Notes under the pieces: generated by a model
What the model saw: the letters and a program-made list of their open reading frames with translations, nothing else
Told to the model about the DNA's origin: nothing
Database searches by the model: none
From: Blastocatellia bacterium
GTDB lineage: Bacteria > Acidobacteriota > Blastocatellia > HR10 > J050
Length of the DNA stretch: 38,548 nt
Direction: 5' to 3'
Assembly (NCBI GenBank): GCA_026985075.1
Contig: JALSQX010000062.1
Coordinates: 1-38,548, forward strand
In this document: positions 1 to 38,548 of the stretch, piece by piece
Numbering within the stretch: position 1 is the stretch's first letter
Layout: the number at the start of each line of letters is the position of its first letter
Translations under genes and position numbers: made by a program

Positions 1-382
1 GATACGCCCGCGGCGCACATCCCACCCACCGCTTGAACGCCCGCTCAAACGACCGCAACGTCTTGAACCCACTCGCCCACGCCACCTCCGAGATCGTGTA
101 TCGACGATCCCCCAATAACCGCCTCGCCCACCCCACCCGCAACCCGACCAGAAAAACCCTCGGACTCACCCCCACCGCCTGGCCAAATAACCGAAACAAG
201 TGACTCCGACTCACCCCCACCTCAACCGCCACCTCCTCCATGGTCAACCCCGCCTCCGCCAGATGATCGACCATATAGGCCCAGGCTCTCTGCACCCCCT
301 CGGGATACCGGTCTAACCGCACCACGCGCCCGCCCAATACGGCATCGATGAGCAGCTCCACCTCCGATGGAGACCTCTTCAC
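1..382 (-). CDS. AraC-family HTH regulator, partial (C-terminus beyond window)
   Basis: Reading the minus strand from a GTG at 380-382 gives an open frame that runs off the left edge, about 127 codons. It contains both helix-turn-helix motifs of an AraC/XylS DNA-binding domain: a first one around MEEVAVEVGVSRSHLFRLFG, then the typical second part ISEVAWASGFKTLRSFERAF followed by KRWVGCAPRAY. No ligand-binding domain precedes the HTH region, so it is a short, HTH-only form. A GGAGG-like Shine-Dalgarno lies just before the GTG, and an in-frame TAA about 25 codons upstream with no ATG between supports this start. It resembles the AraC protein at 37681-38097 in size and in the FERxFKRWxGCxP segment. 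The target is unknown. Confidence 0.8.
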   Translation of the reverse strand, partial: MKRSPSEVELLIDAVLGGRVVRLDRYPEGVQRAWAYMVDHLAEAGLTMEEVAVEVGVSRSHLFRLFGQAVGVSPRVFLVGLRVGWARRLLGDRRYTISEVAWASGFKTLRSFERAFKRWVGCAPRAY

Positions 383-1028
383 ACTCCCTCCCCCCGCCGC
401 CCCCTCACCGGTTCGCCAACCCGACCGTTATGTGAGCGCGCTCACCCTCGCTCCCCCAATGGACACTAATCCCCCTAGTGAGCTACGTGCACTCCTCGCT
501 ACTCGCTCTCGACAACAACGCCATGGGACGACTCATACTGCTGATCTCACTGGCCGGCTCACAGGGACTTCACACAATGCCGACCTGTCGCTCATTCTAC
601 AACCACCCTCTCACCCGGTCAATGCTGATGGAAGTTTGTGATCGTTTCCAGAATAACCTCACCCTGAATACCAAGGTGCTGAGGTTTTGAACAGCGCGCG
701 AGGATCTCTCTAACAAGGTCAGCCTCTCCGCGAATACTGGGCACACTAACCGGAAGGTGTGCGTGAGAGGATGGTAATGTAAAGAATCTGAAGTGCGTAT
801 CCAAGAGCGTATAGTCCATACTCTTACACTCCCACTCCAGGGTGCTCCCCGATGGACACGTCTTCATAATTACCCATCACGACCACAATGCCACCTGACG
901 TCGAGCCCACCTTCACACACTCGCAATGAGTCCACCATTCACTTGTGGAAGCTCGCTCAACCGAGGAGAATCAACCAACAGACGCCATCGTCATTCTCCT
1001 TCACAGGCCATGACCGGCTCCAGCCACT
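383..1028. other. Gene-poor stretch, 646 bp
   Basis: No convincing gene. Short open frames occur on both strands but none has a good ribosome site together with protein-like composition. On the minus strand between about 840 and 1028 there are protein-like pieces in two frames directly behind the stop of the Cys-rich secreted protein (a stretch with WWTHCECVKVGS and one with KENDDGVCWLILLG). They may be decayed 3' parts of that gene, but I cannot show this. Confidence 0.35.
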
Positions 1029-1439
1029 CTACGTGCGTTGCCTGCAAGGCCTTTCAAAGCGGTTCCCCGATTCTCCCGACGCACAAGGACAAAACTGGCA
1101 AACCTCCCCCGATGGAACTTGTCCCTCATTACATTGCTCTCCAGGGGCAGGCTCTATACACCGGGTCTGCACACACCATGATGGATAACAGTTCCCCACG
1201 ACCATAGGAGCATAACCAACGTAGGTACGGTGAACGCTACATCGGGCACGATTCCGGCCTCGTTGCCACGCCCGCAGCCACGCTCCAATGAGGTGGGAGG
1301 AAGCATCAAGCGGTCGCACCCGTGTTCTGTTTATAATCGGCGCGATGAGCATCGGAGCTTCACCTTGAAAGGCCTGAGATGGTTGCGACCAGATGAAGAA
1401 CATGGCAATAAGAATGAGCAGGACCTTTCGCATGGTCAT
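1029..1439 (-). CDS. Small secreted Cys-rich protein
   Basis: A 136-residue product with a signal peptide of Sec type: a short basic start (MTMRKV), a hydrophobic core LLILIAMFFIW and a likely cut after SQA (SQPSQA-FQG). The mature part is rich in cysteine towards the C-terminus (motifs NCYPSWC, TRCIEP, EQCNEG, VCQFCPC, RPC). The frame is open 26 codons further upstream, but AAAGGAG lies 4-5 nt before the ATG at 1437-1439, which fixes the start. A fragment of a possible propeller protein ends 52 bp upstream on the same strand, the same order as propeller then peptide at 34.7-36.2 kb. I do not recognise the family. A structural or disulfide-stabilised surface protein is an inference from the cysteines and signal peptide. 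Confidence 0.6.
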   Translation of the reverse strand: MTMRKVLLILIAMFFIWSQPSQAFQGEAPMLIAPIINRTRVRPLDASSHLIGAWLRAWQRGRNRARCSVHRTYVGYAPMVVGNCYPSWCVQTRCIEPAPGEQCNEGQVPSGEVCQFCPCASGESGNRFERPCRQRT

Positions 1440-1491
1440 CGTTCTCCTTTCCCACATGGGGTCGATGGAATGACGAACCTCCCGTACCGAT

Positions 1492-1776
1492 TCAATAGCT
1501 GATCGGTGCCAATTCAATCTTAACGTCGCCAGACCTGATTACTCTCAAACACACGGCCTCTCCTCGTTGAGTCAATCCGACGAGCCGCGTCGCCATCGGA
1601 TCAACGCGCCAATCGATCACCCGAATCCAGCCCCGGCCGAGATCCGAAGATGCCATCCAACCGAAGCGCGTCTTCCCTCCCTCACCGTATCCTCGAATTT
1701 GAGCCATTACACCAGAGCCAGGCATGAACACGAGCGAAATGACTTTTGGTCGCAACAATGAGACTCTCTGTCGCAT
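1492..1776 (-). CDS. Unrecognised protein, possibly a propeller fragment
   Basis: A 94-codon open frame if started at ATG 1774-1776. The composition is protein-like, with beta-rich alternation (VISLVFMPGSGVMAQIRGYG; GWIRVIDWRVDP; ATRLVGLTQRGEAVCLRVI) that would fit one or two propeller blades. No Shine-Dalgarno is visible before any start, and the 5' end abuts the divergent gene at 1833, so it may be the remaining 3' end of a larger gene. Its position directly upstream of the Cys-rich secreted protein copies the propeller-peptide order seen at 34.7-36.2 kb. It could also be a chance frame. Confidence 0.35.
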   Translation of the reverse strand: MRQRVSLLRPKVISLVFMPGSGVMAQIRGYGEGGKTRFGWMASSDLGRGWIRVIDWRVDPMATRLVGLTQRGEAVCLRVIRSGDVKIELAPISY

Positions 1777-1832
1777 TTGGAGAGTAAGATTCTGGTAAAA
1801 TAATGTCGAGAATACCATCGGAGGTAGTAGTG

Positions 1833-2567
1833 ATGAAGAGAGCTTTCCTTTGGGTCGTGATTCTTGTGTTGTGTATGTTAGGTCGAACAATGGCCGGGCA
1901 GAGGAAGCTGACCATAGGTCCGGCCACTGAATCGCACAGGTTATTCCGAGTTTGGCTTAGGGATTCACACCTGGCAGGGGTTTTCAAGTGGGACAGGAAC
2001 GGGTTCCTCATTCGCATATTGCGAGAGCAGCCCCCGCTGATCTTCATCTATGATTGGCGCGGGCACCTCGTGCGCCAGATTGCACCGATGGGGAGTTTTC
2101 CAGGGGCCGAGGTCATGTCGGTGGGCGATGTGGTTCTCACCAGCGGGGGATCTATCCTGGTGGCCGTCACGGTGCGAAGGACGGAGAACGAGTATGCGTC
2201 TGCTCTGCTGGAGTATGTTCAGAGCGGCGACCTGAGGCGGATCATCAAGGCGGATCCCTTCGTCGTCAAGAAGATGGCGCTGGACAGCGATGGAAATATC
2301 TGGGTACTGGGATACGATTGGCAACAGATGGGTATCGGTTTCGACTGGCCGATGATTCGCCAACTCTCTCCGGATGGCGTATGGCTCACATCGGCTTTGC
2401 TGCGTTCTTTCTTTCCCGAGAACTCTACACCGCTCAACATTGCTGGTCCTGGTGTGGTGGTCTCCGACATTTATTTTGATATCCTGAAGGACAGCATGTA
2501 TGTGTGGCTCCCGGGAGTGAACCAACTCATCACTCGGATCTTACCGGTCGGATTCGCGAGGTGGTGA
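1833..2567 (+). CDS. Exported propeller-like protein, probably frameshifted near its end
   Basis: A 244-residue product with a signal peptide (MKRAFLWVVILVLCMLGRTMAG). The start is ATG 1833 because GGAGG lies 8 nt upstream; the frame is open from 1803 but has no ribosome site there. The rest has blade-like repeats with turns such as KMALDSDGNIWVLGYDW, RQLSPDGVW and IFIYDWRGHLVRQI, as in NHL/6-bladed propellers. The frame ends at TGA 2565-2567 after VGFARW, but a neighbouring frame carries on with DLTGRIREVVNEPF and stays open to 2785, which fits a propeller blade much better. A one- or two-base indel around 2540-2550 would join them into about 315 residues. The function is unknown; it was probably part of a propeller/Cys-rich peptide locus. 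Confidence 0.55.
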   Translation: MKRAFLWVVILVLCMLGRTMAGQRKLTIGPATESHRLFRVWLRDSHLAGVFKWDRNGFLIRILREQPPLIFIYDWRGHLVRQIAPMGSFPGAEVMSVGDVVLTSGGSILVAVTVRRTENEYASALLEYVQSGDLRRIIKADPFVVKKMALDSDGNIWVLGYDWQQMGIGFDWPMIRQLSPDGVWLTSALLRSFFPENSTPLNIAGPGVVVSDIYFDILKDSMYVWLPGVNQLITRILPVGFARW

Positions 2568-2785
2568 ACGAGCCGTTTCGAAGGGCATTTGGCGATCCGG
2601 TGACGTCCGTGGAAGTCACATTTTCCGATGAAGCCTCTCATCTGACCCCATTCACTCCACCTGCTCCCACCGAGTTCGGTTTCCACCTCGGCACATACCT
2701 AATGTCTGGCCACAGTGACACGGCGAACGCTATACGTGGAAACTCCAGTCGAGGGCTGCCAGAGATCACCAGGCCACCACTCTGA
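2545..2785 (+). pseudogene. Out-of-frame C-terminal continuation of the propeller-like protein
   Basis: The frame used from about 2545 to the stop at 2785 continues the protein at 1833-2567: just after LITRI of the upstream frame it reads DLTGRIREVVNEPF, a usual blade turn (D-x-x-G-x-I), then AFGDPVTSVEVTFSDEASH. It has no start or ribosome site of its own. Either the gene is broken or the assembly has an indel here. The last 30 or so residues (HSDTANAIRGNSSRG) look less protein-like. Confidence 0.45.
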
Positions 2786-2864
2786 TCTCCGTAGACGGCA
2801 GCGCGTATTCACTCTATCCCGGAGCCTGATGCTCTCCAGGACGATCAATGAAGGTGAACACCTA

Positions 2865-4556
2865 TCAATGTTCCCTCTGGTGCTCGCATCTCTCCAACAC
2901 AGCAGCGGCTACTGCCGCTTGAGCGATGGCTCTGATTTCCGCGCTCTTCCAGTTCACCGCGAACAGGGAAGCTTGTTGGGGCTCAGGATTCGACTCGATC
3001 TCGAGTTCCTGGTCCACTAACTCTCTGAACGCTTTCACCACAACTGGAGCGAGATCGTACGAGCCAACTACGCGCCCGGTTGCGAAATCTTCAGTGTCTA
3101 TTTTTATTGCGGCTTCGGCGGCCCCATTCAGATCGGCGTGAGATGCATTGAAAAGCTGAATCGCCTGCCAGAGCATGGCCTGACCCTGAGCCGCATCAAC
3201 GGGAAGAACAGAGCTTGCCAGCCAGAGGAATGCCCGGGCCTTTCCGGCGTTACTCGGAAGTCGGTTTAATCTCGCTTGGGCGCGCATGATCAGGATCGAG
3301 AGGCGTTGCTCATCCTGCTTGTCGAACTTTTCGATCAGGCGAGCAATGGTGATGGCCAATCTTTCCGGATGTTCAATGGCCAAGGCATACCGTTTGGCTC
3401 TCTCGAAGGCTTCCTCCCCAATGAAGTGAGAGGTGGCCTCCAGGTTGATCAAGTCCGCCATCTCCCGCCGCGTCATTCTGTCCTTGATTTTGGATGCTAT
3501 TGAGAGAGCGCGATCGTACTCCTCATGCGTGGCGGCAACAAAGGCGGCGCGGGCCGTCAGATCATCGTGAGTCTTATCGTCCTTCGCCGCTTCTGCCCTT
3601 CTCATCAATGTATTCACCTTCTCTTCGGCGGCTGTCACGCGATCGAGATCCCGTTGTTCCGCTTCGGCGATGGCGGCGGCCGGGAGTCGGCTCGCGACCA
3701 GACTCAAAAGGCCATCAATGCGGGTCAAGGTATCGGGAGCGAATTGCTCAGCATAGGGGCGGATGTTGACCAGAGCCCGGTAGATATGAGCGGGTATCTG
3801 CCCGGCCGTCGATATGGCTCTAGCCAATGCGTCTACCAGCGTTCGAATGAAGAGGCGACTGAGCTCCGCATCGGGCGGTGATGGGTTGACGAGAGGAAAA
3901 CGATTGGGAAGGTTCACACCAGGAATCGCATAGGCCCCGAGCCAATACAGTTGACCGAGATCGCCATGGGCCGCCGCTGCTGCCAGAGCCGAGCGGAAAA
4001 TGGCATCGGCTCGCTCGGCATTTTTTCGCTTGAGGCGAAAGAGCATATCAACGGTGGAGGAAGACAACCCGTATTCGAGACTCATCATCGTCAGCTCGCT
4101 CAAGCTCTCCTCATCATCGAGAGCCCTTCCTATGTGGGCGAGCAACCGGCTCTTCCACCGTTTGTCGGATTTGAGTTGGGCGATGAACTCGCGCACGAGA
4201 CCCGTTTGCAGCCGAGCTGCCTGGCTGAGTAACTGCTTCCACAGATCGAGGGAATCGTAAGGCGTGCGAAAACTCACCCTCACTCCCTGCTTCCTCATGC
4301 GCTCGAATGGATCTTCAAATCTCACCTGAGAGAGCACCTTGGCCGCCAAGCGGAGGAGCCGCTCGGCCCGCTGAGGATCGACATCTTTCACCAATCCAGC
4401 TATGATGATGGCACCGTGGGCGAGCTTTGCCGGTCGGCTCTCCTCGTTCAGTGTGAGCTCTGCTTGGCCGAGGAAAAGCGAAGCCCACTCCTGGAGTTCC
4501 CGCTGCCACGGTTGCACAAGTATGAACGAGAGCACAAGCATGGATAGGCTTCTCAT
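2865..4556 (-). CDS. Large alpha-helical exported protein of unknown function
   Basis: A 563-residue protein. GGAGGGTTAG stands right before ATG 4556. The N-terminus (MRSLSMLVLSFILV) is a short hydrophobic segment that could be a weak signal peptide. Nearly all the rest is predicted helix: Ala-, Leu-, Arg- and Glu-rich stretches in antiparallel-hairpin spacing (AERLLRLAAKVL, MTRREMADLINLEA, RAKRYALAIEHPERLAITIARLIEKF), resembling TPR/SEL1-like solenoids without a clean TPR consensus. No catalytic motif was found. I recall similar long helical proteins of unknown function from Acidobacteriota, but this cannot be verified here. It lies 140 bp downstream of the interrupted Cys-rich gene on the same strand and may be cotranscribed with it. 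A scaffold or protein-protein interaction role is inference. Confidence 0.75.
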   Translation of the reverse strand: MRSLSMLVLSFILVQPWQRELQEWASLFLGQAELTLNEESRPAKLAHGAIIIAGLVKDVDPQRAERLLRLAAKVLSQVRFEDPFERMRKQGVRVSFRTPYDSLDLWKQLLSQAARLQTGLVREFIAQLKSDKRWKSRLLAHIGRALDDEESLSELTMMSLEYGLSSSTVDMLFRLKRKNAERADAIFRSALAAAAAHGDLGQLYWLGAYAIPGVNLPNRFPLVNPSPPDAELSRLFIRTLVDALARAISTAGQIPAHIYRALVNIRPYAEQFAPDTLTRIDGLLSLVASRLPAAAIAEAEQRDLDRVTAAEEKVNTLMRRAEAAKDDKTHDDLTARAAFVAATHEEYDRALSIASKIKDRMTRREMADLINLEATSHFIGEEAFERAKRYALAIEHPERLAITIARLIEKFDKQDEQRLSILIMRAQARLNRLPSNAGKARAFLWLASSVLPVDAAQGQAMLWQAIQLFNASHADLNGAAEAAIKIDTEDFATGRVVGSYDLAPVVVKAFRELVDQELEIESNPEPQQASLFAVNWKSAEIRAIAQAAVAAAVLERCEHQREH

Positions 4557-4696
4557 CTAACCCTCCACAGGGTATTCCTCCAGCTAGCGTTGCCCGACTC
4601 AGCCGGAGAAATACGCGCCGTTCTGTCGCATCAGACAGATCGCTTCTCGTGCTTTGGAGCGTTCGACATCAGAGGGAGAATCAGCAGTTCATCACC

Positions 4697-5086
4697 TCAA
4701 CGACCAGCGGCTTTCACTACGAAGACTCGACGGTGTTTTCCGGCAAGTCTGAGGAGCAGCTGCGACCTCCCCTTGTCCAGATCTGCCCATCGCATCGCGG
4801 CCTCGTATAGTACTCTGAATTGCTCCTCCTGATCCATTCGTGCTATCGGCTGTGGTTCACCTGGTGGCGGTAGAATGGGGGTCGTTTTTCCTTCCTCTTT
4901 TCTGGGACAGCTTATGTAAGCGCCATTCTCGCAATCAATGGAACAGCCAACTTATGTTCCTGGCGATCCACAGCACGCTGCGCTGGTGCATCCCGCCAGA
5001 TCCGCGCAACATAAGTTCTGTGCTCGAACTGCTGTCGCAAAGGCGAAAACTAGAACTACGGGTAAAGTCCACCTCTTTTTCATCAT
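4697..5086 (-). pseudogene. Secreted Cys-rich protein gene interrupted by an in-frame TAA
   Basis: From ATG 5084-5086, with AGGAGG 6 nt upstream, the minus strand encodes a clear signal peptide (MMKKRWTLPVVLVFAFATAV, likely cut after VRA) and then a Cys-rich part (LCCADLAGC, SAACCGSPGT). A TAA at 4952-4954 ends this after 44 residues. The same frame stays open behind the TAA for 84 more codons to a TGA at 4697-4699 and remains protein-like: VGCSIDCENGAYISCP with three more cysteines, a Pro-rich linker (ILPPPGEPQP) and a charged helical tail (MDQEEQFRVLYEAAMRWADL). The simplest reading is a recent nonsense mutation. A genuine 44-residue Cys-rich peptide, or stop readthrough, are alternatives. 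Confidence 0.55.
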
Positions 5087-5122
5087 CGCTATCCTCCTGC
5101 CATTAATATCCTGCGCATTATT

Positions 5123-5209
5123 TTACTCGCATCCCAATTCCGCGGTCGCGACAGAAATCATCTTTTTCGCGACAGAAAGTCTCATTTTTTTTGCGACGAA
5201 AAGCCTCAT
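5123..5209 (-). repeat. 24-bp tandem repeats, also an open mini-ORF
   Basis: On the minus strand two 24-bp units and a shortened third follow each other: ATGAGGCTTTTCGTCGCAAA, then ATGAGACTTTCTGTCGCGAA, then ATGATTTCTGTCGCGACC. As codons they read MRLFVAKK, MRLSVAKK, MISVATAELGCE and stop at 5123-5125. No Shine-Dalgarno is seen, so translation is doubtful. The repeated GCGACAGAAA-like core on the plus strand, just upstream of the Cys-rich gene at 5086, would also suit a multi-site operator. Confidence 0.5.
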
Positions 5210-5210
5210 C

Positions 5211-5227
5211 GGATCGAATACCGATCC
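5211..5227. promoter_or_regulatory. Perfect 6-5-6 inverted repeat beside the tandem repeats
   Basis: GGATCG, five bases (AATAC), then CGATCC form a perfect palindrome about 125 bp upstream of the Cys-rich gene and directly next to the 24-bp repeats. It could be a regulator site or a small hairpin. No T-run follows, so it is not a terminator. Confidence 0.3.
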
Positions 5228-5370
5228 GCCAAGAGATCAATAATGACAACAATCAGGGTTCCACGACGAAAAATAGCAAGACTCCGGCGGTGGAGAAGCA
5301 GAATGCGTACGCGATCTCGAGATCGGCCAAGCGAATGGCGGTCAACCCAACAGTTCTGAGGAGGAACGAT

Positions 5371-5862
5371 CTATTCGCGTTTGAGAACATCGTGCCGCGA
5401 GAGGATGCGCTTGATGATCTCGGTCGTGGAATATCCTCGAAGATAGGGAAGCGAATAAACGCGCCCTCCCGCGGCTTCGACCTCTTCCCGCCCGACAATT
5501 TGATCGAGCGGCCAATCGCCGCCTTTGACCAGAATATCGGGCAGAAGCACGGCGATCAGGTCGCGAGGCGTGGGTTCGTCAAACACCGTCACTACATCGA
5601 CGACCTCCAACGCCGCCAACACTTCGCACCGCTCGTCCTCATTCAAGATCGGGCGCCCCGGCCCTTTGAGCTGACGTACCGAACGATCACTATTGATGGC
5701 CACGATGAGGACATCCCCCAGAGCGCGCGCCTGATGCAAAAACCGCACATGGCCCGGATGAATGAGGTCGAAGCAGCCGTTTGTGAACACCACACGTCGG
5801 CCCTGCCGGCGCCATTGCTGACGTCGAGCAATGAGATTCTGGCGATCGAGAATCTTCGACAT
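5371..5862 (-). CDS. rfaE2: D-glycero-beta-D-manno-heptose 1-phosphate adenylyltransferase
   Basis: A 163-residue cytidylyltransferase-like enzyme that transfers AMP from ATP to heptose 1-phosphate in the ADP-heptose pathway for lipopolysaccharide inner core. The N-terminal nucleotide-binding motif [17 protein letters not shown] (about residues 26-42, with the HxGH signature) and the C-terminal [11 protein letters not shown] are typical of the stand-alone adenylyltransferase (RfaE domain II, without the kinase domain). The ATG at 5860-5862 was preferred; a TTG three codons upstream is also in frame, and neither has a clear Shine-Dalgarno. No other heptose gene is adjacent. It implies an outer membrane with heptose-containing LPS. 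Confidence 0.9.
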
Positions 5863-5871
5863 GTCGATCAA

Positions 5872-6405
5872 ATAGTTCGCTCACATCAAACGTCACATCA
5901 AAAGGGTCATGGAAGACCCGACTATGACGCTTTCATGTCAGTCAATCAGCTCGTTCGCATCAACCGTCACCACCAGCCGCAGAGGCGCTCCCGATGGACT
6001 TTGCTCGCGTTCCCTTCGCGCGCTCTTGGATGACTCGTTTGCTCCATCCACCCACATCTTTGAAAAGCTCTTCGACCCCTTCTCCCACCTCCGGTCACTG
6101 GTCTGCTGTGAGGTCATCACCCCCCATCGCCTCGCCCGATCTCGACCGGTCTCCGGTTGAACGAACGCCCCCGTGCCCTCTCTGCGCTCCCCACGGCCAG
6201 AAATGGTCCCCTCTGAGGGGAGCGAACCCAATACTCTCGTATAAGACCATGATTCGACTCTTGTCGCCGCCTGATTCGAACCATGATGAACATTGCTCCA
6301 TAAATCTACAGAACCCGAGGCTTCGTCATTCCTCACCACGTCTAGACAACCTTAGCATAATACGAGAGGAAGAAACCACCCCTCGCACTCCCGGACATTC
6401 TTTGC
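5872..6405. other. Gene-free interval, about 530 bp
   Basis: Divergent spacer between rfaE2 and nuoI. Long open frames on both strands here have biased, non-protein-like composition and no ribosome sites. A GGTTCGAATC string on the minus strand near 6275 looks like a tRNA T-loop but has no pairing stem, so no tRNA is called. Confidence 0.5.
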
Positions 6406-6411
6406 TATAAT
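6406..6411 (+). promoter_or_regulatory. -10 box before nuoI
   Basis: A perfect TATAAT lies 33 bp before the nuoI start. The matching -35 at 6383-6388 (TCGCAC, 17 bp spacing) is poor, so the start point is only a suggestion. Confidence 0.45.
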
Positions 6412-6444
6412 GACGGCTATTTCTGAGTGAGAGGAACAACCACT

Positions 6445-6918
6445 ATGGCCGTACTGAATGTTATCAAGGCGATTGCGAAGGGACTGGCGTTGACGGCCAA
6501 GCATATTCCCCAAAACCGGATTACGATTCAGTATCCCGATGAGCCGGTGCTCATTGAGCGGCGCTTCCGTGGCCTCCACATTCTGAATCTCGACGAGAAT
6601 GGAAAGGAAAAGTGCGTGGGGTGCTACCTGTGCGCCATCGCCTGCCCGGCCGATGCCATCTACATCGAAGCGGCCGAAGATCCTCGTCCCTATGAGGAAC
6701 GCATCGGCGTCGATCGGCGCTATGCCAAAGTCTACAATATCGATTATGGAAAATGCATTTTTTGCGGCTACTGTGAAGAGGCCTGTCCGGAAGATGCCAT
6801 TACGATGGGTCCCGATTTCGAACTGGCTTGGGAACGGCGTGAGGATATGATCTTGACCAAGGACCAGCTTCTGGCCTCCAATCGAAAGATCTCACCCCGC
6901 TTGAAGCTCATCCCCTGA
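6445..6918 (+). CDS. nuoI: NADH-quinone oxidoreductase subunit I (8-iron ferredoxin)
   Basis: A 157-residue protein with two [4Fe-4S] motifs, CVGCYLCAIACP (Cys 57, 60, 63, 67) and CIFCGYCEEACP (Cys 104, 107, 110, 114), plus the NuoI-type N-terminal helix and the YPDEP...RRFRG segment before the first cluster. In complex I this subunit carries clusters N6a and N6b on the electron path to quinone, at the membrane on the cytoplasmic side. The ATG at 6445 follows GAGAGGA; a GTG at 6427 is in frame but lacks a ribosome site. It stands alone here with no other nuo gene in the window, so it is either a second copy or a gene separated from the main nuo operon. Confidence 0.93.
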   Translation: MAVLNVIKAIAKGLALTAKHIPQNRITIQYPDEPVLIERRFRGLHILNLDENGKEKCVGCYLCAIACPADAIYIEAAEDPRPYEERIGVDRRYAKVYNIDYGKCIFCGYCEEACPEDAITMGPDFELAWERREDMILTKDQLLASNRKISPRLKLIP

Positions 6919-7198
6919 ACTTCGTGGCATGTCCATGGCTCTGAGAGACCACCTCTCGACGACTGGGGAGGTGAGTCTTCATGACCTTCTCTCTTGGATC
7001 GCCACTGGCCGGTTGGGCCTTCTCTCGTTGGTGAGGGCTCGCTTCCCGGCGCTGGGTCTCACGCATCCAGTGGGTGGAAAGGAGCGCCCGCTCGGCTGGA
7101 TGATCCGACGGACGAAGAAGAGCTTGATGCCTGACTCATCCGAGAAAGGGATGGAACCGAAAAGGCGGGGACTCTCAAGCAATGGGGTGATGTCCCGG

Positions 7199-8242
7199 TC
7201 AATGCTTCTCCTGGTGAGGCGAAGCGACCGTCTCATCGTCCAGGTAGAGTTCTTCCAGGGAGAGTTCAGAGGTGCCTTCGATGGTAGGCCGGGGTTCGGC
7301 GATGGCTTCGACTCGGATGAACGATGATCGGTACCAATCGCAATCCGGCAATGTCCCCTCTACACCGAACAGGATCATCATCTCATAAGTCGTGTAGAAT
7401 TGCTCCCACTGATTTTCTTTTTCCGGGTAGATGCTGAAATCGCGCAAGATGTCGGTGACGACCAGGTTCATGCGCAGAAGGAGGGACTCAATGTGGTGCC
7501 ACTTCTGTCGCGAAGCCTCTAGCGTCGTCAATCCGAAGTAACCAGCAGCATCTCGCCCGCGCAGACTGGAAGCGGCCCGCGAGAGAAACAACTCGATGCC
7601 AGGGAGCGTTTCCACCGGATCAGTGATGAAGGTATCAAACTGGGCGAGGAATTCCGGAGGGAGCGGCTGCCTGAGATCCAACTGGTGAAATTCGATATCA
7701 AACTGATACTCCCGGTTGGCTCGTTCGATGAATTCTTGGAGACGATCATCAATATCGATGACGGCAATCCGACCGGCCAGTCCTGTGATGGCCAATGCGA
7801 TGCTGACCAGGTCATCGTCGCCGATGAGGAGGAGGTCCCGCCGGGCGAGATCTCCCATGCGATGAATGAAGGCCACCCGGGCGACAGCATCCTCGGCGCG
7901 CATGAATCCCTGGTCGTATTTGGCCACGGGCAACGGTCGGTTCTGCACAATGTCATTAAAGCGACTGGTCCAGTCCGAGGGAACCTGTACGCCCTTGCCC
8001 TGGCAGTGAGGACACACATTCTCCAACCCGAGCGGCCGTTCCGCCGCCCGTCGTTTCCCTTCCTCTGTCAGTGCGATCTCGCTCCAACCTTGAGCGGTTG
8101 GCCGAATCCACCCTTCGGCGTGAAGTCGTTCGAGCTGTTGGGCGAGTTCCTTAATCGAATAGGGCCAAACCCTCAGGAGCTGCCACAGGCTTCGCCGACC
8201 ACTCTGTACGGCGCTGAGGATGAAACTGCCCGGCTTGTCCAT
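7199..8242 (-). CDS. bpsA: N4-bis(aminopropyl)spermidine synthase (branched polyamine synthase)
   Basis: A 347-residue protein of the BpsA/DUF43 family. An N-terminal winged-helix-like region (SIKELAQQLERLHAEGWI) is followed by a CPHCQGKG zinc-type motif, a Rossmann methyltransferase-like fold with LLIGDDDLVSIALAI and VIDIDDRLQEFIERA, the active-site-like FDTFITDPVETLPGIELFL, and an acidic C-terminal tail (ELSLEELYLDDE). The family transfers aminopropyl groups from decarboxylated S-adenosylmethionine onto spermidine to give branched polyamines, known from thermophilic archaea and Thermus. It starts 70 bp inside the end of speD in another frame, with a GAGGTCGATC ribosome site, so the two are translationally linked and the second enzyme uses the product of the first. 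Confidence 0.88.
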   Translation of the reverse strand: MDKPGSFILSAVQSGRRSLWQLLRVWPYSIKELAQQLERLHAEGWIRPTAQGWSEIALTEEGKRRAAERPLGLENVCPHCQGKGVQVPSDWTSRFNDIVQNRPLPVAKYDQGFMRAEDAVARVAFIHRMGDLARRDLLLIGDDDLVSIALAITGLAGRIAVIDIDDRLQEFIERANREYQFDIEFHQLDLRQPLPPEFLAQFDTFITDPVETLPGIELFLSRAASSLRGRDAAGYFGLTTLEASRQKWHHIESLLLRMNLVVTDILRDFSIYPEKENQWEQFYTTYEMMILFGVEGTLPDCDWYRSSFIRVEAIAEPRPTIEGTSELSLEELYLDDETVASPHQEKH

Positions 8243-8583
8243 GATCGACCTCGATCGAGAATCCTCCTATCAACCTCAGTTGGAGCGAGTTCCCGCACGA
8301 TGGCTTCGAAAGCCCGCACCGCTTGTTCGGCAGAGCCGCAGCTAAAAATGTCCAAGGCCAGACATGACTTCTCCGGCCAGGTGTGGATGCTCAGATGCGA
8401 CTCTGCCAGGAGAAAAAAACCGGTGACTCCAACAGGTTGAAATTGGTGAAAAGCGCTGGTCAAAACATTAAGGTGGCACTCTTGGACCACCTTCCAAATA
8501 TGCGGCTCAATGTTTTCTACATAGCTGAGCGTCTGTCGGTCAATTCCATAGAGCTCCCCGAGAACATGGATGCCGATTGACAT
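8173..8583 (-). CDS. speD: S-adenosylmethionine decarboxylase proenzyme
   Basis: A 136-residue prokaryotic-type SpeD. The self-cleavage site is ESHLSIHTWPE: cleavage before Ser62 would make the pyruvoyl cofactor. His67 and Cys82 (DIFSCG) match the processing and catalytic residues. It makes decarboxylated SAM, the aminopropyl donor used by the overlapping bpsA. The ATG at 8581-8583 is preceded by GTGAGAG; an in-frame TGA just upstream fixes the start. A strong 12-nt anti-Shine-Dalgarno match further upstream is not in register with this start (see separate entry). Confidence 0.92.
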   Translation of the reverse strand: MSIGIHVLGELYGIDRQTLSYVENIEPHIWKVVQECHLNVLTSAFHQFQPVGVTGFFLLAESHLSIHTWPEKSCLALDIFSCGSAEQAVRAFEAIVRELAPTEVDRRILDRGRSWTSRAVSSSAPYRVVGEACGSS

Positions 8584-8608
8584 TTTCTCTCACACCTCAG
8601 AATATTTT

Positions 8609-8620
8609 GATCACCTCCTT
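8609..8620 (-). promoter_or_regulatory. Extended Shine-Dalgarno match with no matching start, upstream of speD
   Basis: The minus strand carries AAGGAGGTGATC, fully complementary to the usual 3' end of 16S rRNA, 26 nt before the speD ATG. No ATG lies at normal spacing. A GTG within the motif would give a five-codon upstream frame (GTG ATC AAA ATA TTC TGA) ending before speD. It may be a ribosome standby site or an upstream mini-ORF. Confidence 0.4.
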
Positions 8621-8981
8621 CTGGAAGTCCCGGAAACGGACCCCACCAGATTCAACTGACCTCTTTTTCCTGGTACAATTGCTGAAATATATCCAAGCCC
8701 TTGATGAAAATCAAGACCTTTTTAAGTGGCTCGCCAGCCCGAGATGAGAAGACGCAACCCGGCGAACAAGATGGTGGGTCTTCGGGGCTCTATAGAAGCG
8801 GGTTATCCCGATCCCCAAGGGCATGGCCTCATCCTTTAACGTTCTCTCCGGGCCGACATCCTCGTCAAGTCCTGCCCGCGAAAGGAGAGGGCATGTCTAA
8901 TATCCACTCATCGTCCGACATACTCTAACTTATTGAATACTCCAAACTTATCCTTAACGTCTTGAAACGGCATAAAATATC
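8621..8981. other. Divergent spacer between speD and rpoD, no gene seen
   Basis: About 360 bp. A 75-codon open frame starting at 8701 has no ribosome site and an unlikely composition. No known RNA motif (SRP, 6S, tmRNA, RNase P signatures) was recognised. Confidence 0.4.
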
Positions 8982-9010
8982 TTGACAAACGAAACGCTAA
9001 TCAGTACATT
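8982..9010 (+). promoter_or_regulatory. Sigma-70-type promoter of the rpoD-rho operon
   Basis: A perfect -35 TTGACA (8982-8987), a 17-bp spacer and -10 TACATT (9005-9010, four of six consensus positions). Transcription would start near 9017, leaving a leader of about 210 nt before rpoD. Confidence 0.6.
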
Positions 9011-9016
9011 ATGTGG

Positions 9017-9227
9017 TTTGTAGCCGAAAGATAGTGAACCCGGGTGCGAGGTTGAGCATCCAAGTAATCGGCTGTAGGAATCCGGCGTAGGTTCATCCCT
9101 GAAGGGTTTTGTCAGTGGGTCGTGCGGAGTTGCAAGGGGAGATGAGCGTGGACGGGGAGGGACCTGTTGGATTCCACAGCAAAATTTATAGACCAACTCA
9201 GGGTTACACACCGTAATAGGATACGCT
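9017..9227 (+). promoter_or_regulatory. Long 5' leader of rpoD with possible pseudoknot
   Basis: About 210 nt between the promoter and the rpoD ATG without a gene. Two complementary pairs interlock: AGCCGA (9022-9027) with TCGGCT (9068-9073), and GTGAACC (9034-9040) with GGTTCAT (9090-9096, one G-T pair). The order 1-2-1'-2' is that of a pseudoknot. No known riboswitch class was recognised. A regulatory RNA for sigma-factor or rho synthesis is a guess. Confidence 0.4.
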
Positions 9228-10841
9228 ATGACCACGTTACTGAAGACGATTGACGAACCTTTTGACGTGCCGCTCGAAGACCTCTCTCTGGAAGAGGGCT
9301 TCGAGCGGGAAGCTGAAGGACTGAATATTGAATATGCCGAACCAAATGTCCTGGAAGGCGAACTGGCTCTCCCTGAGGAGGATCAGGAGTCTCTGGCCGA
9401 GCGGGAAGCCATGATCCTGGAAGAGACGGAGGCCGACGCCGAGGGACTCGATTCCATCAAGACGTACTTCCGTCAGGTCGCTGCCGTACCACTGTTGACC
9501 CAGGAAGGGGAAGTGGAACTGGCCAAGCAGATTGAGCGCGGTCAACTGATGGTGCGGAAAGCCCTCTCCCGGTCGCCCGTGTGCGTGGAAACCCTCATCC
9601 AGCTCGGAGAGCAATTGAAAGAGGGATCCGCTGATATACGCGAAGTCATTGATACTGAAGGCGTTGCCGAGGAGGGGGTGGAGTCCATCAAAACGCACTT
9701 TCTGGACACTCTCCATCAAGTGAAGCAGCTTTACAAGAAGGCGCTCAGGCGGTATGAAAAGCTCCGTTCGATGCCCAAGCGCTCGCCCAAACGGGGGCGC
9801 GCCCTCAGGCAGCTCGCCGAGATCTGGATCGAGATGTCTCGGCTCATCCGGCAAGTGAATTTCACCTCCCCGTACCAGGAGACGCTGATCAAGGCCATCG
9901 AGCAGGCGAGCAAGGAACTCGCGGCTGCCGAAAAGGAGGTCGAGAAGGCCGAACGGGCTCGGGCGCGAAGCAAGGGTCGGAGCACCGAGAAACAGGCAGT
10001 CTCTCGGCTGCGCTCGGCCAGGAAGCGACTCAACCAATTGCGGCAGCAGTACGGAGCTGAGCTGGTCGATCCCCAGCACACGCTGGACCGCATTCGTCGG
10101 GGGCAGCGACAGGCCGAGCAGGCCAAGCAGGCTCTGACCGAAGCCAACCTGCGCCTGGTCATCGCCTTTGCCAAGCGATATATGCATTTGGGCCTGCCGC
10201 TCCTGGATCTCATCCAGGAGGGGAATATTGGGCTCATGCGCGCCGTGGAGAAATTCGACTATCGACGCGGTTACAAGTTTTCCACCTATGCTGTTTGGTG
10301 GATTCGACAAGCCATTCGGCGGGCCATCTCCGATAAGAGTCGAACCATTCGGCTGCCCGTTTACGTGACCGACACCCTGGAGAAGGCCAAACAAGTCTCG
10401 CGGGAGCTGAAGGAACGGTTGGGTCGCGAGCCGATGCTCAAGGAGATCGCCGAAGAAATCGGCGTCCCACCGGCGAAGTTACGCGACCTGATGGAGGCCG
10501 CCCAGGTTCCCGTCTCGTTGGAGACGCCGATGTTCGATGACGAAGATGTCCGGTTGGGCCATCTCGTCCCCGATGATGCGGCGCAGACGCCGGACGAGGC
10601 CGCCATTCGGACGAATCTGAAGCGCATCACCGATGATACGCTCAAGCACCTGACGCCCCGGGAGGAGGCGATCATCCGCATGCGTTTCGGGTTGAATCCG
10701 GCCGAAGAGGAACACACGCTGGAGGAAATCGGAAAGCGTTTGGGAGTTACTCGTGAGCGCATTCGTCAACTGGAAGCGCGAGCCCTGGCCAAGCTTCGAC
10801 ACCCCGAGGTCAGCGGTAAGCTCAAGTCATTTGTGAGTTAG
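9228..10841 (+). CDS. rpoD: Primary RNA polymerase sigma factor (sigma-70/RpoD)
   Basis: A 537-residue sigma-70 protein. An acidic N-terminus (residues 1-75) is followed by region 1.2 ([20 protein letters not shown]), a charged coiled non-conserved region of about 200 residues ([14 protein letters not shown]), region 2 with [32 protein letters not shown] and [14 protein letters not shown] (core binding and -10 recognition), region 3, and region 4 with [19 protein letters not shown] (-35 recognition). This fits a primary, housekeeping sigma factor. ATG 9228 is the first start after the leader, with only a weak ribosome site. The rho gene begins 4 bp after its stop. Confidence 0.93.
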
Positions 10842-10845
10842 AACT

Positions 10846-12030
10846 ATGATTGAAACAACATACCCAACCAAACGTAGCGAGTCAGAGCCAGTGGCCATGA
10901 CCTTCGGACCTCGAGGCGAGCCCATCATTCCCATCGAAGGCGTACTGGAGATTGTCCCTCAAGGTCACGGGTTCCTACTGGCTCCGGACAACTCGTATCT
11001 TCCCAGTCCCGAGGACATCTACGTCGCGCCATCGCAAATTCGCCGGTTCAAGCTGCGCACCGGCGATATCGTGGCCGGGGAATGCCGGCCGCCCCGAGAT
11101 GGCGAGGAGTACTTCGCTCTGGTCAGGATCAATGCCGTCAACTATGAGCCGCCGGATAGGCGGTTGGAGATCATGCCCTTTGAGGATCTCATTCCGCTCT
11201 ATCCGGAAGAGCAGTTCCGGCTGGAAACGACGCAGAAGAACCTGACGGGTCGAGTCATTGATTTGCTGATGCCCATTGGCAAAGGACAGCGCGGTCTCAT
11301 TGTGGCGCCTCCCCGGACGGGGAAGACGATGCTCCTGCAATCGATCGCCACGTCCATTACGATCAATCATCCCGAAGTGAAACTGTTCATCCTGCTGATT
11401 GATGAACGACCGGAGGAAGTCACCGATTGGGAGCGCCGCGTCAAAGGCGAAGTGATCAGCTCGACGTTCGACGAACCAGCCGAGCGACACGTCCACGTCG
11501 CGGCCATGGTCTTGGAGAAAGCCAAGCGACTCGTCGAGTACGGGCACGACGTGGTGATCCTGCTGGATTCGCTCACCCGCCTGGCCCGAGCGCACAATAC
11601 CATCTCCGAGCGTTCGGGGAAGACGCTGTCGGGCGGCGTGGAATCGACGGCCCTGCAACAGCCGAAACGCTTCTTCGGCGCAGCGCGCAACTTGGAAGAC
11701 TCGGGCAGCTTGACGATCCTGGCCACGGCCCTCATCGATACGGGATCCCGAATGGACGATGTCATCTTCGAGGAATTCAAGGGGACGGGAAACCTGGAAA
11801 TCCACCTCGATCGAGAGCTGGTGGATAAGCGAATCTTCCCGGCGATCAACATCCTCAAATCAGGGACGCGAAAGGAAGAACTACTGCTGGAGCCAGAGGT
11901 GCTGAGGCGCGTCATCGTCTTGCGCCGGGTCTTGGCGACGCTGTCGCACGTCGAGGCCATGCAACTCATGCTGGATAAGCTCAGCAAGACGAAGAACAAC
12001 GCCCAGTTCCTGGCCTCGATGAACGCCTAA
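10846..12030 (+). CDS. rho: Transcription termination factor Rho
   Basis: A 394-residue hexameric RNA helicase that ends transcription. An S1-like RNA-binding domain lies at about residues 30-105 ([32 protein letters not shown]). The ATPase core has the P-loop [13 protein letters not shown] (about 153-165), Walker [17 protein letters not shown], the Q/R-loop region [20 protein letters not shown] and the GTGNLEIHL segment. It is shorter than E. coli Rho (419) because the helical N-terminal subdomain is mostly absent. It starts 4 bp after rpoD without its own Shine-Dalgarno, so it is probably translated by coupling. ATG 10897 ([10 protein letters not shown]) is an alternative start. An intrinsic terminator follows 31 bp after the stop. 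Confidence 0.95.
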
Positions 12031-12060
12031 ACGTGAGAGCCGATGTCTACGCGATCGGCG

Positions 12061-12088
12061 AGGGATGGGCGCGCCCATCCCTTTCTTT
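12061..12088 (+). terminator. Intrinsic terminator after rho
   Basis: A perfect 22-bp palindrome, AGGGATGGGCG/CGCCCATCCCT, is followed by a T-rich tail (TTTCTTT). This GC-rich hairpin plus U-tract ends the rpoD-rho transcript. Confidence 0.85.
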
Positions 12089-12360
12089 GTGCCTCACTCA
12101 TCACTCCTGACGCGATGAGCCGTCGACCGACGGCCTTCTCATCGATTGTGGTGAATTCCAGTCCGCGAGTCACCTCCCGAAAACCCGCCAACGTCGGATG
12201 AGGAGCACGGCGGCTTTGGTCGACGCAGAGAAATTCCCCTCCAGCAACGGGACAGACTCGGGCGTGGCTTATGAGGCACGTGACAAGGGAGGGCTTCAAC
12301 CATTGATGAGAAAAATGCGCCCTCGACCCGCGATCTCCACGCTGCCAAAGCAAATTCTGA

Positions 12361-13536
12361 TCATCCGGCAGCGAGGTGCCGCTCGTAGGCCTTCGTCTCC
12401 AGGATCGCCTCGATCTCGCGGATGGCCAGTTCGAGTTCCTCGTCCTTGGTGTAAAAATGAGGAGCGAGCCGAATACCGGCACCCGGGCGATAGTCGACCA
12501 ACACATCGCGTCGATTCAACTCCGCCGCCACGGCTTGAGCGTGAGGAACGTCAATGGCCACCGTGCCACCACGCGCGTGGGGATCGCGCGGCGTATTGAC
12601 CCGATAGCCTCGCTCTTCGGCCAACTCAATGAGCCGGCTCGTCTGCCGTATGGATTTCTGGCGAATCTTGTCGACGCCCACCTCGGCGATGATCTCATAG
12701 CCACTTTGCGCCGCATAGAGGGCGGGGATATGCGGCGAACCATGGAGGAAACGCCGGATGTCACGAGCATATTCAATCGGCCCGATTTCAAAAGCGAATG
12801 GCCGGGCGTGAGCCATCCACCCCGTCACCTTCGGTTCGAGCTGCGACCAGAGATCGGGGCGCACATAGAGATATCCGGCCCCCGGCCCGCCACACAGCCA
12901 CTTGACCGAACCGCCGACGAGGAAATCGACATCCAGCTCCTTGACATCGATCGGCACGGTCCCCACCGACTGATAGGCATCCAGGAGGACTTTCGCCCCC
13001 ACCTCATGTGCCCGTTCGACGATCGGTTTGGGGTCCACAATGGCGGCACTCTTGAAGAAGACGTGCGAGATCACGACCACTTGTGTCTCCTCATCAATGG
13101 CCGCCAGGATCTTTTCCATCGGCACCGACAGACCGTCCTCGGAGGCCACCACCTCGCTCCGCGCCCCATAGCCGGAGAACGCTTCGCACACATACATGAC
13201 CGAGGGGAATTCCATATCGGTATACACGATCTTATTGCGCCGGCCCGTGAAGTCGAAACAGGAGAGGACGAGCGCCACGCCCACAGAGACATTCTGATGC
13301 ATGACCACTTCGCCGGGACGCGCGCCGATGATGCGGGCCAACAGATTCCCCGTCGTCACGGGCATCTCCCACCACCCCTCCTCCCAAGCACGGATGCCCC
13401 GACTCGCCCAGACATCGGCATACTCACGGAGTCGATCATATACCCGACGCGGCATCGCGCCCAAGCTGTGACTGATCATATAGACCGTGTTCTCCAAGAT
13501 GGGAAACTCCTTCCGCCATTCTAAGAGCTCATCCAT
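12361..13536 (-). CDS. kynU: Kynureninase-like PLP enzyme
   Basis: A 391-residue fold-type I PLP enzyme of the class V aminotransferase/kynureninase group. ATG 13534-13536 is chosen because GGAGGTGA stands 7-8 nt upstream; the frame is open further up without a ribosome site. The PLP lysine lies in GGSVKWLCGGPGAGYLYV, with DAYQSVGTVPIDV and QVVVISHVFFKSAA as cofactor-site strands and YRPGAGIRLAPHFY near the C-terminus. It would cleave kynurenine to anthranilate and alanine. The call rests on the GGSVKW-CGG motif and the upstream tryptophan 2,3-dioxygenase. Other class V enzymes, such as isopenicillin-N-epimerase-like proteins, are possible. No formamidase gene is in the window. Confidence 0.82.
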   Translation of the reverse strand: MDELLEWRKEFPILENTVYMISHSLGAMPRRVYDRLREYADVWASRGIRAWEEGWWEMPVTTGNLLARIIGARPGEVVMHQNVSVGVALVLSCFDFTGRRNKIVYTDMEFPSVMYVCEAFSGYGARSEVVASEDGLSVPMEKILAAIDEETQVVVISHVFFKSAAIVDPKPIVERAHEVGAKVLLDAYQSVGTVPIDVKELDVDFLVGGSVKWLCGGPGAGYLYVRPDLWSQLEPKVTGWMAHARPFAFEIGPIEYARDIRRFLHGSPHIPALYAAQSGYEIIAEVGVDKIRQKSIRQTSRLIELAEERGYRVNTPRDPHARGGTVAIDVPHAQAVAAELNRRDVLVDYRPGAGIRLAPHFYTKDEELELAIREIEAILETKAYERHLAAG

Positions 13537-13661
13537 GGTCCTTTCACCTCCGGTCATTGAATTGTTGATTCCCCCATCTCGCTGAGGACGTCTTCTATGC
13601 CGCCCCGTCGCACGATCCGCCGCCACTTCACGTCCTCCCCGCAACAGCGCCTTCAATGATG

Positions 13662-14471
13662 TCAATAGGTTCCCTCGCCGAGATGGGTCCGCACGGCCCA
13701 CAGTTCGGGAAAGAATTTCCTCTCCAGCGTGCGCTTCAAGTAGGGGACACCTTCACTGCCGCCGGTCCCTCGCTTGTATCCGATCACCCGTTCGACCATG
13801 CGAACGTGACGGTCGCGCCAGAGGCAAAAATGCTCATCATAGTCGATGAGCGCCTCGCAGAGTTGGTAGAGGTCGACGTGCTCATCCGGGGCCTCATGGA
13901 TCTTCAACAGCTCGTTCAGGCACTGCTCGTATCCCTGTTCGTCGAAATGGCTGCCCTCCGGAATCCGAAATCCGTGACGCCGCAAGACCTCGAAGAAGAC
14001 GTCCCGGAGCGACGGCTCCCGCCACCGCTTCCGGAGGCGCTCGAAAGCCACAGCATCGTGTCGATGATGTTCGAGGAAAGATTCATCCTTCAGCCCGGAG
14101 ACGAATTCTAATTCGCGGAACTGCCAGGATTGAAATCCACTAGCCGGTTTGAGGTTGTTCCGGAATTCCAGAAAATCCTGCGGACGCATCGTCTCCAGAA
14201 CCTCGATTTGCTGGAGTAAGACCCTCTGGATCTCGATGACGCGTCGCATCAGTCGAACGGCCGTCTTCAGATCATCGCGGCGGAGTCGGTCGATGATCTC
14301 ATCGATCTCGTGCAACATGAGTTTGAACCAGAGTTCGTACACCTGATGCACAATGATGAACTGTAACTCGTCGTGGTGAGGCGGATCCGACAAACAGACC
14401 TGCAGTTGCAATAATTCGGGTACCTTGAGATAGTCTCCGTAGGTCAATGCTGGCCGATATGGATTGCCCAT
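13662..14471 (-). CDS. kynA: Tryptophan 2,3-dioxygenase
   Basis: A 269-residue heme dioxygenase that opens the indole ring of tryptophan to N-formylkynurenine. Family motifs: YGDYLKVPELL, the heme-pocket segment DELQFIIVHQVYELWFKLML, RPQDFLEFRNNLKPASGFQS (substrate site) and the proximal-His region LCEALIDYDEHFCLWRDRHV, then GTGGSEGVPYLKRTL near the C-terminus. The ATG at 14469-14471 follows GGAGGG by 7 nt; a start 29 codons earlier is open but lacks a ribosome site. It lies 84 bp after the acyl-CoA dehydrogenase and 125 bp before kynU on the same strand. Confidence 0.95.
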   Translation of the reverse strand: MGNPYRPALTYGDYLKVPELLQLQVCLSDPPHHDELQFIIVHQVYELWFKLMLHEIDEIIDRLRRDDLKTAVRLMRRVIEIQRVLLQQIEVLETMRPQDFLEFRNNLKPASGFQSWQFRELEFVSGLKDESFLEHHRHDAVAFERLRKRWREPSLRDVFFEVLRRHGFRIPEGSHFDEQGYEQCLNELLKIHEAPDEHVDLYQLCEALIDYDEHFCLWRDRHVRMVERVIGYKRGTGGSEGVPYLKRTLERKFFPELWAVRTHLGEGTY

Positions 14472-14554
14472 AACTTTACCCTCCGACCCCCCATGGAGGA
14501 ATATCCTCGATGCCCCTCGACGAACCGGGAGTTCGCCTGGAGCATCCGAGATGT

Positions 14555-15706
14555 TCACGAACCTTTGAGCAACTCTCTGGCGATGACCACCCGCTGAATT
14601 TCCGACGTTCCTTCGTAAATCCGCAGCGCGCGAATCTCTCGATAGAGGCGCTCGACCACCGTCCCTCGCACCACCCCCTGGCCTCCGTGAATTTGCACCG
14701 CTTGATCGATGATGCGCTGGGCTACTTCGGTGGCGTAAAACTTGGCCATCGACGATTCCCGCGTCACTCGCGTCGCCCCTCGATCCTTCTTCCAGGCGGC
14801 GCGATATACTAACAATCGAGCCGCTTCTAATTCGGTCGCCATCTCGGCCAGCTTGAACTGAATGCCCTGAAACTCAGCCAATGGTCGCCCGAATTGTACG
14901 CGGCGCTGGCTGTACGCCAACGCCTCATCCAAGGCTCGTCGAGCCATACCAATGGCCGCCGCCGCCACCGTCGATCGAAATACGTCGAGCGTCTGCATGG
15001 CGATTTTGAATCCTTGTCCCTCCTCACCGAGAAGATGGTCGCGGGGAATGCGACACCGCTCGAACTTCACCCGACCGATGGGGTGCGGCGCGATGAGCTT
15101 CAATGCCTCATCAAGCGCGAAACCGGGAGTCGACGCCTCGACGACGAACGCCGAGAGGCCGCGATGTCCTTGATCCGGATCGGTCTTGGCAAATACGACA
15201 TAGAAATCGGCCAGTCCAGCATTGGAAATGAACGTCTTGATCCCGTTGAGCTCATAGTGATCGTCTGTTCGGTTGGCCGTCATCTGAATCGCCGAGACAT
15301 CCGAGCCCGCCTCTGGCTCAGTCAACGCGAAGGCAGCAATCGCCTCCCCTCGGGCCACGGACGGCAGGTATCGCCGTTTGAGCGCCTCGCTTCCGGCCAG
15401 CGTGATGGGGTAACTCCCCAAGCCCTGCATGGCGAACATGGTGTCGGCCAATCCAGAAACATAAGCGAGTCCATCGCGAATGAGGCACAACGAACGAACA
15501 TCAAGGCGGGGCGAGAAACCACCATAGGCTTCCGGGACGACGTGGCGCAACAAGCCCGCCGAGGCCATGAGCCGAACGAGTTCTCGGGCGCGCGCTTCCT
15601 CATGTTCGTCTTCGACGGCGCGGGGCGCGACGTCGCGCTCGGCGAACTGGCGAACGGCCGATTCCAGCTCCTGGTGTTTCTCGGTGAAGAAAGGGAGTGG
15701 TTCCAT
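14555..15706 (-). CDS. Acyl-CoA dehydrogenase
   Basis: A 383-residue FAD enzyme of the short/medium-chain acyl-CoA dehydrogenase family: FALTEPEAGSDVSAIQ (FAD binding), a middle beta domain (ELNGIKTFISNAGLADFYVV), a helical C-terminal domain with QRRVQFGRPLAEFQGIQFKL and IHGGQGVVRGTVVERLYREI, and the catalytic base in RIYEGTSEIQR. It oxidises an acyl-CoA to the 2-enoyl-CoA with transfer to ETF. It begins 3 bp after the end of the crotonase gene, so the two act as a pair. In this operon an aromatic-derived CoA thioester may be the substrate, which is inference from context. Confidence 0.92.
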   Translation of the reverse strand: MEPLPFFTEKHQELESAVRQFAERDVAPRAVEDEHEEARARELVRLMASAGLLRHVVPEAYGGFSPRLDVRSLCLIRDGLAYVSGLADTMFAMQGLGSYPITLAGSEALKRRYLPSVARGEAIAAFALTEPEAGSDVSAIQMTANRTDDHYELNGIKTFISNAGLADFYVVFAKTDPDQGHRGLSAFVVEASTPGFALDEALKLIAPHPIGRVKFERCRIPRDHLLGEEGQGFKIAMQTLDVFRSTVAAAAIGMARRALDEALAYSQRRVQFGRPLAEFQGIQFKLAEMATELEAARLLVYRAAWKKDRGATRVTRESSMAKFYATEVAQRIIDQAVQIHGGQGVVRGTVVERLYREIRALRIYEGTSEIQRVVIARELLKGS

Positions 15707-15709
15707 GAT

Positions 15710-16522
15710 TCATCGCCGATTGAATTGGGGCTCCCGCTTCTCGAGGAAAGCCTCGTAAGCCTCCCGGAAGTCGGGATTGAACATACAGAGGGCCTGGGCT
15801 TGAGCCTCGGCTTCCAGCGCCGCATCCAGATCCATGTGCAACTCTCGATTGAGCATCTCCTTCGTCATGCCAATGGAGAAAGCGGGACCCTGAGCCAGTT
15901 TCTCGGCCCAGGCTTGTGTCTCCTTCTCCAAATCCTCATGCTTGACGACCCGATTGTAAAGACCGTACTCATAGGCCTGCTGAGCGCTGATGAAATCGCC
16001 CGTATAGAGCAACTCCGTCGCCCGACTGAGCCCAATGACCCGGGGCAGGAGATACACGGCGCCCATGTCAGCTCCACTCAGTCCGACCTTCACGAACAGG
16101 AACGCGATCTTGGCCTTCTCCGAAGCAATACGCAAATCGCAGGCCAAGGCGATGACGGCCCCAGCACCAGCCGTCGTCCCATTGAGCGAGGCAATGACCG
16201 GTTTTCGGAGAGCACGAATGTTTCTCACCAACGCGCCGGTCATGCGCGTGAAGTCCAAAATACCACGCATATCCCGTTTGAACAGCTCGCCGATGATGCT
16301 ATGAACGTCGCCCCCGGAACAGAAGCCACGTCCCCTGCCGGTGATCACGACCACGCGGACGGCATCGCGCGTTTGGAGTGCCCGGAACGTATCGCGCAAT
16401 TCGGCATAGACCTCGAAGGTGAGTGAATTGAGCGTATCGGGTCGATTCAGGGTGATCGTCGCCACCCCGTTCTCTTCACGGTAGAGGAAATGCTCGGGCT
16501 GAGGCATGATGGATGACGCCAT
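15710..16522 (-). CDS. Enoyl-CoA hydratase/isomerase family protein (crotonase fold)
   Basis: A 270-residue crotonase. The CoA and oxyanion-hole parts are present (GRGRGFCSGGDVHS; SLNGTTAGAGAVIALACDLR), as is AKIAFLFVKVGLSGADMGAV. The two acidic residues of classical enoyl-CoA hydratase seem absent: the first position is Val in GAV, and the second falls in the FLFVKVG stretch. An Asp in GADMG could serve instead, as in other crotonase subfamilies, so simple hydration should not be assumed. The start has GAGGGAG 7 nt upstream, and that ribosome site belongs to a dispersed repeat. It is followed directly by the acyl-CoA dehydrogenase. Confidence 0.88.
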   Translation of the reverse strand: MASSIMPQPEHFLYREENGVATITLNRPDTLNSLTFEVYAELRDTFRALQTRDAVRVVVITGRGRGFCSGGDVHSIIGELFKRDMRGILDFTRMTGALVRNIRALRKPVIASLNGTTAGAGAVIALACDLRIASEKAKIAFLFVKVGLSGADMGAVYLLPRVIGLSRATELLYTGDFISAQQAYEYGLYNRVVKHEDLEKETQAWAEKLAQGPAFSIGMTKEMLNRELHMDLDAALEAEAQAQALCMFNPDFREAYEAFLEKREPQFNRR

Positions 16523-16525
16523 GAT

Positions 16526-16630
16526 TCATCTCCCTCGAAAAATAAAGTGTGGCGCAAGATGGCCTCTTGCGCTCCATTCCCTGAGAATCCATTGTCACCC
16601 CTCGGCGTGGCTCACCACGCCATGAGTGAC
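16526..16630. repeat. Dispersed intergenic repeat, copy A
   Basis: Between ridA and the crotonase. It begins with TCTCCCTCGAAAAATA (the crotonase ribosome site on the minus strand), continues with a hairpin GGCGCAAGA-TGGCC-TCTTGCGC and ends in a core that on the minus strand reads CATGGCG...CACGCCGAGGGGTGACAATGG. The same order of parts is found at 26811-26910. Confidence 0.6.
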
Positions 16631-16684
16631 CCTTCGGTCATATCTCCTGACGGAGAGGACCCTCGATCCTTCAATGGTCGAAAC

Positions 16685-17080
16685 TCATTCGATGACGGCG
16701 ATTCCCTCAATCTCGACGAGAGCCCCTTCCTCTAACAAATCCTTGACCTCGACGAGCGTCATCGCCGGATAATGCTTACCCATGCGCTGGCGGTAAGCCT
16801 GACCAATCTTCGATCGGGCCTCAATGTAAGCTTGTTTATCGGTGACGAAGATGGTCAGCTTGACCAGATCGCTCGGTTTGCCCCCCGCTTCCTGGAGCAC
16901 GGTCAAGACATTGGCCAGAGCCCGATCGAATTGAGCGGCAAAATCATCTCCGCCCACAATGCGTTCGCGCTCATCCCAGGCGACTTGCCCGGCGATGAAG
17001 ACCCATTGACCGGCGGTCGTCTTCACCCCATTGTTATAGCCTTTGGGTGGCGTCCATCCTGGTGGATTGATGATCTCCAT
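16685..17080 (-). CDS. RidA/YjgF-family deaminase
   Basis: A 131-residue trimeric RidA-type protein with the family features QWVFIAGQVAWDERERIVGG, QFDRALANVLTVLQEAGG and KLTIFVTDKQAY, then PAMTLVEVKDLLEEGALVEIEGIAV, including the conserved EIE end. Members hydrolyse reactive enamines/imines; some act on 2-aminomuconate or related ring-cleavage products. It is the first gene of a minus-strand run with the crotonase, acyl-CoA dehydrogenase, kynA and kynU, which suggests a specific role in aromatic amino acid catabolism rather than general detoxification. GAGGTC precedes ATG 17080. Confidence 0.9.
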   Translation of the reverse strand: MEIINPPGWTPPKGYNNGVKTTAGQWVFIAGQVAWDERERIVGGDDFAAQFDRALANVLTVLQEAGGKPSDLVKLTIFVTDKQAYIEARSKIGQAYRQRMGKHYPAMTLVEVKDLLEEGALVEIEGIAVIE

Positions 17081-17127
17081 ACATTAGACCTCGATCGCTC
17101 GTTCACCTCGAATTCGAAGGAAGCAGC

Positions 17128-17157
17128 ATTATACTGCAACGAATTTTTCCACCACAA
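17128..17157 (-). promoter_or_regulatory. Promoter of the ridA-kynU operon
   Basis: On the minus strand TTGTGG (17152-17157) and a perfect TATAAT (17128-17133) are 18 bp apart, about 48 bp before the ridA start. It probably drives ridA and the four downstream genes. Confidence 0.55.
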
Positions 17158-17232
17158 GTGAAAACACGCCAAAAGCAGTTGAGAACACGGCGCGACCTGT
17201 GATACGCTCCCTCGCTCTCGGGGGATCAGAAC

Positions 17233-17604
17233 ATGAAGATCTTAGTCGTGGACGACGAGATCAGTGTCTGTCAGACGATCACCGGCATGCTCTCTCAGCT
17301 CGGCCATACGTCTTGTTCGGTGACGAGCGCCGACCAAGCGCTCACTCAGTGTGCCGAAGAGGCCTTCGACCTGATCATCACCGATTTGGGAATGCCCGGC
17401 ATCAACGGGTTAGAACTCGCCCAACGTGTGCGAGCCCACCTGCCGCAGGCCAGAATCATTCTCGTCACCGGTTGGCCGGTCCAGCTCGATGCCGAGCAGT
17501 TGAGCGAATACGGCGTCGAATGCGTCATCAAAAAGCCCCTCACTCTCGAGGCCCTCCGAACGGCACTCGCCGGCCACTCATCCGTAGAAGAGACCAAGTC
17601 ATGA
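17233..17604 (+). CDS. Stand-alone response-regulator receiver domain
   Basis: A 123-residue CheY-like receiver without an output domain. It has the acidic pair in VVDDE, the phospho-acceptor Asp in LIITDLGMPGINGLEL (about residue 52), the conserved Thr in IILVTGWP and the Lys in CVIKKPLT. GGGGGATC precedes ATG 17233. It is transcribed divergently from ridA, and no kinase is adjacent; the nearest sensor kinase is at 24856-26259. It probably acts by protein-protein contact in a phosphorelay. Confidence 0.9.
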   Translation: MKILVVDDEISVCQTITGMLSQLGHTSCSVTSADQALTQCAEEAFDLIITDLGMPGINGLELAQRVRAHLPQARIILVTGWPVQLDAEQLSEYGVECVIKKPLTLEALRTALAGHSSVEETKS

Positions 17605-17832
17605 GAACCTCTTCCCCAGTCCGAACAGAGACTCAACTGTGCCCACCGACTGACGGAGAAGATTTCTTGCCTCTCATCCCGTCCGCGTCACTCCAACGGC
17701 AACATACTCTATGGAAAGCAGGTGACAAGTGACGGGCGGCGAATGACGGGCTGAGGGGCCGGTCTATCACACCACGCCACTTGTCCCTGCTCCTCGGCCA
17801 GAGGCGAAGGCAAAGAGATCGTTTCTTCAGCC

Positions 17833-20283
17833 TCACGGTCCAGGAACGGTGATCGTGACGATGTTGGAGAATGTCTCGCCGCCCATACCGTCCATCCCAT
17901 GAACGCGAAGCCGATATTCCGACGTACTCGGTCGCGATGTTCTCAGCGTGACATACATCACCGCCGCATTGGGCATCTTTTTCCGGCGGCTCATGGAGAT
18001 GACCGCATAGATCTCACCGGCTCCGTTCATGATCATGGGTTCGAGTCTCACCTCACCAGCTTGATAATTGGCCTCGGGGATAATCTCGATGCGGAATTTC
18101 TTCCGTCCCCGCCGCATGGAGGCAGAGGGAGGATCGACCTTCACGCTGAATTTGGCGGGAGGGCCAGCAGGAATGACGGTGACGGCGGCCACAGCCTCCG
18201 CGCGCCCACCTCGTCCATCATCGACGCGCACGCCCACCCGAACCTTCAACGGCTGAGGAGAGGTGGAACGGATGTCCGCTGTGTCCAGGAATGCGCGATC
18301 TCCCCGGTCACGCAATCGGCCCGCCGTGGTGAACCACTGATACTGCACAACATCTCCATCGGGGTCGGTGACGTGGGCCACGAGCATGACTTCGTATCCC
18401 GCCGCCACGACGCGCGCGCTCGTCGAGATGGTGACCGTGGGTGGATGATTCTCGCCTGGGGGTGGTGACTCATCGCTCTCTGTGACCGTCACCGTGACGG
18501 TGGCTTCATTGGAGAGCGCCCCCTCATCATCTCGAACAGCATATCGGAACCGGTCCCTCCCGGTGAAGTTGGTCGCCGGCACGTACATCACCGTCCCATC
18601 ACTTCTGACGTCGACGTTCCCATGGTCCGGAGGACTCACCAGCGTCACCGTCGCTCGGTCAATGCGCCCATCGATATCGTCATCGTTGGCGGTGACCTCG
18701 ATGACCACAGAAGTATTCTCCGAGGTCGTCGCCTCATCATCGCGGGCCGTTGGGGGATCATTGACCGCGGTGACAGTGATCGTGACGACGGCCGCATTAG
18801 AGGTCATTCCATCATCATCCTGAACGGTGTACTGAAACTGGTCCGTGCCGGCGAAATCTGCGGCTGGCGTATACCGGATCGTTCCGTCGCTCTGGATGGC
18901 GGCGCGCCCATGCTCGGGCCGACGCACAATAGCCAGCGTCGTAGGATCGAGAGTCCCATCTCCATCGACATCGTTGGCCATCACGTCGATCGTCACAGCC
19001 GTGTCTTCGGAGGTCGTAATGCTGTCGTCGTTGGCCACGGGTGGTTCACCGTCTGGAGGAGGCTCGGCGCCGACGAGATTGAGGGTCTCGGCGGCATCAA
19101 TCACCCCACCAGTCGCCACCAATCCATCGAGCGTCGGTATCACGCGAACACCTTGGCGAATCACCTGGCGCAGTTCGGTCACCGACAAATGCGCCACCGA
19201 CGCGACCAAACCGGCCAAGCCCGTCACATGAGGCGCCGCCATCGATGTGCCGCTGAATCGCGCATACCGATGGCCAGGAATCGTGCTCAGAATGGACCGA
19301 CCGGGGGCCGCGACATCGACCCAGTCGCCGAAATTGGAGAAATCGGCCAGATGCGTACCATCCCGATCCAACGCCGCAACCCCCAGAGCGCTCTGATAGG
19401 CCGCCGGATAGAACCGAGTGGACGCGCCATCGTTGCCCGCTGCCGCGACAAATAAAATCCCCGCCGACGTGGCGCGATCAATAGCCTGCCGAAGCGAGAA
19501 TGAGAATCCGGCGCTTCCCCAACTGGCATTGATGGCTACGATATTGACGCCTCGTTCCTTCATCAAGATCGCATAGTCGATGGCCTCGACAGCATCCGAG
19601 AGAAATCCAGATCCATCGGCGCTGAGAAATTTCAACGCCATGATCTTCACTCGCCAGTTGACGCCAGCGACACCGAGGCTATTATTGCCCACCGCTCCAA
19701 TCGTGCCGGCTACATGCGTTCCATGATCGTTATCGTCCATGGGATCACCATTATCGGCTTCGGCATTCCAACCGTAATAGTCATCCACGAATCCATTGCC
19801 ATCGTCGTCTTCCCCATTATTGGGAATCTCGCCCAGGTTGCGCCACATGTTATCGGCCAGGTCAGGGTGGGTGTAATCTACGCCCGTATCGATGACGGCG
19901 ATAACGACATTTTCGCTCCCCGTCGTCACCTCCCAAGCGTCAAAAGCCCGAATGGCTTCCATGCCCCATAATTCACCAACCCGCTCATCATCCGGGGCTC
20001 TGACCACCGTCAATATCAAGTCCGGTTCGGCGAATTCTACACGGGGATCTTGGCTCAGTACCCGCAACTTCTCCAGCACCTGTTCCCCTCGCCTCAACCA
20101 CACTCGACGGACGCGCGATGCGCCGCGATATTTCACCAGAATGCGCCGTGGATGAAATCGCAGTCCTCGATATCGCTGTGAACGCTCCGGCATGGGGATC
20201 ACCGATTGCTGAGCGCCCCGAACGGGCCACCCTCCCATCACCACTATCAACCCGATGAAAACAAAGATGCCGATTCGCTTCAT
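17833..20283 (-). CDS. Secreted subtilisin-like (S8) serine protease with cadherin-like repeats
   Basis: An 816-residue exported protease. A signal peptide (MKRIGIFVFIGLIVVMGGWP, cut near RGA-QQ) is followed by a short pro-region and the S8 catalytic domain, with Asp132 in AVIDTGVDYTHPDL, His187 in NDHGTHVAGTIGA and Ser347 in FSGTSMAAPHVTGLAGL. An acidic stretch (NNGEDDDGNGFVDDYYGWN) is likely to bind calcium. From about residue 400 come two tandem VCBS/cadherin-like domains, each with a TSEDT/TSENT start, VxANDxDxDG, a GTxxYxPAxxFxG motif and an FxYxVxDDxG end, then a PKD-like domain and a beta-rich C-terminal domain. ATG 20281-20283 follows AGGAGGACAC. Likely role: extracellular protein degradation. 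Confidence 0.93.
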   Translation of the reverse strand: MKRIGIFVFIGLIVVMGGWPVRGAQQSVIPMPERSQRYRGLRFHPRRILVKYRGASRVRRVWLRRGEQVLEKLRVLSQDPRVEFAEPDLILTVVRAPDDERVGELWGMEAIRAFDAWEVTTGSENVVIAVIDTGVDYTHPDLADNMWRNLGEIPNNGEDDDGNGFVDDYYGWNAEADNGDPMDDNDHGTHVAGTIGAVGNNSLGVAGVNWRVKIMALKFLSADGSGFLSDAVEAIDYAILMKERGVNIVAINASWGSAGFSFSLRQAIDRATSAGILFVAAAGNDGASTRFYPAAYQSALGVAALDRDGTHLADFSNFGDWVDVAAPGRSILSTIPGHRYARFSGTSMAAPHVTGLAGLVASVAHLSVTELRQVIRQGVRVIPTLDGLVATGGVIDAAETLNLVGAEPPPDGEPPVANDDSITTSEDTAVTIDVMANDVDGDGTLDPTTLAIVRRPEHGRAAIQSDGTIRYTPAADFAGTDQFQYTVQDDDGMTSNAAVVTITVTAVNDPPTARDDEATTSENTSVVIEVTANDDDIDGRIDRATVTLVSPPDHGNVDVRSDGTVMYVPATNFTGRDRFRYAVRDDEGALSNEATVTVTVTESDESPPPGENHPPTVTISTSARVVAAGYEVMLVAHVTDPDGDVVQYQWFTTAGRLRDRGDRAFLDTADIRSTSPQPLKVRVGVRVDDGRGGRAEAVAAVTVIPAGPPAKFSVKVDPPSASMRRGRKKFRIEIIPEANYQAGEVRLEPMIMNGAGEIYAVISMSRRKKMPNAAVMYVTLRTSRPSTSEYRLRVHGMDGMGGETFSNIVTITVPGP

Positions 20284-20624
20284 GTGTCCTCCTCTCTTCC
20301 AGTCAAAAACTCGTGTCACGTCAGATTAGATTCAACGAAGACGATAATGGTTTACTATCATTTACTCAGCATGTTTAAAATAATAGACAAGGGTAACCGA
20401 GTGGCCCTCGTTCAGCAACAAGATCGGTGCGAAGGATGGCGAAAAGTACGCGCTTCCCGAATAATGAGTCCCGGCAGCGGGCGAATTGAGCCCGGGGAGT
20501 TACGCCGAGTTCCAGCGCGGCCGTCCGAGCGCTTTTCTCGATGAGACCAATATGGGCTTGCCCCTACCACGGCTAGACGAGGTATACTTGTTGATTAGCA
20601 GATGCATTCGGGGAGGGTAATGTT
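20284..20624. other. Divergent spacer between the subtilase and phosphofructokinase
   Basis: No gene seen in 341 bp. AT-rich from 20330 to 20395, probably the subtilase promoter area. A TATACT hexamer at 20583-20588 may be the -10 of the phosphofructokinase gene, with a distant TTGCCC -35 (19 bp spacing), so the call is weak. Confidence 0.4.
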
Positions 20625-21728
20625 ATGACCATTCGCACCATTGGCGTCTTGACCGGGGGTGGGGATGCGCCGGGATTGAATCCGGCCCTGAAAGCCGTCG
20701 TGTACAAAGCGGCCGAGCTGGGCATCACGGTGGTCGGCATTTATGACGGCTGGCAGGGGCTCCTGGATGGATATTGTGAAGAGACGCTCGTCCTCGAACC
20801 CCACATGGTACGTCGATGGGATCGAGATGGCGGCACGAATATTGGCTCCTCACGCACGAATCCATTCCGCATGAAACCGCCGGGGGGCGGCGAGCCTATC
20901 GATCGCTCTGATGAGGTCATCAAAAACATCGACCGCCTGGGGCTCGATGCGCTCATCGCCATGGGCGGGGAAGACACATTGGGTGTTGCCCTGAAGCTAT
21001 TCAAGAAAGGCGTGCCCATCGTTGGTGTGCCGAAGACGATTGACAATGACCTCTCCGGTACGGACTACACCCTGGGGTTCGATACGGCGATGAGGAACTG
21101 CGTCGATATCATCGAGCGCGTGCGAACGCCAGCCGGCTCTCATCACTGGGTTCAGGTCGTCGAGGTCATGGGCCGACATGCCGGTCATCTGGCCCTGTGG
21201 AGTGCGACGGCCGGTGGTGCCATGATGGTCCTCATTCCCGAATGTCCCTTTCGCTATGAGCGACTCTACGAACTTCTGGACGCTCGCTTGAGCCTGGGGG
21301 CGCGGGATCGACGCTATCCGCGATATGCGGTGATTGTGGTGGCTGAAGGTGCCACCGCCGTGGATGAGGAACTGGTCACGATCGACGATGAGCGAGATGC
21401 TTTCGGACACGCCCGTCTGGGGGGCATTGGAGCGGTCCTGTCCGAGCGCATCCGGAAGGACACGCCCTACGATTCCCGGGCCGTCATCTTGGGTCATGCC
21501 CAGCGTGGCGGTCCACCGAGTGCCATCGATCGGCTCATGGGTCGATTTTACGGAGCGGCGGCGGTCGAGGCGGTGAAAGACGGCGCCTTCGGAAAGATGG
21601 TCAGTTCCACGGGCATCGCCCCGGCATGCCGGCTTTCACTGGTGGACATAGAGGAGGCCGTCGGCCAGTTGAAATTGGTGGACGTCGAGCGGTACTATGA
21701 CACCTCGACGTACTCGGCGAAGTTATGA
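20625..21728 (+). CDS. pfp: 6-phosphofructokinase, pyrophosphate-dependent type
   Basis: A 367-residue group III phosphofructokinase that makes fructose 1,6-bisphosphate in glycolysis. Motifs: TGGGDAPGLNPALKAVV, AMGGEDTLGVA (Asp117), VPKTIDNDLSGTD (Lys137; catalytic Asp140/Asp142), VEVMGRHAGHLAL and VILGHAQRGGPPSAIDR. In this family Gly at the positions of Asp117 and Lys137 goes with ATP use, while Asp and Lys go with pyrophosphate. Both are of the PPi type here, so a reversible PPi enzyme is predicted. GGGAGGG stands 8 nt before ATG 20625. A downstream exported protein gene begins within 2 bp of the stop. Confidence 0.9.
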   Translation: MTIRTIGVLTGGGDAPGLNPALKAVVYKAAELGITVVGIYDGWQGLLDGYCEETLVLEPHMVRRWDRDGGTNIGSSRTNPFRMKPPGGGEPIDRSDEVIKNIDRLGLDALIAMGGEDTLGVALKLFKKGVPIVGVPKTIDNDLSGTDYTLGFDTAMRNCVDIIERVRTPAGSHHWVQVVEVMGRHAGHLALWSATAGGAMMVLIPECPFRYERLYELLDARLSLGARDRRYPRYAVIVVAEGATAVDEELVTIDDERDAFGHARLGGIGAVLSERIRKDTPYDSRAVILGHAQRGGPPSAIDRLMGRFYGAAAVEAVKDGAFGKMVSSTGIAPACRLSLVDIEEAVGQLKLVDVERYYDTSTYSAKL

Positions 21729-21729
21729 A

Positions 21730-22515
21730 ATGACTATGGTCCCGTTCGAGATGGCAAAGGAGCGTCACCGAGCCTCTCCGGCGAACGAGAGGCGCAATCT
21801 GAGCGCACCGACCGGCATGGAGTCGAAGAACCGACGCGCTTCGGTGCGAGATCTCCAGAGAGGCATCCGAATCGGCGTCCAATTGGGGCTCGTCGTCTTC
21901 CTCCTCTTCGGGCTCAGTTTCCCTGTCCCATCGCAAAGCAAGCGGCGGCAGAGACAAATTCGAGATCTCCTCAAGAAGAGCGATCTGGTCGTCCTCGCCG
22001 TCGCCCAAGCGTATTATCCGATCATCAACATGGTCAAATATCAACGAGAGCGGGAAGAGCGGGGGGCGGCGGCCATCCGGCGTCGGACCCGATATACCTA
22101 TGGAACGGTGTACCGATTGACGATCAAGGAGGTCCTCTTCCAGAAACCGTCAAAGAATCCCGACAAGCCCCGTCGTACATTCTATCCTGAGGATACCCTT
22201 ATGGTCTACGTTCCCGGACCGCCGGCTCATCCCCTGGAGATGAACACGGCGGCATTCCTGCCGGGGACGGAATACCTGGTCTTTCTGGAGCGCGCGGCGC
22301 TCGACGCCGACCGCTTTCGCTTCGGCGTGAAACAGGATGTCAATGCGCCCATGCGAGATTGGGAACCGTTTCCTCACCCTGCCGAGACCTACTTCAAGGT
22401 CGTGCCCGATCCACTGGCGGTGAAGCCGATGGACAGTGTGTGGCGCAAATTGGCCGCGCATACGCGCATCGTCGCCCGGCAGTTCCTGGCCTCGAAAAAG
22501 AAGAGGGAGCATTGA
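21730..22515 (+). CDS. Exported or membrane-anchored protein of unknown function
   Basis: A 261-residue protein starting right after the phosphofructokinase stop. A basic N-terminal region of about 48 residues precedes one hydrophobic segment (GVQLGLVVFLLFGLSF) and PVPSQSKRRQRQ, so it is a signal anchor or a signal peptide with a long n-region; the start may lie further down, for example at ATG 21817. The soluble part (SDLVVLAVAQAYYP, TVYRLTIKEVLFQKP, DTLMVYVPGPP, EYLVFLERAALD) is beta-rich and resembles proteins with one modified TIMP/netrin-like or OB-type domain, but I do not recognise a family. The gene order suggests cotranscription with pfp and lipA. Confidence 0.7.
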   Translation: MTMVPFEMAKERHRASPANERRNLSAPTGMESKNRRASVRDLQRGIRIGVQLGLVVFLLFGLSFPVPSQSKRRQRQIRDLLKKSDLVVLAVAQAYYPIINMVKYQREREERGAAAIRRRTRYTYGTVYRLTIKEVLFQKPSKNPDKPRRTFYPEDTLMVYVPGPPAHPLEMNTAAFLPGTEYLVFLERAALDADRFRFGVKQDVNAPMRDWEPFPHPAETYFKVVPDPLAVKPMDSVWRKLAAHTRIVARQFLASKKKREH

Positions 22516-22548
22516 TTCTCACTACTGGATTCCGTATCTTTTGATTTT

Positions 22549-23427
22549 ATGTCGGAGCGTTCACCGAAACCCGAATGGTTGAAGGTCAAGTTCCCCGGAG
22601 GGTCGAACTATGTGCGATTGAAGCGGCTGGCCCGGGGGCTGAGATTGCACACCGTCTGTGAGAGCGCGCGCTGCCCGAATATCGGTGAGTGCTGGGAGGC
22701 GGGAACAGCGACATTCATGATCCTGGGGAACACGTGTACGCGCCGGTGCGGGTTCTGCGCTGTGCCCAGTGGAAAACCCACCGAGTATGATCAGGAAGAG
22801 CCCGAGCGCGTGGCCGCAGCCGTCGATGCGCTGGATCTCCATTATGTGGTGATCACGTCGGTGGCTCGGGATGACCTTCCTGATGGAGGAGCCTCGATTT
22901 TTGCCGAAACCATTCGAGCCATTCGCCGACGCCGCCCGGACTGCCGCGTAGAGGTTCTCATTCCGGATTTCCGGGGCTCCGTTCGAGCGCTCCAAATCGT
23001 CATGGACGCCGAACCCGATGTGCTCAATCATAATATTGAAACGGTTGCGCGACTTCAAAAGCTGGTACGGCGCACGGCTCGATACGAGCGATCATTGCAG
23101 GTTCTGGCCAACGCCAAGCATCTTCATCCCGACATCCCGACCAAGTCGGGCATCATGGTGGGATTGGGCGAGACCTGGGAGGAACTCATCCAGACGATGC
23201 GCGATCTTCGATTCGTGGACTGCGATTTCCTGACCATCGGACAGTATCTCCGACCCACCATGGCGCACCTGCCAGTGGTGCGCTATTACCATCCGAGCGA
23301 ATTCCAGGAGTTGAAGCGCCTGGGGGAGGCCATGGGCTTTTTGAACGTGGAAGCGGGACCGTTGGTGCGAAGCTCCTATCATGCCGAGAAGCAGAATCTT
23401 CAAGGCGCGTCGCTGCACCGGCTGTAA
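22549..23427 (+). CDS. lipA: Lipoyl synthase
   Basis: A 292-residue radical SAM enzyme that inserts two sulfurs into octanoyl chains on lipoyl-dependent enzymes. It has both cluster motifs: the auxiliary cluster CESARCPNIGEC (Cys 37, 42, 48) and the radical SAM CTRRCGFC (Cys 63, 67, 70). The C-terminal RSSY, whose serine binds the auxiliary cluster, is present at VRSSYHAEKQ. MVGLGETWEE and IGQYLRPTMAHLPV also match LipA. It starts 33 bp after the preceding exported protein. No lipB is in the window. Confidence 0.96.
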   Translation: MSERSPKPEWLKVKFPGGSNYVRLKRLARGLRLHTVCESARCPNIGECWEAGTATFMILGNTCTRRCGFCAVPSGKPTEYDQEEPERVAAAVDALDLHYVVITSVARDDLPDGGASIFAETIRAIRRRRPDCRVEVLIPDFRGSVRALQIVMDAEPDVLNHNIETVARLQKLVRRTARYERSLQVLANAKHLHPDIPTKSGIMVGLGETWEELIQTMRDLRFVDCDFLTIGQYLRPTMAHLPVVRYYHPSEFQELKRLGEAMGFLNVEAGPLVRSSYHAEKQNLQGASLHRL

Positions 23428-23499
23428 GACCACCCGCGCCGATGCTTCCCTCACTCCTCGTGGCGCGATAGCCTCCCTGGGCGGGGATCGAGCGAGCTC

Positions 23500-23745
23500 A
23501 TGAAAGTGCGATACGGAGAGAAGGAGTATGAATTCGACCGCCGGATGCCGGCGAGGAAGTTACTCGAAGAATTGAACATCTTGCCGGAAACGGTCGTCGT
23601 CGTCAAAAACGACGAGATCGTGACCGAAGATGAGATGTTAGACGTCGGCGATGACGTTGAATTAGTGCGCGTCATCTCAGGCGGGGCGGCGAGAAACCCG
23701 GGAACTGGTAGAGAAGAATGGGGAGCGAGGATGTTGAAAGAATGA
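23500..23745 (+). CDS. ttuB: Ubiquitin-like sulfur carrier (TtuB/MoaD/ThiS type) with C-terminal tail
   Basis: An 81-residue beta-grasp protein: KVRYGEKEYEFDRRMPARKL, LNILPETVVVVKNDEIVTED and VGDDVELVRVISGG. The SGG is where sulfur carriers usually end so that the Gly C-terminus can be adenylated and thiocarboxylated; here 18 residues follow (AARNPGTGREEWGARMLKE). Directly downstream is a TtuA-like tRNA thiolase, whose sulfur donor in Thermus is TtuB, so that role is inferred rather than molybdopterin or thiamine synthesis. The tail would have to be removed to expose the Gly-Gly, or the protein works in another way. Confidence 0.75.
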   Translation: MKVRYGEKEYEFDRRMPARKLLEELNILPETVVVVKNDEIVTEDEMLDVGDDVELVRVISGGAARNPGTGREEWGARMLKE

Positions 23746-23764
23746 TGCTTCACCGGAGGGGCGA

Positions 23765-24691
23765 ATGATGAAGTGCCGCAAGTGCCGCCAAAAAGCGATC
23801 ATCTATATGCCCGAGCATCGGCTGGCTCTCTGCCAGCAATGCTATGCTCCCTGGTTTCTGGAACACACGGAGCGAACGATCAAAAAATTCAACATGTTCA
23901 CCCGACGGGATCGCGTTCTGGTCGCCGTCTCCGGTGGCAAGGATAGCCTGGCGCTGTGGCATGCGTTGACCGAGCTGAGTTACGACGCCGATGGGTTATA
24001 CATCGATTTGGGGATCGACGGAGGCTTCGGGTATTCGGAGAAATCGAAACAGGCCTGCATGAAACTCGCCGAACGGCTTCATCGGACGCTTCATACGGTG
24101 AGCGTTGCCGAAGAAGTCGGTGCCTCCGTGCCGGAGATCAAAGAGCTCACGCGCCGCGTCGCCTGCTCTGGGTGTGGATTAGTCAAGCGGTATTTCATGA
24201 ACCGAATGTCGTTAGAGGCCGATTATGATGTCATCGCTACCGGCCATAATCTCGATGACGAAGCCGCCGTGCTCTTTGCGAATACATTGCGATGGGACGA
24301 GGAGTATCTGGCCCGCCAGTATCCCGTCCTTGAGGAGCGCGATGGTTTGCGGAAGAAAGTCAAGCCGTTCGTCTATTTCACCGAGAAACAGACGACCGTC
24401 TACGCCCTCGTCAACCATATTCGATACGTTCGCGAGGAATGCCCCTTTGCTGTAGGAGCAACCTCGCTCTATCACAAAGGTATGCTCAACGAACTCGAGC
24501 ATCATTCGCCAGGGACGAAGCGCCGATTCCTCGACGGCTTCTTCAGGGTCAGGGAACGATTCTCTGCGCCGGAACAATCGAAGCTCACGCCCTGCCAAAA
24601 ATGCGGTCAACCGACCACGGCCGAGGTGTGCGCGTATTGTCGATTGGTTGATCACGTCCACCGTCGTCAGGCGACTCACTCGGTGGCGTGA
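23765..24691 (+). CDS. ttuA: tRNA 2-thiolation enzyme, TtuA/NcsA-like
   Basis: A 308-residue PP-loop ATPase. The N-terminal zinc finger has Cys4, Cys7, Cys23 and Cys26; the PP-loop is SGGKDSLALW (about 56-65); Cys134 and Cys137 (ACSGCG) and Cys226 (ECPF) match the [4Fe-4S] ligands of TtuA; and the C-terminal zinc finger is CQKCGQ...CAYC (277, 280, 289, 292). This arrangement is that of TtuA, which makes 2-thio-5-methyluridine at tRNA position 54 in thermophiles, rather than TtcA, which lacks the zinc fingers. GGAGGGGC precedes ATG 23765 (a second ATG follows directly). It lies 19 bp after the sulfur-carrier gene. Confidence 0.9.
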   Translation: MMKCRKCRQKAIIYMPEHRLALCQQCYAPWFLEHTERTIKKFNMFTRRDRVLVAVSGGKDSLALWHALTELSYDADGLYIDLGIDGGFGYSEKSKQACMKLAERLHRTLHTVSVAEEVGASVPEIKELTRRVACSGCGLVKRYFMNRMSLEADYDVIATGHNLDDEAAVLFANTLRWDEEYLARQYPVLEERDGLRKKVKPFVYFTEKQTTVYALVNHIRYVREECPFAVGATSLYHKGMLNELEHHSPGTKRRFLDGFFRVRERFSAPEQSKLTPCQKCGQPTTAEVCAYCRLVDHVHRRQATHSVA

Positions 24692-24855
24692 GATCTCGAA
24701 GCTTCGGGGCCATCGATGATTCTCCTTCGAAAATCACCACAGAGAACGCAGAGATCCTCCAACAGGCTCTGTTCATCCCTGTGATGTGGCTCGGGCGCGC
24801 CACGGACGACGCCCTCGGATATATTCTCCGCAACGCATCGAACGCTCCAGGGCAT

Positions 24856-26259
24856 TCACTCTTCGGTGAGCGTTGGAAGGTGAAACGTAACGCGCGTTCC
24901 TCGTCCCGGCCCGCTATGCACGGCAATAGCCCCACCGTGCGCCTCCACAATCCATTTACAAATGGCTAATCCCAATCCGAATCCCGTTGTCTGTCCATCG
25001 GAGGCGCGCCGCCGTCGATAGAAGCGGTCGAAGATATGCGGGAGATCTTCGGCGGGAATGCCACAACCGGTATCCGCCACCTCGACCACGGCCATCTCGC
25101 TCTGACGCTTGACGCACACTCGAATGCGTCCGCCCGCGGGCGTATATTTAATCGCATTGTCCAGGAGATTCAGCATGAGTTCTTTCAATCGTCGGGCATC
25201 GCCGCGAACGGTGATGGATTCCCGATCGGCGCTCATTTCCAATTGGAGTTTGTGCTCTTCGGCCAGAGGATGAACATAATCGACCATCTCCTGGCAGAGA
25301 GCATGAAGATTCACCGGCGCTCGTTCTAATCGCAACTGACCGGTTTCGGACCGGGCGAGCAAGAGCAGATCATCCACCAACTTGTTCAATCGGAGCAACT
25401 CCTCCAGGCAGCGCTGAAGCACCAGCTTGTATTCCTCGGCGGGACGGTCTCGTTGCAGGGCGACCTCGATCTCGCTGCGCAATACGGCCAGCGGCGTGCG
25501 GAGTTCATGAGAAGCATCCTCGGTGAATCGGCGTTCGCGCTCGAACGCCGTCTCCAGCCGAGCGATCATCTGATTGAATGTCTCAGCCAGGCGCGCTAAC
25601 TCGTCCCGGGTATTTGGGACGGTGACGCGCTCGCTGAGATTCTTGGCGCCAATCGTCCGGGCGGCCCGGACGAGTTCATCCACCGGCTTGAGGGCCTTAT
25701 CGGCCAGCAATCGCCCGCCAAAGCTGGCCAGGAGCAGAATCACTGGAATGGAGAGAATGAGGAGCAGCCATACTTCTCGCTGTGTGCGATGAATATCTTC
25801 GATACCGTAACCGGCGCGAATGAAGTAATCGATGTGACCGTGTTCATCCAGCACGCGCCAGGTAGCCACCCGAAGGGGCCGACCGTCTTCGGTCGTCTCG
25901 TCTTCTATGATCGGCGTCGAACTCTGGCGCACGCGCTCCAGCGTAGCGATATTCACATCTAACCGATATTCTTCCGAGCGAATGGCCATATCGGTGACGT
26001 GGCCCTGCGGATCGATGAGTTCTACGAACTGCGGTTTGATCACCAGTCGACCGGTCGATTCTTCGGGGATCTCCTCGCCTCTCTGTGCGGCCCAGAGCTG
26101 CTTCTCCAACAAGACGACGTGCTCGCGCAACGACGCATCGATTAATCCCAGCAAGCTGGTCGAGAGATAAGTGTAGATGGCGATGCCATATCCAATGAGG
26201 ACGATGGTCAGAATGGCCAAATACCAGAGCGTGAGTTTCCCTCGAATGGAAAGCGTCAT
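24856..26259 (-). CDS. Membrane sensor histidine kinase
   Basis: A 467-residue two-component sensor. It has TM1 at about 8-30 (LTLWYLAILTIVLIGYGI), a periplasmic domain of some 130 residues, TM2 (VWLLLILSIPVILLLASFGG) and a HAMP domain (ALKPVDELVRAARTIGAKNL). The DHp has H in FTEDASHELRTPLAVLRSE, and the ATPase domain has the N box LMLNLLDNAIKYTP, VADTGCGIP, HIFDRFYRR and GFGLGLAICKWIVEAHGG. The layout is like heavy-metal or envelope-stress sensors (CusS/BaeS-type). No response regulator lies next to it; the lone receiver at 17233 or a regulator outside the window may be its partner. Confidence 0.92.
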   Translation of the reverse strand: MTLSIRGKLTLWYLAILTIVLIGYGIAIYTYLSTSLLGLIDASLREHVVLLEKQLWAAQRGEEIPEESTGRLVIKPQFVELIDPQGHVTDMAIRSEEYRLDVNIATLERVRQSSTPIIEDETTEDGRPLRVATWRVLDEHGHIDYFIRAGYGIEDIHRTQREVWLLLILSIPVILLLASFGGRLLADKALKPVDELVRAARTIGAKNLSERVTVPNTRDELARLAETFNQMIARLETAFERERRFTEDASHELRTPLAVLRSEIEVALQRDRPAEEYKLVLQRCLEELLRLNKLVDDLLLLARSETGQLRLERAPVNLHALCQEMVDYVHPLAEEHKLQLEMSADRESITVRGDARRLKELMLNLLDNAIKYTPAGGRIRVCVKRQSEMAVVEVADTGCGIPAEDLPHIFDRFYRRRRASDGQTTGFGLGLAICKWIVEAHGGAIAVHSGPGRGTRVTFHLPTLTEE

Positions 26260-26671
26260 TTTCTGTTCGCTTCTTACTATTGTATCCGACCGAGGCGATG
26301 GGACTCAAGCGAGCTCATCATGCTCCCATCGATCAAAATGCTCATATCGACGCTCGACCGAAGAGAACCTTTTGCTCAGATTTGAGACCGTTAAATCCAT
26401 TCTTGGTCACGATGAAGGTTTGAGGAAGACCCCCTGTCTCTCAGTGAGTGGAAGCGAGGGTTCGGTCATCCGACTGAGTCCATAAGATGAGCTTCCTGGC
26501 CTAATGATAAGAGGTATGCTCACTCACCACTGTCTCGCCAGTGAAACGGCCGGCTCATAAGAGACCCCTTGCTAAAGTCTCCATGTCACAACGATGAGAT
26601 AAAGTCACAGCGAAAACTGTCCACGTCAATGTAAAAGGGTAAGTGCCGAAGAGTGTTATATCGCCTGGGCC
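26260..26671. other. Gene-free interval, about 410 bp
   Basis: No convincing gene on either strand. The segment AGCGAAAACTGTCCACGTC near 26610 recalls ends of IS21-family elements, but no second end or transposase piece was found. Confidence 0.35.
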
Positions 26672-26806
26672 TCAGCAATACGGCGTGAATTTCTCCTCGG
26701 CAATCGGCCGTGAGCACGCAGCCTCATGTAAAACGGGTCTCCATACGCTGACCACCGCCAAGCCGCAGCACGCCGCGGAGAGAAATATCACCGTGCGCAT
26801 GATCAT
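26672..26806 (-). CDS. Small secreted or lipoprotein-like peptide, 44 residues
   Basis: From ATG 26804-26806, with GAGGGAG 4-5 nt upstream, the frame gives a signal-like N-terminus (MIMRTVIFLSAACCGLAVVSVW) and a short tail (RPVLHEAACSRPIAEEKFTPYC). There are four cysteines in 44 residues. The ribosome site belongs to a dispersed repeat (copy B), the same arrangement as before the crotonase gene. No family was recognised. It could be a true small membrane/secreted peptide or the remains of a longer gene. Confidence 0.5.
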   Translation of the reverse strand: MIMRTVIFLSAACCGLAVVSVWRPVLHEAACSRPIAEEKFTPYC

Positions 26807-26810
26807 CACG

Positions 26811-26910
26811 TCTCCCTCGAAAATAGAAGGTGGCGCAAGCTGCCAGCTTACGCGACATGCCTCGAACATTCATTTTCATCCTTGCGGTGTGGCCCCAGGC
26901 CATGGGAGAC
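26811..26910. repeat. Dispersed intergenic repeat, copy B
   Basis: Same parts as copy A: TCTCCCTCGAAAATAG next to the start of a minus-strand gene, a hairpin (GCGCAAGCTG/CAGCTTACGC), then the core at about 26868-26906, on the minus strand CCATGGCC...CACACCGCAAGGATGAAAATG. Confidence 0.6.
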
Positions 26911-27009
26911 TCCCTAGGGACATAATTGTCAAGGACGCAGATGGACGCGGAGTCTTTCTCTTCCTTCTGTGATGATTCATGTCATCGTGAATCAAACGAC
27001 GGACCACGG

Positions 27010-27060
27010 ACACTCCATGTTCATCCTCGCAGTGTGGTGCTTGCGCCATGGATTAATGTC
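27010..27060. repeat. Dispersed intergenic repeat, copy C (core only)
   Basis: On the minus strand CCATGGCGCAAGCACCACAC then TGCGAGGATGAACATGG, matching the core of copies A, B and D. The hairpin part is missing. It forms the 3' end of the Lgt-like gene. Confidence 0.5.
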
Positions 27061-27365
27061 CCCATCCTTACAAGCAGCATATACCAGAGAGCGAGGAGTA
27101 TGCCGAGAGTCAATCCATAATAGACGCCACCGCCGACACAAAGGACATGTGAGAGATCCCGCACCCGGAGAAACAGATAGAACTTTGGTGAAGCGACTCC
27201 CACCAGCAGTGTAAAAAGGCCGAAATGCATGGGGATGTCTCTCCGAATATCCGCGCGCTCGGTCAGGGAGACGCCAAGCCAGAGAGCCGCCACAAAAACC
27301 AGCAGCCGCAACACCTCATACGTGGGAATGACCATGCCACTGTATTCGACCACATGTAGCAACAT
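27021..27365 (-). CDS. Truncated prolipoprotein diacylglyceryl transferase-like membrane protein
   Basis: A 114-residue protein with three to four membrane segments. The pattern fits the N-terminal half of Lgt: IPTYEVLRLLVFVAALWLGV, HFGLFTLLVGVASPKFYLFL and the GGGVYYGLTLGILLALWYML segment. Full Lgt is about 260-290 residues, and the parts with its essential His and Arg residues are missing. The last 12 codons are encoded by dispersed repeat copy C, so insertion of that repeat probably cut the gene. An enzyme function is therefore unlikely. It could still be a small membrane protein. Confidence 0.55.
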   Translation of the reverse strand: MLLHVVEYSGMVIPTYEVLRLLVFVAALWLGVSLTERADIRRDIPMHFGLFTLLVGVASPKFYLFLRVRDLSHVLCVGGGVYYGLTLGILLALWYMLLVRMGTLIHGASTTLRG

Positions 27366-27711
27366 TCAGCGTCTCCCGTCCTCCTTGTTTTTGCCTCGCC
27401 CACTCTTTTTCACGACGCCACCTGTCTCCCAATATCAGCTTCCGCGATTCCACTATAGGCCAGTCGGAAGGCGTTCACAACTACATGAAGATGTGGGGCG
27501 GAACAAAAAATTGACGGATTGAGGCTGCTTCCCATGCATGAATATGCAGAGTCCGTGGTCAGGGGGCGGTGATCGGTGAGCTGCGGGCAGGAGCCAGGGG
27601 ATGGGCTGAGCCGTGACGACGGTGGGGAGTGGGGTCGGGCGGATGCGAGCTTGGATGGGTTCATCGCCATCCGTTTCCCTCTCCCCTCACAAGCTGCGCT
27701 TCTTCAAACCG
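27366..27711. other. Gene-free interval, about 345 bp
   Basis: Open frames here read as non-coding composition. A piece with RLAYSGIAEADIG on the minus strand near 27430 could be a leftover of a coding sequence, but it has no start and no recognisable family. Confidence 0.35.
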
Positions 27712-27740
27712 TTGCATAATTCCTACGAACTACTTATAAT
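27712..27740 (+). promoter_or_regulatory. Promoter of the vapBC pair
   Basis: TTGCAT (27712-27717), 17 bp, then a perfect TATAAT (27735-27740), 20 bp before the antitoxin start. AGGAGGG at 27749-27755 is its ribosome site. Confidence 0.75.
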
Positions 27741-27760
27741 CAAACTTCAGGAGGGAACGT

Positions 27761-28006
27761 ATGACAATAGTCAAATCGGTAAGACTGAGCAAAAAAGGAC
27801 AACTTGTGATCCCCAAGGAGATCCGTCAAGCATTGGGCGTCGAGGAGGGTGATGAGCTGCTCATGACACTTGAGGAGGGGCGAGTGATCTTGACGCGGCC
27901 GGAACAGTACGCTCGAGCCACTCGAGGGATACTCAAAGGGACGTGGGGGAAAACCCACCAAGCGGTCGCCCGCTATCTGAACAAGGAGCGTCAATCGTGG
28001 GAGTGA
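27761..28006 (+). CDS. vapB: AbrB-type (VapB) antitoxin
   Basis: An 81-residue protein with a swapped-hairpin AbrB/SpoVT DNA-binding domain (VRLSKKGQLVIPKEIRQALG, EGDELLMTLEEGRVIL) and a C-terminal tail (GILKGTWGKTHQAVARYLNK) that would wrap the toxin. It has a near-consensus promoter and a strong Shine-Dalgarno. It probably represses its own operon together with the toxin. It overlaps the toxin start by 10 bp. Confidence 0.9.
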   Translation: MTIVKSVRLSKKGQLVIPKEIRQALGVEEGDELLMTLEEGRVILTRPEQYARATRGILKGTWGKTHQAVARYLNKERQSWE

Positions 28007-28470
28007 AGCGGGCGAAGTTCGTCAAGGAACTGAACAGGTTCACCAAAGTAGGGCTCGATAGTTCTATCCTTATCTACCATTTGGAGGATATCGAACCTTA
28101 CTCAGTTCTCACTGAGATAGTCTTTACGGCCATCGCTGCTGGATCACATACGGCCATCCTCTCCACGATTTCTGTGACGGAGCTATTGGTCAAACCCTTT
28201 GCTGAGAAGCAGCGCAATCGAGTCGCTGTGTTTGAACGCTTCATCCGATCTTTGCCCCACGTGGTTCTCATACCCCCACATTACGATGTGGCCAAAGAAG
28301 CGGCTCGGTTGCGAGGTCAGTATCGCTTGCGAACACCGGATGCGCTGCTTATAGCCACAGCTCTTGGTGAGAAAGCCGAAGCCTTCATCACCAACGACGG
28401 CCAACTGCGTAAGCTGAAGGCCGAGGGGATCGCCATTGTAGTATTGGATGACTATGTCTCGATGAGATGA
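27997..28470 (+). CDS. vapC: PIN-domain (VapC) ribonuclease toxin
   Basis: A 157-residue PIN-domain protein. It has the acidic residues expected for the metal site: Asp in VGLDSSILIYHLE, Glu in SVTELLVKPF, Asp in RTPDALLIATAL and Asp in AFITNDGQLRKL. Such toxins cut tRNA or rRNA when the antitoxin is lost. GTG 27997 is chosen because AAGGAG lies 8 nt upstream; GTG 28003 would overlap the vapB stop as GTGA but is further from the ribosome site. It forms a type II toxin-antitoxin pair with vapB. Confidence 0.9.
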   Translation: MGVKRAKFVKELNRFTKVGLDSSILIYHLEDIEPYSVLTEIVFTAIAAGSHTAILSTISVTELLVKPFAEKQRNRVAVFERFIRSLPHVVLIPPHYDVAKEAARLRGQYRLRTPDALLIATALGEKAEAFITNDGQLRKLKAEGIAIVVLDDYVSMR

Positions 28471-28559
28471 TGGTCATTGGCATTCCCCTTCAGCCGGGCG
28501 CGTCGGCAAGGGCGACACAACTGGTGGCGCCAGCGCGATCATGATCTGTCCCGGTTCGC

Positions 28560-28776
28560 TCATACTCCCATGAGACTGAAAGCCTTCGGGCACGAGGTCA
28601 CCCGGTGCTGCTCTCGCACCTCGATGCGCGGGCGATAGCGATGGATGCGATAGGTCGTCTTGCCATCGACTGTGCAGATCTCGGTCCAGCGCGAGCCGTC
28701 GTCGTTCAGGACCGGCACCAGGTCCTCGGCGCCGGAGAGTGATGAAGATGTCCGACTCCTCGCTGTCCTGGTGCAT
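28560..28776 (-). pseudogene. Small frameshifted gene next to the IS relic
   Basis: Two frames join to one protein-like reading: MHQDSEESDIFITL in one frame and, after a shift near 28735-28745, SGAEDLVPVLNDDGSRWTEI then DGKTTYRIHRYRPRIEV in the next, ending at 28560. About 72 residues if joined. I do not recognise the family. The IS630-type inverted repeat ends at 28778, two bases from this start, so the insertion may have removed its promoter and ribosome site. Confidence 0.45.
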
Positions 28777-28777
28777 C

Positions 28778-30027
28778 GTTTCCATAATAACATGGCATAT
28801 CAATTAGCCTTCTCTATTTCGTCTCATTTGTAATTCCATTTAAAGACAGTGGGCATGTCATTGCATTCATCGAGATGAGCGAGAAGGCGCTTTTCGAGTT
28901 CTTCGATGGAGTCCACTCGAATCCCTATTTAAAAGACACCGGGATAGTTTACTGAAAACGTCTCGATGAGACTTAACCAGGAACCATGAGTGCGAGTGAA
29001 GATGAACTCGAAGCGATTCGGCACACTCTGGAGATAGGCCTGAGTGTCTTTGGAGGTATGCACCGAATGATGATCCAGGATCATTTTGATTTTCACCTGT
29101 TGGGGATAGAAGGCGTCTAAATGTTTGAGTGTTCGACGAATTCTTCACTCCGATGGCGATCGGCCCCTTGCCCATGCACGTGTCCGATTACCAGATCAAT
29201 GGAAGCTAACACCGAGACGGTGCCCAGACGTTTGTATTCATAATCTCTTTTGAAAGTGGGGTGTTGACCCGGTACCGGTGGCCGATCCGGACTCACAGTT
29301 TGAATCGCCTGGATACCCGATTTCTCGTCATAAGAGAGCAGGACAACGGTCTGTTCTGGCCGATCTTCAAGGGCAGCCCGTAAGAGGGCGACCTCCCGAT
29401 GAATATGCAATACCTGCACCATCTTGCTTTCAAAGTCCGGATCACGCCGCTCCACATCATAGCGAATCTGATGAGGACGAACCTCAGCCTGGCGTAAAAT
29501 TTTGGACACGGTGCTGTGAGCCGGCTTGGCCAGCTCGGGATAGCCCACCTCCTGACCATGGGTCCGCACATGCTGAGCCAGTAAGGCGGTCGTCCACCAC
29601 TCAGCCGCATACCCTAAGTCTTTAGGTTTCTGACCGGCGAGCGACCAGATCCAGGCGCGGGCGTGAGGTGAAATCCTTGCCGGTTTACCAGGCCGGGGCA
29701 GATCATCCCAAGACGCCAAGGCACCACACCTTAAGGCCCGGTCAACGGGACGTTCCTCCCGGGACCGATGGGGCTTACAGTGTCTGGTTATATTCGTGAC
29801 CGTTTCACCCGAATAATAAGCTCACCGCATCGGCGCCCGCTCCACGCGCACATGGCGTTCCTGACGAGAACGACTAATTCGTCTTCACTCTCGAAGCTCC
29901 TGCTCGGAAAGCTGAAGCCTGCTCTTTGACTGGGACGGGGCATGAGGGTTCCTCCTTCGTCTAATTTGGTGGAGTCGGAACACAATATACAAAATCTATC
30001 AGTTATATGCCATACCATCATGGAAAC
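28778..30027 (-). mobile_element. IS630-family insertion sequence relic, about 1.25 kb
   Basis: Imperfect inverted repeats bound the element: GTTTCCATAATAACATGGCA at 28778-28797 continuing to CATAT, and on the other strand from 30027 GTTTCCATGATGGTATGGCA continuing to CATAT. The four differences are all transitions. Between them lies a decayed IS630/Tc1-type transposase gene. No clean TA target duplication is visible, which fits an old copy. Confidence 0.7.
28824..29943 (-). pseudogene. IS630-family transposase, broken by several frameshifts and stops
   Basis: It starts at ATG 29941-29943 behind GAAGGAGGAA. The N-terminal HTH part (LQLSEQELRE, SRSRQERHVRVERAP, GETVTNITRHCKPH) needs a frame change and has two stops. 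A long intact middle (29117-29719) reads ASWDDLPRPGKPARISPHAR, KPKDLGYAAEWWTTALLAQH, LLSYDEKSGIQAIQ and VLASIDLVIGHVHG. After another shift comes IKMILDHHSVHTSKDTQAYL and SWLSLIETF (the DDE acidic residues), then the tail VDSIEELEKRLLAHLDECND. At least three frameshifts, so inactive. Confidence 0.8.
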
Positions 30028-30146
30028 ATTGTACTAGGACTGGAAAATGAGTTCCCTTTGTCTGACTTGAGATCACGAAATGCCGTGCCGAAACAATGGA
30101 AACTCGTGGCTAGAAAGCTCCTCACATTGAGCAATGACCAATGTCC

Positions 30147-31601
30147 TTATCGAATGTCATAGCGCAGAAAGAGTACAAGAGCGAGAACAAAGGTCAGCGC
30201 TCCGAGCAATCCCAGAACACATATATCTAAGAGAGCGTGTTGAATGCTTTGAAAGAAATTGGATGTGAGCATACGGAACTCCGGCAGGAGCTCTCGATTG
30301 AATGGAACATTTGCGTACGATATGCTCTCGATACTATTGAGTCGATAGGTGACGCCATGATAAGTGATTTGCGTCCAGCCACCACGGACATCTGCCTGGT
30401 CTCTGAACCGCCGTCGAAGTGATTGGACGATGTCCGTATATGTATTCAAAAACCGCTCTGCCGAGGAGAGAAATTGGCGATGGCGTACGACCCCCGCAGG
30501 TAATATTGTGTCGATTGCATACTGATACGTGGCGGCTGGAGAGAGGCGGCTCAACAACCGCACCATTTCCGCTTGATGCATGAGTTTCGCTGAGTAAGCA
30601 GCCAAGATCTTACCGGTGGTAATAGCAAACGTCTCAATAGCCTGTTCATGACGGGCATATGTCTCAGCTTGTAGCGCCGCCAGTCGCTTCTGCTTTTGTG
30701 TCTCAGTGAGTCCAGGCATGGTAACAATGTCCCAAATCGCCTGTCCAGAAAGGCCCGTAGCGCTGAACTTCATGCGCCTAGCTGCTTCTAATTGATTTTG
30801 TAATTCTTTGAGTGAAGGGACGGGATACCAACCCTCCACGAGCAGTCGTGCTGCACCGGGTATCACAATGACCAAGCAAACCCATACCAACAAAGAAGCC
30901 ACCAATGCTGTTGAGGCTCGTTCGAAGAACGTCGATGTCAACAATCCAATGCCGCCCATAACCAAGATGAATTGAGCCGATAAAAGAATCACCAACCCAA
31001 TTTTTATCCATCCTTCCGAGTCCAATTGAACGTGGTCATTCAGAAGAATCAACAACATCCCCAACAAGCAGGAGATGACTAACGGAACCCAAATCATGAT
31101 AATGTTCCCGATGAAGCTCCCGAGTATGACAATGGAGCGAGAGCAAGCGTTAGAGAGCATCTGTCTCAACGTCCCCGACTCCTTCTCCCCTACAACAGTG
31201 TCATAGGTGATGAGAATGGCCAAGAAACTATATACATAAGTGATAAGGAAAACCCAATCAAACGACGGCGCATCGCGTAATAGCGACTGTTCGCTCGTGT
31301 CAGTATTCTGAACATAATGTAAAATATGAGGCTCGATCTTCATAAGATTTGGAAGATCCTGTTCGCCATCGCGAATGAACATGAATAGATTGGGCGGTTT
31401 AACTATGAATGCGTGATCCAAATTCGTCCGCTCACGAGCATGGTAGCGAAGATATCGATAGCTTTCGCGCCGAACTGCTAACTCGTCGATGGATGCCCAT
31501 GTCGAGATGCCGACCAATCCTAATGATACGCTCAAAAGTAGGAAAAATCGAAGATCATAGAGTCGCTTCAGGACCTCTTTCTTGATGATAAGCCCGAGCA
31601 T
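30147..31601 (-). CDS. ABC-2-type transporter permease (second of a pair)
   Basis: A 484-residue membrane protein with an N-terminal membrane segment (LRFFLLLSVSLGLVGISTWA), a long extracytoplasmic region, the typical central block VFLITYVYSFLAILITYDTV-GEKESGTLRQMLS (the permease-ATPase coupling motif), four to five more helices, a second long loop (about 260-440) and a final helix (LLDICVLGLLGALTFVLALV). The pattern is that of ABC-2 family/DUF3526 permeases. GAGGGA precedes ATG 31601, and the stop of the first permease is 20 bp upstream, so the two are cotranscribed and probably form a heterodimer. No ATPase gene is in the window. Likely exporter part of the Cys-rich peptide locus (inference). 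Confidence 0.85.
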   Translation of the reverse strand: MLGLIIKKEVLKRLYDLRFFLLLSVSLGLVGISTWASIDELAVRRESYRYLRYHARERTNLDHAFIVKPPNLFMFIRDGEQDLPNLMKIEPHILHYVQNTDTSEQSLLRDAPSFDWVFLITYVYSFLAILITYDTVVGEKESGTLRQMLSNACSRSIVILGSFIGNIIMIWVPLVISCLLGMLLILLNDHVQLDSEGWIKIGLVILLSAQFILVMGGIGLLTSTFFERASTALVASLLVWVCLVIVIPGAARLLVEGWYPVPSLKELQNQLEAARRMKFSATGLSGQAIWDIVTMPGLTETQKQKRLAALQAETYARHEQAIETFAITTGKILAAYSAKLMHQAEMVRLLSRLSPAATYQYAIDTILPAGVVRHRQFLSSAERFLNTYTDIVQSLRRRFRDQADVRGGWTQITYHGVTYRLNSIESISYANVPFNRELLPEFRMLTSNFFQSIQHALLDICVLGLLGALTFVLALVLFLRYDIR

Positions 31602-31621
31602 GGATTTCCCTCACCTGCGAT

Positions 31622-32887
31622 TCACTCGGTCACTGGACACCTGTTGAGCGCTCGTAACGCGCCCCACCAGCAGGACAGATTAAAAATCACCAGCAAGACG
31701 ATGTCAGGGAAAATGCGGTGCAGAGATTGCGCGATACTCTCAGGCTGATACTCAGCCGCCGGGAGTCCACTAATATCTAATGGAATCGGTTCAAATCGGA
31801 CATCCCGTCCCGGATAACGTCGTAATTTTTTCTCTTGCCAACTCATCAATCGCGCGTTTAAAAGGCGTGCCTGATTAACAAACCGAATGTGAGTGCCGAT
31901 ATCCGTCTGGGCCATCACCCTCGCTGCGCGTATGTATGCAGTGGAAGGAGCAAGCATGCGGAGGCGCTCGGCTACAAGGGCCTGAGTCGATAAGCGCCTC
32001 CAGGTGTCCTCACTGCGCCGGGGCGTCCACGACTGGAAAAAGGCTTTATCTAGAATCCCATAAGTGGGAGCCAGTCGTCGGGCAAGCGTAGGAATGGAAT
32101 TGGGATACACAATCACTAACCCAACCCAAATGACGAGCAACACGGCCAAACTCGTTGCAGAGCTTCGGGCCTGCGCCGAAATCCACAAGCCGAGAAATAT
32201 CAATCCGGAAAGAAAGAAGAGCGTTAATCCCCAAATAATGACTAACCGGATGACCTCGGAAGCAGATAACGAGACGACGGGAGGAATATGTAAAATCATT
32301 AGCCACAGGAACATCATGAATACAAGGGGCAGCATCAAGCTAATAAGTACACCGCTGTATTCTCCTAATAGGAGCTGATGTCGTGACACACTGTAGGAGA
32401 GACATAGTTTCAGTAGCCCCTGTTCTCGTTCTCCACAGATCACATCATGGGTGAGGAAGATCACCAATAATGAAAAAAACAGGAGGACGAGCTGTGAGAA
32501 ATCCAAGTCTAGCAACTTCGAAAGAAACAGATTGGTTGGAGTCAACGTTAGGATTTTCTGAGTTCGTGGATCATCGGGAAAATCAACCATGAATTTTCCG
32601 CCCAATTGAGCGATATTCCCATATCGCCCACCCACACCCGACACAAGGATACTCAAAGGCGTGGGCTGGCGAAGCATCTGTAAGATCACCTGCCGATACA
32701 CTCGAGCCCGTCTGAGCTTGGCTTGATGGATCAGCCGCTGTTCATTCAGGTTATTCAACTCTCGCCGATACACCTGCTTGCCATTAATGCTGCTCAGGCC
32801 AAAAAGCAAAAACACCAGTAACACCGCGCCGAGCAAGCGGAACTCGATCATATTTAGAATCAGTCGCTTGTAGAGAAAGCGTATCAC
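31622..32887 (-). CDS. ABC-2-type transporter permease (first of a pair)
   Basis: A membrane protein of about 421 residues, built like the downstream permease: N-terminal helix (FRLLGAVLLVFLLFGLSS), a loop of about 110 residues, the block LVLLFFSLLVIFLTHDVICG followed by EREQGLLKLCLSYSVSRHQL, four further helices, a long loop and a C-terminal helix (IVLLVIFNLSCWWGALRAL). The start is uncertain: TTG 32902, GTG 32887 and ATG 32851 are in frame, none with a clear Shine-Dalgarno. GTG 32887 (VIRFLYKRLILNMIEF) best matches how such permeases begin. A palindrome at 32969-32990 lies before it. Confidence 0.8.
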   Translation of the reverse strand: MIRFLYKRLILNMIEFRLLGAVLLVFLLFGLSSINGKQVYRRELNNLNEQRLIHQAKLRRARVYRQVILQMLRQPTPLSILVSGVGGRYGNIAQLGGKFMVDFPDDPRTQKILTLTPTNLFLSKLLDLDFSQLVLLFFSLLVIFLTHDVICGEREQGLLKLCLSYSVSRHQLLLGEYSGVLISLMLPLVFMMFLWLMILHIPPVVSLSASEVIRLVIIWGLTLFFLSGLIFLGLWISAQARSSATSLAVLLVIWVGLVIVYPNSIPTLARRLAPTYGILDKAFFQSWTPRRSEDTWRRLSTQALVAERLRMLAPSTAYIRAARVMAQTDIGTHIRFVNQARLLNARLMSWQEKKLRRYPGRDVRFEPIPLDISGLPAAEYQPESIAQSLHRIFPDIVLLVIFNLSCWWGALRALNRCPVTE

Positions 32888-32968
32888 TGTTGTTGTGATC
32901 AAGGAACGCTTTGTGGCATGAGTTACGAATTAGGTGCGAAGTCCGGTAGATATCAGAGCAGATCCCGA

Positions 32969-32990
32969 TCACCTGAGGTGACCGTTCACC
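32969..32990. promoter_or_regulatory. Overlapping palindromes upstream of the permease pair
   Basis: TCACCTGAGGTGA (32969-32981, perfect with one central base) overlaps GGTGACCGTTCACC (32977-32990, near-perfect). They share a GGTGA arm, so two alternative hairpins or two adjacent operator half-site pairs are possible, about 80 bp before the first permease. Confidence 0.4.
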
Positions 32991-33042
32991 ATGTCAGGAC
33001 GCGTTATCTAGTTTAATGTGACACATCAGATGGACACTCGCA

Positions 33043-33132
33043 CTACCTCCATGTAGCTCCTGTCCTCAAACAGTACCGCCACTCACCGCTTTCTCTAGCG
33101 ATTGCTAATGAAAGAGTGATCTTTCTCAGCAT
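33043..33132 (-). pseudogene. Truncated remnant of a second Cys-rich peptide gene
   Basis: It begins right behind propeller copy B with MLRKITLSLAIA, close to the start of the intact peptide (MVRKILVSLAIV). After 12 codons the match is lost, and the frame ends at TAG 33043-33045 after 29 residues (RESGEWRYCLRTGATWR). The ribosome site AGGAGG again includes the last codons of the propeller gene. No Cys-rich part remains in any frame before 32903. Confidence 0.6.
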
Positions 33133-33136
33133 GATT

Positions 33137-34258
33137 TTACCTCCTGAACGAATTAGCTACAAGAAGCCGATAACAACTCGATGTATCAGTCGCATACAGG
33201 ATTCCACCATTGCTCGTTAACGTCCACAGAGAACCGCTTTCGATCTTCTCCTGGCGGAGAAGCCCAAGTTTTTCACCAGCTCTATCAGCAACGTAAATGA
33301 TATCGGCCGCCCCAAGAAGGATTAAAATCTGACTTGTCTTCGCGTTCACAGCAATGTCATTACATATGACGGCCATTTGAATGCCATCGATATTCATGGT
33401 AGTCTCGGCCTCAAACGTTTCCATGGCCGGATCAGGCTTGAGCACCTGCCAAAATGACTTTGTGAGAATTTCAATGAGCGGCCCCTTTAAGTTCCTCTCC
33501 CAAAGGAGGTTTCCGGCCGCGTCGTATTTTTGAATGATAGGAGCGAAGAGGTACGCCACGTAGAGATTGTCCCCTTCATCTATGTCCATAACCACACGAC
33601 TGAGCGGCACCTGGTATTTCTCGTCATCAGGGTGCCCGGGATACGCATGCGATAGGCTCATGAGATCACCGAATTGCCTCAGCAATTTTCCTTCGCTTGA
33701 GTAGACGGAGATCAGGCGACCCCGTGTAGGATGATTGAGAAAGATCTCGCCGCGTGAATTCACTACCAGATCAGGAGATATAAGAGGAGAGTGAAATCCT
33801 CCTATACGATGACCTGATTGGTCGAAGATCTGGGTACGAAAATTATCCGAATCTCCTACATAAAGCCACCCATGAGGTCCGAGCACCAGTGGACCAGGAT
33901 GATTGAGATCCTCCGGCCCCTGTCCCAATTGGCCAATTTGGAATTTGAAGTTCTCAGATGGGTCGAAGACACACACTCGGTGATTATTCTTATCCACGAC
34001 ATAGTAATTCCCCCGGCGGTCGCGGCGAAGATGCTGGGGATGATCGAACTCAAATCCGTTGAAGAGTCGAACCTTCCGGTAAATATTGACTTTCGTCTCC
34101 TTTTTCTGACGCGGCTGAGCATTTGTCGATGCAGTATTTGAGAACAGGAATCCGACACTGGTCTTGGGTGGGCGTCTCTCCATCGCTATGAGAGCGAGAA
34201 GAAGAGAAACAAATGCTCCTATCCCCACTATTATCCATAACTGGCGTTTACCCTTCAT
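33137..34258 (-). CDS. Six-bladed beta-propeller protein, copy B
   Basis: A 373-residue protein with an N-terminal signal anchor (QLWIIVGIGAFVSLLLALIA) and NHL/6-bladed-propeller repeats: NYYVVDKNNHRVCVFDPSEN, QGPEDLNHPGPLVLGPHGWL, GDSDNFRTQIFDQSGHRIGG, DNLYVAYLFAPIIQKYDAAG. Whole segments are identical or nearly so to copy A (35041-36207). ATG 34256-34258 follows AAAGGAGTGAG; that ribosome site and the preceding bases are a duplicate of the 3' end of the redoxin gene. The last codons (AGG AGG TAA) are the ribosome site of the peptide remnant. It is probably a periplasmic or surface binding protein, with no enzyme motif. Confidence 0.85.
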   Translation of the reverse strand: MKGKRQLWIIVGIGAFVSLLLALIAMERRPPKTSVGFLFSNTASTNAQPRQKKETKVNIYRKVRLFNGFEFDHPQHLRRDRRGNYYVVDKNNHRVCVFDPSENFKFQIGQLGQGPEDLNHPGPLVLGPHGWLYVGDSDNFRTQIFDQSGHRIGGFHSPLISPDLVVNSRGEIFLNHPTRGRLISVYSSEGKLLRQFGDLMSLSHAYPGHPDDEKYQVPLSRVVMDIDEGDNLYVAYLFAPIIQKYDAAGNLLWERNLKGPLIEILTKSFWQVLKPDPAMETFEAETTMNIDGIQMAVICNDIAVNAKTSQILILLGAADIIYVADRAGEKLGLLRQEKIESGSLWTLTSNGGILYATDTSSCYRLLVANSFRR

Positions 34259-34300
34259 CCCACTCACTCCTTTTGAAACTCCGCCAGCCAGCGGTCTAAT
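34243..34300. repeat. 58-bp exact duplicate of the redoxin/propeller junction, second copy
   Basis: Identical to 36192-36249: the first codons of the propeller, its Shine-Dalgarno, and the last dozen codons of the redoxin gene. Beyond 34300 the similarity to the redoxin gene stops sharply. It marks the breakpoint of a cassette duplication. Confidence 0.9.
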
Positions 34301-34752
34301 CTGCCGCATCCTCGTTCATCCGTGTCTCATTACCATGTTCATCCTTTCGGTGTAGCGACGACGCGCCATTGCCCATGAGCGATTCCCTTGCCATATGGAG
34401 TGCTACAACTCACGTAGCCAACTGATGGAACATCATCCTTCTCGCCGGCGCCTTAGAACCTCATCCAGTGGAGTTTGCTTGAAACCAGATCGGCGAATAT
34501 GCAGCCAATTTCATATCGCATGATCAGGATGAGTTGCGAACCAGCACCTCTGCGGAATGGCCTGCATGTGTCCCGCGCAATAAGAACGGTGAACCAATCT
34601 TGCTGGCTCTAACTTGCTGTACTCATCCCACCCCTTAGCTGGGAATCGCCGATGGCGTCACCAACGGTTACCCCTAAGACTTTGAAGAACCCGCTGTCGC
34701 GAGGGTGCCATTTCCTTCCCTCAAGAGGCAGCGAAATACAGAAACCGCCCGA
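34301..34752. other. Interval between peptide gene and propeller copy B; holds repeat copy D
   Basis: About 450 bp without a supported gene. The dispersed repeat core lies at 34333-34370. No terminator with a T-run was seen after the peptide gene, so read-through into copy B is possible. Confidence 0.4.
34328..34375. repeat. Dispersed intergenic repeat, copy D (core only)
   Basis: On the minus strand CAATGGCGCGTCGTCGCTAC then ACCGAAAGGATGAACATGG, matching copies A-C. It lies about 75-110 bp upstream of the start of propeller copy B. Confidence 0.55.
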
Positions 34753-35034
34753 TCATGTGATAACATCAATGATGCTAATCCCGATCTGGATCCAATCCCA
34801 TATACCCATTCCTTCTCCATCCCCACCTCCAGTCGGTTCGCAGGTACACGTGTCACAGGTACAGGAACAGACACACTCACCACTACCGCTACAACTCGTT
34901 TCTCCGCAACAGGACGCCTGGCAACCATCGGCGTAGACACGGGGAGGAACATCAGTCACTACTGCCATACTCACAAGTCCAACTGTTGAGAGCGTCAAAA
35001 CGATCGCTAATGAGACAAGAATTTTTCTTACCAT
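34753..35034 (-). CDS. Secreted Cys-rich peptide
   Basis: A 93-residue product: signal peptide (MVRKILVSLAIVLTLSTVGL) with a likely cut at VYA-DG (about residue 36), then a dense cysteine block DGCQASCCGETSC / GECVCSCTCDTCTC with ten cysteines in about 30 residues, a Gly-rich linker (PTGGGDGEGMG) and a hydrophobic C-terminal helix (IWDWIQIGISIIDVIT). The Shine-Dalgarno AAAGGAGGTGA contains the propeller A stop codon, so translation is coupled. The neighbouring protein with a CPSC thioredoxin domain could form or shuffle its disulfides. The peptide may be a surface or cell-associated structure, a metal binder or an antimicrobial peptide; the sequence cannot decide. In Bacteroidota, small NVEALA peptides sit beside 6-bladed propellers and redoxins, which is similar in layout only. 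Confidence 0.75.
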   Translation of the reverse strand: MVRKILVSLAIVLTLSTVGLVSMAVVTDVPPRVYADGCQASCCGETSCSGSGECVCSCTCDTCTCEPTGGGDGEGMGIWDWIQIGISIIDVIT

Positions 35035-35040
35035 GATGGT

Positions 35041-36207
35041 TCACCTCCTTTGTGGATCAGTGCTGGATACAACAAGTCGATAACATCTCGCCCTCGCCCA
35101 GCGCGTTCCATACAAGGTTCCATTGTTGACCGTTAAAGTCCACAATGAACCGCGTCCGATTTCTCCTTTCTTTTGACTGATGAGTTCGATTTTCCTGCCG
35201 GTCACCCCATCAGCGACATAAATAATATCAGCGAAACCCAACAGAACGAAGATTCGATTAGTCGTCCTGTCTACGGCAATGCTCTTACAAATCACAGCCA
35301 TTTGAACCCCATCAATACTCATCGTGAATGGGGCTCTGAGTTTCTGTTTTTCACCAGTGCGATGTTTCATTTCAGCCCAGAATATCTTCGTAAGGAAGTC
35401 AATGAATGGACCCTCCAGTCTTTGCTCCCATACCAATTTTCCAGAGGCATCGTATTTCTGGATGATCGGAGCAAAGAGATACGCCACATAGAGGTTATCC
35501 TCCTCATCCATATCCATCATCACACGGCTGAGTAACCGGCGATATTTCTCATCATCAGAATATCCTGGGTAGGCTCGCGACATGCTGATCAAATCACCGA
35601 ATTGTCTGCGGAGTTCACCCTCGCTCGAGTAGACGGAAATAAGATGCCCCTTTGTCGGATGGTTGAGGAAGATTTCACCATGAGAATTGACTGCCATTGA
35701 GGGAGTTTTAAGAGGCGATTGGAATCCCGCCACCCGATGTCCCTGCTGATCAAAGATCTGTATGCGAAGATTATCCGCATCTCTAACGTAAAGCCGACCA
35801 TCTCTGCCTATCACGAATCCGGTTGGGTGGTTCAAATCCTCTGGACCTTGCCCCAACCGGCCGATCTGGAATCTAAATTTTTCGGAGGGATCGAAGACAC
35901 AAATCCGATGATTGTTCTGATCCAACACATAATAGTTCCCTTCGCGGTCACGACGAACGAACTTTGGAATGTCAAATCTGAACCCTTCGAATAAGAGCAC
36001 CTTTCGATAAGTCGTGACGATCTTTTCCTTCTCTTGCGATGATCTCGTATGAGCATTCCGGGAATCCGATAGAACCATATCGTTATCCTCGCCACGATCA
36101 ATATCATGGAGCAAAGACGATCGTTCCTTCACAGTTATCGAAGTGATGAGAGCCACTGTGAGGACCGTCATGCTTATGATTGACCACAACCGGCGTTTAC
36201 CCTTCAT
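35041..36207 (-). CDS. Six-bladed beta-propeller protein, copy A
   Basis: A 388-residue protein with an N-terminal anchor (LWSIISMTVLTVALITSITV) and the same propeller repeats as copy B: NYYVLDQNNHRICVFDPSEK, QGPEDLNHPTGFVIGRDGRL, DADNLRIQIFDQQGHRVAGF, DEEDNLYVAYLFAPIIQKYD. ATG 36205-36207 (MKGKRRLW) is preferred over GTG 36216, because AAAGGAGTGA overlaps the redoxin stop and lies at correct spacing. It ends DPQRR-stop, where AGG AGG TGA is part of the next gene's ribosome site. It lies between the redoxin and the peptide in a tight operon. It probably binds the peptide or its precursor at the cell surface (inference). Confidence 0.88.
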   Translation of the reverse strand: MKGKRRLWSIISMTVLTVALITSITVKERSSLLHDIDRGEDNDMVLSDSRNAHTRSSQEKEKIVTTYRKVLLFEGFRFDIPKFVRRDREGNYYVLDQNNHRICVFDPSEKFRFQIGRLGQGPEDLNHPTGFVIGRDGRLYVRDADNLRIQIFDQQGHRVAGFQSPLKTPSMAVNSHGEIFLNHPTKGHLISVYSSEGELRRQFGDLISMSRAYPGYSDDEKYRRLLSRVMMDMDEEDNLYVAYLFAPIIQKYDASGKLVWEQRLEGPFIDFLTKIFWAEMKHRTGEKQKLRAPFTMSIDGVQMAVICKSIAVDRTTNRIFVLLGFADIIYVADGVTGRKIELISQKKGEIGRGSLWTLTVNNGTLYGTRWARARCYRLVVSSTDPQRR

Positions 36208-36249
36208 CCCACTCACTCCTTTTGAAACTCCGCCAGCCAGCGGTCTAAT
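36192..36249. repeat. 58-bp duplicate of the redoxin/propeller junction, first copy
   Basis: Original copy, spanning the redoxin 3' end and the propeller A start; identical to 34243-34300. Confidence 0.9.
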
Positions 36250-37253
36250 GGCTCAATGGCTCGAACTCTGCTATTCTCATCCGTCATGATGACGATCACC
36301 TCTGCCCAAGCTGGCGCTCTGGTGACATAGGGTGATCCCAGAACCTCAAACTCCTCTTCAGCGAGATAGATATCCAAAGTGACAGTGAGATCCTCCATCT
36401 GATCGATCAGTTCACGAAGGGAGAACCGTCGGCTGAAGATAAAGTACAGGCGCTGCGCCTCGAGCGACGCGGATCGCTCCATCATGGCAAGCTGGTGTAA
36501 ATACTCCGGCAATCGACAGGACGGGCAATGAGCGGTGAAGAAGATGATCGTGCTACTGATCAGTTCTAAATCCTGCAATGTCAACCGGGTACCCCGTTTC
36601 ACATCAATGAGCCTGTACGGTGGAAGCAAATCTCCCGGTTGTAACTTAATGACCCAATCTTGCTCAATCTCATAATTGATAGAGCCTACGAGATATCTCT
36701 CCACTAATTGGCGAAGGTCGTTGGGCGTCATCAGACGATTAAGTGACAATCGAATCACACCACTTGGATCAACGAACAAGAGTCCATAGCGGTGGTACCG
36801 AAAATGCAAGAGATTTCTCAGGTGATTCTTCGAGTCAACAATCACAGGATAAGAAATAGGTTGGTTGTCTAGAAGATGCTCTAATTCTTTGGTTACAACT
36901 CGTGTAATGCCCACTGGCTGCAGCCCTGAACTTCCATATTTCTGGGACAGTACCTCACAATAGCGTAAAAAATCGGTGACCGGATAACGCTCAAAGTAAA
37001 AGATCAATGCCCACTTCCCATGGATGAAGTCAGTATCAATCGTCTCTCCTGTTATGGTCATACCAGAGAAAGGTGGGAGTGGTTGCCCATAATTCAAATG
37101 AAGGTGTTTTTCCTCCGGAGGAGGCGTGGCTCTGAATACCGATAAAAAGTCATAGTTGCTGAAGAGATGTCCGAGAATAAGACCGTTGACCACAAAAGTG
37201 GCCGCAATAGTGAGATAAAAACCGATATTCTTCTTAGTCACTACCCTGCCCAT
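36213..37253 (-). CDS. Membrane-anchored protein with two thioredoxin-like domains
   Basis: A 346-residue protein: one N-terminal membrane segment (GFYLTIAATFVVNGLILGHL, about 11-30), then two TlpA/AhpC-like domains facing the periplasm. In domain 1 (about 50-200) the usual CxxC is replaced (WALIFYFERYPVTDF, residues 81-95), although the fold remains, for example GLLFVDPSGVIRLSL. Domain 2 (about 205-346) has FFTAHCPSCRLPE with Cys243 and Cys246. A redox-active plus a degenerate domain suggests a partner-binding oxidoreductase. GGAGG lies 5 nt before ATG 37251-37253. It is the first gene of the propeller-peptide operon, so a role in disulfide handling of the ten-cysteine peptide is likely. Confidence 0.85.
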   Translation of the reverse strand: MGRVVTKKNIGFYLTIAATFVVNGLILGHLFSNYDFLSVFRATPPPEEKHLHLNYGQPLPPFSGMTITGETIDTDFIHGKWALIFYFERYPVTDFLRYCEVLSQKYGSSGLQPVGITRVVTKELEHLLDNQPISYPVIVDSKNHLRNLLHFRYHRYGLLFVDPSGVIRLSLNRLMTPNDLRQLVERYLVGSINYEIEQDWVIKLQPGDLLPPYRLIDVKRGTRLTLQDLELISSTIIFFTAHCPSCRLPEYLHQLAMMERSASLEAQRLYFIFSRRFSLRELIDQMEDLTVTLDIYLAEEEFEVLGSPYVTRAPAWAEVIVIMTDENSRVRAIEPLDRWLAEFQKE

Positions 37254-37330
37254 CCTAGCCTCCCCAAGATTCCTCCAGATTCTCCGAGCTGCTTCGCCTT
37301 ATCCATATATCTACCCCAGCCTTTGGCTCT

Positions 37331-37354
37331 TGACCTTGGTCGAGATCAAGGTCA
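37331..37354. promoter_or_regulatory. 8-8-8 inverted repeat, possible operator of the redoxin-peptide operon
   Basis: TGACCTTG, eight bases, CAAGGTCA: perfect arms, about 80 bp upstream of the redoxin start. The CCTTG...CAAGG core resembles MerR-family sites, but no MerR gene is near. The AraC-type protein at 37681 on the same strand is another candidate user. Confidence 0.5.
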
Positions 37355-37401
37355 TTCTGATATTTATCAAGCTGGATCAGTAATCTCTCTCACACAATGC
37401 C

Positions 37402-37511
37402 CCACGCCCATCACAGGCTCGCCCATAGAGCGTTCCGGGGTCAATCACGGGCGACGCGCGAGCGTGGACTGGACCACGCCCGCCGCAGGCTCGCTCATAG
37501 AGCGTTCCGGG
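37402..37511. repeat. 72-bp-period direct repeat
   Basis: A 38-bp motif occurs at 37402-37439 and 37474-37511 with few differences; the shared core is CAGGCTCGC-C/T-CATAGAGCGTTCCGGG. Some similarity (CGACGYGCGAG) continues after each copy, so the true unit is near 72 bp with about 1.8 copies. Confidence 0.7.
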
Positions 37512-37680
37512 TATTAAGTCCAGTCGACGTGCGAGAGCCATATCGCTCATCCTCCCCTTCCATCGATTTATCACCACCAGTTTACCCCCGATTCGCTCTC
37601 TTCGTCTCGACTCTTTCGCTCATCTTGGCGACGGAAACGATCATATGGACGACAATGGCGATCATCGCCAAGCGATTCCT

Positions 37681-38097
37681 TCATCTTTTCCGTTGCTGCC
37701 ATAGCTTCATTCGGTACTGCTTCGGCGTGCAGCCCGTCCACCGTTTGAACGTGCGCTCGAACGAGCGGAGATTGGTGAATCCACTCCGGAAACACACGTC
37801 GGTTATGGAGAGCTGACGGTCCATCATGAGCAGCTTTGACCTTTCCACGCGGAGCAGAGCGAGGAAGTGCCAGGGGCTCAATCCGAGCTCCTCGCGAAAC
37901 AACCGGCGGAGATGAGCCTCGGAGGCGCACGCCCGAGAACTGAGCTCTGGCAGGCTGATCTTCTCTTGAACGTGATGCGCTATGTAGACGAGCGCCTTGG
38001 CCAGGGACGGATGATACGGCCTCAACGATTCTGTCGAACCGACGATCAACGTCCAAATCAGGTCACGCACTCTGCCATCGACTTCATCGATTCGCAT
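37681..38097 (-). CDS. AraC-family HTH regulator, HTH-only
   Basis: A 138-residue protein made almost wholly of the two-helix-turn-helix AraC domain: first HTH ISLPELSSRACASEAHLRRL, link EELGLSPWHFLALLRVERSK, second HTH SITDVCFRSGFTNLRSFERT followed by FKRWTGCTPKQYR. GGAGGGATAG lies upstream of ATG 38095-38097. Because it has no sensor domain, it may be controlled by expression level or by a partner protein. It lies 428 bp upstream of the redoxin-propeller-peptide operon on the same strand and could regulate it. It resembles the partial gene at 1-382. Confidence 0.88.
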   Translation of the reverse strand: MRIDEVDGRVRDLIWTLIVGSTESLRPYHPSLAKALVYIAHHVQEKISLPELSSRACASEAHLRRLFREELGLSPWHFLALLRVERSKLLMMDRQLSITDVCFRSGFTNLRSFERTFKRWTGCTPKQYRMKLWQQRKR

Positions 38098-38392
38098 CGT
38101 CTCTATCCCTCCTCATTCTGCCACTCAGGTCGGCGGCGATCTCTTGCCTTCGTCACCCTCTCCCCCCACCCTGGCGTTCAATGAGCGAATGCTGGCCAGG
38201 AGCCTTCGAGACCCCGCTCGTTTTCTCCCCAAGATCCCCTCCATCTCCACCAGCGCAACTGACTGACTTCTGACGAGCACATCGCAGGGGATCGGAGACT
38301 GGCTTCCGTTCAGTACCTGCGGTGTGGAGCGCGATGTGATCGCGCTCGGATTCCAGGATCAGAGGCGAGCCTTTGTTCAACACCCATCCCTC
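38098..38392. other. Gene-poor stretch, about 295 bp
   Basis: No supported gene. The minus-strand frame 38153-38383 lacks a ribosome site, and its composition is unlike the other proteins here. Confidence 0.4.
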
Positions 38393-38548
38393 TCACCCCC
38401 ATTGTTCATCACTCCCACTCCAGTTTGCCGAGATCTTCCCGCCATCGATCAGGTCTTCCAGCCGCCCAATCACCCGCCTCAGCCTCTCCACCGCATCAGG
38501 ATGAATCCTCCCCTCGCTGTCCAACAGCTCTCCGCGAAGAATGCGCTG
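38393..38548 (-). CDS. C-terminal end of an unrecognised protein (5' part beyond window)
   Basis: A minus-strand frame enters from the right edge and ends at TGA 38393-38395 after 51 codons: ILRGELLDSEGRIHPDAVER, LRRVIGRLEDLIDGGKISAN, then WSGSDEQWG. Charged and helical, with codon use like neighbouring genes. Too short to assign; open at the edge, so only moderately supported. Confidence 0.4.
   Translation of the reverse strand, partial: QRILRGELLDSEGRIHPDAVERLRRVIGRLEDLIDGGKISANWSGSDEQWG

Follow-up and report, generated by a model that had tools for sequence, protein, structure and literature searches.

What is a small secreted protein with ten cysteines made for when its gene lies beside those of a thioredoxin-like protein and a six-bladed propeller? 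An array in the window, which is the whole stretch of 38,548 nucleotides analysed here, raised this question. The first-pass annotation had described a minus-strand array of a redoxin, a propeller, a ten-cysteine peptide, a second propeller with a truncated peptide gene, and two permeases. Coordinates and Pfam matches confirmed this description. All six array genes were located in the window sequence where it had placed them, on the minus strand from 37.25 to 30.15 kb.

37681..38097, minus strand: AraC-family HTH regulator gene, upstream of the array and on its strand (Pfam HTH_18, 1.9e-23)
37402..37511, no strand assigned: pair of 38-nt direct repeats (89% alike; 37402-37439, 37474-37511) in the interval from regulator to redoxin
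36213..37253, minus strand: redoxin, a membrane-anchored double thioredoxin-fold protein of 346 aa (Pfam AhpC-TSA, 7.7e-8)
36516..36527, minus strand: CxxC (CPSC, residues 243-246) in thioredoxin domain 2 of the redoxin
35041..36207, minus strand: propeller 1, an exported or anchored NHL six-bladed propeller (a GTG start at 36216 is also possible)
35041..35051, minus strand: ribosome-binding site AAAGGAGGTGA of the peptide
34753..35034, minus strand: secreted cysteine-rich peptide of 93 aa with 10 Cys (CQASCC...CVCSCTCDTCTC)
34840..34923, minus strand: cysteine block of the peptide, residues 38-65, from the sequence
33137..34258, minus strand: propeller 2, duplicated in tandem, with 59-60% identity to propeller 1
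33043..33132, minus strand: truncated second peptide gene, conserved at its start (MLRKITLSLAIAR) for about 12 codons, then out of register, a 29-aa dead end
31622..32902, minus strand: ABC-2 permease 1, DUF3526-type (Pfam)
30147..31601, minus strand: ABC-2 permease 2 (Pfam), with orthologs in L050, L051, L052 and L091

The tight coupling claimed for the first three genes was also borne out. The redoxin stop codon overlaps the GTG start of propeller 1, and the ribosome site of the peptide overlaps the propeller 1 stop. Two points of the annotation were amended. The propellers likely start at 36207, where an AAAGGAG ribosome site precedes the ATG, and at 34258, rather than at the longest ORF starts. 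In addition, the operon probably includes or follows the AraC-type gene at 37681-38097. AraC-type genes were also found upstream of the redoxin in L051 and L091, and twice in L128. The 23-nt core of the direct repeats occurred only here in the whole genome, with up to two mismatches allowed, and the 38-nt repeats are a possible operator. The remnant of an IS630-type transposase lies directly downstream of the array (29117-29719).

The peptide carries a Sec-type signal. Of the 228 ORFs of 45-150 aa in the window, a single further one (46 aa, 5 Cys) reached 10% Cys. A same-genus contig, L050, holds an ortholog, with a dN/dS of 0.27 against the window peptide, and the corresponding value between the peptides of L095 and L127 was 0.09. 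Orthologous peptides thus evolve under purifying selection, the lack of which the first-pass annotation had named as grounds for giving up its proposal. The peptides matched no Pfam or NCBIfam family, NVEALA included. A direct search with the peptide found no relative in the genome contigs and, in the phylum, only weak matches beyond itself. The structure model was poor (pLDDT 70, pTM 0.31) and had no PDB match. Neither a PqqD-type recognition element nor a RiPP modifying enzyme was found in the window operon with Pfam and NCBIfam; in L091 only, a PqqD-domain protein lies 0.8 kb beyond the operon. The five operon proteins matched no anti-phage defence model of PADLOC, the PHROGs comparison gave no match, and a redoxin search of plasmids was also without a match.

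Because the peptides are too diverged for a direct search, we traced the loci through the redoxin and the propeller, among 396 genomes of the window's own phylum and 395 of Bacteroidota. Whether the order redoxin-propeller-peptide recurs had been posed as the check. We found it again in other genera and classes. The two permeases follow the peptide in L051, L052, L091 and L050 (contig end), a second propeller follows the peptide or peptides in L092-L096 and L123-L127, and L097 has the three core genes. In every complete redoxin-propeller locus found, a small secreted Cys-rich peptide adjoins the pair. There were 15 such loci besides tandem arrays; four are near-copies, and all were selected blind to the peptide. 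The peptide is therefore not confined to one genome, as it would have been had the proposal failed. A peptide was missing beside the pair in L018 (deletion), L115 (contig end) and L098 (degenerate). The own-genome copy in C74 has lost its peptide, with the redoxin and propeller ORFs still intact, and in L019 propellers and Cys peptides occur with no redoxin. A propeller profile search of the genome contigs returned six loci, three of them repeating L051 (Acidobacteria J050), L052 (Bacterium HR10) and L093 (Aminicenantes JdFR-78). From these sequences, the cassette is seen to recur across one phylum, Acidobacteriota by its named relatives.

These results bear on the explanation that the genes are chance neighbours or mobile-element remnants and that the small ORF is spurious. 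The transposase remnant, the degraded duplicate in the window and the broken redoxin or permease genes of L098 would suit it. It is opposed by recurrence in distant classes, by purifying selection and by the near-consensus ribosome sites; strong sites similar to that of the window lie 5′ of the peptide in most other loci. Moreover, when about 420 kb were scanned under strict criteria, Cys-rich secreted-peptide ORFs turned up near propellers only. We rejected this explanation, which now seems extremely improbable.

The AlphaFold2 model of the redoxin (pLDDT 84) has a TM helix at residues 7-33, followed by two Trx-like domains. Domain 1 matched ResA/DsbE-like folds at Z 17-19 in structure model comparison and has no CxxC; the sole CxxC of the window redoxin is in domain 2. 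Within the family this motif is nearly invariant, with the second Cys in 14/14 members and the first in 13/14. The protein thus combines a thioredoxin fold with CxxC, a membrane anchor and an extracytoplasmic position, as TlpA/ResA-like proteins do. According to alignment A9 (an alignment only), most type-2 redoxins and the type-3 redoxins have the domain 2 cis-proline facing the CxxC, whereas all type-1 redoxins, including that of the window, have V/A/I/S at the expected position.

These types refer to the peptides: type-1 has C-x-[AG]-x-CC, type-2 has CETFGxC, and a type-3 was also distinguished. Type-1 and type-2 loci split in the redoxin and propeller trees (95/92 and 93/97; 87/85 and 100/99), and the split by type persisted in genome G521, which carries both. 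CxCxC runs were present in the peptides of the window and L050 and in both of L092. Such runs would fit a metallothionein-like metal binder at the surface or in the periplasm, its thiols kept reduced by the redoxin and the metal or complex moved by the permeases. The ResA/DsbE-type fold of domain 1 suits a reductant and an oxidant equally. However, the other peptides have spaced patterns of 6-8 Cys (C..CETFGxC, helical CX3C hairpins) unlike metallothioneins, and the operon genes include no metal-transport or metal-regulator gene. We consider metal binding improbable. In L125 and L091, the Cys of the peptides follow the C-C-CC-C-C order of knottins, but the structure model was of low confidence and had no PDB match; a knottin is a possible reading at most.

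Propeller 1 scored above the Pfam cut-offs for both NHL (38.5 bits) and DUF5128 (PF17170, 36.9 bits), and the E-values for the propellers were 9e-10 and 3e-9, respectively. Sequence comparison marks propeller 2, together with the truncated start of a peptide gene, as a tandem duplicate that has degraded; a 71-nt junction is 94% identical. There was no invariant Cys among the propellers, and those of L051 and L125 have none outside the N-terminal signal region; the peptide is therefore the natural thiol client.

A small protein beside a propeller could also be a subunit of a propeller complex, either an enzyme or a receptor, with the redoxin as its assembly factor. In methylamine dehydrogenase, a propeller heavy chain is joined by a light chain rich in cystines, and the Trx-like MauD is required for the disulfides of that light chain. 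The MauB/MauD/MauA cluster and the cassette each hold the same kinds of parts in one operon, i.e. a Trx-like membrane protein, a propeller and a small Cys-rich secreted protein, and co-segregation of the redoxin, propeller and peptide types is also in line with a subunit. The cassette differs from that cluster in having no sequence match to it, another propeller family and several interchangeable peptides. Families of the amine dehydrogenase heavy and light chains were unmatched in Pfam and NCBIfam. One propeller accompanies four peptides in L125, and in L128 the propeller accompanies unrelated peptide scaffolds. In addition, no Trp pair that could form a TTQ-type cofactor is conserved; the WDW of the window peptide is absent from L050. 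The subunit explanation is therefore unlikely, if somewhat less so than metal binding.

We slightly favor another reading, namely a cassette dedicated to secretion and oxidative folding. In it, the redoxin and propeller would jointly bind cystine-rich peptides of interchangeable kinds and cross-link them. Support for the cassette itself is good, and we infer its chemistry. Oxidation, secretion and binding are its predicted functions. Several observations count against this reading, namely the absent cis-proline of type-1 redoxins, the inactivity of the Trx-like domain of NHLRC2 in an insulin assay, the poor peptide model, the C74 copy that kept its redoxin and propeller ORFs after peptide loss, and the redoxin-free locus L019. 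Judging from the signal sequence and ribosome site that we observed, the peptide would be strongly translated and leave by Sec. Outside the membrane, the anchored redoxin may form or shuffle its disulfides through the domain 2 CxxC. The NHL propeller might dock with the redoxin to make a peptide-binding groove, by analogy with NHLRC2, in which a Trx and an NHL domain are fused. The core comprises the redoxin, the propeller and between one and four peptides; a second propeller is often added, and an AraC-type gene sometimes stands over the set.

The first-pass annotation had credited the peptide with its own folding, binding and export proteins. The first two would correspond to the conserved redoxin and propeller. 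The export part did not hold as well. Both permeases matched Pfam ABC2_membrane_2 (1.6e-18 and 4e-24), but they occurred only with type-1 peptides; no type-2 or type-3 locus has them, and two type-1 loci lack them as well. They are optional and outside the cassette core. A motif scan of the window, L050, L051 and L052 found no ABC ATPase ORF. As the permeases are not core and have no ATPase beside them, and the peptide has a Sec-type signal, an export protein of its own is unproven. In type-1 loci the pair may add release, retention or self-protection, using an ATPase from elsewhere.

Several known systems resemble parts of the cassette. NVEALA peptides (PF14055) of Bacteroidota adjoin 6-bladed propellers, so that both systems place a small Cys-containing secreted peptide next to a DUF5128-type propeller. 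The suggested kinship was not supported by sequence. PF14055 was matched neither by the window peptide nor by 10 relatives (max E 1) or seven further peptides, and it was found in 0/20 related genomes. A full-length double redoxin occurred in 0/395 Bacteroidota genomes, where two sub-threshold matches had no propeller nearby. The literature that we searched mentioned neither NVEALA nor a peptide system of this kind. The bacteriocins sublancin (BdbB) and pediocin (PedC) have a dedicated thiol oxidoreductase, and thus resemble the cassette in pairing a peptide gene with a Trx-like disulfide protein; unlike the cassette, they are leader-peptide systems of Gram-positives that use a dedicated ABC exporter and lack a propeller.

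Profile A4 matched both NHLRC2 and SOQ1 in PDB. In these proteins, and probably in the cassette, a Trx-like domain and an NHL six-bladed propeller work together. NHLRC2 and SOQ1 are single fused chains, whereas the cassette has two coupled genes, two Trx domains with the CxxC in the second, and an adjacent Cys-rich peptide gene; the likeness is only in how they work. In NHLRC2, the cleft formed by the Trx-like and NHL domains has been proposed as a binding site for a protein ligand; the Trx-like domain had no oxidoreductase activity in an insulin assay, and the same study saw no conserved gene neighbours among 7 bacterial genomes (PMC6107167). Epsilonproteobacterial DsbI joins a DsbB-like domain to a periplasmic propeller, i.e. 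a propeller on a disulfide-forming protein (PMC4460558). It resembles the cassette in attaching a propeller to disulfide-forming machinery, but has a DsbB-like membrane domain and no dedicated peptide.

The diversity of cystine scaffolds on conserved machinery suggests an outward role for the peptides, e.g. competition or signalling, although this is the weakest step. Tentatively, and with less confidence than for the cassette, one redoxin-propeller pair, duplicated and lineage-tuned, may be a phylum-wide platform serving interchangeable cystine-rich scaffolds between cells in mostly uncultured Gram-negative bacteria. Its logic would resemble that of defensin or venom peptide families.

This study names peptide families found in neither Pfam nor NCBIfam, together with their co-travelling machinery, in a phylum from which few secreted peptides are known. 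A second outcome is an operon-level client for the pairing of a Trx fold with an NHL propeller seen in NHLRC2 and SOQ1, so that the question of what such a pair acts on becomes testable. Should the pair indeed fold such cystine-rich peptides, it could serve as a useful foldase.

The minus-strand array described in the first-pass annotation is real, and its genes lie as follows.

Genes of the array in the window
37681-38097, minus strand: AraC-type gene
36213-37253, minus strand: redoxin (membrane-anchored double thioredoxin-fold protein), 346 aa
35041-36207, minus strand: first NHL propeller
34753-35034, minus strand: secreted peptide, 93 aa, ten cysteines
33137-34258, minus strand: second propeller
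33043-33132, minus strand: dead peptide start
31622-32902 and 30147-31601, minus strand: two ABC-2 permeases

The tight coupling claimed for the first three genes was also confirmed. Their stop and start signals overlap, and the near-consensus ribosome site of the peptide (AAAGGAGGTGA) is placed on the propeller's stop codon. A cysteine content of 10% is rare, being reached by one other short ORF among 228 in the window. Two direct repeats of 38 nt lie upstream of the redoxin (window:37402-37511), and their 23-nt core has no further occurrence in the genome. Judged by eye, window:27761-28470 resembles an AbrB-type antitoxin gene followed by a PIN-domain toxin gene.

The array is very probably a conserved peptide cassette. 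Loci were sought via the propeller and the redoxin, without using the peptide as a query. They were recovered in the window's own genus (genome G396: L050 and L051), elsewhere in its order (G399: L052) and in remote families of its phylum (L091-L097 and L123-L128). A small secreted Cys-rich ORF adjoins the pair in every complete redoxin-propeller locus. Tandem arrays aside, there were 15 complete loci with a peptide (the window, L051, L052, L091 to L097 and L123 to L127), among which L095, L096, L126 and L127 are close relatives of one another. The peptides of L051 and L094 escaped the strict scan and came to light through a less strict rule and visual inspection. The exceptions were L018 (peptide lost by a deletion), L115 (contig end) and L098 (degenerate). 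Cys-rich ORFs passing the strict filter, applied to about 420 kb, lay at propeller loci only. The peptide is also under purifying selection, both between the window and L050 (dN 0.48, dS 1.79, ratio 0.27) and between L095 and L127 (dN/dS 0.064/0.72, ratio 0.09). The two peptide paralogs of L091 are under looser constraint (dN/dS 0.19/0.29), with almost identical signal sequences and altered mature parts, a pattern that, in two sequences only, hints at a diversifying peptide family.

Several loci had features of their own. L125 has four peptides in tandem. In L128, AraC-redoxin-peptide-propeller cassettes stand in tandem (4242-13591), with helical-hairpin-like CX3C peptides in addition and one redoxin fragmented. 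The Bacterium HR10 redoxin has an in-frame stop codon (L052:587-589), reflecting assembly error or decay. Contig C36 of the window's own genome has a redoxin-free cluster (L019:705-5383) with a pair of propellers, a LolA-like protein and two secreted peptides rich in Cys (2079-2429 and 5201-5383). In L091, an ABC exporter precedes the cassette (125-1909), and a PqqD-domain protein, a LolA-like protein and an additional ABC-2 permease directly follow it (12585-14937); these surroundings are possibly a RiPP neighbourhood.

The permeases, proposed as part of the system, are present in the window array but are only an optional add-on across loci. They occur in type-1 loci of the window's class (window, L050, L051, L052) and in L091, and are absent from L093, L125 and all type-2 and type-3 loci. 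No ABC ATPase ORF was found by motif scan of the window, L050, L051 and L052.

The types were defined by cysteine pattern. Type 1 (C-x-[AG]-x-CC) comprises the peptides of the window, L050, L052, L093, both of L091 and all four of L125; L051 retains CC alone of this motif. Most type-2 members have C..C..CETFGxC (L095, L123, L124, L127, L128), L094 has CETWGYC, and L097 is without the string. Type 3 comprises the CxCxC peptides of L092. None of the peptides matched Pfam or NCBIfam, and membership in the Bacteroidota NVEALA family fails. Type-1 and type-2 loci fall on opposite sides in both the redoxin and the propeller maximum-likelihood trees. Genome G521 carries one locus of each type (L125 and L124); therefore, the split follows the module, not the host.

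The structure model of the redoxin predicts two Trx-like domains following a TM helix; domain 1 is ResA/DsbE-like (Z 17-19) and lacks CxxC. The CxxC of domain 2 is almost invariant. In alignment A9 of the redoxin family, an extra CCG motif stands in domain 1 of most type-2 redoxins. Most type-2 redoxins in this alignment also retain the domain-2 proline expected opposite CxxC, before the fourth strand, and type-1 redoxins lack it. Redoxin-model matches in Bacteroidota (395 genomes, five candidates scored per genome) all covered essentially the first domain only.

The propellers have no invariant Cys, and in mature form those of L051 and L125 are Cys-free, so the Cys-rich peptide is the operon's only constant thiol client. 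The pairing of Trx-like and NHL parts resembles NHLRC2, in whose structure the two domains form a cleft proposed as the binding site of a protein ligand (PMC6107167), and DsbI likewise joins a propeller to a disulfide-forming membrane protein (PMC4460558). Taken together, the simplest model is therefore that the peptide would be secreted via Sec, bound by redoxin plus propeller, and have its disulfides formed or shuffled by them. The sequences would fit reduction as well as oxidation; we lean slightly towards oxidative folding by redoxin plus propeller.

The copies have changed in different ways. In the own genome's second copy (contig C74, L018:9560-10720), a single deletion of about 2.2 kb removed the peptide, permease 1 and the N-terminal portion of permease 2; the deletion is clean when compared with L050, whose flanks are 88-90% identical. 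This copy retains the peptide ribosome site and first codons, and its redoxin and propeller ORFs are still open. The window copy bears a tandem duplicate of the propeller plus peptide start. Between its two propellers about 40% of residues differ and dS is saturated, yet the 71-nt junction running from the C-terminus of the redoxin into the start of the propeller shows 94% identity (window:36179-36249 vs 34230-34300). From the sequences, this identity likely came from recent recombination or conversion.

The system had been thought not described. Systems of its general kind, which pair a secreted peptide with a thiol-disulfide protein of its own, are already known. What is new here is the propeller partner, along with the Gram-negative setting, the variety of scaffolds and the peptide families themselves.
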